A DNA stretch of 64,000 nucleotides from Buxus sempervirens (lineage: Eukaryota; Streptophyta; Magnoliopsida; Buxales; Buxaceae), in assembly GCA_947561395.2 (NCBI GenBank), contig OX387190.1, positions 21,446,858 to 21,510,857 of the forward strand. Reading direction: 5' to 3'. The notes beneath the pieces are model-generated. The model searched no databases, was not told where the DNA came from, and saw only the letters and a program-made list of their open reading frames with translations. Numbering within the stretch: the stretch's first letter is position 1; each line of letters opens with the position of its first letter. Below, piece after piece: positions 1 through 64,000 of the stretch. The position numbers were made by a program, and so were the translations under genes.

Positions 1-68
1 AACAATCATCAAAAATCATTATCTCCTGGAAAGCCAGCACAGAATTTGAAGAAAATAAATTTTTGCCT

Positions 69-210
69 GTATCCGGATACTCAATCCGGATATAAGTGCT
101 CCTCCCCGTATCCGGATAATCATACCGGTACGTGTGAGCCTTAGCGTATCCGGTACCATGTACCGGATACCTTAAGGCCCTTTGTTATCCGGTCTGATGT
201 ACCGGATACC
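69..210. promoter_or_regulatory. Array of four 25-bp inverted repeats in U3
   Basis: Units start at 69, 108, 146 and about 185, a period of 38-39 bp. Each is a pair of TATCCGG / CCGGATA arms around a short loop. Unit 3 is the most complete, with arms GTATCCGGTAC and GTACCGGATAC around a 3-base loop. The array lies about 155 bp upstream of the TATA box. The same array occurs in the 3' LTR (18532-18673) and beside both antisense genes. A transcription-factor or enhancer role is inferred. Confidence 0.85.
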
Positions 211-365
211 TTAAGTTTGCTCAAAATTAGGGTTTTCCGAGAGCTTTTCACTTTTACCATCATGTCCCTCATTAAATGAAGGGAAATCGCGGAAATAACC
301 TTAGGGTTTAGGTTGGAGGGGTTCTAGACATTAAGTTGTGTCTACCAATGACCTTAGCCTTTGCC

Positions 366-373
366 TATAAATA
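366..373 (+). promoter_or_regulatory. TATA box of the E1 5' LTR
   Basis: TATAAATA in the context CCTATAAATAGGAGCC, a classical plant core promoter. The same box is at 18830-18837 in the 3' LTR and at 43829-43836 in the related solo LTR. Confidence 0.8.
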
Positions 374-2257
374 GGAGCCTCCTCCTTGAGCAAATGGCAC
401 ACAACTCTTGTTTTGAATTCTCGCAAAGAAGAACTCCAAGAGAAGAAGGAAACCGCTGTGGAATCGCCTCCAGCACTCAGGTAAGCCTCAACTTTTCTTT
501 TTATTTTTTGTCTTTACATTCCTAGATCTAGATCTCTTCTTCTACCTTTCTGTAGTGTAAAGCCTTGTTTGCATGTGTGGAAATCCTTCCCCGGCTCAAA
601 GTATCTCAAGACTCCCCTAGCCGTAAAACGTGAAGGCGGATCTAGGAGAAACGAGACTGGGGATTGACCCTAGTGCTAGAACCTATGTAGCATAAGGCCT
701 TTTTGATTGATTGTAAACCGTTCCATATTCAAAGTACCCTTGATTATCTTAAAGAGAACAGAGGGAAACGATAATGGAACGGAACCCTAGGCTATGCTAG
801 AACCTATTTTATTGAATCTATATGCATGTGTATGGATCTTGCTAGGTTTTTTTCACTTTTGCACACATATCACTATTTTGGCGGGATAGGCTCATATTTG
901 GGTTTATTGCATTTATTGTGATAAATCTCAAATAAATGGCCTCAATCAATTCTGGAATGCCTTTCGGATGATTTTGAAGTATTTGTGTTCATCTTACATG
1001 AATTTCATTTTTTATCAATTTTCGGATTTGGTTTTTACTCAAAAATGGCTTAGCTTGACAGCACCTGTACCCCTACTTCGGACGTCCTTAACTTCATCAT
1101 CCGGATGAATTTTGGGACGATTCTAGAACCATGGGAAAGGTGAGGCTGTCTAGTTTATGTCCACCAAATTTCACAAATTTCTATCTAGCCGATTTTTGAC
1201 ACCTCTCTGTCGAAGTTAAGTGGACAGTTCAGGTCCAAGTACAGAACTTGTCACTTCGACGGACCGCCATGTGTTTGTTTTATGTCCGATTCGAGTGATT
1301 TTTATTTCTGAGTACTCCTTTATGAGTCTATTTTCAAATCCAGTTGGTTTCATAATTTTTGAACTCCATTTGAATTATTGGTAGCCGATTTACTCAGAAC
1401 TGCTCATTTGCATTTTTCTGGGTAAATCTGTGATCTTCGGGGCCTGTTCGGGAGACCACCCAAGGCACACCCGAAGGGATTTTTGTATGAGGCTCGTTTC
1501 TATGAAAAGATGGCCATATAAACTTCAATCACACCAAATTTCACGGATTTCTATGTAGTGGAGTTTTCTAGACAATTTTCCAAAGTTGCCCACTTACCAC
1601 TTTTTCAAAATCCCCAACAGCAACTTTAAAGGAGTATAACTCCTAGATTTCTCACCGGAATGAAGTGAAATTTTGCATGAGACTCTTGTTTACCCTAATC
1701 TTTCAAATGGATTTGGTTTGGTTCAATTCAGAATTGGATTTGAATGATTTCAAGACAAAGGATCTTACTTTTTACCAAAATTCCCGGATTTGCCTCAACT
1801 TGGTTTTTGCCACTTTTGCTTTGATTTCCATCTTTTGAGATATTCCAGAAGTGATATTGACATAAGAGATGATCTAAAATCCATTTAGATCTTAATGTGA
1901 AAATATCATACATTGTTCCTTTTTCAAGGCTTTTTCATGATTTTTAGCAAGCTTTCTTACATTATTTTTTGCATGAACATACACTTGGCAACCACTTCGT
2001 GTGGATGAATGGGGGTGCCTAACACCTTCCCCCGTTCATAATCTAATCCCCTTACCCATCTCTGGATGTGATTTTTTAAGTAGGATTATTTTTTATCCTA
2101 GAATGTTTCTTTTGGCTATTTTTGCATACTTTTGAATCTTTGGTGTCCATTCTCACCCCAAAATCATGAATGGTGGCGACTCTCCCAACTTTTGCGTTGA
2201 GCCCGTGTGTTGACGGAGGGACGATCACTCCGGTGAATTTTTCGCATGTCTCACAAC

Positions 2258-2276
2258 TGGCGACTCTGCTGGGGAC
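2258..2276 (+). other. Primer-binding site of E1, tRNA-Arg type
   Basis: TGGCGACTCTGCTGGGGAC begins 2 bp after the LTR. It starts with TGG (complement of CCA) and resembles the complement of a plant tRNA-Arg acceptor/T-arm end, the primer known for Ogre elements. I compared it with tRNA-Arg from memory only. Confidence 0.8.
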
Positions 2277-2536
2277 TTGTGGATTTAAGCCTTTTTGTAT
2301 TTTGTTCATGCTTTCTTTACTTGTGAATGCTTGCTATTTTACTTATGTTATTTGTGCATATTTTTGTATCTTGAAATCTGATTGGGATACTTTGAAATCT
2401 AGATGGATAAAGGCATGCGTATATGGTGGTATTATGCTTAGGATCATGTTTATGGCCTTATCTTGTTGTGCATGTCTACTTGTTTTTTTTTTGTACCTTG
2501 TTTTAGGAGGTTTTAGTGCCATGTTTTGAGCACGAA

Positions 2537-3385
2537 AATAATGAGCACGAAAAAATGAAAACCTTGGTTGGTTATTTTTATCAATCAAATCAAAAAAAGT
2601 GGGACACTTGGAAGCCCTAGAATATTCCATGAAAACCTTGGTTGGTTATTTTTATCAATCAAATCAAACAAAAAAAAATGAAAACCTTGGTTGGTTATTT
2701 TTATCAATCAAATCAAAAAAATTGGGACACTTGGAAGCCCTAGAATATTCCATGAAAACCTTGGTTGGTTATTTTTATCAATCAAATCAAACAAAAAAAA
2801 ATGAAAACCTTGGTTGGTTATTTTTATCAATCAAATCAAAAAAATTGGGACCCTTGGAAGCCCTAGAATATTCCATGAAAACCTTGGTTGGTTATTTTTA
2901 TCAATCAAATCAAAACATTTGTGGGATACTTGGATAGAGTAGTCCAAGACACCTTTGGTTTGTTATTTTTATCAATCAAATCAAAACATTTGTGGGATAC
3001 TTGGATAGAGTAGTCCAAGACACCTTTGGTTGGTTATTTTTATCAATCAAATCAAAACATTTGTGGGATACTTGGATAGAGTAGTCCAAGACACCTTTGG
3101 TTGGTTATTTTTATCAATCAAATCAAAACATTTGTGGGATACTTGGATAGAGTAGTCCAAGACACCTTTGGTTGGTTATTTTTATCAATCAAATCAAAAC
3201 ATTTGTGGGATACTTGGAAGCCCTATAATTTTCCAAGACACCTTGGTTGGTTATTTTTATCAATCAAATCAAAAAAATTGGGACCCTTGGAAGCCCTAGA
3301 ATATTCCATAAAAACCTTGGTTGGTTATTTTTATCAATCAAATAAAAAATTTATGGGACCCTTGGAAGCCCTAGAATATTCCAAC
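2537..3385 (+). repeat. Tandem repeats in the E1 leader
   Basis: About twelve copies of a core (TTGGTTGGTTATTTTTATCA followed by ATCAAATCAAA) fill the untranslated leader between primer site and gag. Four copies starting near 2951, 3022, 3093 and 3164 are spaced exactly 71 bp apart. Flanking copies have alternative tails, and two tail types (ending in a 'ggaagccctagaatattcc' or a 'gatagagtagtccaagac' block) alternate in groups. Short reading frames here only read through the repeat. Role unknown; leaders of Tat elements are often repeat-rich. Confidence 0.85.
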
Positions 3386-3499
3386 ACAAAATCAAAATAA
3401 AAAAAAAAAAACAAACAAAAAAACAAAAAATCAAAAAAATCTGGATTGGTGTTCACCTAACCTACTGGTTTACATATATAGGGGTGTGACTCAAGTTAA

Positions 3500-6400
3500 A
3501 TGGAAGCTAACATGTTTTATTCATTTTTTACTCAGGTACATTTACACTTATTTGCAGTCATAGCTCCCGTGACCAGATCCAAAGCAAGAGCCATGAATAC
3601 TGAAGAGAACCAAGCCCAAGCTACCATCCCCGCTCAGGACTTTACTCAGCTGCAGGAGCAAGTGGCCGGTCTGGCCAAAATGCTGGGAGACTTACTGGCG
3701 GCTCAGGCCCAGCAGGCCCAAGCCCCGAACCAGGCATCTACTTCCCATCAGGCACCACCACCTCAGGCCTACATTCCGCCTCCGGTTCAGCCCATGCCTG
3801 AGCCCATTTCTGAACCAGTCCCTGAACCCATTCTGATCAGGGAAAATATGGCGGAGTCTGAGAAAGAGCTGGAGAAAGAAAAGGCCCGAGATGAGATGGA
3901 AAAGAAGATGCTGCTGAGGATAGAGAGGATTCAGGCAGAGCTGAAAGAGGTGAAGGGGGGAGGCAGCCATGCAGGCACCACCTTCGAAGACCTGTGCATG
4001 TACCCGGACGTCTGTCTACCGGCTAAGTTCAGGTGCCCGGATTTTGACAAGTTTGATGGCACGGGCTGCCCATTAAGCCATCTGAAACTATACTGCGGGG
4101 CCCTGTGCCAGTTTGGCCGGGACGATGGAATACTGATCCAGCTCTTCCAGAGGAGTCTGACCGGGTCAGCCCTTCGGTGGTTCGCTACAGTGGACCATGG
4201 AAGGATTAGAAGGTGGAAGGACTTGGCCGATGCTTTCCTGGACCAATATAAGTTCAACTCTGAGATCGTGCCGGACCGGTACGACATGATGAGGATGACC
4301 AAGGGGAAGGATGAACCGGTACGGCAGTACGCCAAAAGATGGAGAGAGGCCGCCTCCCAAGTCAGGCCACCTATGCAAGAGCCGGAGATGATCTCCACCT
4401 TTATGGGCACACTGGGGCAGCCCTTCTACAACCATCTGGTGGGTCAGATAACCACCAACTTTGCGGCCCTGGTTCAGGTGGCTGACCGGATTGAAGAAGG
4501 GGTCAGGTCAGGACGGCTGATAGACTACTCTACTCTGACTGGGCAGTCTGATTCCTCTGCCTCCATGGCCCAGAAGAAAGGGGCCGGATTTAAAAAGACG
4601 GGGGCCCGAAAAGAAGGAGAGGTGAACCTGGTCCAGGCTCCTCCAGCCAAGAAGCCACTGCACGTGAACATCTCGGCACCCCAACAGGCCCAGCAGGCCC
4701 AGCAGTCGTACCAGACCCCGCTGAATGTCAACTTCCCTCCCTCTGTGCCAGCTAACACAAGGAGGACTTTTTCTAAGGAGGAGCGGGATGCCTGGTTCGC
4801 AGCAAGAAAGAACCGGGTTTTCACCCCTCTACCAATATCTCTTTCCCAACTATTGCCAACCCTGCTAAAGGGTGAATACTTGACTCTGAAAGAGCCCAAC
4901 CCGAATGCCACCAGGGGGAGAAATTTTGATACATCGGTCACCTGTGATTTCCACATGGGTGCACCGGGGCATTCTACTGATAACTGCTGGGTGCTGAAGC
5001 ATGCGGTCCAGGACCTGTTGGACCAGAAGGCTTTGGTCTTTAACACTGCTGCACCCGCCCAGTCAGGAAATGATATTGGGCAGAATCCTCTGCCTTACCA
5101 CAATGGGGCAGGCCCATCCAACTCCATCACTGCCATATCTACCACCAGAAGGGCCTTTGACCCATCACAGCTCATAGCTCCCGTGGGGACCACGGTCCAG
5201 GTCCGATTTTTCCCAGAGGAGGAAGAGGAGGAGATCAACATGGTCTCCCAAAAAAATAATACAGCTGCTGAGGATATAAGTTCCTCTTTGAACCGGGTCT
5301 CATCTCTTATGACCCAGATGAATACTGCAAGGCCCGCATTGGTCTTCAATTGCAGTCCACCCACTTATTCTCCATCCAAGCCATCCAAGGCTCCACTGGT
5401 CATCAATCTTGACCCCACCACTGCTTCCATCACTTCTTCTGTCCCCACAAAATCCAAACTTCAACCCCTGGTTGTAAATGTGCAGCCAGCCCATACTATC
5501 CCTAAACCGGCCCATACATCCCGGTCCAAACTCCTGCCACTAGTGGTTGACATCCCTAAATTAGCCTATTCAGAGGCCGTTGTACCATGGAACTACAGCG
5601 AGGGAATCACGGCTACGGTTCCAGCGGTTAGAAACCTGAACCAGGAGGAGGTGAACCTCATGACGAGGTCAGGGAGATGTGCAGGGGGTGAAGAGAAAGA
5701 AAAAGAGACAGAAGTGGAGAAAGAAAAAAGAGAAAATGAAGAAAAAAGAAAACAGAAGGGAAAAAATAAAGTGGGAGAAGACACCCCCCAGGGTGCAGAA
5801 AATGAGGCAGCAGACCTCATAAAAATAATAAAAAAGAGTGAATTCAATCTTGTGGATCAGCTAAACAAGGTCCCGGCCCAGATTTCAATACTGGGCCTTT
5901 TGCTGAATTCTGAAAAGCACAGGGATGCATTGTTAAGGGTGCTACAGAGTGCACACGTATCCCAGACCATTGATCCAGACCAGCTTGGTAAAATGGTTGG
6001 TCAAATCTTGTCACATAATGTGATAAGTTTCTCAGAGGGTGAGATCAGCCCAGGTGGGTGTTATCATGTGGACCCTTTGCACATCACTGTGCTTTGTAAG
6101 GGCTGCATGGTTGCACGGGTTTTAATCGACAACGGGTCAGCGTTAAACGTTTGCCCGTTAATCACTTTTACCAAGCTGGGTCTGGACCAGTCAAGGATCA
6201 AGCAAAATGGGCGGATAGTAAGGGCTTTTGATAGCTCCAAGACCCACTCCCTAGGGGAGATTGAACTGCCGGTCACAATTGGGCCGAATATCTTTAACAT
6301 CACATTTGAGGTGATGGATATACCCGCAGCCTTCAATCTGCTCCTAGGAAGGCCGTGGATACATTCGGCTAGGGCAATACCATCCACGCTCCACCAAAGG

Positions 6401-7318
6401 GTGAAATATGTAAGAGGGCAAAGGGTGATAACAGTCCTAGCCGAAAACTTGGTGCCGCCCATTGTGTCACCTGATGTACCCTTGATCAATGTGGACCTAA
6501 CTGTCGACAAGATTGCATTCCACTCATTTCAATTTGAGGCGGTCAATTACATACCTGGGGGGTGTGAGAAAAAGAGAGAAAAGGGGACCACTGCAGAAAG
6601 GATGGTCAAGAAAGTGATGGAGAAATACCACTTTCACCCAGGGAAAGGCCTGGGGATCAATCTGCAGGGGATGGTGGAGCCAATCACGGCTAAGAAACTA
6701 ATCCCCAAGGTAGGGTTGGGCTTCAAGCCCAGAGGCTGGAGAAGAATGAAGCACGAAGAAGGGGAGAGCAGAAGCAAAGGAAAACTCCCTCATTTAAGGG
6801 AAAGTTTCCCTAAACCCGCTTATATAATCCAAATTTCTCCTCCTATGGACCAATCAAAACCCCCATACCGAAATGTCAACCCATTTCAGAAGCCTGTTGT
6901 TTCGGCCCTACAACCCTATAACCCATCTCCAATACTGGGAGCAGCAGATGGGCCTGGACCACAGCCCGAGCAGCAGGTGGACTTTTCTGAAGATGTTGGT
7001 GCATTCTTCGCCATGACTGAGGGCGAAAAGACAGGGGTAGACATGGAACTACCATTCATTGACTGGGCCGCAGTAAAGGTTCCAGACAAGGTCATTTCTG
7101 AACTGGGCCCTGCAACAGAAAAGGGCAGTACCCACCCGGTGATGATGGCATCGGAAGCTGGGCTTGAGGAGCGGGCTTTCCCTATTTCCCCTGCTCCCCA
7201 AAATTTTGTACTGAACAATTGGGAGGAAACTCCCCTTACCTTTGAAGCAGCGTTAGTTCGGCAAACTGACGCGGCTTCCAAAAAAAAAAACTCCAATAGT
7301 GGATTGCCATTTCCCTGA
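3500..7318 (+). CDS. gag-pro: E1 gag-protease polyprotein
   Basis: A 1272-residue open frame. Residues 45-80 are Gln/Ala-rich and may form a coil; a Pro-rich stretch follows, then a charged helix (about 115-150). Residues about 170-340 are a retrotransposon gag domain (FDKFDG, ALRWF, DLADAFLDQYKFN, QYAKRWRE). A His/Cys-containing segment (CDFHMGAPGHSTDNCW, near 495) is an atypical zinc-knuckle-like site. The aspartic protease lies around 860-975 with the active site VLIDNGSALNV and the later LLLGRPWIHSA motif. Residues about 1035-1085 contain a glycine-rich G-patch-like motif (FHPGKGLGINLQG, GLGFKPRGW). The frame ends just after an A11 run at 7280-7290, where pol continues in another frame. 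The natural start is uncertain: residues near 22 (IAPVTRSKAR) look like a former MAPVTRSK start with ATG changed to ATA. Confidence 0.9.
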   Translation: MEANMFYSFFTQVHLHLFAVIAPVTRSKARAMNTEENQAQATIPAQDFTQLQEQVAGLAKMLGDLLAAQAQQAQAPNQASTSHQAPPPQAYIPPPVQPMPEPISEPVPEPILIRENMAESEKELEKEKARDEMEKKMLLRIERIQAELKEVKGGGSHAGTTFEDLCMYPDVCLPAKFRCPDFDKFDGTGCPLSHLKLYCGALCQFGRDDGILIQLFQRSLTGSALRWFATVDHGRIRRWKDLADAFLDQYKFNSEIVPDRYDMMRMTKGKDEPVRQYAKRWREAASQVRPPMQEPEMISTFMGTLGQPFYNHLVGQITTNFAALVQVADRIEEGVRSGRLIDYSTLTGQSDSSASMAQKKGAGFKKTGARKEGEVNLVQAPPAKKPLHVNISAPQQAQQAQQSYQTPLNVNFPPSVPANTRRTFSKEERDAWFAARKNRVFTPLPISLSQLLPTLLKGEYLTLKEPNPNATRGRNFDTSVTCDFHMGAPGHSTDNCWVLKHAVQDLLDQKALVFNTAAPAQSGNDIGQNPLPYHNGAGPSNSITAISTTRRAFDPSQLIAPVGTTVQVRFFPEEEEEEINMVSQKNNTAAEDISSSLNRVSSLMTQMNTARPALVFNCSPPTYSPSKPSKAPLVINLDPTTASITSSVPTKSKLQPLVVNVQPAHTIPKPAHTSRSKLLPLVVDIPKLAYSEAVVPWNYSEGITATVPAVRNLNQEEVNLMTRSGRCAGGEEKEKETEVEKEKRENEEKRKQKGKNKVGEDTPQGAENEAADLIKIIKKSEFNLVDQLNKVPAQISILGLLLNSEKHRDALLRVLQSAHVSQTIDPDQLGKMVGQILSHNVISFSEGEISPGGCYHVDPLHITVLCKGCMVARVLIDNGSALNVCPLITFTKLGLDQSRIKQNGRIVRAFDSSKTHSLGEIELPVTIGPNIFNITFEVMDIPAAFNLLLGRPWIHSARAIPSTLHQRVKYVRGQRVITVLAENLVPPIVSPDVPLINVDLTVDKIAFHSFQFEAVNYIPGGCEKKREKGTTAERMVKKVMEKYHFHPGKGLGINLQGMVEPITAKKLIPKVGLGFKPRGWRRMKHEEGESRSKGKLPHLRESFPKPAYIIQISPPMDQSKPPYRNVNPFQKPVVSALQPYNPSPILGAADGPGPQPEQQVDFSEDVGAFFAMTEGEKTGVDMELPFIDWAAVKVPDKVISELGPATEKGSTHPVMMASEAGLEERAFPISPAPQNFVLNNWEETPLTFEAALVRQTDAASKKKNSNSGLPFP

Positions 7319-10300
7319 AGGTTCTAATGGGCCTTCGTCTTCAGGGGAATTATGTTTAGAAGGCCCACAAAAAACCCAAAAAGATTTTTCGATTTTTTCT
7401 AGGAAATTTAAATTTTTCAAAAAGGTCCAAACCACTTATGAACCATATAATCAGACCGAATTGGACCAGGTTGAATATGACTTCGACCTTGAGCTCGACT
7501 TTGATCTCATGGGGGTCGAAGAAGAGACCGAGGTCGAAGAAGAAGACGTTCCAAAAGAAATTGAATACCAATTGGAACGTAATGAAAAAGGGGTCCAACC
7601 TAATATTGAGGAGACCATACCCATAAACCTTGGGACCAAAGAGGACCCAAAAATTGTAAAAATCGGGTCATGCTTGTCTGATGTGCAGAAAAATGAAATG
7701 TCACAATTCTTGGCAGACTACAAAGATGTGTTCGCTTGGTCATATCGGGACATGCCGGGGTTGGACACGGACATGGTGGTGCATAAGTTGCCAATTTTGC
7801 CAGGGGTTAAGCCGATTAAGCAGAAGCTGAGAAGATTGAAACCTGAATGGACTCTGAAGGTCAAGGATTAAGTGGTCAAACAGTTCCAAGCTGGATTTCT
7901 GGCAGTCTCTACGTACCCTGAATGGCTCGCAAACATAGTGCCGGTACCAAAGAAGGACGGGAAGGTCCGAATGTGCGTGGATTATAGAGACTTGAACAGG
8001 GCAAGCCCAAAGGACGATTTTCCGCTTCCACACATCGACATTCTGGTCGATAATACTGCGGTACATAGCCTGTTCTCTTTTATGGATGGGTTCTCGGGAT
8101 ATAATCAGATCAAGATGGCTAAGGAAGATCAAGAGAAAACAGCATTTATTACACCTTGGGGCACATTCCACTACACGGTCATGCCATTTGGGCTTAAAAA
8201 CGCTGGGGCAACATACCAGCGGGCCATGACTGCACTATTTCATGACATGATCCATAAGGAGATGGAGGTCTACGTGGACGATATGATTGCCAAATCATGC
8301 AAAGAGGAGGACCACTTGATCAATCTGAAGAAGGTGTTTGATCGGCTCAGGAAGTACAGTCTACGGCTTAACCCGGCTAAATGCGTCTTTGGGGCTACAT
8401 CAGGGAAGTTACTGGGGTTTATAGTGAGCCGAAGAGGAATTGAAATTGACCCGGCAAAAGCCAAGGCCATAATTGAAATGCCAGCACCCAGAACCGAGAA
8501 GGAGGTCAGGGGTTTTCTTGGAAGGATTCAATACATAAGCCGGTTCATAGCGCAGCTCACTGCTATCTATGAACCAATTTTCAAACTTTTGAGGAAAGAT
8601 AACCCGACGGTCTGGAATGAGGACTGCCAGCAGGCATTTGATACAATAAAGAGGTATTTACTGAACCCGCCGGTACTAGTGCCACCAACTCCAGGAAGAC
8701 CACTGATCCTGTACTTGTCAGTGTTGGAAACGTCGATGGGATGTGTCTTGGGGCAGCATGATGAGACTGGTAGAAAAGAAAGGGCAATTTACTATCTGAG
8801 TAAAAAATTCACGGAATATGAAGCCAAGTACTCACCATTGGAAAAGACTTGCTGTGCTCTAGTGTGGGCTACTCAGAGGCTAAGGCATTATTTCCTTAGT
8901 CACTCCACACTATTGATATCCCGGATGGACCCGCTGAAATATTTATTTGAGAAACCGGCACTGACTGGCAGAACGGCTAAGTGGCAACTACTACTGTCCG
9001 AGTTTGACCTCACATATATCACCCAGAAGGCGATCAAGGGTCAAGCCATAGCTGATCACCGGGCTGCACATCCTTTGCCAGAATATCAACCCTTGAAGAC
9101 CAACTTCCCAAATGAAGCAATTCTGTACACTGAAGAGGAAGACAGTGAGAGTTCTTGGCAGATGTTCTTTGATGGGGCCGCCAATATGAATGGGAACGGA
9201 ATAGGGGCAGTCTTGGTTAAACCAGATGGTTCACACATCCCAATTGCAGTAAAGCTGAGATTCCAGTGCACCAATAACATAGCAGAATATGAAGCATGCA
9301 TAATTGGATTGCAAGCAGCCATGGATCATGGAGTAGAGGAACTTGACGTATACGGGGATTCGAGTCTTATCATCTTCCAAACAACTGGTGAGTGGAAAAC
9401 CAAGGATCACAAATTGATCCCCTATCACCAGTATTTGGAAGAAATAAGCACAAATTTTACTCGAATTTCCTTCAACTATATGCCAAGGGCCAAGAATCAG
9501 TTTGCGGATGCTCTAGCAACCTTGGCTTCAATGGTCAGCATATCAGAAGGAGTAGACATCAGACCACTGGAAATTGAGGTCCGAGATGAACCGGCTTACT
9601 GTCTCGTTCTAGAGGGAGCACCAGAAGAAGAAACACCATGGTTTCAAGATATCAAAAATTTCTTGAACAATCGGAGTTTGCCAGAAAATGCCACTGCTAC
9701 TGAGAAGAGGACAATACAGAGATTGGCTGGTCAATTTCTGTTAAGTGGTGGACATGTGTACAAGAGGTCATATAACGACATTCTGCTAAGATGTGTTGCC
9801 AAGGCTGAATCGGAAAGGCTGATTGAGACTGTACATGGAGGAGTCTGTGGGCCCCATATGAGTGGGCACATGCTGGCTAAGAAGATCCTGAGGCTGGGAT
9901 ACTACTGGACAACCATGGAGCATGATTGCTGTATACATGTCAGGAGGTGCCATCAATTCCAAATCTATGCAGATAACAAGCATGCACCCCCTGGTGAGCT
10001 GCACAACATGACATCACCCTGGCCCTTCTCTATGTGGGGCATAGATGTCATCGGCATGATCTCCCCTAAGGCATCGAATGGGCACAGATTCATCTTGGTG
10101 GCAATTGATTATTTCACTAAGTGGGTGGAAGCAGCTTCATATGTGAACATCACAAGCAACCATGTTATTAAATTTTTGAAGCACAATATCATTTGTCGCT
10201 ATGGACTGCCAAATGCCATAGTATCCGACAATGCTTCAAATATTAAGAACAAGGACATGAAGAAAATTTGTGAGCAGTTTCAGATCACCCATCATAAGTC

Positions 10301-10886
10301 AGCTCCGTACAGGCCAAAGATGAATGGGGCAGTGGAAGCAGCAAACAAGAATATAAAGAAAATCATCCAGAAGATGGTAGTGAGCTACAAAGATTGGCAT
10401 GAAATGCTACCACTTGCTCTACATGCCTACAGAACCTCGATCCGGACTTCAACTGGAGCAACCCCGTACTCCTTAGTCTATGGGATGGAAGCAGTCTTGC
10501 CCGTGGAAGTAGAGATCCCTTCACTCCGAGTGCTCATGGAAGCAGAACTAGAAGAAGCTGAATGGATCCAGTCAAGACATGATCAACTTAACCTGATAGA
10601 AGAAAAACGGTTGAAAGCAATTTGCCATGGACAGTTGTACCAGAAGAGAATGGCCCGGGCTTACAATAAGAAAGTGAGGCCCAGAACTTTCCAAGAAGGA
10701 GACTTAGTGCTAAAGAAAATTCTACCATTTTTGGAAGACCCTCGTGGTAAGTTCAAGCCCAATTGGGAAGGCCCATATGTCGTCAAGAAAGTCCTGTCAG
10801 GGGGAGCACTCATCTTGGCAGAAATGGATGGGTCAGATTTTCCTGAGCCCATTAACTCTGATGCGGTAAAAAGGTATTTTCCTTGA
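7299..10886 (+). pseudogene. pol: E1 pol: RT, RNase H, aRNase H, integrase (one internal stop)
   Basis: The frame is +1 relative to gag-protease and overlaps it by 20 bp. 7299-7868 encodes an acidic linker and the start of RT (VFAWSYRDMPGLD). A TAA at 7869-7871 (LKVKD*VVKQFQ) interrupts RT without changing frame, then 1004 codons run to 10886. RT: YVDD at 8271-8282, PFGLKNAGATYQRAM just before it. gRNase H follows, then an archaeal-type RNase H (FFDGAANMNGNGIG, NNIAEYEACIIGL, YGDSSLI) that is diagnostic of the Tat lineage. Integrase keeps the D-D-E residues (GIDVIG, VSDNASN, GAVEAANKN). Its zinc domain has CHQFQ where CHxCQ is usual, so the last zinc ligand seems lost. The protein ends SDAVKRYFP, a typical Tat pol end. 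Confidence 0.9.
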
Positions 10887-11824
10887 GTGAATATTTCTAG
10901 GAAATGATCCGAGGCCATTTTTCTTTATTTCCTTCAAAAATTTTAATCCCTAGTCTAGCCAAGTTGAGCCGGTTCGTTTCTTTGATAAACCCAAACCGGA
11001 TTTACAGTCTTAAATTGGAGCAAAACAAATTGGGGCAAAGTAAGGAAAGAAAAAGAAAAAGAGAGGAAAAGCAATGGAAATGGCAAATGAAAGCCAAGTG
11101 TGAAAAAAGATGCAAAAAATGCAATTTGGGGAAAAAGGGTTAAATTCATCATGACTGTAAGTCCGGTTGACCTATTTCCACACTTGAAAATTTTTGGGCC
11201 TTTAATACCCTTTCTTTCATAAACTGAGCCTAGCCTTTATTTCGTCCTATTTTTAAGCCCTCGGTGATCTTAGCTTGTTCATTCAAATATCAGAGTAAGA
11301 TGGGTGATGACGGAATTCAGAAGCCGGCCCTAGTGAAAACCGTAACTGGCGCTAGGGGCAATATTGGCAAAAAGGCAAAAAGAAAAAAATAAGAAAAATG
11401 AAAGAAAATCAGAGGTTGAGTTGATCATGGGGATCTGAGCCTTAAGCAAAATCGGCATGAGCAGAATGGGGACAGTTTTGGCATTTGGGGATGACTCTAA
11501 AGGTCCTAAGATGGACGGCTCTGATCCCTCAGTATTTTGTGGACTACCCTTTTCATTATTTAACCTGGTTTTAATTCCTTTAATTATAGGTGATTAAGTG
11601 CATGGACCAAATTTCAAAAAATACAAAAAAAAATATAAAAAGGAAAAATTATACTTTGGCCAGTGATGAGAAATCAAATACTTTTCATAAAACCTTTGTT
11701 TTTACAAGCATCTGAGCATTCTGAGGCCAATAATATAAAAACTTTATTTTGAATTAAAACCTTTGTATTTCCACTATTGGAGTTCAATTTTGTACAAAGG
11801 TATGAAAATGTGCAGGAAATAAAG
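10887..11824. other. Non-coding spacer between pol and antisense gene B
   Basis: This 0.94-kb stretch is A-rich, with degenerate purine tracts and only short reading frames of low-complexity composition. It separates two convergent transcription units (pol on +, gene B on -), so it should hold both 3' ends. I see no conserved motif. Confidence 0.6.
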
Positions 11825-13479
11825 CTAATCCCTATCTCCTAGCCGCTCCTCAAGCTCCCGAATCCGAGCTGCCTGAGCTGCAATGACTCCTGAAGCCCCC
11901 TCTGCAGCGGGATCACTCAGGAAGGAAATGACCTCATCTGAAAGGGCTTGCTTAATCCGCATACCCCTAAGGCTGGCCAAAGTATCCTGGTACTTCTGTC
12001 GGATCATACGGACCTCAAAGCGACGGGCCTGCCTCTGCTCCTCCAGCTTTTCTTCCACGGCAATACGGCGGGAGATCTGCTCCTCAAGCTGCCTCTCCAG
12101 ATAAGCGCCCTGTATCCTGAGCTCCTGGGCCTCCCGTACCCATATCTGCTGAAGCCGCTTATGAGAAGCCCGCTCAGACTCTAGAATGTCCTCATAGGTG
12201 GGAGCCAAGACTACAGGAGGATCTTCGGGTACCGGGGCCTGAGTCTGTATCTGCTCCTTGATCCAGAAGAGATAATCCTTCACATGGGCTTCTGAGAAGA
12301 CTGGACCATGCATAAAGCGGACATAGGACCACTCCTTCATCAACCAGGCATTTAGCTTCATAGAAAGGGGCCCAAGACGATCCTCATATCCACATGGGAT
12401 GATAATCCCCTGGGTCGCACGGAACTGACGAAGGACCCGCAGAGGAAGATACAACACTGCATGCTTCAGGCCCGCTAGGATCAGAAAGTTGCGGTCACGG
12501 AAGCTAATCACTGTCTCTGCATTGGGCTGATAAGTACCAGGCCATCTCACCTGATCATCCTGAAGCGAGCCCAAGAAAGTGAACCAGCCCTGTTTGCCCC
12601 CTGGAATATCTGGACACCCCCGATTGCTCATCAAGATGGGGACCTTCAAACTCGGGAAGAAGTGTCGATTGATTTCTTCAATCTGGCTCAAATGATCAAG
12701 TAGCCAAAGCTGCAAAGAGAGAGAGAGGTGTCAGCACATTGTATAAAAAAAAAAAAAAAAAAACTTTTTACCTGCAGAATCTGGGCACATGCTAGGAAGC
12801 GTTTCGACTTCCTATTGTAGCAGTCGGTTAAGGCCTGATATATCCCAGCTAAAATCATAGGGGCCAACCTCTCCCGCTCCCTAACCTGGCATATCACGGA
12901 AATCAAGGCCAAGTCCACCTCGTCATCCTCCCGTGGGAAAAGCAACTGGTTGACCACTATCAGGGTCAACGCATTGAATCGGGCCTCCTTATCTTCTCCC
13001 CTCAAAAGCTTCTCAGTCAAAAAAGCCTTAGATAGGGTCAAAAGGGTGTCAGAATCCCCCAAGTCCTTCTTCCCTATGCCCAAAAAAGTAGAAGCTTCCT
13101 TTTTGTAACTGGGCCTTAGAGGTGGATTCACCACCTTCTCATCAAACCTCAGGCCCAGGATGGTTTCCACCTCTTCAATGGTTGGGGTCATCTCATGGGT
13201 CCCAAAACGGAACAAGTTGAGATCAGGAACCCAATGACCAATCATGGCCTCTATAATCTCCCACCTAAAGGGAACCTTGGGAATGAGCAGGGTATGGCCT
13301 AGATTGGTAGTACCCCATCTTCTCTCCTCATCTAGGGACATAGAGTTAACCCACCTTGTGTAAAAGGAATCCACAGGGTTGTACCTAGTGAGATTTGGGG
13401 GTTTTGATCTAAAAGGCTGTTTTGCAGGGGAGGCAGTGTGGACAGACAATAATGGGGCAGAAGATGATCCGGATTCCAT
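11825..13479 (-). CDS. Antisense gene B: DUF7745/PMD-like protein with C-terminal coiled coil, two exons
   Basis: Exons read 13479-12772 and 12709-11825, joined by a 62-bp GT-AG intron with a T20 tract, giving 530 residues with no break. The start MESGSSSAP is chosen because it follows a TATA box (13591-13597) by about 110 bp; an in-frame extension to 13572 exists. Residues 1-236 contain FRFGTHEMTPTIEEVETILG, typical of PMD/DUF7745 proteins, and the exon junction falls in the family-like segment KRFLACAQILQ/LWLLDHLSQ. VLYLPLRVLRQF follows. The last 110 residues are a charged heptad-rich helix (ERQLEEQISRR, ARIRELEERL). It lies antisense to E1 between pol and the 3' LTR, head-to-tail behind gene A. 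Such extra genes occur in Tat elements; molecular function unknown. Family name is by eye. Confidence 0.78.
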
Positions 13480-13590
13480 TGGATTTGACGGGAGCAAGCT
13501 AGAACTCAAAAGGAGGAAGAAAAAGGCGAAAAAGGGGGTTTCTAAACTCAAAAACTCGTAAAAAATGCCCAAATCCCGAGACTGGTTGCA

Positions 13591-13748
13591 TTTATAGCAT
13601 CTTTTAACATATCCGGTAACTCAGACCGGATACAAAGGCTTTGGTAATATCCGGATAAGTATACCGGATACAAGGATCCCATGAATATCCGGTATAACAT
13701 ACCGGATACAAAGACCAATCCATGTATCCGGTATGTCAGACCGGATAC
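13591..13748 (-). promoter_or_regulatory. Promoter of antisense gene B: four palindromes plus TATA box
   Basis: On the minus strand CTATAAATG (TATAAA at 13596-13591) lies about 110 bp before the gene B start codon. Immediately upstream, four 25-bp inverted repeats sit at 13609-13633, 13647-13671, 13685-13709 and 13724-13748 (period 38, 38, 39 bp), with the same TATCCGG / CCGGATA arms as the LTR array. The nearest unit ends 12 bp from the TATA box. Confidence 0.82.
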
Positions 13749-13954
13749 CGAGAAAAAATGCAAAAAAAGAGCTAAGGATGAAAAAATCCGAATTTTTTAC
13801 CTGTTTTACCTGCTTACAAGTCATAATTGCATAGAATGGAAGGCAAAAGATGTGCAAGACATGATAGAATGAATAAAAAGTTTTTTCATATATATCTGAA
13901 AGTTTTTGTACAGGGATGATAAAAATACATGAAAATGAAAAATATAATCCTAAT

Positions 13955-16636
13955 CTACTCCTGTGCAGGATCATCCCCGCGTCCTCGGCTGCGTCCACCT
14001 CTACGGCGTCTCCCCCAAAGGGCTCGGCCTCTAGAGTATGCAAGAATCCGCTCGGCCGCATGGCGAGGATGCCGACCCACCACCTGCTGAAGATGATACT
14101 CCAAGCAATAATCCTCGAGATCCGGGGGAGGAGCAGGAGTAGAATCGGGGGAAGAAGCCTCGGGCTCAGCAGCAACCGGCCCAACTGGGCCCTCATCCAA
14201 AGCATCCTCTGCTCACGCAGCTCCAGAAGGCCCAGCATCAGCAGCAGAGGGGCCAGGATCAGAAATAGCTGAGTCCACAGAAAAGAGAAAAATCAGAAGA
14301 TTCAGATATAAGGAAGAATAAAAGAGGAGAATGAAAAGAAGATCATACCAGGAATGTCTACAGAAGGAGCAGGGGGATCCGGCTCGTCAGGATCAGCAGC
14401 TGGGACATCCACAGGATCAGAGGCCCGAGCAGGAGATGGGTCAGGAATCAGGAAATCATGCTCAAAGAAGGCATCCTGATCATGGACCGGGCCCTGCACA
14501 AGTCAAACAAGCATATCAGAATAGCAGAAACAGGAAAATAATGAAAGAAATGAACATATGAGAAGGCCAGATACCTGTCTAGACTGGAGCTCAGCAACTA
14601 GGGCCTCCAGCTCCCTGATCCGGGCATCCCGCTGGGCCACGACCGCATCATGCTCCGCGATCATATCATCGATCGCAGCCCGCTGGCTCTCGAACCGGTC
14701 CCGAATGGAGTTCAGCTCGTGTACCTGCCAATAAGAACGGAAGCATGGTCAGAAAGGCATAAGGAAGGAAAAGAGGATAAAAATGGGAAGAGTACAAGGC
14801 TTACCGTGTCCTCATGGATCCGGATACGGATCCCGCCAATCTCAGTCACCCCAGCACGAGTGGGTCGATCCATCAAGCATCCGATAGACACCCGCTGGAA
14901 CCACTCGTCATAATCTCCAGCTACTGTAAGCCCCTCCGCATCCAAGAAGTGATCGAACTGATCAATATCAAAGCCCGGGAGGAGTGTGTCGGGACCCACA
15001 GCAGGAGGAGGGACGGGGATGCGAAGTGCGCCAGTGTGCTGGTAGTACAGGCGCTCTCCCAAGTACATCACCCTACCAAGCCTCCCAAGGAAGCACTGGT
15101 AAGGCTGACGTCGGAGATCTCTCTCAAAAGCATCCTGTACTGCCATCTCACGGGCAACTCCGACATCCACGTCATCTGGACGGGATGGAATGAGCTGCAA
15201 AGAAGCAAAGTGGTCAGATACAGTCAAGATACAGGAAAGAAAATAAAAGAAAAAAATAGAGGACTTACATCAGATCGGCGTGCACGGTCTAAGTGCACCC
15301 GAGCGGTACGAGGCTGGCTCCTATCGGCATCTCGAACCTGGGCCGACCATCGCAGGGCCACAGGGAAATCCGCAACCTCAGGAACCGGGGAGGGGCGGAA
15401 GAAGGTCATGTAGGTGTACATGAACACCTAGCAAAAGAAAAATCAGTCAAGAAAAGATAAAGCCTAAAGAATTAAGCTAGACAGATGAATGCAATACCTG
15501 TAGAATCTGCCAGAAGAACCGGCTGCTGACTCCATCGCCTCTCGGGGATGCCAGACCTCGAACTGCCCGGCACAACCCGGCCAAGATGGTCCCATAAATG
15601 AGCCGACCCCATGCTAGCTGGCGGGTCTGATGGAGATCTCTCAAAGCGTCCAGGAAAAGTGGGCTGACGCCGGTCGTATCCTCCGGGAAAAAGCAGCTCC
15701 CAAGCATCAGCAGGAATACGTGCCGGAAGATAGGAATAAATGCAGCATCATCCACAGCCACAGTCCTGTGCCTCCCCTCAAAATGTCGAGCCAGACTCTC
15801 CCGCAACCAACTAATGGAGAGCCGGCCACTCCGCCCATCCCAAGCAGTAGGAGGCAGGGCCTGATATCCCAGGAGAAGTCCCATATCCTCCGCAGAAGGC
15901 CGCTCCAAGACGATGGTCCGCCCCGTCAGAGGAATGCCAGTAATCATCACAAAATCGGAGGGGCGGATCCCCAGCTCCACGTCCGGCAGGTGGAACGACT
16001 GTGTCTCTGGAAAGTATCTCTCCATCATGGCAAAGATGAGTGGACGGTCGGCTCTGAATGATGGAATGCTGAGGAAGTGATCCAGATGACACCTCCCAAA
16101 CTCCCGCCTGAGTGCTGGAGAAAGCGACTGAGCTAGATCACTAAATCTGCCCCAGCTACCTCGTAAGTGGGAGGAATAATAGGGAAGCGGCACATCTGCC
16201 CGGATGCACATAGAAGGATGGCTATCCAAGCCATGGAGGAGCTCTGTATCATGCACAGAGGCCCTCAACTCCTCAGGAACTCCTGCAAGGGCTACAGCAA
16301 CCCCCTCCGGAGCCATATCTCTGGCTCTGCCTCGGCCTCTAACACGGCCTCTCTCGCCCTCAGGGGCCTGATCCTGAACCCGGCCTCTGCCTCGGCCTCG
16401 ACCACGAGCGGGTGCAACCACGGGCTGAATTGCAAAGGAACAGCGTGAAGATTTGTACAAGGAAGAAAGAAAGAAAGAAAAAAATTTTGAAAGCCTACCT
16501 CAGCAGAGCTCTCTCGAGAGACATCCAATGGCTCAGACAAGGTGGCACTGGAGCTCGCCTCTGTCCGAGCCCGCGAACTGGAGGGCTGATCAGCTGGGTC
16601 AACCTCCTCTCTAACTCGGGAACGACCCCTAGCCAT
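13955..16636 (-). pseudogene. Antisense gene A: PMD-like protein, seven exons, one in-frame stop
   Basis: Exons by GT-AG junctions and frame continuity: 16636-16499, 16424-15498, 15427-15269, 15194-14805, 14724-14575, 14493-14349, 14268-13955. The first five are whole numbers of codons; the sixth leaves one base, completed by the seventh. This totals 740 codons plus stop. Exon 1 is Arg/Ser-rich; exon 2 starts with RG repeats, then a PMD-like domain (GRCHLDHFLSIPSFRADRPL, SFHLPDVELGIRPSDFVMIT). Exons 3-4 continue the domain, exon 5 is a coiled coil (RDARIRELEALVAELQ), exon 6 is acidic and Pro-rich, exon 7 ends in an RGRGD-like basic tail. A TGA at 14215-14213 breaks exon 7, though it lies in GC/GTGAGC, which could be a splice donor. 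Otherwise intact, implying recent or selected coding capacity. Confidence 0.75.
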
Positions 16637-17797
16637 CTACACAGGGAAGTGTTTTATAAATTTCAAAGTTGGCTTTGCTTATGGTGCATATCTAGTTTTA
16701 CATGATTATTTTTCGAAATTATGGGAATTTTACCTCACCTAAGTTACCTCTAAAGTGTTGAAGTGAGGAATATTTCTGTTTCTAATCTTGAAACATTTTC
16801 TAAAAGATTCCTACAATACTTAACATTTCCTGTATGTTATGGTTCCAGGATATGAGAAGCGGGAAGGTCAAGGCATCAAAAGCAAGCAGAATTGCAGAAA
16901 TCCAGATTGGACAGTTAATTAAGAAAAATTCATAGCAAAAGGGGGAGTAAGCAAAAGCTTGTAAATCCACTGGCAGTTAGTACATACATCAAGAAGGAGC
17001 AAGACCAGAAAAACAGATGTGGCATCAAGGCTGGAAAAGCCTACCGTGAACCATCCGATTGGGGATTGGCACAGGAACAGTTCTAAAGAATTGTGGCAAC
17101 ACCAAATTAGGAAAGCAAAGTTTGTTCTAACATACAAAATTGGCATGCGAGCAACAGGAAATCATCAGTTCATATCAGCAGCAGATAGTCCAAAATTCTG
17201 AGATAGCATTAATTCAAGGATACCACAAAAGAAGAAAGAAATCATGATCATAGCAAAGCACAAGGCATTAAGTCTGAAAAGTTTCAGCAGCAAAGAACTA
17301 GGCCGAAAATGGTTCATCCAAGAATTCAATAGCAAATGAAAGGTCTGAATCCTTCTTGCCTAGGGGAAGTAAGTGATCAGATGAAATTAACAGAAAATTC
17401 ATAGAACAAGTGGCAATTCGGCATGAACAAGAAAATACATAAAGATGCCCAGTTGCACTTACTGTTTGATGGGCAATAGAGAAAGTGAAATTGGATTCCC
17501 GGAGTTCAAAGAAGATCACCGGAGCAAAGGCAATGATATTGGATTGAGAGAACCCCCGAAAATGGGAAGAAATCGAGCTAGGGCTCGACTGCAGCTGTCA
17601 ATGGCCGATCACTGAAGTCGCCGGAGTCGCAGGACGTCGCCGGCAGCAATAGGAGTCGCCGGAGTTGCTGGAGCTCGCCGGAGAAGCAGGACGAGTCGTC
17701 GGGTGAAGAAGAAGAAGGAGATGGCCGGTCTGAGTTGTCGGAGACTGAAGAAAAGAAATGAAAAGTCGCGGTCGCGCGCGACTTAAGTAAACATGCG
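16637..17797 (-). other. 5' leader region of antisense gene A, probable 5'-UTR exon and intron
   Basis: Read on the minus strand, 17770-17580 is a CT- and CCGG-rich stretch like a plant 5' UTR. At about 17470 there is a candidate donor (CAAACAG followed by TAAGTGC, or AACA/GTAAGT), and the rest to 16637 is AT-rich like an intron. Short open frames here do not resemble proteins. The assignment rests on composition and on position between the palindrome pair and the gene A start. Confidence 0.45.
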
Positions 17798-17861
17798 GGA
17801 TCCGAATACTCAGGCCGGATACCCGCAGAGCCTTCATTATCCGGATACACCTACCGGATAC
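17798..17861. promoter_or_regulatory. Two palindrome units upstream of antisense gene A
   Basis: Units at 17798-17822 and 17837-17861 are 39 bp apart and have the TATCCGG / CCGGATA design (the first has one mismatch in its left arm). They lie just upstream, on the minus strand, of the probable 5' leader of gene A. No TATA box is evident between them and the leader. Confidence 0.7.
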
Positions 17862-17862
17862 C

Positions 17863-18033
17863 AAAGAAAAAAGAAAAAAAATAGAAAAAAGCAGAAAAAA
17901 ATAGAAAAAATAGAGAAAAAAACAGGGAAAAATAGAAAAAAAGAAAAGAAAAGAAGAAAAGAAAAAAAAAGAAAAAAAAAAAGAAAAAGAAAAAAGAGAA
18001 AAAGAAAAGAGAAAAGAAAAAAGAAAAGAAAAA
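17863..18033 (+). repeat. Purine-only (A/G) tract
   Basis: About 170 bp of almost pure AAAAAG-type sequence. Read on the + strand it gives a Lys-rich frame, which I treat as low complexity. It directly abuts the palindrome pair, so on the gene A strand it is an upstream polypyrimidine tract. Confidence 0.85.
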
Positions 18034-18057
18034 GCAAACTTGTGCTACAACTTCTAT

Positions 18058-18275
18058 TTTCTCTCAAAATCCTATTTTTGTCTTGAAATCCACCTCACAG
18101 CCACGAGAGCTCTGTGGAATTTAGGACAACCTTGGGAAATGTGCCTGGTCAAAAGGATGATATCCACTCAATTTTCAACTTGGTTTGATAAAAAATCAGT
18201 TTTTCAAAAATCCTATTTTTGGGCTTAAAATCCACTTCACAGCCACAAAGGGCTCAGTGGAATTTAAGAACTCTT
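18058..18275 (+). repeat. Diverged duplication of about 80 bp near the 3' end of E1
   Basis: The stretch from about 18066 (AAATCCTATTTTTG ... CACAGCCACGAGAGCTCTGTGGAATTT) recurs from about 18208 with small differences. Both copies contain a hairpin-like CACAGCCAC...GTGG segment. It lies between the purine tract and the polypurine tract. Confidence 0.6.
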
Positions 18276-18428
18276 GGAGAGATGCCCCCTTAAAGTGAGG
18301 GCTTTTTGGCAAATCTCCACTCAAAAATGGTTTTCTACAGAAATTGAATTAAACCGAGCAAATCATGCTCAAGAGAATGCAATTTGGGCTTGTCTACTCT
18401 TTGCAGCTCACTGCTTCGCAGCTCCCAC

Positions 18429-18441
18429 AAAGAGGGGCAGT
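18429..18441 (+). other. Polypurine tract of E1
   Basis: AAAGAGGGGCAGT directly precedes the TG of the 3' LTR and is the expected plus-strand primer position. Confidence 0.75.
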
Positions 18442-20716
18442 TGTAGACACCCCAAATTGCACAAACAATCATCAAAAATCATTATCTCCTGGAAAGCCAG
18501 CACAGAATTTGAAGAAAATATACTTTTACCTGTATCCGGATACTCAATCCGGATACAAGTACTCTTTCCCGTATCCGGATACTCATACCGGATACGTGTG
18601 AGCCTTGGCGTATCCGGTACCATGTACCGGATACCTTAAGGCTCTTTGTTATCCGGTCTGATGTACCGGATACCGTAAGTTTGCTCAAAATTAGGGTTTT
18701 CCGAGAGCTTTTCACTTTTACCATCATGTCCCTCATTAAATGAGGGGAAATCGCGGAAATAACCTTAGGGTTTAGGTTTGAGGGGTTCTAGACATTAAGT
18801 TGTGTCTACCAATGACCTTAGCCCTTGCCTATAAATAGGAGCCTCCTCCTTGAGCAAATGACACAACTCTTGTTTTGAATTCTCGCAAAGAAGAACTCCA
18901 AGAGAAGAAGAAAACCGCTGTGGAATCGCCTCCAGCACTCAGGTAAGCCTCAACTTTTCTTTTTATTTTCTGTCTTTACATTCCTAGATCTAGATCTCTT
19001 CTTCTACCTTTCTGTAGTGTAAAGCCTTGTTTGCATGTGTGGAAATCCTTCCCCGGCTCAAAGTATCTCAAGACTCCCCTAGCCGTAAAACGTGAAGGCG
19101 GATCTAGGAGAAACGAGACTGGGGATTGACCCTAGTGCTAGAACCTATGTAGCATAAGGCCTTTTTGATTGATTGTAAACCGTTCCATATTCAAAGTACC
19201 CTTGATTATCTTAAAGAGAACAGAGGGAAACGATAATGGAACGGAACCCTAGGCTATGCTAGAACCTATTTTATTGAATCTATATGCATGTGTATGGATC
19301 TTGCTAGGTTTTTTTCACTTTTGCACACATATCACTATTTTGGCGGGATAGGCTCATATTTGGGGTTTATTGCATTTATTGTGATAAATCTCAAATAAAT
19401 GGCCTCAATCAATTCTGGAATGCCTTTCGGATGATTTTGAAGTATTTGTGTTCATCTTACACGAATTTCATTTTTTATCAATTTTCGGATTTGGTTTTTA
19501 CTCAAAAATGGCTTAGCTTGACAGCACCTGTGCCCCTACTTCGGACGTCCGTAACTTCATCATCCGGATGAATTTTGGGACAATTCCAGAACCATGGGAA
19601 AGGTGAGGCTGTCTAGTTTATGTCCACCAAATTTCACAAATTTCTATCTAGCCGATTTTTGACACCTCTCTGTCGAAGTTAAGTGGACAGTTCAGGTCCG
19701 AGTACAGAACTTGTCACTTCGACGGACCGCCATGTGTTTGTTTTAAGTCCGATTCGAGTGATTTTTATTTCTGAGTACTCCTTTATGAGTCTATTTTCAA
19801 ATCCAGTTGGTTTCATAATTTTTGAACTCCATTTGAATTATTGGTAGCCGATTTACTCAGAACTGCTCATTTGCATTTTTCTGGGTAAATCTGTGATCTT
19901 CGGGGCCTGTTCGGGAGACCACCCAAGGCACACCCGAAGGGATTTTTGTATGAGGCTAGTTTCTATGGAAAGATGGCCATACAAACTTCAATCACACCAA
20001 ATTTCGTGGACTTTTATGTAGTGGATTTTCCTAGACAATTTTCCAAAGTTGCCCACTTACCACTTTTAAAAATCCCCAGCAGCAACTTCAAAGGAGCATA
20101 ACTCCTAGATTTTTCATCGGAATGAAATGAAATTTTGTACTAGACTCTTGTTTACCCTAATCTTTCAAATGGATTTGGTTTGGGTCAATTTAGAATCGGA
20201 TTTGAATGATTTCGAGGCAAATGGTATACTTTTTACCAAATTTTCCGAATTTGATTTAACTTGGTTTTGAGCAATTTGTGCTTTGATTTCCATCTTTTGA
20301 GATATTCCAGAAATGATATTGACATAAGAGAGGATCTAAAATCCATTTAGATCTTCATGTGAAAATATCATACATTAATCCTTTTTCAAGGTTTTCTATG
20401 ATTTTTAGCAAGCTTTCTTACTTTATTTTTTGCATGAACATACACTTGGCAACCACTTCGTGTGGATGAATGGGGGTGCCTAACACCTTCCCCCGTTCAT
20501 AATCTAATCCCCTTACCCATCTCTGGACTTGATTTTCAAGTAGGGTTATTTTTACCCTAGAATTTGTCTTTTGGCTATTTTTGCCTTACTTTTGAACTCT
20601 TTGGTGTCCATTCTCACCTCAAAATCATGAATGGTGGCGACTCTCCCAATTTTTGCGTTGAGCCCGTGTGTTGACAGAGGGATGATCACTCCGGTGATTT
20701 TTTCCCATGTCTCACA
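18442..20716 (+). repeat. 3' LTR of E1 (2275 bp)
   Basis: It begins TGTAGACACCCC and ends TCTCACA, matching the 5' LTR. The four palindromes are at 18532, 18571, 18610 and 18649, exactly 39 bp apart, and the TATA box is at 18830-18837. The first and third palindromes are more perfect here than in the 5' LTR copy. Confidence 0.95.
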
Positions 20717-20718
20717 AC

Positions 20719-20730
20719 TGGCGACTCTGC
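20719..20730 (+). other. Primer-site remnant beyond the 3' LTR
   Basis: Two bases after the 3' LTR the sequence reads TGGCGACTCTGC, identical to the first 12 bases of the E1 primer site, then diverges. A normal 3' LTR should be followed by host DNA. This looks like the stump of a second internal region. Confidence 0.7.
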
Positions 20731-22197
20731 CATCGAATCATCTTTCTATCATGGTGATTTCTTTGTATGTAGGAAAAGGGGAGAAAAATCCAACACATTT
20801 GCTAGAACAAAAGTTGTTAGTGATTCATGAAGAATTTCATTGATAAAAGTAAGCTCATCTTTTCATATTTGTAGTGAAAACTTACCAGAAGCTTACCTAG
20901 GATTTCTTGAAGGTTTTGAATCCCTTTGAGGCTCCTCCGGCAGCGTAACAACTCTATTTCAAGTTTGGGGCAAAGAACTTTAGGCTTTTTTTGGGTTTGG
21001 AATGAAGGGGGGATGATGGAGAGGTTTTTTGGTATATTTGGACAGAACTTGGGGGCTTTGGCAAGGTTAGAAAGATGCTTTGGACAGCATAACGGCTCTA
21101 CTTCAAGCTCAAAAGGTGATTTCAAAACCTATCTTTGGTTTGCAAGAAAATAAAAGAGGTTTGGGTTTGACAGGGATTGGTTGTAGCAGGGGTTTAGACA
21201 GGGAAGAGAGAGGGTAGAGAGGGGGCTAGCTTGCTTGAGGGGAGGTCAAGGAGGAAGAGAGAAAGGGGAGAAGAGAGGGGTTTTTTTGCTTGAAATGGAA
21301 TGGGGGGTGGCCCCCCTTTTATAGTTGAAAAATTGTCCTAAAATTGAATTTTAATCACCTTTCTTGACTGATTTTTAATTTCATAACCAAGGTAACTAAA
21401 ATTTAATTTTCATCCTTATCCATCCAACACATCATTCTTATCCATATTATGGACATGTGGTTGTTATTTTTTGTTTATTTTTTATTTATTTTAATCTTAA
21501 GATTCTTTTAAGTTTTATCATTATTTTATTCTTAAGATTTGTTTGTTAGAAGACACTTGTGTTTTCTATTTTTCATTTTATTTTTGATTTAGTTTAATTG
21601 TTAGATATTTACAAAATATTATTATTTTATTCTTAGATTTTTATTTTTTGTCCTTTCTTCAATCTTGCCACGTGTGCAGATTTTCCGAGATTTTTGACTG
21701 CTCATAACTTTCTCATTTGACATCCGATTTCAACAAACTTGGTGGCATTGGAATCAGGTTGAGATTCCCTATCCACTAAGCTAAAGGTTGGCAACAAACT
21801 CAGGCTTTTTAGCAAAAGTGCAGACTCGCGTCCCGGAGCCAGTTTTGCTCATATCTCCTTATCCAGGACTCCGATTTCATCAAACTCAGTTGCATTGGAG
21901 TTGTGTCGATGCGCCCTTTCTGCTGATATCCAATTCAGCAGCTAATTCGGAGTTCTGCAGAAAGCCGATTTCTGCTATTTCCAGATTTGACCAGCCCATA
22001 ACTTCTTCATCCGGACTCCGATTTGAGCAAACTCAGTGGCGTTAGAACCGTATCGGAATCCTCTTTCCAATGGTATGAAGTTTGGTGGTCGATTTGCACC
22101 GGATCAAAAAGTCAATTTTTTGAGCCCTTCAGGTTTGACTTTTTCAATTAGGGTTTTATTATTTCAGTTTTAGGGGTGCAAAAATGAGGTGCTGACA
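20731..22197 (-). mobile_element. Truncated minus-strand LTR of another Ty3/gypsy family
   Basis: Read on the minus strand it begins at 22197 with TGTCAGCACC and TTTTTGCACCCC, the start style shared with the solo LTRs at 32430 and 38537. A CTATAAAAGGGG box is at 21324-21313, followed by CT-rich leader sequence. It also has the repeated 'GTTTGCTCAAATCGGAGTC'-like half-sites typical of these U3 regions. The 3' end is not the expected CACA but stops at the primer-site remnant at 20730, so the LTR seems truncated by the rearrangement. No target duplication is visible. Confidence 0.65.
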
Positions 22198-23343
22198 GGT
22201 AGTGCCAGTTAAAGTAGTCGTCAATTGTTGATCTTTTATTGTGTTTTGTAAAATGTAATTGGTTAGCAACTGATGAATTGGAGAGTTCCGTCGGTATTTT
22301 ACTTATTGCGTTTTGACTGACAAAATGTTATTGTGTTTTGATTGATTGCATGTGAACAAAATGAATGCCATGCACGAATGGGTAACTCCCACAATCATCT
22401 CCTCTCTCTGTCAACATAAAATAAGGAATACATGACTGATTGAAGACATTATAAAACCCGAAAGGTTTTAATATATCCTTTGACCAATCCACTACAGAAT
22501 TATATAAAATTGAGACCCCTAACAAAAAATAGCACATTCATGCTAATAAAAGGATTTATATAGGAAACAAGTATCTCCAAATGAAGGTGCCAGAGACAAC
22601 AAACCTAATTTAGTTTGTAATTAATACAAAACAAATGAAGGTGCCTTAATACAAAACAAACTTGCTACTTCAAGCCATAATTAATTAGAAGCAAAAGAGT
22701 ACTTTAATACACACAAAAAAGGCATTCACACCACATTGTTTTAGACATGAAAGAAGACCACAAATCACTGCCACTCGTGGCTTCAGCCCTGTAAAAAGAA
22801 AGAAAACTGTTCAAGAAAACTATTCAAGTCGTGTGCTAGAATCCAAGTTTCTATGCATACTGGATTTCAGAACAACAATTGTACCAAAAAGAAAAGTATG
22901 CACAATGATTTAACACCAAAAAAAACAAACCTTTTGTCAAGCTATTTGTGTATATTCTTAAGCCGTGGAAGTCAAGGAAATTTAGCAACAATTTTAGCCA
23001 TGTTCTATGGAACAAAAAATTGTTTGAAACCACCAATAAAAACAATAGTAAATTAATTACAAGGACACTTTTGAAACCACGAATAAAAACAAACATTTCA
23101 CATTGCATAAACTTGTGAAGTCTAAAATATTAATCAAGAGAATACTAGTAAATCCACCCAAGCACTAGTTGCAACAAGGACAGAGAATCCCAAAACAACC
23201 TGTAGTGTAGAGAAAATGAAATTTGGGTGTCATTGCATGCATTATTAGTTTCAGAACTACAAGTTTCTTAATAAGAGCACTAGAAAGCAACTAAAGACCA
23301 TAAAAATATCATACAAAGCAATGAGGTTTTTCTTGCCAGCCAA
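22198..23343. other. Non-coding AT-rich DNA, 3' side of the MULE
   Basis: No convincing gene. The sequence is AT-rich and probably belongs to the 3' non-coding part of the minus-strand MULE. I could not recognise a terminal inverted repeat. Confidence 0.5.
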
Positions 23344-25797
23344 TCAATTATCTATCCTCTGTGTATTCCCATAAGTAGAAGCTTTGCTTTTAGCCTTTGT
23401 GGGCCCACGCTGGCAAGTCCATCTATTATGGCCGAAACCACCACATATACAACAACGTAGGGTACTTGATCTTTGAATTTGGCTTCCATCCCTTGGTTCA
23501 TCTATCTCTTTCCTTCTATTTTTCCTAGGTCTTCTAGTTAGGCGACGAAGTCTTGGGGGCATTAAAGTGTCCGTATCAACTATTGGCCATGTCCTTTCAT
23601 TAGGAACAGGATGAATAATTTTGCCATATGCCCTCAAGTATGCCTCAACTGTGTAGTAAGGATCACAATGGTCTTCTGGATTATCCCTTTGATGTACCAT
23701 GCATTGAATTGCATGCTTACACGGTATCCCATACAAATCCCATACTAGGCATGCACATGTGCTTCCACCCATCTTTACAGTGTATCTGCCAGTGCTGTCA
23801 ACAACCTCATATTCGTCCCCACCAGCGAATAATATACTACAACTCCTAGATGCCTTTTTCCTTGCTTCCAATGTTGCACAAACACTTGGAGGTACTAATG
23901 TAGTAAAGTATATGCAGTTTGATGCCTTTTTTTGATCTTCACCATCCACCTTGTCCTTATACCATCCAATAAAGCTAGAATAGGCTTCTCCGTTAGATCT
24001 CCAAGCCATTGATTAAAAGACTGACAAATTGTTTGTTACGTGATCATTTCTCACACGGTTATCAAATGCATGCCGTGACCAAGTCTCCACGGGGATCTCC
24101 TTCAGCCAATTATATACAGCAAGTGATGCATTCTTCATCCGCTCCATTGCATCATTAAAATCATACACATTGTATGCTCTGACTGCTGCCCAAAACAAAT
24201 TCTTAAGCAACAGCCCCTTATGAAGTGTTTTGAAGTTACTATACATATGCCTTGCATAGTAACGTTGATTAACATGGGGTAGCACTTCTCCAATTGCCTT
24301 GATTATACCGTACATGCAAACAATAAATTAATGTTGAGTACATGGCAACATTTTAGCTATAAACAATGTACAAAGTAGTAGTTACCTTTTGTATGTCAGT
24401 AATAAGTGTCCATGGTCGATCCACTACACCAAGGACGGCATAGAGGTTCTGCAGGAAAAAGGACCAACTATCATATGTTTCTGCTTCCACCATTGCAAAT
24501 GCAACAGGAAACAAACCTCCGTTGCCATCCAAAGCAATTGCAGCTAATAACACACCGTCATATGAACCCTTCAAATGACAACCGTCTAATCCAATGAAGG
24601 GTCGACACCCATGAAGAAACCCTAACCTCATTGTTGCAAAGCTAATGAATATCCTCTTGAACATGGGAGCTGAAGATACATCAAGCCTCTTTGCCTCAAT
24701 CTTTACCAAACTCCTAGGGTTGGTAGCTCTAATGATCTCAGCATATCTCCATACAAGCCCATATGATAGTCCATGACTTCCTTCTACTACCTCAATGGCT
24801 TTCCTCGTTGCTCTCCTCAACTGCATATCACTAGGCTCAATACCAAACTTACTTTGGACCATCTCTCTAATTGTTGAAATTTGAACCTTCGGATTTGCAC
24901 GCACTTGTGGGAGAATCTTTTTTGATGTCCATCTAGAGTTAGCTTCAAAATTATTGTGGACACGTGTGCAAGTGTGTTATGGCTGAAAAGTCTTGATCAT
25001 GTACGTGGTCCCATCAGGTTTCATGGCAATCTCCATGTGCAACCCTAAACTGCACACCCAGCTATAACCCTTTGCTTTTCATTCTTAATCGTCTTCAAAT
25101 TAAAACCCTCCCTGATTGCAAATTCTGCCAGTGCTTGTTTAAATTCATGGATGTTACTAAATTGCATACCTCTTTGAAATTTGGGGTCATCCATTCCATG
25201 TTTGGCATCAAATTCAATGCCATCACTTCCATTGTCCTCATTAGAATCCCATGGGCTTTGGTAATCAGGATCAAACTCACAATTTGATAGATGATCACCT
25301 CCTCCTTCTTCACTGTCCTCAACTACATCAGCCTGGGGTGACGGAACCACCTCATCTTCGTCACTTTCTTCTTCTTCTCCTTCTTCATTATCACTGATTA
25401 AAATGTATTCATTTATCCAATCCTCATCTTCTGTTGATTTTGCTGCTTCTACACCTCCTCCTTGCTCATCCCTAGATCTAGTGCCAGTGAATCCCGAGGA
25501 TGTTGCATTATCACATTGCATCTGTGATAGCAAGACTATCTCTTATTCAATTACTTCTACGTATATTTCCTTCAATCCTCTATATAGTGAAAACATGTGC
25601 ATGAGAGCGGCATCACCATCAACAACACTAAAATTCCGGGTGCTAGGTATTCGGTATTTAATGGTTATGGCATTTCTTGGACGAACACCAACTAGTTCCA
25701 CTACATTGTTTGTTAAATCAATGAAACTATACCTATCCTCATCCACACAATCAATGTGCTCGAACCCCTTTAAGTGATGAACTGCAATTGTATACAT
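23344..25797 (-). pseudogene. mudrA-like: Mutator-like (MuDR/MURA) transposase remnant
   Basis: Read on the minus strand. 25797-25045 holds an N-terminal part, an acidic linker (ISDNEEGEEEESDEDE) and a MuDR-type DNA-binding segment (FQRGMQFSNIHEFKQALAEFA). 24904-24384 carries the MULE transposase core with catalytic-type DGCHLKG and TDIQK, followed by a likely GTAACT intron donor. 24315-24013 continues the core (IKAIGEVLPHVNQRYYARH). From 24009 there is a SWIM zinc finger (CACLVWDLYGIPCKHAIQCM) and a C-terminal CCHC knuckle (CGGFGHNRWTC). Several in-frame stops and an apparent deletion where DHVTNNLSVF should continue into the third catalytic region make it dead. Confidence 0.85.
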
Positions 25798-27100
25798 CTT
25801 CTATGCTGTACCTAAATGATTTAAAATATATAATTTACAAACTGACAAATTAACGTACATGTGGAAAGCAATACAACCAATGCTTAAGCTCATATATAGG
25901 TGAGAAAAAACAATGCTTTTAAGCATAAGGTAAATATTGCCATATATAATGAAGGAGGTCTAACTCACTAGGTAAACTGCAGTGCCAAACAATCAAGGAT
26001 AGCTCCTCCAATGGAAAAAGCTAGACAAATAAAAAATAAAACAATCAATTTTACCACTGAGTAGATAACTAATAGGTTTCCAATTACAGGACCTATCTTG
26101 TCCTTTTATACAAAGATTGAAATTCTCAGAAATATTAGAAGGAAGTTTTCAAAGGTTCATCTACCAGAAATAAATATCAGTAGCTTGTGAACATTCTCAT
26201 AAATAAATATCAGTAGCAGTTGCAGGATCATCTACCAAAACATGTGTCAATAAAAGGTTTACACACACAACTCTTCCATTCCACGAAGCTTGTGATCATC
26301 ACATGATCAATATATGTGACTTCCTATGTCTAGAATAGGAGAGCCCTCTAAAAATAAACAGATGTACAAATGTTTCATTGCAAATTTTGGGATATCCGTC
26401 TTCTAATGTAAAATTGTTGGAGGTTTCAAGAGGGTGTGCCTAACTGATGTGGAGAACAGTTATTTGGGCGCATATAATATACCCCAATTAACTGTGGACA
26501 GACTTGCACCCTCAATAGTTCATGGATTAAGTATTTCAATAAAAACATCAAAATATAAAGTAGAGAAAATGTGCTGTGCAAGTTTCCATCTCACTTAAAC
26601 ACGTGATAATCAACCATCCAAAGTGAAATACCAAAAGCCATTAGATCAAATCTACAGCTTTTGTCATTTGGACCGAACAAAAAAATGCTGCATAAAAGAA
26701 CTTTGATTAGCCGCCATTCTTAAGGAGGAAACCCTAGCTTCAAATCTTAAGGACGAAATTGAAGAATGACGAATGACTTACCAGAAATTCCAAGTCGTGT
26801 TGGTTTCGTCTCCCCTCACCGGTAAGTCATCTCCACTCACCGGGTGACTGCTAAGAGAGGAGGAAGAAGGGTTCGTCGAAAGGGGGAGGAATGGGGGTTC
26901 TGTGAGAGAAAGGAAAGGGGCGGGCAACTGTTAAGAAAGGAGGAGTAGTTTGGTCTTTAAAAAATTAACACTTAACACCGTTGCTCGCCAACTGACGGTA
27001 GGGGTCGTACGTGCCTGTTTTACAAAACTCAGGAGTTATAAGTGATCATTTCTAAACCTCAGGGGATGTTGCTGTAAAAAACCCTAAAAAATACTTGATT
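25798..27100. other. Upstream region of the MULE, no gene
   Basis: AT-rich sequence with a G-rich leader-like part at 26700-26940. The stretch 26955-27090 (ending CCTCAGGGGATGTTGCTGTAAA) resembles a transposon terminal region, but I found no inverted partner on the other side. Confidence 0.4.
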
Positions 27101-27813
27101 TTGACACAAGGTGAGGACGGCTGAGCTGGTTGACGTGGGGTAAAATGGGATGAAAGCACAGGACATGACCTGCTCCCCCTCTTTTGCAATTAGTCTTCAA
27201 AAGGCATTTTTTTTTTGTTGCCAATAAGACTTTTCTTGGCATGTTTTTAGCAATAGCTTAGAAAAGGTACCATTTTCAATAATTTTCCCTTAAAAATAAA
27301 TCTTTTTCTTGTATTGCCCCAACGATGGCACATCAGCAACAGTAGAACCATCCATTTTATTAAAAGATGGCATTTCATGTACAAGTTTCATAATATTCAT
27401 GCAGGGAAGTAACAGAGGAGTAAACAGAGGAATTGTTGAAAGTAACAGAGAGGATTCTACAGCTGCTCTCTGAGGGGCTTGGTTTGGAAGGAGAGGCTTT
27501 GAAGTATAGTTTGGGTGATGAGAAGATAGAGCTAGCGATTAAGATAAACTTGTACTTGCCATGCTCGTAGCCAGAACTTGCCCTTGGGGCGAATCCCATA
27601 CCGATTTGTCTGCGCTCACCATCCTTGTCCCCAACTAGATTTGATATGTAAAAATGGAACCTGGGTTGCTATTGATCATATACCAAATGCACTAATCATC
27701 CACATTGGTGATCAAATTGAGGTTGGAACAGTCCCCCTTTTTGCTTAACACCATAGAGAAGTGATTAAATTTTCAAGGAAATGCTTTGGTTGCTGATTTT
27801 CTCATATATCTGT
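27101..27813. other. Unassigned DNA
   Basis: No coding region or repeat that I can name. A 74-codon minus frame at 27375-27599 shows no recognisable family. Confidence 0.4.
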
Positions 27814-27984
27814 TGTAACATCCTGTCAGGCAGCTGTGAAGGGGTAGAGCTCACATGGAGAGCTACCAGGCATGGATGTGCATATGATTGGGATCCCACA
27901 ACACTCGGGGATGCTATAAGTAGTCTTAAGACCCCCAACTAAACAAGAGGCCTTTTAAGGAATAACACGGGACTAAATCCCCTT

Positions 27985-28058
27985 GGAACCCTGAAGTTGA
28001 GCGTGCTCGAGTGAGAGTAGTGCTAGGATGGGTGACCACTGGGAAGTTTTCTCATGTT
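27985..28058 (+). other. 5S rRNA-derived segment in Cassandra LTR 1
   Basis: GAAGTTGAGCGTGCTCGAGT followed by GAGAGTAGTGCTAGGATGGG and TGACCACTGGGAAG corresponds to the 3' half of plant 5S rRNA, including the internal pol III control region. It is a domesticated piece, not a 5S gene: the 5' half is not recognisable. Confidence 0.88.
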
Positions 28059-28390
28059 ACCTTTAAGAACAAATCCGTGAGGGCCCATTGGGCTCAGAAC
28101 AGACAATATCTTGCTGGGTATGGGTCTAGGGTGTTACAAATGGTATCAGAGCCTACCCTGACCGGAAACTGTGCGGGTCCGGCCCAACACGAGGACGCGT
28201 TGTCCCATGGAGGGGAGTATGTAACATCATGTTAGGCAGCTATGAAGGGGTAGAGATCACATGGAGAGCTACCAGGCATGGATGTGCATATAGTTGGGAT
28301 CCCACAACACTCGGGGATGCTATAAGTAATCTTAAGACCCCCAACTAAGCAAGAGGCTTTTTAAGGAATAACACGGGACTAAATCCCCTT

Positions 28391-28466
28391 GGAATCTTGA
28401 AGTTAAGCGTGCTCGAGTGAGAGCAGTGCTAGGATGCGTGACCACTGGGAATTTTTCTTGTGTTAC
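28391..28466 (+). other. 5S rRNA-derived segment in Cassandra LTR 2
   Basis: Same block as in LTR 1, with GTTAAGCGTGCTCGAGTGAG and AGGATGCGTGACCACTGGGA. Confidence 0.88.
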
Positions 28467-28724
28467 CTTTGAGAACAAATCCGTGAAGGCCCATTGGGCT
28501 CAGAGCGGACAATATATTGCTGGGTATGGGTCCCGGGTGTTACAAATATGTGTCATCCTGGCTGTCTGAGTGGGTGGGTGAATGGGTAATCTCACTAGGC
28601 GAGCTACCAGGCGAGGATGTGCATATGGTTGGGATCCCACAACGCTCGGGGATGCTATAAGTAGTCTTGAGATCCCCTATTAAGCAAGAGGCCTTTTAAG
28701 CCATAACACGAGACTAAATCCCCT

Positions 28725-28800
28725 TGGAACCTTCAAGTTAAGCGTGCTCGAGTGAGAGTAGTGCTAGGGTGGGTGACCACTGGGAAGTTTTCTCGTTTTA
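28725..28800 (+). other. 5S rRNA-derived segment in Cassandra LTR 3
   Basis: Same block as in LTRs 1 and 2, with AGTTAAGCGTGCTCGAGTGA and GGGTGGGTGACCACTGGGAA. Confidence 0.88.
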
Positions 28801-28880
28801 TCCCTTGAGAACAAATCCGTGAAGGCCCATTGGGCCCAGAGCGGACAATATCTTGCTGGGTATGGGTCCGGGACATTACA

Positions 28881-29612
28881 TCTGTCCTGTGTGTATTAGA
28901 CAAATTCAAATGTTGAAGACAATAAGCTATAATCTGACTCATTTGGAAGCATGAAATCATCTGAAAATACATATAAGGCAACATGAAAATTACTTAACAT
29001 TTGAGGACTCTGATTTGCATAGTCTTCATTAGCTTGTTTTAGTATTATCAAATTTTTGGAGAAAGTCACAGTTATCTGCTTATCTTCTTGTCATTACAGT
29101 GCTACAATTTAACAAAATTTCACTTTTAGTTACTGGGCAATGGGAAGTACAAGAGTGTTCTACACAGAAGCTTGGTGAACAAAGAACAAATGCAGATGTC
29201 ATAGGCTGTGTTCTGTGGACCACCACATGATGCCTTAATGGGGCCTCTTCCAAAGTTAGTGAATGATCATAACCCATCCAGATATGCAACCAAGACATAT
29301 GAAGAGTCCTAGTACAGAAAGTTCAACAAGCTACCACAGTAAAGGAAGTCAATGAAGAATCGGGAAGGTCCAAGCCTAGGTTATTGATATTCATATGGCT
29401 TGAGTAGGTTTGTGCATTTCTGTTTATTAATTTGATTAAGTGTGCTTATAAGAATCCAAGTAATGATAATCAAGTTCAACCTTGACTTGGAAGTATTTTT
29501 TTTCTTTTTTAGATTTTCAGCACAAATAAACACTATATGCCATTGGTTGATGTGCAATCGCATGATCAACTCTGTGTGTATGTAGCTACACACAACACAC
29601 ATGCAAACATAC

Positions 29613-29677
<65 letters not shown>

Positions 29678-30230
29678 ATTTTGTAGATAACACATATTTG
29701 TGCTATTTAAAGGATTTTGATGATGATGATGACATTGATGGTATTAAACCAACTAAAACAGAAGGCATAATTCCAGGCATGGCAATGGTGAACCAGAAGT
29801 TTGTTGATGCTTCAACCATTCAATTGAACTGATTGTTTAGAGAAGCACCTGAAGTCAATATTTGAATGGCTTTCTTGATGCAATTGTTGCTTAAAATAAA
29901 AATAAAAGGAGGGGCAACACAGGGGATACTAGAATCTAAACCTTAGAATGGACGATTAAAAGCTGAATAATTCCTAAGATATCTACTTTGGTTGAGAACA
30001 ATGTCATTCATCCTTGACGTCAACTTTTAGCTTTTATCCAAAAAATAAAAAGGAGCAAGCAGATTTACAACCAAATCTTTCAATAGGTCTTAAAGATGCG
30101 ACACCAAGTAATGAATCTTGGTACCCTCTGGCAACTCCTTTAGAGCCCCTATACAATCACATAATGCAGTTTAGACAGAATGCATGTATAAAATGACATG
30201 ATAAAACTCTCAAATGCATATACATATTGA
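28881..30230. other. Unassigned DNA
   Basis: No gene recognised. It contains the AG microsatellite at 29615-29674 and only short reading frames without family features. Confidence 0.5.
29615..29674. repeat. (AG)30 microsatellite
   Basis: Sixty bases of perfect AG dinucleotide repeat, preceded by a short CA-rich stretch. Confidence 0.97.
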
Positions 30231-31516
30231 TGTAACGAGTATTTTACTAATGAAAAACGCTGTATAGAAGCCAGGTGCATGAACTCCGGTCGGCCTTGGA
30301 GTACTACCTTGGGCTGGAAACCTGTTGTGGCGAGATGTAAGAAAGAGAGGCATGGGAACCTGTTTACACCCTGCATAGACTGGAAAAATCTATATGGCCT
30401 AATTCAACTAGATAGGCCACGTCAGCATCCACATGGGCCAGACACTTAGCTGAAGCCACGTAAGCACATATGACAACCGTGTTCTTATGTTTAAGGGATG
30501 ATGTCACCGTCAACATTGGATTGATCGCCGAAACCATGTGGATGGGCAACAATGGACGAGGAAGTTATTGGTTTACGATTGTGGTGAAGAGGTTATCTCA
30601 CATGGATAAGAAGAAACCGATGAATAACTTCTAGAACAGACACAGAATTTGTGCAAACGTGGGTCGGTAGCAACTGTTAGAATTCCGCTATAGAAGGCAT
30701 AGTCTCGAAGAGCTCGAGGACAACCTCTACTCAACACCAACCGGTTATTATGATTATTACTCGATCATCCGTGATCACTATCCAGTCTCCTACACCCAAA
30801 CTGTAGCAAGAAAGGATAATCTAGGACCCCTCTCACTGCTCATTGTCACAGTGACACTTCAGGCTACTATTTATTCCAGTTGAAGTAAAGACCCTGCCAT
30901 TGGCAAGAAGGTAGCGGCTGCCCTTGACTCTTGGTCCTGTACTCCGATTATGGCTACAGGGTTATGAGCAACCAGTCCTGAAACCATCTTTGGTCAAACA
31001 AGGTGATATCCGAAACATTTGCTAAGTAGTACTCCTGGGTGAACCCCCCCCCCCCCCCCCCCCGAATTGACTTTGTTAGCAGTCGCCCCTACCTCATTCC
31101 CTTATACTCCAAACACGGCTATAAGGTCAGGAGAGGCCGGTCCTGCCGACCCAGTTGATTTTCTTTTGGTTTTATTTCCTTTTGAGTTACTTGAGGATTT
31201 GTTGTAATCAACGGTCGAATTTCTGACGACTGATATTTGAATAAAGTACTTTCCTTCTTATCGTTTACTGCTGCTTTCAAACACAAATAAGAACCCAAAC
31301 GAAGACCGAACCCCTTGTCTTCATTCTATCGTCTGATCAGTTTTATTACAGGTGACTTGCAGTACGACTAGACCGACACCGGTTTAGATCCGGAACAGGT
31401 GCCCGGGGGTTAGGATTCGGTCTGAATCATCGTATCAAAAGATACTGGCACGCTCGCACGGAGACACATCATCCCCATGGCCACGTGTCACGCCTAGACC
31501 AATTTGGGACCAACAT
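30231..31516 (+). repeat. Putative 5' LTR of E2
   Basis: It lies directly upstream of a primer site, begins TGTAACGAGT and has polyadenylation-like AATAAAG near 31240. Without the 3' partner in the window its borders cannot be verified. It contains a C20 run at 31044-31063. Confidence 0.4.
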
Positions 31517-31523
31517 CCTTTTT

Positions 31524-31540
31524 TGGCACGCCTGGTGGGA
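31524..31540 (+). other. Primer-binding site of E2
   Basis: TGGCACGCCTGGTGGGA begins with TGG and resembles the tRNA-Arg-type sites of Tat elements such as RIRE2. It lies 41 bp before the gag start codon. Confidence 0.65.
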
Positions 31541-31564
31541 GCCATAGTATTTGAAAGAGCCATA

Positions 31565-32429
31565 ATGGTCAGGAGGAGTACTCGGCATGCTGACAATATG
31601 ATGCTAGAGAAACTTGTCGAACCATAGGTAAATCCTACCCTTGTACTAGAAATTCCAGCTGAAGGACCTTCAAATCCGCAACCAGAACCTAATGAACACC
31701 TTATCCAGGCCATACAAGGTCTCAGCCAACAAATGGCAGGGTTTGGCCAAGGACTTAATAAGCTGTCCATCGATAACAGTAGAATTTTAGTTGCATTACA
31801 TGAGGGATTTTCAACAATAGCCAGACCGGCCTTGGTGGCTGATGGGCTAATCGGCCGCATTCGGCTCAAATGCCCAAGGAAGACCAATTATTATGGAACA
31901 ACCACCACCCGAAAACCCGGGGGCAATGGAAGGAATCGGATGTCAAGCAATAATGCTGTTGGAATAGAAATTCCTCTTGCTGTCCCAGCTCCTGTTAATG
32001 CGCCTCCTCCAGAGGTACACTTAGGGGGGCAATGGGAAATGCATGAAAATCATAGGGAAGAGATGGGCCTGAGAAATATGGCAATGAATTGAAACTACAT
32101 CCAAAACTTAGTTTATGAAATAGTCGGAGATTCCTATCACCGACGGATGACAAGGCCGGTCTACTGGAAACCATACCCGGCTTGGATAGACCACCAATTT
32201 GAGTTTCCTAGGGGATATAAAATTCCAGACTCACCCTATTCTTGGGGGAAGATCAACAGTCCACTATAGAGCACATGGCCGTTTCACGGTACAATGAGGG
32301 GAGGCTTTCGGCAATGACTTCCTTAAATTACGATTGTTTGGGAATTCATTAACCGGACAAGCCTTTACTTAGTACATCACATTACCAGCTCATTCCGTTC
32401 TAAATTGGGCAATGATGGAGGAAAAATTC
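31565..32429 (+). pseudogene. gag: E2 gag, N-terminal part
   Basis: It starts MVRRSTRHADN and has an in-frame TAG at 31625-31627. It continues in frame through ALIQ-type helical sequence (IQGLSQQMAGFGQGLNKL) to another stop at about 32090, then degenerates by frameshifts. The next gag piece starts after the solo LTR at 35125. Old and non-functional. Confidence 0.75.
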
Positions 32430-35124
32430 TGTAAGCACCTTATTTTTGCACCCCTGGAATTGCTGAAAATGAAAACCCTGGCAAAAAGTCAAACCCCGAG
32501 GGGACAAAAGTTGAATTTTTGATTAAGTGATATTTGACCACCTTGCTTTATATCATTGGATATAGAATCTCGACACGATTCCAACGCAACTGAGTTTGCA
32601 GGAATCGGAGTCCGGATGAAGGTTCTGCGGGCGGTCAAACTTGGGCGAAGTCAAAAGTTGACTTTCTGCTAAAATCCGATCCAGGTGCTTGCCCCCATGC
32701 CATTGGATAGAGGGCTCCGATACGATTCTAACGCAACTGAGTTTGCCCAGATCGGATCCCGGATGAGGAAAATATGAGCTGACAAAATTCCCGAGCAGCA
32801 AAATCGGCAAATTGCGCATGTGGCAGAGAGCTGCACACGTGGCAAGTTGCGCAGGAAAATATCTCAGGGATCAAATCCATAAATATCCAAACATTCAAAA
32901 TATCCCAGGGACTAAATCTATAAAAATCCAAGAATATCGGATTAAATTGAAAATAACCAGGGACTAAATCCGAAAATTCGGATTTTCCGACCAAACGAGC
33001 GGCCGCATTAATGGTTTTTTAATCATTCGGTCGCTCGCGCAAACGTAGCAGGGGGTATGCGCTCACCTTGAGGTGGGCGCCAAACTCGGCGGATACCCTC
33101 TGTCCTCTTCTATAAAAGCCGCACAAGGTTTCATTTACAAGGGTTGGAAAAATTTTGGTTGGAGATTTTTTTTCTTGGGTTGGGCATTTTCTGGGTTCGG
33201 GATTTTGAAGGAAAAGACCAGACACACAAGCCCCCCTCCCTTCCTCTTCTTCCTTGTCAAATCCGAAGGTCGTGCTCTTGGTGTGGGAAGAAGGAGGCTC
33301 CGGCTGCAGCTCATGAGCTCCAGGGAACCATCCGGCCTGTTCTACAAAGGTTCGGAGCCAAGGTGAGATCACTCTCTGTTATTGTTTTAACATATAAAAA
33401 TCGAGCATGTTTTCCATCTCAGCAAGTTATTTTATGTTCTGGTTTGATTGATTCGAAGGGGGAGCATGTTCCCCCATGAATTCTCCATCCCTCTTGTACC
33501 CCATGTAAACCCCCTTCTCTTCCCCTTCTTCGAATGTTCGTATGGTTTTCTTCAGTTCCAGAAGCACACACACGCACCTGAGTCTGAAATAATCTTATCA
33601 TAGGGTATTTAGCTTGGTCTGCCAGCATGTTTAGGTTTGTTTTAGGTTAATTTCAGGTATGTTCAGGTGTCTCTTGGGAGTCTGGGGAGCACCTGGGGGG
33701 GGGGGGGGGGGGGGGGGCTTACAGAGCCTAAAAAAACGAGTTACAGAGCTTAAAAATTAGCTAAAAAATGGAGTTTGAAAAAACCCGAGAGCATCGAGTG
33801 TCCGCCGAGCTCGCGCGAATCTCGCGTGAAGCTCGCGCGAGGCTCGCGCTCAGTTCGCGCGAACCTCGTGCCCACTTCATTTTTTGTGTTTTTTCGCTGT
33901 TTTCGGTCCGCCCATTTCGCGCCGACCTCGCGCCTACTACCTGAGGTCAGCGCCTACCCCTAAAACATGTCGAATTGATATATTTTTGAAAAATCCCAAA
34001 AATGCCCTTTCCTGTACCGCGGAGGGCCCCCGGGTACCTCCCCTTGGACCCAGCACAATGAGCCAGTTTCTTTTCTGACAGAGTGTCCATCTTGTGTTTT
34101 TTCTATGATTATTGCTAGATGTGAATGCCATTTCCGAACCGGATAAACCAATAGGGTTTCTGGGTCACCCGGAAACCCAATATGGGACTTGGACCCTTGG
34201 TCCAACTTGGTTTCCAGTGGGCCTTCCAACGGAGCCCACCAAGCCCGACCAATTCATTTTGCTTAACTAAGATAATAAAAGATTTGAGTGGGCCAGACCA
34301 CTTGAGGCCCACCCAAGCCCTAATTGGGCCATGCATGATTAAAGTATGATGTGGTTTGGCCGAGACCACGGGTAGGGCCTATCGGGCCCACTAAGCCCAC
34401 GAACCCAACCAACTTAGGGTTTCAAAAACCCCAACTCAGGAAGTCTCGGGTTTTCAAGCCTGAGCCCAGGTAAAAGGCCCCAAGCCCAACACTTGGCCGT
34501 TTTGGCACAGATAAGCAAGATAATCAAAACCACTTGGCAACCAACTGTGGGGCCCACCCAGGGGCCCGAAATGCAATCCGACCCACTTTGCATGGAAATC
34601 ACTAAATAATCAAACCTGAACTCTAAAATAAAATCAATTCAAAGTGAGCCAAAGTCCAAAGGGCCACACTTGGCCCACCAAGGAATATGCGGGCCACACT
34701 TGGCCCACCAAGGGATACCGTGGGCCTTCCAATGGGGCCCACACCACCAGACCCAGATCATCCTAATTAAAAAAATAAAATCAAGTAAAGGGACCCACAC
34801 CACTTTGGCGGTCCCGCCAGACTTTAATCAAATTTCATGCTGGAATAGGAATCGGGTGAGTGAGAGACCAGAATTGACTCAAACCAGGGAAACCTACGGG
34901 ACCCGTCACTTGACGGGGTGGATTGGGGTGTCTACGGACTTCCTCAGACCGCAACCGAGCCCCTACTTAGAATCTCAAAGCCGCAGACCAAAAGCCTTAG
35001 TAGAAGAACTTAGGCACCCAGGTGTCTGCCTGCACCCCATCAAGCAGTGGCGACTCCAAACAAATCCCGAGGCACGCATCGTTTTGCGTTCGCCTCGTCA
35101 TGCGACCGAATTACGGTGCACACA
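32430..35124 (+). mobile_element. Solo LTR 1 (2695 bp) inserted in E2 gag
   Basis: It begins TGTAAGCACC, followed by TTTTTGCACCCC, and ends GTGCACACA, with AATTC duplicated at 32425-32429 and 35125-35129. A TATAAAA box is at 33111-33117. It has no internal region, so it is the product of LTR-LTR recombination. It contains a CpG-dense block of repeated TCGCGCGA at about 33806-33945 and a G23 run at 33695-33717. Short frames inside it are not genes. Confidence 0.95.
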
Positions 35125-36952
35125 AATTCCACTCCCAATTTTACCAAACGGAGCCCTAAGTGACCATGGTTGATCTTGCTTGGCTGGGACAACAACCAGG
35201 GGAATCGGCCGATAAATATATCTCACGATTCAAGCGCATAAAGAACAAATGCAGAATTCTCTTACCTAAATTGGAATTTGCGAATTTGGCCTTGAATGGA
35301 TTAGACTTTGAACTTTGAAAGAAATTTGAAGGTGAACAATTTGAGGACTTGTTCGAATTATCGGCAAGAGCCACCAAATATGAATGGCTCTTACATGAGG
35401 ATGGGGAAAAGAAAGCTTCATCTTAAGGTTCATATTACAAAAACCCTAACTTTGAGTTAGGGACCATAGAGGTCATGGGAAAACAACCAATGACTTGCCC
35501 GATTTTGCTCCGAAAATCTAAGGATGCTGGAGAATCAAAGGCTATGAACACATTCAGCCGAAATGATGCGTTTTGATATAAATCGAATGGCAGTGATATT
35601 TGATTATCTTTTGGAAAATGGATTTTTCCGTTTGACTAAAGACCATCCATTCGTCCCGGCCAACATAATGGCTAAGGGCAAATATTGTAAATGGCATGGA
35701 TTAAAAACTCACAAGACTAACGAATGCACTGTGTTACAAAATGTGATATAGGAGAATATTGACAAGGGTCTTCTGAAGTTTTCGGAACCAGAAGAAAAAC
35801 AAATTCAGGTGGACACGAAACCGTTTTCAAAGAACGTGCCAGTCAATATGGTGTCTATAAGATTTCCAAAAAGGACTTCTACAAGGAAAATTGATCTGAA
35901 TGAGCCTCCGTCTTCAGAAATAAAGTGCCGACCATCACCATGTTTCCAACCAAATCTACAACCAAGAGATCACTAGCAATACCCGGTTACTGAAGGCCGA
36001 GCTTGGCACAACGAAAGGCGTGAGTGATTTGGGGAGAATGGTGGCATAAGCCAAAGCCATTTCATGGCAACAATGCACAAGTCAGAGGAAAACAGAGGTC
36101 GCTAGAAAGCTCGGCTGCAGCATCCTCCCGTTTTTCATTTACGAAGGTTGCAGATGCCAATGAATCAAAGGCTACTTTAGAATCCTTTGAGGATGCTCTT
36201 TTGGGGCTGAGTTTGACACCCAAACCATCGCCAAAAAAGGAGAAGGCAACAGAGATTCTCTGTAGTGAATGTAGGCGAAAGATATCAATTAGTCTTCGCT
36301 ACCCGCAGGTTGGCAGAGGAAAATCCTTAGCATTATGCCAGCAAGCGCAAAACTGGGGGGAAAGAAGGCAACCTGACTTTTCACCAATGATCTAGAGTTC
36401 CAAGTGGTCGCCGACCAAAACGGCGTTAACATACAGTACAGATAGGACAAGTTGGAAGGGAGAATTCCTAACTTATGAACAAGAGATGATGGTAAAAGCG
36501 AATAATCCTAGGATGGTCAAACCTCCTCTCATCAAGACTGACCATTGGAGAAAACTAACACACCCTAAATTTCCTTCTTATTTATAGGAAGAAGTCGCAG
36601 CCATGACAAGAATTCAGAAGATGCGATGGCAGCGACAGCAGGCAAGGTGGCGTTAGGAGCAGAGTTCAGGGTCATCTCGGGCCTACAAATATTCTCGGTT
36701 CACAGTCAGAAAGTCTACTCCTGAACCACTAAAAATCAAGAAATGCCCACCACACAAGACACCTTCTATACCGAAGATAATACTGGATCCCGCTCCTAAC
36801 AGAACATCCCCGCCAACCGAGAAGTATTCTTCTGAAGAAGATTTAATCGATAATTTTGCAGGAGGGCATGAAGAGCAGTTGCTGATAGATCAAATGCTGG
36901 CAGAATACAGCAAAACACCAACACCTCTAGCAGAAGATATACCAGAGGAATT
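35125..36952 (+). pseudogene. gag: E2 gag, C-terminal part
   Basis: Continues the gag core after the solo LTR (HSQFYQTEP; GESADKYISRFKRIKNKC in shifted frames) to a Cys/His segment CKWHGLKTHKTNEC at about 35690, which is the degenerate zinc-knuckle-like motif of this lineage. Later it has a Lys-rich linker and an acidic stretch (SSEEDLIDNF) before the Cassandra insertion. Many stops and frameshifts. Confidence 0.7.
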
Positions 36953-38385
36953 TGTAACGCCCCAGACCCATAACCAGCAAGATATTGTCCGCTCTGGGCC
37001 CACGGGCCCTCACGGATTTGTTTTCAAGGATAACACGAGAAAACTTCCCAGGGGTCACCCATCCTAGCAGTGCTCCCACCCAAGCACACTTAACTTTAGG
37101 GTTCCCAATGGATTTAGTCCCGTGTTAATCCTTAAAAGGCCTCTTGCTTATTTGGGGGTCTTAAGACTACTTATAGCATCTCCGAGCGTTGTGGGATCCC
37201 AACCATATGCACATTCTCGCCTGGTAGCTCGCCCAGTGAGATTACCCATTCACCCGCCCACTCAGACAGCCAGGATGTCACATACTCCCCTCCATGGGAC
37301 AACGCGCCCTCGCGTTGGGCCGAACCCCCACACTTTCCGGTCGGGGTAGTCTCTGATACCATTTGTAACGCCCCAGACCCATAACCAGCAAGATATTGTC
37401 CGCTCTGGGCCCATGGGCCCTCACGGATTTGTTTTCAAGGATAACACGAGAAAACTTCCCAGGGGTCACCCATCCTAGCAGTGCTCCCACCCAAGCACAC
37501 TTAACTTTAGGATTCCCAAGGGATTTAGTCCCGTGTTAATCCTTAAAAGACCTCTTGCTTATTTGGGGGTCTTAAGACTACTTATAGCATCCCCGAGCAT
37601 TGTGGGATCCCAAACATATGCACATCCTCGCCTGGTAGCTCGCCCAGTGAGATTACCCATTCGCCCGCCCACTCAGATAGCCAGGATGTCACATATGATA
37701 TCAAAGCTCGGGGATGTGCATATGGTTGGAATCCTACAACGCTCGGGGATGCTATAAGTAGTCTTAAGACCCCCAAATTAGCAAGAGGCCTTTTAAGGAG
37801 CAACACGGGACTAAATCCCCTGGGAACCCTAAAGTTAAGCGTGCTCAGGTGGGAGCACTACTAGGATGGGTGACCCCTGGGAAGTTTACTCGTGTTATCC
37901 TTCAGAACAAATCCGTGAGGGCCCGTGGGCCCAGAGCGGACAATATCTTGCTGGTTATGGGTCTAGGCGTTACAAATGGTATTAGAGACTGCCCCGACCG
38001 GAAAGTGTAGGGGTTCTGCCCAACGCGAGGACGCGTTGTCACATGGAGGGGAGTATGTGACATCTTGGCTGTTTGAGTGGGCGGGTGAATGGGTAATCTC
38101 ACTGGGCGAGCTACCAGGCGAGGATGTGCATATGATTGGAATCCTACAATGCTCGGGGATGCTATAAGTAGTCTTAAGACCCCCAAATTAGTAAGAGGCC
38201 TTTTAAGGAGCAACACGGGACTAAATCCCCTGGGAACCCTAAAGTTAAGCGTGCCCGGGTGGGAGCACTACTAGGATGGGTGACCCCTGGGAAGTTTTCT
38301 CGTGTTATCCTTAAGAACAAATCCGTGAGGTCCCGTGGGCCCAGAGCGGACAATATCTTGCTGGTTATGGGTCTGGGGCGTTACA
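36953..38385. mobile_element. Head-to-head Cassandra composite
   Basis: Minus-strand LTR 36953-37282, internal with primer site (complement of TGGTATCAGAGAC at 37350-37362), minus-strand LTR 37364-37693. Then a PBS-like joint (TGATATCAAAGC at 37696-37707) and a + strand LTR lacking its 5' end (to 37974), primer site TGGTATTAGAGAC (37977), and a + strand LTR 38056-38385. Both outer ends are therefore LTR 3' ends and the whole is a roughly 700-bp inverted repeat. Flanks GAATT (36948-36952) and GAAAT (38386-38390) match at four of five bases. Each LTR holds the 5S-derived block. Confidence 0.88.
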
Positions 38386-38536
38386 GAAATGGTGTCAGAG
38401 CCCCTGGAAACTAAGGGATATGATTCGCTAAAAACTCCAACATCAGCAAGTGACAGCGCTACATTGTTGGAAATTTGTTTAGGATGAATGCCCCAATTCC
38501 ATTGGATTGTCACATGGTGTTTACTCTACCAATGAC
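38386..38536 (+). pseudogene. E2 gag-protease linker fragment
   Basis: Between the Cassandra composite and solo LTR 2. Reads SEPLETKGYDSLKTPTSAS in frame with the E2 frame left of the composite, then a stop and MVFTLPM-type sequence that continues at 41011. Confidence 0.6.
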
Positions 38537-41010
38537 TGTAGACACCAGATTTTTGCACCCCAAAAAATGTAGAAAATAAAAATTTTGATTAAGAAGTCAA
38601 ACCCTGAGGGGCCTGAAAATTGACTTTTTAATCCAAGGATAATTGGCCATCAAAGTTCACCTCATTGAAAAGAGCATTTCGACACGGTTCCAACGCAACC
38701 GAGTTTACTGGAATCGGAATCCGTATGAGGAAATTATGAGCCGGTCAAACTTTTGGGGAAGCAAAAGTTGACTTTTTGCTCGACCCAATTCAACTGCCCA
38801 ATTTGATCCCATTGGATAGAGCATTCCAACGATACTAAGTTTGCTGAAATCGGACATCGGACGGAAAAGTTATGGGCAGTTGAAGTTTCAAGAAACTGCC
38901 CATGTGGCAAAACAGTAGCAAAAAAGCAAAATAAATGAATAAAATAATCATTTAATAAAAATATCTTAATATTTTTACTAAAAATCTAAGATTTTTATAA
39001 TATAATAATAATAAATCGGAATAAAATCTTATAAAATCATATTTAAAAACAAATTTAATAAAGCATTTCAAATCCGGCATTTTTAAAATGTGCTCACCCA
39101 TATTTGAAGTACGGGCGAGGCATGCCCACACTTCAAATACGGGCAAGCCTTCTAGAAGCGGGACACGCGTCCCGTACAGCAATAGCTGGCCGATTCGGTG
39201 AGATTTGAAAACGTGTTTATTTCGCCCGTATTTGAAGTACGAGCAAGGCATGCCCGTAATTGAAGCACGGGCAAGGCATGCTCGTAATTCAAGTACGGGC
39301 ACGAAAAAATGCATATAAATAGAGGGGCCAGCCCCCCCATTTTGGTAAACTGGCCCCCTTGATGGTCCCCCCTCTCCTTCTCCGCCCCCTGCTCGTCCAA
39401 CACTCTACCAAAGATCCTCTGCCCTTTTCAACCCAAATTTTATTCCCAAATTAGCCTTAGGCTCCACCCATTCTTGTCACCTTCCATCCCTTTTAATCTT
39501 GAAGGCAAGGAGGCTCTTTTCAAGCCAATTTTGGGAAATCCAAGGGAGTACGGAAGCGCTGCCAAAATCACTCAGAGAACCTCCACACCTCAAAACAAGG
39601 TAATAAAAGCGCGGTGAGCTTTCTTTGTATTTTTCTTTTGGCAAAAATGAAAATGAAGCCTTTATAGCAAATTTAATCTTTTGTTCTGTTGTATTTATCT
39701 CTCTAACCTGTTTGTTCTACCTTGTGCATACACATGGGACTCCCCGCGAGGGGAACTCCCATACACGCCTTGGGAGGAAAGAAATTCCATAGAAATTAAA
39801 AGTGGTCCTTTTTAACATTTTCTGCACTAGCCACTTTTTCATATTGATTTGATCATCGTACTTTCAGAGGGATTTGTCCTCCTTTAAAAATCTTTTGTAC
39901 CCCATAATCTTTCCCTCTTTCCTTTCTTGGTAAGATCCCCACGTATACATGGCTTAAACAGGCAAAAGAAGAGTTGAAATCTTTCTTTTGGCGGCACATC
40001 GAAAAGAAGACATTTGAACCAAAGGTAGGAGCTTTGAGCCATTTGGAAGTGCTGAAACTCCCAACAGAAGTCGGCGGACGGCGAAAAGGAATCGGCGAAC
40101 TAGATCCGGCCGGAATCACAGCATTTTTGGGAAATCGGGCCGAAACCGTATTTTGAATACGGTCTAGACTTGGCCTGAACCGTATATTAAATACGGTTCA
40201 GTTTAGACCGTGATTAGAATACAGTCAAGCCTGTAAATAACTTAAGAATCTATTTTTCTAACCCGGTTGGACCCAATCCAACCCATTTTTGTAAGGCTTA
40301 ACCCCCTGGGCTTCTTGGACTATTCGAAGCCCACTTTTGAGACTGTGGGCCCAACGGGCTAACCAAGGCTTTGTGGGCCCCCCAATAGGGCCTACATCCA
40401 GTTCGGCCCAACCAAGGCCCGTTTTAAATAAACGGGCCTAAGGCCATTTGCTTAATTGTCTGTGGGCCAAGACCAAGCCCATTGGGCCCTAAAAGACTGA
40501 ACCAACCAAACTTGCATGCTTTAATTAATCTTTAAATCAAATTAACCCTGAACCAAAAAGGGTTACCCAATAACCCGAACTGGGCCTTGGGCTCAAGCCC
40601 AACTTGGATTCCAGTGGGCCTTCCAACAAGGCTCGTAATCGACTCACTTCACCAAATGCTAAAAAGATAAAATCAAATAAAAAAGGGACCCACACCATCA
40701 ATGGTCCCCACTAGACCAAATAAGTGTGCATGTTGGCCTAGGAATTGGGTGATAATTAAGTTGACTCAAACTAGGGAGACCTATGGGACCCGTCAATCGA
40801 CGAGGCAAGCTAGGGTGTCTTCGGACTTCCCTAGACGTAACCGAGAACTTGCTCAGATCTCTAATAAAGTCATAGACCAGAATAATCAGGCCCGGATAGG
40901 TGCCTCTTTTGTGTCTGCCTGCACCTCTTAGGCAATGACGACTCCAAAAAGTCCCGAGGCGAGCATTAGTTTGCATGCACCTCGCGTGCGGCCGAAATCG
41001 GGTGCGCACA
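38537..41010 (+). mobile_element. Solo LTR 2 (2474 bp) inserted in E2 gag-protease
   Basis: It begins TGTAGACACCAG, followed by TTTTTGCACCCC, and ends GGTGCGCACA. ATGAC is duplicated at 38532-38536 and 41011-41015. The TATAAATA box is at 39314-39321. Its U3 holds an array of 21-bp inverted repeats (39096-39300). Start and end style resemble solo LTR 1 and the truncated LTR at 20731, so all are one superfamily of Tat/Ogre-type LTRs. Confidence 0.95.
39096..39300. promoter_or_regulatory. Phased 21-bp inverted repeats in solo LTR 2
   Basis: Units at 39096-39116, 39124-39144, 39224-39244, 39252-39272 and 39280-39300: GCCCGTA and TACGGGC arms around a 7-base TTTGAAG-type loop. Unit starts are 28 bp apart within each group. 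The last unit ends 13 bp before the TATA box. The gap at 39152-39223 may hold decayed units. Confidence 0.8.
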
Positions 41011-41787
41011 ATGACATTTGTAACGAACATAGAGTTACCAAGGTTAGAAAAGATAAGTGAGGAAGTGGACCCTGCAGCACTATACATGGTTGATCCAGAC
41101 TAGCTCGAATCTACTGGAGAAAATCAAGGACTGGCCGCTGGTGAACAAGTCAGCCCATTCGAAAAGGTAAGCTTCACTAAACTAACAAAAGCTATGACCA
41201 CACATTTGAAGCCTTTATTTATAAAGGTTCACATGAATGGAATTTTTGTAAATAGGGTTTTGATAGACAATGGGGCAGTGGTTAATTTTATACCGGTCAG
41301 CACTATGAAAAGATTGGAAAAGAATTTCCATGATTTAATCCATTCAGATGTAATTGTTACTAACTTTGCAGGTGGAGTTACAGGAATAAGAGGAATCCTC
41401 CCAATCAAACTAACGATCGGGACGCGGCAGTCTCTCACGGCTTTCTTCATCATCGAATCGTCAACTGGATACAATGCGTTGTTGTGTAGAGATTGGGTCC
41501 ATTCGAATGGATGTGTACCATCGTCTCTACATCAACCATTGTTCTTTTGGAAAGATGATGACGTGGAAGAGATTAAAGCCAAAAGCCGGCCTTTCACCGT
41601 GGATTCAAATGCCGTACATGCTTCTCTTTATGGGGAAGGGATAGGATCCATATCTTTTGTGGGTTATATTAAGAATGGACAGCCGATTTCTTCGATTTCG
41701 GCAGGACAAGACATTACACAACAACGGCCGGTGGAACAAGAACCGGCCGAAGTTGCCAAATTAGAAGAGTTACCATATGATAGTTGA
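41011..41787 (+). pseudogene. pro: E2 aspartic protease
   Basis: Aspartic protease with active site RVLIDNGAVVNFIP and the later YNALLCRDWVHS segment, equivalent to the LLLGRPWIH motif in E1. One in-frame stop lies upstream (VDPD* at about 41100). From 41194 a 197-codon frame is open. Confidence 0.82.
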
Positions 41788-43430
41788 CTTTCAAGAATCG
41801 TTGGAATCAGCGAGAGCTATCATGAGGAAGATAGCGGCTTACATACAGGAACTAAAGATATTGGAGCTACAATGAGATTTAGAGCCGCTAGAGAATGTTG
41901 AGGTAATGGAAAGTTATGCTAAATTTGTCAATGAGCAAGATGATAGAACAGTAAGGAATCAGGATGAAATGACTTTCGTCGATCTACAGGCGGCACCAGC
42001 CAAGCTGGAGGACTTAAAAGTTGATACTTAAGACCCATTAGAGGAAATCAACTTAGGAACAGAAAAAGAGTAGAGGCCGTTGTATATAAGTCAATTGCTG
42101 CCGTCGAATGCCAAAAAGAAGATGAAGCAATTACTAGCCGAATATTCGAATTGTTTTTCTTGGAATTATCATGAGATGCTGGGACTAGATCAAAAAATTG
42201 TAGAGCACCGGCTCCCAATCAAACCTGAATACAGGCCATTCAAAGAACCTCCCAGGAGGATGTCAGATGATATAATTAGTAAGGTTAAGGTAAAGACGAA
42301 TGGCTTTATAACATTGTACCAGTTGGCTTTTCGGTATACTGATTGGCTTTCTAACATTCAGGCCTATTCGGTATACCAATTGGCTTTCTAATATTGTACC
42401 AGTTTTCAAGAATAATGGCCAAATTCGGGTTTGCAGAGATTTCCATAATATAAATTCTGCAACTCCCAAAGATGAAAATCCCATGTTGATAGCTGATTTG
42501 TTAGTCGATAACGTGTCCCGGCATAAATTTTTGTCTTTTACGGATGGGCATTCTAGTTATACTTAGATCTTTATTGCAGAGGAAGATGTACCAAAAACAG
42601 CGTTTCGATGTTTAGGGGCTTTAGGGATTTACTGTTGGGTGGTCATGCCTTTTGGATTGAAGAATGCTGGGGCAACATACCAAAGGGCAATGAACTTGAT
42701 TTTTCATGACATGATAGGCCAAATTCTAGAGATATATATCGATGATGTGGTCATAAAATCCCACAATGGGATTGACCATTTGCAGCATTTAAGACAGGTG
42801 TTTGAGCGATTACATAAATACAATCTGAGGATGAACTCATTGAAATGCGCCTTTAGTGTTACAGCTGGGAACCTTTTGGGTTTTTTTGTTCATCAAAAGG
42901 GGATAGAAGTTGATAAAAACAAAGCAAGAATGGTCATAGAGGCAAAACCCTCGGCTGATAAAAGACAGTTACAGTGATTGCTCAGCTAAGTGAACTTTTA
43001 AGGAGGTTCATTTCAAACTTGGCAGGAAAAACTAAAGTGGTGTCTCCTTTGTTAAGACTAAAGGATATAGAAGAATTTGTTTGGGATAATGAACATTAGG
43101 CCGCTTTTGATGAAATTGAATGATACTTGGCCAAACTGCCCATGTTGGTACCTCCATTGAAAGACCAGCCATTAAAACTGTACATAGCGGCATCAGAGGA
43201 TTCAATCGGAGTTTTAATAACACAGGATAATGACCAAGGATTTGAGCAGGCTATATACTATCTTAGCGCTTTCTAAGTCTAGTGAAGGAAAGATACACTG
43301 GTTTAGAGAAGCTCTGCTTCACCTTGTATTATGCAGCCACTAAACTTCATCATTACCTTCTTTCGGTAAAATAAGTTTACGTCATTGCAACTACAGATGT
43401 GGTCAAATATATGCTGACACGCCCAACAGT
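41788..43430 (+). pseudogene. pol: E2 reverse transcriptase, first part
   Basis: RT begins near 42080 (LLAEYSNCFSWNYHEMLGLD) and keeps the catalytic YIDD at 42735-42746 and PFGLKNAGATYQRAM. Stops and frameshifts are frequent. A local tandem duplication at about 42305-42415 repeats the segment coding for a YTDWLSNI-like motif. The frame is cut in the RNase H region (LTRPTV) by solo LTR 3. Confidence 0.85.
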
Positions 43431-45924
43431 TGTAGACACCCCAAATTGCACAGAAAAATAATGAATAATTGGCAAAAGACATTATCTCTTTTGAAACTAG
43501 CACAAAATTTGAGAAAACAAGCTTTTTCCTTGTATCCGACAACTCAGGTCGGATACAAGCATATCGTTTTGTATCCGACATAAGTTGTCGGATACAAGCA
43601 AGCCTTAATGTATCCGACATATGATGTCGGATACACATAGATGCTTGTGTATCCGACCTGATATGTCGGATACATGTTTTTTGCTCAAAATTAGGGTTTT
43701 CACTTTTTACCATCATATCCTTCATTAAATGAGTGGAAATCTCGGAAATAGCCTTAGGGTTAAGGTTGGTGGGCTCTAGACATTATGTAGTGTCTACCAT
43801 CCCACCAACCCTAACCCTAGCCTTTGCCTATAAATAGGAAGCTCCTCCTTAAGCAAATGGCCATTAACTCTTGCCAAGAACTTTTGCCAAGAAGTTGGAG
43901 ATCAAAGAGCTCCGAGTGAAGAGGGGAACCGTTGCAGTCTTGCTTCCAGAAGCCCAGGTAAGCCTCAAACCTCTCTTCATTTTTCTGTTTTTATATTTTA
44001 GATCTAGATCTCTTCTTCTACCTTTCTGTAGAATAAGGCCTCTTCTATGTGTATGAAAACCCTTCTCCTACTCAAAGTACCTCGAGACTCCCGCTAGCCG
44101 TAAAACGTGAAGGCGTGATCTAGGGGAAATGAGACTGGGGATTGATCCTAGTATTAGAACCTATTTGAATAAGCCTTTTGAATCTATGAAAACCGTTTCA
44201 TATTCAAAGTACCCAAGATTATCTTGAAGAACCGTGTTTAACGGGGAGAGAGAACTAAGGGAAACGATAATGGAACGGAACCCTAGGTTGTTCTAGAACC
44301 CCTTTGATTGATATGAATGCATGACATATGTTGTTATATTGTTCTTGAATGGATTTTTATACACATACACACATAGCACTTGTTTTGTCGGATTTGGCTT
44401 GTATTTTGGATCTATTGCCGTCATTGTGGTAAATTTGGAATAAATAGCCCCAAACAATTCTGGGATATTTCCTATTGATTTTCAAATTGATTTCAAGCAA
44501 GTTTTGTTGAGTATTGAAGGCCTCTAGGTCCAACCTCTCGGTTTTTGGGCACTTTTGCTCAATATCGGGTCTTTTTGGCATATTCTCTCCAATCGGAGAG
44601 AATGGTGAGCCAAGATTGTACCCTATTATTTCTAGAGGTTCTTCAACACTTTTTCAAGTGATTTTGATTCATCTTGCACGGATTCCACACACTGGATCAC
44701 CGTTTTAAATTGATTTTACTCAAAAAGGGCTTAACTTGACAGCAACTGTACCCCAACTTCGGACACTCGTAACTTTATCACCCCGATGAATTTTGGAGTG
44801 ATTCTAGAGCCATGGGAAAGGTGAGGCTGTCTAGTTTATGCCTGTAAAATTTCATTAATTTCTATCAAGCGGAGTTTTGACACCTCTCTGTTGAAGTTGA
44901 TAGGTCAGTTCAGGTCTGAATACGGAACCTGTCACTTCGACTGAGCGCCATGTGTTCGTTTTAAGTCCAATTCGAATGATTGTTGTTTCTGAGTTTTCCT
45001 TTGGAAGTCTAGTTTCAAAACCAGTTGGTTTTATAATTTTTTGACTCCATTTGTATCGTTGGTAACAGATTTACTCAGAACTGCTCAATGGCACTTTTCT
45101 GGGCAAACCTGTGATCCTCGTGGCCTGTTCGGGAAACCACCCAAGGCACATTAGAATGAATTTTTGTATGAGGTTAGTTTCATTTGAAAGATGGCCATAC
45201 AGACTTCACTCACACCAAATTTCATGGATTTATATGAAGCCGATTTTTCTAAATGATTTCCCAAACTTGCCCACTTGTCACTTTTAATTATCTCAAGCAG
45301 CAGATTTCAAAGGAGAATAACTCCTAGGATTTAAATCGGAATGGATTGAAAATTTGTACGAGTCTTCTATCTATCATAATCTCTCAAATGAATTTGGTTT
45401 GATTCAATTCAAATGGGATTTGAATGATTTCAAGACAAATGGTTCTTGCTTTTACCGAATTTTCCGGATTTAACTCAACTTGGTTTTGTGCAACTTTTGC
45501 TTTCCATCTTTTGGTGATATTCCAGAAGTGATATTGACATAAAAGAGGATCTGGAATTCATTTGGATTTTCATGTGAAGATATCATACATTTGTCCTTTT
45601 TCAAGGTTTTTAATGATTTTTAGCAAGCTTTCTTATTTTTTTATCATGAACAACACTTGGCAACCACCTTGTGTGGGTGAATGGGGGTGTCTAACACCTT
45701 CCCCTGTTCATAATCTAATCCCCTTACCCATCTCTGGATTTGATTTTCAAGTAGAGTTATTTTTACTCTAAAATTTGCCTTTTAGCTCTTTTTGCTTATT
45801 TTGAACCTTTTGGTGCCCATTCACACCTTAAAAATCTGAATGGTGGCGACTCTCCAATATTTTACGTTGAGCCCGTGTGTTGACGGAGGGGAAATCACCC
45901 TGGTGATTTTTCCCATGTCTCACA
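43431..45924 (+). mobile_element. Solo LTR 3 (2494 bp), related to the E1 LTR, inserted in E2 RNase H
   Basis: It begins TGTAGACACCCC and ends TCTCACA, as does the E1 LTR, and aligns with it along most of its length, but has extra sequence (2494 against 2275 bp) and many substitutions. ACAGT is duplicated at 43426-43430 and 45925-45929. TATAAATA is at 43829-43836. Four inverted repeats lie at 43532-43673. Confidence 0.95.
43532..43673. promoter_or_regulatory. Four perfectly phased inverted repeats in solo LTR 3
   Basis: Units at 43532, 43571, 43610 and 43649, exactly 39 bp apart, each 25 bp long. All have perfect 9-base arms GTATCCGAC and GTCGGATAC; the third extends to 11-base arms (GTATCCGACAT, ATGTCGGATAC) around a 3-base loop. 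Same positions as the E1 LTR units but with a different arm sequence. Confidence 0.9.
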
Positions 45925-45929
45925 ACAGT

Positions 45930-47872
45930 AAGTGGCCGGCTCGGTAAGTGGACATTGGCTTTAATTGAATTTGATTTTAAGTATGTGCCGCAGAAATCTG
46001 TTAAAGGACAAGCATTGGCCGATTTCTTAGCCGATCACCCATCAGGTATCCAGGAAAATGAACCAGATATCCCGGGTTTTCACACCGGTTTCTTTTATTC
46101 AAAGTTTCAGCCATAGACTTTGAAGTTTGATGGATCAAAGGCAGAATCGGCTTCTGGAACTGGTGACATCATAATCTCGCCAACAAAAGAAAGACATGAA
46201 TATGCATTTCAACTTCAAGAACCATCAACAAATAACCAAGCGGAGTTTGAGGCTTTGATTATTGGCTTAGAGATCTTATGGGAAATGGGTGTTCATGCCT
46301 TTACCGTCTTGGGAGATTTGCAGCTAGTTCTAAAACAAATGGAGGGCCATTAAGGCTGCAATAGCGAAATCCTGATACCTTTGCTAAAAAAGGCAAGGTT
46401 TTTGGCCGGACAATTCAATCGGGAAGAATTTGAATATAGGCCAAGAAACGAGAATTGTGAAGCTAATGAGCTTGCTCAAATTGCGTCAGGCCTCAGGCTT
46501 TACAACCCATCTCGAACGGTGACAGTACAATCTTTGCCTTCTACCGAAAAGAGATATTTTTTGGTAGATTCTCATGCATAATTCAATCAAACAATACAAT
46601 TAGATTGGAGGAAATAAATATGGGATTATCTTCGAGATCCTACTAGCAAAGTGAGTAGGGCTGTCAAAAGAAGAGCTGCTGCTTACTTCATTTTGGCGAT
46701 GAGTTATACAGGAAGGGTTTCGATGATATATCCCTACGTTGTGTAAGTCATTTAGAGACGATGTTAGTCATGACCGAAATACATAACGGAATTTGCGACG
46801 CACATCAAGCTGGTATCAAGATGCGATGGATGGTATGCCTGCATGGTTACTATTGGCCGACCATATTGAAAGATTGTTAGGCATTTGCAGCCGGCTGTCA
46901 AGAATGTCAAAAACATGGACCAGTTCAGAGGGTGCCGTCCATTGACTTACAACCAATAGTCAAGCCATGGCCTTTCCGAGGATGGGCAATGGATTTGATA
47001 GGAAAGGTATATCCTCCCTCATCTGGGGTACACAATTTTATCATAGTTGCTACCGATTATTTCACTAAATGGGTTGAGACTAAACCTTTGAAAAAGGTGG
47101 AACAATTGGATGTGTTTGAATTCATTAGAGAACAAATCATTCATAGGTACGATATCCCAAAAACCATTACGACGGATTTCGGCACTATTTTTGTTGGAGA
47201 AGCAATGACCGACTTTGCCAAACAATATGGTACGAGAATGATCAGGTCAACCCCTTATTATGCCCAGGCGAATGGCCAAGCCGAGGCAACTAATAAGGTA
47301 TTGAAAAATATTTTGAGAAAGATGATAGAAGACAAGCCAAGAAATTGGTATAAGCTTTTGTCAGAAGCTTTATGGGCATATCGAACTTCCTATAAGACTT
47401 CTATTGGAACGACTCCATTTGCCTTAACTTTCGGTCATGAGGCAGTTATTCCAGTAGAAATTACTGTGAAGTCATTGAGGGTGGCTGTCCAGAATAATTT
47501 TACACCCAAGGAATATTCGGAAGCTATGTTGGCAGAGCTGGAAGACCTAGAGGAAATCAAAAGGATGACTCTAAATAGACAACTGGCGCTTAAACAAAGA
47601 ATTGCCAAATCTTACAACCAACGGGTCAAACACAAGTCTTTTGCTCAGGGTGATTTAGTATGGAAAACACTCCTTTTAATCGGCAAAAAAGACTTTCCAT
47701 ATGATAAATGGTCACCTACATGGGAAGGACCATTACGAATTAGTAAGGTAATGCCCGGGGGGCATATTACGTCCATTAACTTGAAGGTCGAGAAGAAAAA
47801 GTCATTAACGGCCAGTTTTTAAAGCGGTATTATCCTACTCTATGGGAAAACCACGAAAATAATAACCAACAA
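45930..47872 (+). pseudogene. pol: E2 RNase H, aRNase H and integrase
   Basis: gRNase H resumes right after the solo LTR (SGRLGKW). The archaeal-type RNase H follows (KFDGSKAESASGTGD, NNQAEFEALIIGLEI), then the integrase zinc domain (IHNGICDAHQAG, CQECQ) and a 296-codon open stretch from 46932 with all D-D-E residues (AMDLIG, TTDFGTIF, GQAEATNK). Stops lie before and between domains. It belongs to the Tat lineage but differs clearly from E1. Confidence 0.88.
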
Positions 47873-48391
47873 GGGGAGAGTTCCAAATAAAACTAGACTC
47901 CTGATGACTCGGCACTTATATTGCTAGAAAAGTGGCGATATGAGAATCCCTAAAACGATACGCCACCAGTTGGACGGTGCAGAAGGAACTGAATAAAAGA
48001 TTTATATCGAGATTCACGGGATCTCATTGGACTTTTGCTAAGAGCATGGTCTATAAATACCTAAGCCAGTATTGGCCATCTTCGTCTTAAGTAGGATGCA
48101 AGAACCAGACTACGAAGGGAAGAAGATGTTGAAGGTAGCAGATGACCGAAGGCCGATTACGTTAGTCAGAATAACGTTCGAGAACAGAGGAGCCAACCTA
48201 GCCGAAGACTCATTGGGAATGGGTGGAACGGGAAAATGGCCTTTCTCTTCTTTGAGAAACGCTTCACGTCTCGCTGGCCCCATCTCAGTGATACTTCACT
48301 AAGGTGGTGGGAGAGGGGAACATCCCTTCCCTTGGCCGGCATTTACGCCAGGCGAACGCCTCTACCTCTACCTCCTCCTCCTCTACCTCTA
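47873..48391 (+). other. E2 region after pol, target of the copia insertion
   Basis: Non-coding, with a CCTCTA/CTC-rich microsatellite at about 48357-48391 into which the copia element inserted. It continues at 58410. Confidence 0.7.
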
Positions 48392-49427
48392 TGACAGAGT
48401 AGAGGACTACTCTATAGGTCCACGATCTATAACAATTCAGAATTGAACAATGCGGAAACAATACACAGAGAATTATACGAGGAAACCTGGATCCAGATTC
48501 AGGAAAAACCTCGAGTCTATATGAGGCGACTAACCCTTCGAAATCCACTATTGAATGAAAAGACAATTACAAAGGAGTACATACTTAACCTTTACAATTT
48601 GACTCACTCAACAGCAATCCACAGTACGAATCCACGAACTGCAACACAGCTTGAATCCACAAGCTACAAAACACGATCAGTCCAGATCACTAACAATCAC
48701 TCACCAGTGATCCACAGTTCGAATCCACGAACTGCAACACAGCTTGAATCCACAAGCTGCAGAACACGATCAATCCAGATCACAGCAATCCCCTCAGAAT
48801 CCACTGAGACGATCCAATGCAGTAGGAATCCACCTACGCATCAATCAAGGCCGATCACCAGTCCAGGCGATCACACGATCAGATGAAGTTCCGAATTGAA
48901 GAAGAATCCTCTATCTTCAATTCCAGGTGATCTATCTCAGATCTCCCCCTCACTCGATCGCCGACTCTCTAAAGAAGATTTGATCGAATCTCAAACACCT
49001 CAAGATTCGAAAACAAAATAATCCAAAGACAAAAGTCACAATTAAAAATTACAACACGTCTATTTAAAGACTAAAACTCAGATCGCATCGAGCGCTGGTG
49101 GCGTCGTGAAGCGATCGATGTAGACGGCTGGAAGCGAACTCAAGTCCCGCTCAGAGTAAGTTGAATCAGTTAAAAGCGTGCTGCTAGCAAGCTGCTAGCG
49201 GGAGAGTAAGCGGCATGTGCACGGACCTTTCTTTCAAAACACTAATTCCCTTATGCGCTGCCAGCGGGGTGGCAGCGGCGTGGTAGCAGTGTGGTGGCAT
49301 CAACTTCTTCTTCTTTACTCAATTCACTGAATTTTCATTGTTTAATCTGCACATCTTGAAGCTTCATTAGAAGACATAATTTGTCAAACATTTGTCATAA
49401 AAAGGAGTGTGAGTTTACACACTTACA
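48392..49427 (-). repeat. 3' LTR of the copia element
   Basis: 1036 bp, matched by 57373-58409. A TTTAAATA box on the minus strand (49075-49068) is a candidate TATA. Hairpin series at 48622-48837. A 93-bp internal duplication contains two of the hairpins twice. Confidence 0.95.
48622..48837. repeat. Series of hairpins with a constant loop in the copia LTR
   Basis: Six inverted repeats at 48622-48641, 48647-48666, 48715-48734, 48740-48759, 48793-48808 and 48822-48837. Stems differ (CAGTTCG/CGAACTG; CAGCTTG/CAAGCTG; CTCAG/CTGAG; GTAGG/CCTAC) but the loop is always AATCCA on the + strand, TGGATT on the transcript strand. The 5' LTR has the same six at 57603-57797. Confidence 0.88.
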
Positions 49428-49438
49428 ATCTCCCCCTT
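49428..49438 (-). other. Polypurine tract of the copia element
   Basis: On the minus strand AAGGGGGAGAT directly precedes the 3' LTR. Confidence 0.85.
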
Positions 49439-49755
49439 GGCAAATGCCTGACAACAACCTTACACCAGTGTTTAATATCAACCTCAGTTAATGATGATTT
49501 CCATTTAAGAATTTTAAAACCACACTGTTAAAGAGAGACACAATGATTTTGACGAATCCAGAATTTCATTCATTTACAAAAGATATACAGATATCAGAAT
49601 CATGTACAATGTTCAAGAAAGAAAAACAGTTTCTCCCCCTTAATTATCACTCCCCTTTACACCCATATTCAGGAGAAAACAACCAGAACAGAACACAACA
49701 AAAACTATCATATCCACAGCAAAAAAACAAAAACATTAACAGGCAGCAGCAAGCA

Positions 49756-51102
49756 TCAGCAACAACCCAGCCAAACCATCAACAGAAACAGAAACTCCAG
49801 CAGCATCATCCAAATTTCTCCCCCTTTCTGGTTAGGTTCCCAAGTCCTTGAGTAGTGCTTGTATGCATCTTGGGATCTGGAGTGCAGCCAACTGAGTTTG
49901 TGATCCATCTCCAGCTGAGTCTTCCGAATGCATTCCAGAAAATGATCCGCTTCATTTTGCATACGTTGCTGAGCAGAAACGTCCCTTTGTACCTCACCAC
50001 ATGTAAAATCAACATCCTTTGCCAATTGCCCCAGCTTCTCTTGGGTCTCTGATTTGAACATGCTCATCATGAGCATGTGAGACCGAACCTCTGAATTGAA
50101 AGCCTCCTGAGAGGCTTGCATGGAATTCAGTTTTTCCATGATAGCCACAGCATCAGAGCTGGACAGAGAGGACTGAGAAGAGGAGGGTTCAGAAGACACC
50201 AACCGAAACGGATTTGCACGTTTACTTCGGGTCAGAGTGGAGGAATCAATGGGAGGACGGGGATGAATGATCAATTCAGCCGGATCAGGGAGTACCCCCT
50301 GATGAATACACAGGTAAGTGATGAATATGCCAAAAGGAAGAGCTGCAGTCTTGGATTTTAAATTCCGCGACTGAAGGATCTGATGGAAGATAATGGAAGG
50401 AATACAGATACTTTCTCTGTTCCAGATGGCATGAAGAAGTCTTGCCCGAGGGTGAGAGATCTCTGAGTGATGATCAGATGGAACAAGAGAAGCACACACA
50501 AACAGATTCAAGATCCGGAGAAGATCTTGAAGAGAGCCATGAGGCATATAGTTGGGCTTATTCTTGATGGAAGTGGGAGCACCCTGAACTATTAGAGAAG
50601 GAATGATGGACTCCATAGGAGGATCAGTATGTGACTCAAGAAAGTTAAAGGAGGGAGAGTCAACAAGAGGCAGTTCAAGAAGAGAGGAAATAAGCTCTTT
50701 CGAGAAGTCGAAAGAGATTCCCCTGACATAGGCTTTGACAGAGCCTTGATTGGCAAGATGGAGATGATGAAGATTAGAGTAAAATTCTCGGACCAGGTCC
50801 GGATATGCAAAACCACCGAGTAAAGCAAATTTTTTCCAACCATTGTCCGAAAACAATGAGTAGAAATGGGATTCAGAAAATGACTCAAGCTTGATGGCCC
50901 TTTCCAGAAGAAGTGGCCTGTGCTTGAAGAATTCATTGAAATCAGATAAACCATTCCCCACAAAAGGTTCAGAATAATGAGAAGGGGAAGGGGGTCTCAC
51001 TGGAGGAGAAGAAATAACAGGAGAAGACCTCACAGGAGGAGACCTCACAGGAGGAGACGATGTTGAAGGAGAATCAGTTCTCAACTTTCTCTTGAGAGGC
51101 AT
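49756..51102 (-). CDS. Copia ORF3, extra gene after pol
   Basis: A 448-residue intact frame on the pol strand. Residues 1-45 are Ser/Pro-rich with repeated PPVRS. Residues about 50-290 (EFFKHRPLLLERAIKLESF, GFAYPDLVREFYSNLHHLH, RARLLHAIWNRESICIPSII, LPFGIFITYLC) look like the plant 'putative transposon protein' domain (Transposase_32 type) also seen in other plant retroelements. A coiled-coil stretch follows (MEKLNSMQASQEAFNSEV to about 425). The end is hydrophobic (LLEFLFLLMVWLGCC) and could be a membrane anchor. Sireviruses often carry an env-like ORF at this place. Here position, coil and tail match that idea, whereas the main domain does not look like a fusion protein. Function unknown. 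It is intact while pol is not. Confidence 0.75.
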   Translation of the reverse strand: MPLKRKLRTDSPSTSSPPVRSPPVRSSPVISSPPVRPPSPSHYSEPFVGNGLSDFNEFFKHRPLLLERAIKLESFSESHFYSLFSDNGWKKFALLGGFAYPDLVREFYSNLHHLHLANQGSVKAYVRGISFDFSKELISSLLELPLVDSPSFNFLESHTDPPMESIIPSLIVQGAPTSIKNKPNYMPHGSLQDLLRILNLFVCASLVPSDHHSEISHPRARLLHAIWNRESICIPSIIFHQILQSRNLKSKTAALPFGIFITYLCIHQGVLPDPAELIIHPRPPIDSSTLTRSKRANPFRLVSSEPSSSQSSLSSSDAVAIMEKLNSMQASQEAFNSEVRSHMLMMSMFKSETQEKLGQLAKDVDFTCGEVQRDVSAQQRMQNEADHFLECIRKTQLEMDHKLSWLHSRSQDAYKHYSRTWEPNQKGGEIWMMLLEFLFLLMVWLGCC

Positions 51103-52346
51103 GGTGAAAAAAAATGGAAGAGAAAGAGAAAACAGACAGAACCAACCAACAAACGAGAAAGCCCTAATGGCTGAAAAATCTACTAAACCCTAGCTTAGAA
51201 TAATGAGAGAAAAACTACTGAACTAGGAAGCAGAAAATGAAGAAGCAGGACGAAGACAGTAAAAAAAATTTTTACCTGAACAGTAGGCAGGAAGGAAGAA
51301 GGTGACAGCGACAGCAGCACCGGGACACGACGCGAGAAGCGAGGGAAAACGAAGAGGGTGAAAAAGAACAGGGGTAAAAAATGACCGCAATTTCACCTAT
51401 ATATAGGCAAACAGAGTACGCTGCCAGCGAGCAACTGGCGACGTAGAAATGGGCAAGTGCCAGAGCAAGCAATACTAGAGAAGGCTACATGCACGCTTCT
51501 AGCGGCGTAGAAGGTACACATGCACACACAAAGAAAAACACAGATTAAAGGCAGAAATTTATAAAAGAGGTTTGAACTATTCTTCATGACAGCCTCATAC
51601 TTCCAAACACAAAGCTAAGATTTTAGCTAAACCAAAAGAACATCCAGATAATCAACTTATTCAATCTAAGTACTTATCACAAAACTGATCTTGAAGTACC
51701 TATCAAAGTTAATTCAGATGTGGTACATTTCATATCAAAGAGCAAAATTTCCTTCATGGTTTCTCATACTATAAATTTTCTTCAAGATATTAAGCACATA
51801 TGCATATTAATGAATCAATGCTTGTAAGAAATGAGTAACATTTTTGACTTTTACACTTCATACATATAGAAGGCTATTTCAGTGTAAACAATCTTGAAAA
51901 GTATAGACATATCCCAACTTCATTTTGGTGGCTTTCGCACATCAGAGATAGGTAGCCTTTTCTGATCTCTTTTTCTTTTCTTTTTAAAGAAGGCATTGAC
52001 CCTTAAAAAACCTGAGTTTACAGTTCATTCCAAGAATATACCTTCTTTCTCTTTTTCTTTTTGAGATTTACAGTGGCTTTCACTCTACTCTCTATGGCAG
52101 CCATTTCCAAAACTTTTCTTTTCATAAAGGTGATAGCCTATAGATCCCAAGCTTTACCACACAATAAGCTTCCATACGTAAAGGTGTTTCAGACAAAGTT
52201 GCTGGTTAGAAATAAGACATTTCTGTCAATATGCATAAACTCAATCTTCCTGAAAACAGATCTTAGTAATAAGAACACACAAATTCATTTTTAACAGATA
52301 TGTAAGACATTTTACATCAAAATTAACTCAAAACAGAACCTGATTT
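51103..52346 (-). other. Spacer between copia pol and ORF3
   Basis: About 1.2 kb without a gene. AT-rich near pol, then G/A-rich upstream of ORF3. A spliced or subgenomic leader for ORF3 would have its acceptor here, but I cannot pick one. Confidence 0.55.
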
Positions 52347-55300
52347 TCAGTTTTGAGAGCATACTCCTAGGGATTTCCTAAGAGTTTCAAATCTGTTCTG
52401 ATCTAAAGGTTTAGTAAAAATGTCAGCCAACTGTTTTTCAGTAGATATATATTCAATCATAACATATTTGTCTTCAATCAACTCTCTTATAAAGTGATGC
52501 CTGATATCTATATGTTTGGTCCTTGAGTGTTGAACAGGATTCTTAGAGATATTTATGGCACTTTGATTATCACAGAAGAGAATCATTTGATCTTGATCTA
52601 AACCATAATCTGATAACATTTGTTTCATCCAGATAAGTTGAGTACAACTGCTTCCTGCAGCAATATACTCAGCTTCAGCAGTACTCAGAGAAACACAGTT
52701 TTGTTTCTTGCTTAACCAGGCAATGAGATTATTCCCCATGTAAAAGCAACCACCAGAGGTGCTTTTTCTGTCATCCATACACCCAGCCCAATCAGCATCA
52801 GTGTATCCAGTAAGATGTGGGTTTGTCTCTTTGAAAAACTAGATTCCCAGATCAACAGTTCCATTAACATATTTTATAATTCTTTTTACAGCATTCAGAT
52901 GGGATTCTTTAGGATTAGCCTGATATCTAGCACAAACTCCAACACTAAAGCTTATATCAGGTCTACTTGCTGTTAAGTACAGTAGACTCCCAATCATTCC
53001 TCTGTACAGGGTAGGATCTACAACTTTTCCAGATTCATCTTTTCCAAGTTTTAAACTAGTACTCATAGGAGTCCTAGCATGTTTAGCATGAGTTAAGCTG
53101 AATCTCTTAACAAGATTTCTTGAATATTTTGCTTGAGAGAAAAAAATTCCTTGTTGAGATTGATAAATCTGAAGACTTAAAAAAAAGTTCAGTTCACCCA
53201 TCATACTCATTTCAAATTCACTTTTCATTAAGTCAGCAAAGGAGTGAGCATGATTTTCAGAAGTGGACCCAAACACTATGTCATCAACATAGATTTGAGC
53301 AATCAAAATATGTTTGGACTCTCTTTGAATAAAGAGAGTTTTATCCACATTTCCTCTCATAAAACCAGATTCAAGTAAAAAAGAGGTGAGTCTCTCATAC
53401 CAAGCTCTAGGAGCTTGTTTGAGTCCATACAAGGCTTTGTTCAGTTTATAGACATATTTAGGATGATTTGTGTCCTCAAATCCTTTAGGTTGCTCTACAT
53501 AGACCTCTTCATTCAGATATCCATTCAAGAATGCACTCTTAACATCCATTTGAAACAGTTTAAACTTCAAGTAACATGCAATAGACAACAGTAATCTGAT
53601 TGATTCTAACCTAGCTACAGGAGCAAAGGTTTCATCAAAATCTATTCCTTCTACTTGAGTATACCCCTGAGTAACAAGCCTAGCCTTATTTCTGGTTACT
53701 GTCCCATTCTCATCAGATTTGTTCTTAAAAATCCACTTGGTTCCTATCACATTCAGATCAGAGGGTCTTTCAACCAATTCCCAAACATTATTTCTAGTAA
53801 ATTGATTCAGTTCTTCATGCATAGCATTCAACCAAGAATCATCCAACAATGCATCTTTATAAGATTTTGGCTCAAATTGAGAGAGATAAGAAGAAAATCT
53901 TACCTCATTATGTACCTGATATCTTGTTCTGACACCATCTGAAATATTTCCAACAATTTGCTCAGTAGGATGATCTTTGAGAGTTTTTGTCAGAGGAACC
54001 ACTTCAATGCTTGAGGAAGCATCTCTGAGTTCATCCTCTTCATCTACAGCCTGCAAAAATTCACTGTCATTACCTTCATCATCTATTAGCACATTAATAG
54101 ATTCCATTACAACTGATTTCTGCAAATTGAATACTTTTTATGCTCTACTAGAAGAAGAATATCCTAGAAAAATTCCTTCATCACTTCTAGAATCAAATTT
54201 TCCTAGATTTTCTCTGTCCCTTAAGATATAACATTTACTTCCAAAGACTCTGAAATATTTCTAGTTTGGCTGTTTTCCTTTCCAAAGTTCATAGGGAGTT
54301 TGTTTCCACCCAGATCTGATATAAACTCTGTTACTAATGTAACAGGCAGTGTTTATAGCTTCAGCCCAGAATTTTGTTGAAATTTTCTTGGCTATCATCA
54401 TGGTTCTAGCCATTTCTTGTAAAACTCTGTTCTTCCTTTCCACAACTCCATTTTGTTGTGGGGTCTTAGGAGCAGAAAATTCATGTTTGATTCCTTGTTC
54501 TTCACAGAAATTGGAAAACATTTGATTCTCAAATTCTGTCCCATGATCAGATCTGATTCTAACAATCTTTCCTATTTGCAAGTTCTTGTCAACTTGAATT
54601 TGACAGCACAGATGTTTAAAACAGTTGAAACATTCAGATTTTTCTCTTAGAAAATCTACCCAGGTATATCTGCTGTAGTCATCTACAGCAACAAATATAT
54701 ATTTCTTTCCTCCCAGACTTTCAGTCTTTGTAGGTCCCATTAAATCCATATGAATCAGTTCTAATGGTCTTGATGTTCCTACAATGTTGGTTTTCTTGTG
54801 TGTGGCTTTGATTTGCTTTCCTTGGTTGCAAGGACCACACATTCCTTTCTTTTTATTTTTTTCAAACTTGGGAATTCCTCTAACCAGCTCAGACTTAGAG
54901 ATTTTTGACAAATCTCTATAGTTAATGTGGCCAAGTCTTCTATGCCACAAATCAATTTCATTGCCTATGGAGGATTTTAAAGAACACTCATTGTTTCCAA
55001 TAATCCCAAAGCAATTATCACTTGTTCTTTCACCTACAAGAACAGTTCTACCAGATTTATCCAATATTTTGCATTCTTTTCTGGTGAAATTAACAAATAA
55101 TCTGGAATCACATAATTGGCTAATACTGATAAGATTTGCCTTCAAACCAGATACAAATAGAACATTCTTTAAGCAAACTCCATTTGGACCTATAACAGTT
55201 CCTTTACCTTTGACCTGGGAGGTGCTTCCATCACCAAATGTAACACTTCCACCAAAGTATTCTTCAAAAGTACTGAACATAGCCTTATGACCACACATGT

Positions 55301-55508
55301 GTCTTGAACAACCACTGTCCAAGTACCACATGTTGACATCATGAGCTTTTAAAGCTACATGAACCACATTAGCAACTAAGGAATCTTTCCTTACCCAAAT
55401 CTGTTTTTCAGGAGTCTTCTGAAAAGTACCTTCATCAACTACTTGAGTTTTTGAAGGAAGCTTCTTTGACAGATTTGTGACTTCCTGATTTAATGTTTCA
55501 GTCAATTT
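52347..55508 (-). pseudogene. pol: Copia pol: protease, integrase, RT, RNase H (three in-frame stops)
   Basis: One reading frame on the minus strand, open from 55508 to the end at 52347 except for TAG at 54263-54261, TAA at 54140-54138 and TAG at 52841-52839; no frameshift. Protease active site LDSGCSRHMCG near 55315. GAG-pre-integrase LWHRRLGHINY near 54945. Integrase core with DDYSRYTW and SDHGTEF, and the NGVVERKNR Glu. [36 protein letters not shown] near 53290. RNase H: DDRKSTSGGCFYMG, LSTAEAEYIA, HIDIRHHFIRE. The frame is +1 relative to gag and overlaps its last codons; it has no ATG there, so pol expression would need a frameshift. Confidence 0.92.
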
Positions 55509-57312
55509 TTAACAGGGAGTCAAATCTGTTGTACAAGTCCAGGGACTGACTTTGATTCACTTTTCTCTTATTATCAAAATATCCATCAGGGAAACCATAC
55601 AGTGCATAGCACTTTGGTCTTATATGACCCTTTTTATTGCAGTGATGGCATACAGGTATGAACCTATGTTCAGAAAAATCAACATTTCTAGACTTGCCAG
55701 CATTTCTAAACTGTACAGATTTAGATTTCTCAGAAGTTGAAGATTTACCTGTTGGTCTTACTTCTCCAGCAGAAATTTTCTGTGAAGATTCCTTGTTTTG
55801 ATTACTTACACTCATTCTCTTTTCAGCAGAATTTGAGCTTTCGGGAACTTCCTTTGAAATTGATTCCTCATTAATTTGAGGATTTCCTGCAGAAAAATTT
55901 GAAACATCAGATTTACTTAAATTTGAAACTTTTTCAAGTTCACTCACTTTACCTTGAAGTACAGAAATCTGAGCTTCCTTTTCTTTTAGTTTTTCAGTTT
56001 TTTCAGTTAAAGAAGTTACCAGAAAATCTTCTTTGGCATGTCTTTCAAGTAACTTCTGATTTATTGAATCTATTTCTGCAATAGCTTTATTTTTCTCTGT
56101 TTCTGATTCCTTCAATTTTTTACTCAGTTTCTTGACTTTCTTCTGAGCTCTATTAAATTCCTTATAGAGCTGATTGTAGGCTTCTTGTAGTTCTTCTTCA
56201 TCATCTGATAAAGTCTCTTTATTATCTCCTGCAATTCCAGAGATTGAACTACCAGAAGAGGATGAGTAAAAAGAATTGAAAGCAATAAAATTTGCAGAGA
56301 TATCCTCATCAGATTGTGAAGAATTATCAGTGGTACTGTCATTCCAAGTAACCTGATAATTAGTCTTTTTCTTTTTATCCTTTGAGGGACAATCAGATGC
56401 AACATGTCCAAATCCTCTACATTTGTAACATTGGACTTCATCATTCTGAGAGAATTTCTTCTCCTTTCTTGGATCAGACATTTTCTTATCAGATCTCCTA
56501 TTTGATCTGTCCATGGATGATGAAGAATTGGATTGTCTCTTTTTAAACATTTTCTTAAACTTTTTGGCTAAGAGAACAAGTTCATCCATATCAACATCAG
56601 AATTATCTGATTCTTCAGTATTTACAGATTTTACAGATTTTAGAGCTATTCCTTTATTTCTTTTTGGAATATTCAGATCTAGCTCATAAGTCTGTAAAGA
56701 TCCTACCAGATCTTCAATTCTCATGTTATCTACATCTTTTGCCTCTTGTATTGCAGTTACTTTAGGTCTGAATCTTTCAGGCAAAGATCTTAAGATTTTT
56801 CTAATAACCTTTGATGTAGAGATTTTTTCTCCAAGATTAAAACTAGAATTAACAATATCTGAGAGTTTAGCATAAAACTCATCAAAAGACTCATCATCTT
56901 TCATATATAGAGTTTCGAAAGATGTAGTAAGTCTTTGAAGTCTGGAAAGCTTGACAGCTGAGGTTCCTTCATGAGTGACCTCAAGAGTGTCCCAAGCTTC
57001 CTTAGCAACTTCACATGAGGAAATTCTCCTGAATTCCTCAACACTAACAGCACAAAATAAGGCATTCATTGCCTTGTTGTTCCATCCACATTGATCAGAT
57101 TCAGTTTTAGTCCACTGATCATGAGGTTTAGGGATCACAACACCTACTTCTGTTGTGATCTCAGGTGGATGATAACCATTACAAACCGAGAGCCAGACAC
57201 GCTCAACGATTGATTTCAGGTAAGCTCTCATTCTTGCTTTCCAGTAAGAATAATTGTTACCTTCAAATAATGGAGGTCTAGAGGCAGATCCTCCTTCTTT
57301 TCCAAAATCCAT
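55498..57312 (-). CDS. gag: Copia gag
   Basis: A 604-residue intact frame beginning MDFGKEGG, 48 bp after the primer site. DUF4219/UBN2-type gag core (PPLFEGNNYSYWKARMRAYL; YAKLSDIVNSSFNLGE; LRSLPERFRPKVTAI) over residues 10-230. First CCHC knuckle CYKCRGFGHVASDC near 297, long coiled coil about 365-455, second CCHC CHHCNKKGHIRPKC near 552. Long gag with two separated knuckles fits Sireviruses. It ends SLLKID* at 55498, overlapping pol. Confidence 0.92.
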   Translation of the reverse strand: MDFGKEGGSASRPPLFEGNNYSYWKARMRAYLKSIVERVWLSVCNGYHPPEITTEVGVVIPKPHDQWTKTESDQCGWNNKAMNALFCAVSVEEFRRISSCEVAKEAWDTLEVTHEGTSAVKLSRLQRLTTSFETLYMKDDESFDEFYAKLSDIVNSSFNLGEKISTSKVIRKILRSLPERFRPKVTAIQEAKDVDNMRIEDLVGSLQTYELDLNIPKRNKGIALKSVKSVNTEESDNSDVDMDELVLLAKKFKKMFKKRQSNSSSSMDRSNRRSDKKMSDPRKEKKFSQNDEVQCYKCRGFGHVASDCPSKDKKKKTNYQVTWNDSTTDNSSQSDEDISANFIAFNSFYSSSSGSSISGIAGDNKETLSDDEEELQEAYNQLYKEFNRAQKKVKKLSKKLKESETEKNKAIAEIDSINQKLLERHAKEDFLVTSLTEKTEKLKEKEAQISVLQGKVSELEKVSNLSKSDVSNFSAGNPQINEESISKEVPESSNSAEKRMSVSNQNKESSQKISAGEVRPTGKSSTSEKSKSVQFRNAGKSRNVDFSEHRFIPVCHHCNKKGHIRPKCYALYGFPDGYFDNKRKVNQSQSLDLYNRFDSLLKID

Positions 57313-57359
57313 GCTATAGATCTAGATCACACTTTGTATAGCAATTCAAAGTGAATAGT

Positions 57360-57370
57360 CTCTGATACCA
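57360..57370 (-). other. Primer-binding site of the copia element (initiator tRNA-Met)
   Basis: On the minus strand TGGTATCAGAG lies 2 bp after the 5' LTR, the standard copia primer site. Confidence 0.92.
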
Positions 57371-57372
57371 CT

Positions 57373-58409
57373 TGACAGAGTAGAGGACTACTCTATAGGT
57401 CCACGATCTATAACAATTCAGAATTGAACAATGCGGAAACAATACACAGAGAATTATACGAGGAAACCTGGATCCAGATCCAGGAAAAACCTCGAGTCTA
57501 TATGAGGCGACTAACCCTTCGAAATCCACTATTGAATGAAAAGACAATTACAAAGGAGTACATACTTAACCTTTACAATTTGACTCACTCAACAGCAATC
57601 CACAGTTCGAATCCACGAACTGCAACACAGCTTGAATCCACAAGCTGCAGAACACGATCAGTCCAGATCACTAACAATCACTCACCAGTGATCCACAGTT
57701 CGAATCCACGAACTGCAACACAGCTTGAATCCACAAGCTGCAGAACACGATCAATCCAGATCGCAGCAATCCCCTCAGAATCCACTGAGATGATCCAATG
57801 CAGTAGGAATCCACTTACGCATCAATCAAGGCCGATCACCAGTCCAGGCGATCACACGATCAGATGAAGTTCCGAATTGAAGAAGAATCCTCTATCTTTA
57901 ATTCCAGGTGATCTATCTCAGATCTCCCCCTCACTCGATCGCCGACTCTCTAAAGAAGATTTGATCGAATCTCAAACACCTCAAGATTCGAAAACAAAAT
58001 AATCCAAAGACAAAAGTTACAATTAAAAATTACAACACGTCTATTTAAAGACTAAAACTCAGATCGCGTCGAGCGCTGGTGGCGTCGTGAAGCGATCGAT
58101 GTAGACGGCTGGAAGCGAACTCAAGTCCCGCTCAGAGTAAGTTGAATCAGTTAAAAGCGTGCTGCTAGCGAGCTGCTAGCGGGAGAGTAAGCGGCATGTG
58201 CACGGACCTTTCTTTCAAAACACTAATTCCCTTATGCGCTGCCAGCGGGGGTGGCAGCGGCGTGGTAGCAGTGTGGTGGCATCAACTTCTTCTTCTTTAC
58301 TCAATTCACTGAATTTTCATTGTTTAATCTGCACATCTTGAAGCTTCATTAGAAGACATGATTTGTCAAACATTTGTCATAAAAAGGAGTGTGAGTTTTC
58401 ACACTTACA
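57373..58409 (-). repeat. 5' LTR of the copia element
   Basis: 1037 bp, nearly identical to 48392-49427. Its hairpins 1 and 2 are perfect (57603-57622, 57628-57647), while the 3' LTR copies have one mismatch each. Confidence 0.95.
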
Positions 58410-58821
58410 CTCTACAACTTTCTCCTATCTTTCCCTCGCTTATGCCATCCCGGTGGTGTGGGGAGAATAGGAAACCGAGGAGGGTTCCCAAGACCTTCTG
58501 GTCTAGGCTAGATTATTCGGCCTTGGTTGTATGAAAGAGCCAGGAGGCTCGGCTTTGGTTGTATGAAAGATCAATGATGATATGGATTAATATATTTTTT
58601 CAGTTTACCCTCGGTATGCCGAGCATTTTTTTTATATAAGTATGAATGGCGATCATGTTATGCTAACAAAACATGCAAAAATTGCCATTTAATGAAAATA
58701 AAGCCGACCAACCGGTTGATAAATGAAAATTTTAAACATGCCACCCTTATGGAATAAATCAAATCAATACCGATGATACGGTATGGTATTACGTAAAGTT
58801 TTTCTTATGAAAGGTAAAAAC
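58410..58821 (+). other. E2 spacer between the copia insertion and antisense gene 2
   Basis: Direct continuation of 48391. Non-coding, with duplicated short segments (CTCGGCTTTGGTTGTATGAAA type). Equivalent to the spacer 10887-11824 in E1. Confidence 0.6.
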
Positions 58822-61587
58822 TTACCCTTCAAATAATGAATTGAATCTGGCATGATCATTCAAGGCCTGTTCCAGCAAACACTCCGCCCTTGCCCGCCGG
58901 GCCTCCATTTTTTCATCATCCGTCATCTGATGCCGCATCCCCGAACAATTGGACGAGATCAGCCTCAGTTGAGACCGGATTGAATCCGTGGCAGCATCCT
59001 CCTTGGTCTGTAGCTACTCCAATTCAGCAACAGTGGTTGGGGAAGTATCAGACTTCGCCAAAATATACTTCGCATAAGAAATATCTCGTAAAGTTTTCTT
59101 CAGAGTCATAATTTGCTGCCGATACCTGAAACTAGCGTACACTTCCCTTTTGAGCTCAGATTGCTTCGCTAACACAAATCGAAGGATGTCGATTGCTTCT
59201 CTCAATCTCGGAATGGCACTGTAAAAATCAAACATGGAAAATAGTTGCTCCAATTCCACAGGGTCTCTATCCGATCTAGTTCCAATGGCACGGCCAAGCA
59301 AGATTCGTATCTCATTCACTTCAGAATTCAAAATGTGCTCAGGCCGACGAAGAACGAGAGACTGAAGCTGGTCTCGGCCATCAAAATTAGAAAGAAATCT
59401 GGAACCAAGACCATTCCCAAACTCAGATGATAGGAATAGGCGATCTGCTTCCCGAAACCAAGTCCGAACAAAGCCAAACTGGTTATAGGAAGGTCGCGAT
59501 ACTCTATCGGTTATGATGAATGGTTTTCAGGCAGAGGCATGTGTTCTTCGGTCTGAGATGGTGGCTCATTAGAAGAAGAATCTGAAGGAACATCGGCAGG
59601 GAGAGTGGAAGGACTGGCTTCATCAAATTTGCAGTAGGAGTCTTGAAGGATGGGAGTTGTTTGCTCAGACACGCCGGATGGAGGATTTACTGGGATAGCA
59701 GTAGGAATGGCAGTCTTTGCCAGAGGACGTGATGGAGAAGTATCATAATCAAACGGGCTCAGAGTAGATGATGAACCGTTACTTACAAAACCAGCATAGG
59801 GGCCATATTGAGGACAAGATAGGTCAATATCTCTCTTCTCAGCCAATGAATCATCAGCAACAGTGATATGTTCTCCGGGATGCCAAGCTTGAAACCGTGT
59901 ACTCGAACGGGTAATATAAGCTCGGCTCTTTGATGATTCACCAACCTCCATGGTCTGGCTCTTTTTCTTCAATGGCCCTTGGGAGGACGGCTTGCTCTTG
60001 ACCTCAGCAGTCTTCCGTTTCTTTTTACCATTTGATTTCTTACTCGCCTAACTCTTAGACCTACTACCGCTGACATTTGAAGTTCATAAGTAAAGTTAGA
60101 CAACGAAACAAGGTAAACCAATCCAGTTTTGATAAACACGGTTACCTGAAAACTGAGTCTCAAAGGAGAGACGAAGTCCCCGGAATGCTCTGAGCATCAA
60201 AGTCTGCTGGCTGGAAAACTTCGGTGTAGGAGGTTAGGTCAAGTAAGACCAAACGAAAGTAAGCTCGGAACCACCATGGCTGGAATGAGGGTTCGATCAA
60301 AGCATGACAAGGAGCAGGAATATTGCGGAACCTGGCGGTGAGATCGAGGAATCGGGAGATAACGGCAGTTGAGTAATTGGTGCCGATAGTTGGCCTCGAA
60401 TTGTCGGGAGGGCCATTGACGAAAGAAAAACGAATGATCAGGATACCTTGACCATAGCCTAGTTGATGACTGACAAAATGCGGCAGGTATACTTGAACAC
60501 CTTCTCTCTGAGCAGTTGACGGAGTATCACGATTATACAGGCCAAAAGGAAGCACCCAGGTGATAAGAAAGCTAGCCATTGCACAGCGAAAACTATCAGG
60601 AGAAGCATGGATAGACTCATAAAGGGGAGTACCAATATATTCATCCAAAGAGAAGTGGTAGAACAAAGGTAGATGATGTTCTTGCATGTCTTCAAAAAAG
60701 TAGCGGAAAACATCGCTAAACATGTCTTCAATAATGTCCGGCATATTGAAGTTCAGGGAGAGGGCTAATTTGGGACGCACAAAAAACATTGGGAAAATAT
60801 TCATAAAACCAAAACTGAAGAAACCAAGGTGGACCACTAACAGCTCCAAACCGACCAAAAGAAAGATTGTAGAGACCCCGGTAAACATGACTGAGGAAGA
60901 ACGGAGCCAAAGCGAGACAGCGACCTCGAGCAAGGGCCACTGCAATATCGGCAAACTCTTTGACCATTTGGCCAGAAGGACCGCAAAATACGAAATGGCA
61001 AAGGAACATTAATAAAAAAGAGCAATGCTCCTGCTAGGTAGGAGTATCAGGGTTCGCACTGCGTTCAGCACGGAGGAAGGTGCAGAAAGCACTACTGGCA
61101 TATGAAGTGTCAAAATCCTTAGAAGAAACTTGGATAGATGGTAGTATATCTCTTCACCGAGAACCGGAAGACCGGCAATAGAGCAAACATCGAGGACAGT
61201 CGGAGTCATAAGACCATGGTAGAAAGAGAATGTGTTGGAACTGCGATGTCAAAAGAGAGTGGCAGCCCCGAGCAGGATGGAATTAAAGGGAATGTAGAAG
61301 GTGGAGTAGAGAATCAGCTCGGCTATACTAAGTCTGATCCATTCATTCATGAAACGGGGCCGTAATCTATCGACCCATCAGTTCCATCCCTCAGCACGTC
61401 TGAGCCATGAACGAGGGAGAGTAGCCAGATTAATCTAGTTCACAACTGAGTTCTTTGGAATCAAGTGATAAGAGGGAGCCAAGACACGTGGAATAGACGC
61501 GTTGTCAAGATCAGAATACGAGCCAAGAACCACGCCCTCTATACATTTGAAGAATAAGTTTAAGTCATTGAAGTTTTCTTCCGTCAT
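58822..61587 (-). pseudogene. E2 antisense gene 2: PMD-type protein with C-terminal coiled coil
   Basis: Start MTEENFNDLNLFFK at 61587. PMD-like segments in successive frames: MTPTVLDVCSIAGLPVLGEE (61209), GPSGQMVKEFADIAVALARG and PPWFLQFWFYEYFPNVF (60980-60780), LPFGLYNRD, VQVYLPHFVSHQLGYGQGI (60470) and FQPWWFRAYFRLVLLDL. A likely 76-bp intron runs 60145-60070 (GTAACC...CAG). Then a Lys-rich nuclear-localisation-like stretch (KKSNGKKKRK), a Ser/Pro-rich part (59972-59511), and a helical end to TAA at 58824-58822. Broken by stops (for example TGA near 60160, TAG at 59016-59014) and frameshifts near 59512 and 61435. Same place and orientation as gene B in E1. Confidence 0.72.
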
Positions 61588-61982
61588 GACTAGTGAGAGG
61601 TAGGAGGAAGGAAGAAATTGCAGGAAAGAGAAGGTAGAGGGAGACGCAGGAAGGAGAAAGAACGGATTGAGAAGCAAAAAGATTTGAAATGATCACCATA
61701 TCAGGAAGGGCCTTGATACAACGGTTATCTTCCCAAAGAAATTGAGACGACGATTCGAGATCGCATCAGTCAAAAGATGTCAAAAGCAAAGATCGTATGG
61801 ATGAAAGAAGAAGCCGATTCGAAAAGATAAGTTTCTCCAACAAAAGGGGGCCGACTTTATTGGCCATGATAGTTACCTTAATGGATGTCAGAAGTTATAT
61901 AATTTAGCAAATCCATTAAACATATTCAAAATAAAATGTTTTTAAAATCTAAATACAATTGATTGAAAGATTCTGCGGAGGA
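61588..61982 (-). other. Intergenic region between the E2 antisense genes
   Basis: Should hold the promoter of antisense gene 2. I see no palindrome array of the E1 type and no clear TATA box. Confidence 0.45.
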
Positions 61983-64000
61983 TCATATTGAATCCGTTAG
62001 CCTGGATTGAACCAGCGTCAAGTCGCGGTAAGACTTCGCTTCAACTTCTAAATCCCGAGCCGCCTCCTCGTATTGGCGCGTTTTTGTTGCCACCAGTCCT
62101 TCATCCACCGGATTGGCGTGAAGTACTTCCTCATGTTGACGAAGCAGGTCCGACCTCTTGTTCTGCAGTATTTCAATCTGACGGTCAATATCTGCCACAT
62201 CATCATTGATTTCTGCGAACTGACGGATCTTCTTAGAATATTGCTGTTCACAGTTGTCTCAGTCATTTTTCAAATTTTTAATAAGCTGATATCGAGAAGA
62301 CAAAGATTTGAATTTGTTGGCTATCTCTTCAATATCAGCCGAACCACAGTTGAAAGACGCCTTTAAAGAATAAGAGCAAGAAGCCTGTGAAAGCACCGTT
62401 TTTGCAAAAGGAGAAACCGCAAAATTGTTCTGAATTGCTTTCGCCAATTCCATGACACGGTGAAGATCAGCAGTTGAAACTCCGATTATGCCAGGACTTA
62501 GAAGGTCAAGAATCTCAGACCGCATAGAATCAAGAGTATGGGAAGAGGGCAAAACATCAGGAGAAACATATGGGGATTCAGTCCTGATTGCGGTTAGTAG
62601 ACTATCTAGATTGGTACAAGGATTACAGTCGAATGAAGAAAGCAGTATGTCACTTGATACAGGCGCTGGAGAAACAAGCAAACTGGCGTCCTCCATTTCA
62701 TCTTCTTCAGGTAAAAGCCTCACTGGTTCAGTGCCTCCTTCAATTTCGGCCAAAGAATTGCCCAGAATAATATCAGTCCCGGCAGAAACAACAGGAGTGG
62801 TCGCTTCAACAACCGGAGAAACAGGCTGGGGATCTTCTCTCTCAAGTTCAGTATCCACGACTTCAAAACCAGGAGGTAGAACCAGGGAAGAAGTTCTAAC
62901 AGGAGAGTCACCGGAAGACAAAATTATAGGAGGATCGTCGAAAGAAGGTGCGGAAGTATGTCCAGTGGAATTGCTAGAAGAACCCTCAGCAGGATCAGAT
63001 GGTTCCGGAGGAACCGTGGGGCTCATTTGATGTGATGATAAGAGAGGAATGGCAGGAGTGGTGCTAAGAGGGACAATGTCCAAAACGGCTGGTGCAAACT
63101 GCACCGTAAGAGGTTCCAAAGCACCAGCAAGAGGAGCAGCCAAATTTGAAGAACTTTCTCCCTGAGCAAAGGAGAAAGTTAGAAATTGGATGAAGAGAAG
63201 GAAGGAAAATGAAAGCTTACCTCTTCTCGTCAGGGGCGCTTTGGAGAAGAATTAGGAAGTTGGTTACCATCGGAAGGGGATGCATCAGCAGGCACTATTA
63301 CCACAGGTGAAGGAGCTTTTGACTTACCTGCCAGAAAAGAAGCATTATTAAACCACAAAATTTGGAATTAAGGAAAGTACAAACAGAGAACACACCTTTC
63401 TTAGTTGGTGTAGGGAAAGGCCGCAGAAGATTCAGTCGGTGGAGATATTCCCTTTCTTGATAACGACAGATTCTCCCCAAGTAGAGCTCCACCATTCTGA
63501 GAAGTCTGAACGAGAATCAGGAATGGAGGGGAGATAGGGGAAGCAAAATTTAGCAGCCGCCACAATATACTGATCAGAAATGCGAGTAGCTTCATCCTTA
63601 GAGGTTTATACCCGAACGATGGAGGTAGTCTTGATCGAAAACAGCCGGTCGAAAGCAAGGTTGGGTATCCCCTGTGCACAATTGAACTGCCGACTAACAC
63701 AATTCGGCATGTAAACTTTGAAACCTGGCTTTTTATTGGTGGCTATCATGGAGTAATTTAAATTCCAGGCGAATAAGAAGCTAGTCCAGATTAGATGTTG
63801 CTCGTCAGTTATTGAGTCATTCATGGAAAGGAAGCCGGGCGCATCCGCAGAGACTGTGAAAGGAGGCTCGGGGTCATGTTGGAGAGTGAAAAAGAGATGA
63901 AAACAATTTGAGACAAAGCAGTCAACAAGATCACCATCCAAACATGTGTGACTGAAGTATTCAGAGTGTAAAGGGCGCTCAACAGGATTAAAGAACTGCT
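61983..64000 (-). pseudogene. E2 antisense gene 1: PMD-type protein, N-terminus outside the window
   Basis: The frame is open through the right edge. PMD-like core at 63941-63606 (HLIWTSFLFAWNLNYSMIA, VYMPNCVSRQFNCAQGIPN), parallel to the LPHFVSHQLGYGQGI segment of antisense gene 2, so the two are diverged paralogues. Then WSSTWGESVV near 63490 and a Ser/Pro-rich acidic region (63143-62450). The C-terminal helix (DIDRQIEILQNKRSDLLRQH) runs to 61983. A TGA near 62260 interrupts the last part in frame; further stops near 63606. Introns are likely around 63200-63400 but I did not fix them. Confidence 0.68.

Follow-up and report, generated by a model that had tools for sequence, protein, structure and literature searches.

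Does the LTR of a retrotransposon answer to the same factor as the genes that lie antisense within the element? The question is raised by a 64,000 nt stretch of Buxus sempervirens DNA (assembly GCA_947561395.2, OX387190.1, 21,446,858–21,510,857; hereafter the window), which contains the element E1 and its antisense genes A and B (Table 1). E1 is an Ogre-like Ty3/Gypsy element: its pol has the order RVT_1, RNase H, RVT_3, rve (7872–10886), gag and RT–RH–INT lie in two ORFs (3500–7318 and 7872–10886), and genes A and B, which match PF10536 (the plant-mobile-domain, PMD), are PMD extra ORFs. In Ogre (Ty3/Gypsy, Tat), as in Retand, a second RNase H (aRH) follows the first and precedes integrase (PMC6317226).

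Table 1. Positions of the features discussed, in window coordinates.
Feature	Position	Strand	Details
E1 5' LTR	1..2269	+	95.9% identical to 18464-20730; first ~20 bases precede the window
E1 5' LTR U3 array	70..208		units 70, 109 (right arm damaged), 147, 186; exact: 70, 147, 186
gag ORF	3500..7318	+	Pfam Retrotrans_gag, G-patch
pol ORF	7872..10886	+	RT, RNase H, RVT_3-type second RNase H, integrase
Antisense gene B	11825..13479	-	exons 13479-12772, 12709-11825; 530 aa; PMD + DUF7745; exon borders by inspection
Gene B TATAAAT box	13590..13596	-	13 bp from array
Gene B promoter array	13610..13747		exact units 13610, 13648, 13686, 13725
Antisense gene A	13955..16636	-	PMD; seven exons by inspection
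Array upstream of gene A	17799..17860		units 17799 (two mismatches), 17838 (exact)
E1 3' LTR	18442..20730	+	starts TGTAGACACC
E1 3' LTR U3 array	18533..18672		exact units 18533, 18572, 18611, 18650
E2 LTR	43431..45927	+	taken as solo LTR
E2 array	43533..43672		TATCCGAC-N7-GTCGGATA; units 43533, 43572, 43611, 43650

The E1 unit is a 23-bp palindrome, TATCCGG-N9-CCGGATA, repeated in a 39-bp phase at three sites: the LTR U3, upstream of the gene B TATA box and upstream of gene A. Palindromes had been noted at these three sites and were confirmed there, with a unit of 23 bp and one damaged unit in the 5' LTR; the placing of the gene B array just before a TATA box also held, the array ending 13 bp from TATAAAT. 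Within the window TATCCGG occurs 36 times against 3.5 expected, a count reached by none of 100 shuffles, and a motif-free array detector (three or more units of 23 bp at a period of 38–40 bp, with 7 or more pairs in the 8-bp arms) returned no arrays across 20 block-shuffled windows. The host genome (676.5 Mb) contains 28,399 exact E1 units, compared with 5 for the reversed pattern, and facing arms at exactly 39 bp occur 17,900 times (control, 0). A chance origin of the arrays was rejected on the shuffle counts, the block-shuffle detector and the genome-wide control. The phasing first noted extends beyond the window: the unit is common, but phased, and 57 of the 58 neighbour gaps of at most 150 bp fit the 39-bp phase when each listed exact E1 unit was taken once (C1 to 5.9 Mb, 90 positions). 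Eight of these 90 units are without another exact unit within 150 bp.

As had been anticipated, other E1 copies keep the B and A arrays (5/5 copies fetched over both sites), and LTR arrays are present in all four of those five copies that were fetched with both LTRs. Four C1 copies were read across the 5' leader, and all four have an extra array in it; the window copy is without it. Comparison of eight E1-type LTRs gave differences of 1.8% in the arms (28 in 1,568 comparisons) and of 22–23% in the loops and spacers, rates from which two aligned sequences (f_L001, f_L003) were excluded. The arms again vary least in the arrays of B, A and the leader; for B and A the rates exclude L024, which is near-identical to the window, and the A rate also excludes L040, whose stretch ends early.

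A related family, E2, carries an altered motif. Its LTR in the window is read as solo because another Gypsy pol runs on at both flanks. Position 7 is altered in 8/8 arms of this LTR and in 4/4 arms of an E2 gene A promoter, with 0/72 changes at the remaining positions of those arms. Exact E2 units (TATCCGAC-N7-GTCGGATA) number 5,483 in the host genome; E2-type arms stand at the gene A promoter anchor in 52 places and E2 units upstream of TATAAAT in 80 (each with a control of 0). One E2 element, L044, has the E2 motif at its LTR and its gene A promoter, both of which were read, and E2-motif neighbours at the expected gene B distance, located by coordinates only; its LTRs are 30.7 kb apart, compared with 20.1–20.5 kb in four E1 copies. 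Random placement of 48 clusters gave means of 0.05 (A–LTR), 0.10 (A–B) and 0.11 (B–LTR) pairs against 1, 1 and 2 seen, with up to 2, 3 and 2 pairs in single draws; the A–LTR count is not independent, because L044 was picked for its A–LTR pair. Among the sites listed on C1 and C3, E2-type A and B promoter sites formed no pairs with each other, and mixed-type pairing of listed sites was likewise nil (E2-type B with E1-type A, 0/19; E2-type A with E1-type B, 0/1), zeros that are weak because only 17 of 100 listed E1-type B sites have an E1-type A partner. Counted from gene A, an E1-type B site lies 4.0–5.9 kb from 17 of the 22 E1-type A sites listed for the part of C1 below 38.6 Mb. Hybrid E1/E2 units (2,670) and mixed neighbours (1,712) also occur, and a more distant family, with a pol 70% identical, bears the E1 motif. 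These sequences suggest that the motif changes jointly across sites, one E2 element having been read at two of them.

Both antisense genes match PF10536 (E-values 1.1e-18 for A and 8.4e-20 for B), and at E <= 0.01 Pfam gave PMD and DUF7745 only, with no established DNA-binding domain. Their dN/dS values are mostly 0.03–0.12, which denotes purifying selection; hits covering <85% of an exon were skipped, and gapped or stop codons were excluded. The window copy of gene A has an in-frame stop near its C terminus. Searching for homologues of gene B and of a single gene A exon led to three distant PMD proteins, P0001 (Solanum), P0002 and P0003 (Camellia). Gypsy-specific PMD-A clades are known (PMC5418596).

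The earlier interpretation was borne out in part. The arms are conserved, the phase is fixed and separate E2 sites share one arm change, which makes one DNA-level factor common to the LTR and both antisense promoters a well-supported reading; PMD binding, dimerisation and activation or anti-silencing are what we infer beyond it, and a feedback loop through a gene A or B product, as first suggested, would be a further possibility. Since the motif differs among families of one host, an element-encoded factor is indicated, and the two antisense genes, both with a PMD and under purifying selection, would be its natural candidates. On balance we favour a factor made by the element, likely the A and/or B protein, that jointly controls the LTR and the antisense promoters through the arrays. 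Each 23-bp palindrome would be recognised as DNA, probably by a dimer, with several dimers side by side at 39 bp. The bound protein would most likely be the PMD product of gene A and/or gene B and, being made by the element, would place sense (LTR) and antisense (A, B) transcription under common control, probably by activating the LTR, A and B promoters or by keeping silencing away from them. If factor and motif change together, each family would thereby read its own sites.

The palindromes might instead be bound by a host transcription factor or silencing protein. In that case the element would express its sense and antisense genes together by way of a host site, and the E2 motif would be a paralogue's site or a tolerated variant. 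The array directly upstream of a TATA box resembles host activator sites, hybrid units and mixed arrays are tolerated, and host PMD proteins have been tied to a promoter motif (PMC7156037). However, one host contains two motifs in thousands of copies each with the same change at separate sites, and this joint change is left unexplained by a shared host factor; we regard a host protein as rather unlikely. Alternatively, the element's own protein could bind the arrays to repress, the antisense product limiting both LTR activity and its own synthesis as a form of copy-number control. Such repression shares its site evidence with the reading that we favour, and MAIN and MAIL1 of the host act in silencing (PMC5418596). 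The sequence evidence separates activation from repression in neither direction, but amplification to 28,399 exact units is unexpected under a strict form of self-repression; we consider the repressive reading improbable.

Two further explanations appeal to structure and to history. Palindromes could work by structure, as a cruciform, an RNA hairpin or a nucleosome-phasing element, with their sequence not recognised, as near-perfect inverted repeats of regular period would allow. Yet the arm letters themselves are kept, beyond pairing, and a 39-bp period matches neither the nucleosome nor a whole number of helical turns; the gene B array also stands before the TATA box, so that the predicted transcript of gene B would not contain it, and this position together with the kept arm letters led us to reject an RNA hairpin as the main role. 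A structural role is very doubtful overall. Equally hard to credit is a passive history in which arrays were copied among sites and E2 units are E1 units after decay of a methylated C. TCGGATA does differ from CCGGATA by C to T, and hybrid units exist, the gene A array of the window copy holding a single hit of this C-to-T type. But there are more two-sided E2 units (5,483) than one-sided hybrids (2,670), the opposite of independent decay, and decay of E1 into E2 was rejected on this ground. Moreover, C stands at position 8 in 12/12 E2 arms examined, and the loops and spacers of different sites, compared by eye, are not copies of one another.

An element-made factor acting through the arrays remains our preferred reading. 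The antisense ORFs of plant LTR retrotransposons have been described as of unknown function (PMC7264820), as has the molecular activity of the PMD (PMC8616336); for antisense PMD genes there is now a DNA sequence that may be their target, in two variants (E1 and E2), and in-vitro binding assays could address both matters directly. A more general proposal, which we make tentatively and would not yet call probable, is that PMD proteins encoded by Gypsy elements act as dimers that bind specific DNA sequences, either as activators or as anti-silencers. They would co-evolve with the phased palindromes of the LTR, the leader and the antisense promoters, giving LTR retrotransposons a self-contained trans-acting control circuit. 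No earlier report joining PMD or Ogre with LTR palindromes was found among the open-licence papers listed, and the matches listed there for TATCCGG with retrotransposon were all unrelated by title.

Ogre elements resemble E1 in their PMD extra ORF, present in 57% of those surveyed, in the second RNase H between RNase H and integrase and in having gag and pol in two ORFs, but the available part of that account describes neither target sites nor promoter arrays for the product of the extra ORF (PMC6317226). Retand likewise has antisense ORFs (TRP28) between pol and the 3' LTR, with a suggested DNA-binding regulatory role; their protein domain is a different one (PF04195), and an LTR-shared target site is not described in the available text (PMC11963269). 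In the MAIN/MAIL1/PP7L complex, PMD proteins are linked to a promoter (DOWN) motif and to TE silencing, but these are host genes and the motif is another, CATGCAGTTT in the MORC1 promoter (PMC7156037, PMC9899485). Direct chromatin contact of MAIN/MAIL1 is given as not known (PMC9899485), and it has been suggested that TEs may use PMD proteins for counter-silencing (PMC8616336). If our general proposal is true, the MAIN/MAIL proteins that act in host silencing would be related to these DNA-reading regulators.

VANC proteins form the family DUF1985, which Pfam (E <= 0.01) did not return for genes A and B; E1 may therefore work like VANC, yet does not belong to it. In Arabidopsis, VANC is an accessory protein encoded by VANDAL elements; it binds short motifs that stand in tandem in the non-coding parts of the TE and are not the same from one related family to the next (PMC5735166). 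E1 also repeats a short motif in its non-coding parts, and the motif differs between the related families E1 and E2, the more distant family having that of E1. VANDAL, however, is a DNA transposon and its motif is not described as palindromic in the accessible part of the study (PMC5735166), whereas E1 belongs to the LTR retrotransposons, has two PMD genes in antisense and carries phased palindromes within the LTR itself. By analogy, E1 could be the LTR-retrotransposon equivalent of VANC anti-silencing. If this is true, VANDAL-type motif-guided self-regulation would extend to a class of elements that is among the largest contributors to plant DNA; in this genome a single motif stands at tens of thousands of sites.

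Judged by its sequence, E1 is an Ogre-like Ty3/Gypsy element, with LTRs of 2.3 kb that start with TGTAGACACC and two genes, A and B, placed on the opposite strand between pol and the 3′ LTR. Both contain the plant mobile domain (PMD; PF10536), and gene B has an additional match to DUF7745. Exon borders of the two genes were set by inspection; gene A of the window copy has an in-frame stop close to the C terminus. For two exons of each gene, compared between the window copy and five other copies, dN/dS was mostly 0.03-0.12, similar to gag and pol. The exceptions were values of 0.42 and 0.00, where the copies compared had few changes between them, and two pairs without any synonymous change. These low values, as in gag and pol, indicate that the proteins of both genes were selected for function while E1 spread, though stops occur in some single copies. 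The array in the 3′ LTR of L024, a neighbouring E1 copy, lies 2,262 bp ahead of the array in the window 5′ LTR, which is about one LTR length, and the two elements therefore seem to be arranged LTR to LTR in tandem. The derivative L037/L038 gave no match to pol or gene B, and its gag and gene A were present as fragments only.

The arrays are built from the unit TATCCGG-N9-CCGGATA. Each U3 contains four units. The sequence upstream of gene B has another four, with 13 bp between the last of them and TATAAAT, and that upstream of gene A has two; in the window copy, one unit of the 5′ LTR is damaged and a gene A unit carries two mismatches. Loss of a site from other E1 copies, which had been named as evidence against a shared array, was not seen: all five other copies whose sequence was fetched across the two sites had the B and A arrays. 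Four of these (on contig C1, fetched with both LTRs) had arrays in both LTRs; their 5′ leader holds an extra one, absent from the window copy. The first leader unit is TAACCGG...CCGGTTA, changed on both sides, in three of four copies (L025, L028, L031, L039), and neither a TATA box nor a long ORF was seen adjoining the leader arrays of these four. The arms are the part of the array that is kept. Pairwise differences in the arrays of eight E1-type LTRs were 1.8% for arms, 22.4% for loops, 23.0% for spacers and 12.0% for flanks; the corresponding values were 1.4%, 8.9%, 14.1% and 7.4% at gene B, 4.8%, 13.0%, 20.8% and 12.7% at gene A, and 3.6%, 11.6%, 9.7% and 8.8% in the leader.

The genome searched, a plant's to judge from its genes, comprised 676.5 Mb in 247 contigs, with the window on contig C12. 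It holds 28,399 exact units (backward pattern, 5) and three units with a loop of 11 in place of 9 (control, 2). Facing arms occurred 17,900 times at the exact 39-bp period (control, 0) and 4,009 times at 30 other spacings combined (control, 62). Among the matches listed, 46 of 50 other-spacing places had a 39-bp period counted from a second CCGGATA within TATCCGGATA, three had a 38-bp period and one a 40-bp period. Abundance of the unit without phasing would have spoken against the original prediction. The units are indeed common in the genome, yet common as phased arrays, with 57 of 58 neighbour gaps in phase among the matches listed on C1.

Coordinates of features in the window and at other loci
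Feature	Location	Remark
gag ORF	3500-7318	E1
pol ORF	7872-10886	E1; domain order RT, RNase H, second RNase H-like domain, integrase
71-bp and 123-bp tandem repeats	window 2550-3388	leader ahead of gag
Leader array	L025 4279-4418	equivalents in L028, L031, L039
E2 LTR	window 43431-45927	outside the interval of the original prediction
L044	C1:9627700-9629100	part of E2 element; LTR start with array and gene A promoter region, ~0.75 kb apart
L024	C12:21437000-21446900	further E1 copy immediately upstream of window 1-2269
L037/L038	C1:3380000-3399999	E1 derivative; LTR arrays ~10 kb apart; arrays retained at LTR, leader and gene A
~1.05-kb direct repeat	window 48384-49431 and 57366-58413	98.4% identity; possibly LTRs of another young element
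~1.4-kb long near-palindrome	window 36953-38385	arms 90% identical; related copies at 27.8-28.9 kb
222-aa ORF	window 23344-24012 (-)	by eye resembles the terminal portion of a MULE-type transposase with zinc finger
Other palindrome, GGGTTTCCGG...CCGGAAACCC	L002 near 29317081; L035 near 5921356	~100 bp from TATCCGG units at both
40-bp tandem repeat, TCTAAAAG...TTTTAGA	L028 near 3414355 (C1)	unrelated; also picked by motif-free detector

A second motif belongs to E2, a related family whose LTR shares ∼ 72.6% identity with that of E1 in the U3 portion and 84% beyond it. The window E2 LTR has four units TATCCGAC-N7-GTCGGATA at an exact 39-bp period; arm position 7 is changed in 8/8 arms and the other arm positions in 0/48. 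Genome-wide there are 5,483 E2 units and 3,432 E2-E2 neighbours at 39 bp (controls, 0). One-sided E1/E2 hybrid units numbered 2,670 versus 11,092 expected under free arm combination, and mixed neighbours 1,712 versus 6,980, which led us to reject E2 as decayed E1; because family structure contributes to both deficits, they were used solely to set E2 apart as a family. The E1 motif also occurs in arrays assigned, by adjacency only, to a more distantly related family (L035/L036, with 70% identity in pol), and the change of motif is therefore not simply tracking divergence.

At L044 the gene A promoter region is 72.7% identical to window 17556-18460, and the E2 motif occurs in the LTR array and the gene A promoter array alike. 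Both gene A units are exact, as is one LTR unit; the other three LTR units are decayed, but all eight LTR arms, as read, show A in position 7 and C in position 8. From coordinates and printed matches only, an E2 neighbour pair lies 4.3 kb beyond L044, which is the place of the gene B array in four E1 copies (4.02-4.45 kb), and an LTR array with L044's two loops is 30.7 kb away. Genome-wide, 52 places had E2-type arms at the anchor of the gene A promoter (E1-type, 442) and 80 had E2 units upstream of TATAAAT (E1-type, 1,486; all controls, 0), counts that reflect recurrence per site and not linkage within an element, since no pairing between the E2-type A and B sites was found on C1 and C3. Of the E1-type TATAAAT places, the first five correspond to gene B promoters in C1 copies of E1, with sequence fetched for four.

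The LTR and the antisense promoters had been predicted to answer to a common DNA-binding factor. The site changes shared between the LTR and gene A arrays of L044 strengthen that proposal. We suggest that one DNA-reading factor, probably acting as a dimer, would serve LTR, leader and antisense promoters. Since families within a single host have different motifs, and the change occurs jointly at separate sites, the simplest source of such a factor would be the element itself. Genes A and B are the sole accessory genes seen in E1; on visual inspection, the C-terminal part of each protein is rich in heptads and might form a coiled coil. Host PMD proteins act in silencing, which by analogy would favour repression as the direction of control. 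The position of an array immediately ahead of a TATA box and the precedent of VANC, the VANDAL-encoded anti-silencing proteins of Arabidopsis, would favour activation or anti-silencing.

In the literature searched we found neither a target sequence for a PMD-type protein in an LTR retrotransposon nor arrays common to LTR and antisense promoters. Several components are already published: PMD extra ORFs of Ogre elements (PMC6317226), antisense ORFs of Retand (PMC11963269), Gypsy-specific PMD clades (PMC5418596), host MAIN/MAIL1 and a promoter motif (PMC7156037, PMC9899485), and VANC proteins with tandem motifs (PMC5735166). PMD proteins as a possible counter-silencing tool of transposable elements were likewise suggested earlier (PMC8616336).
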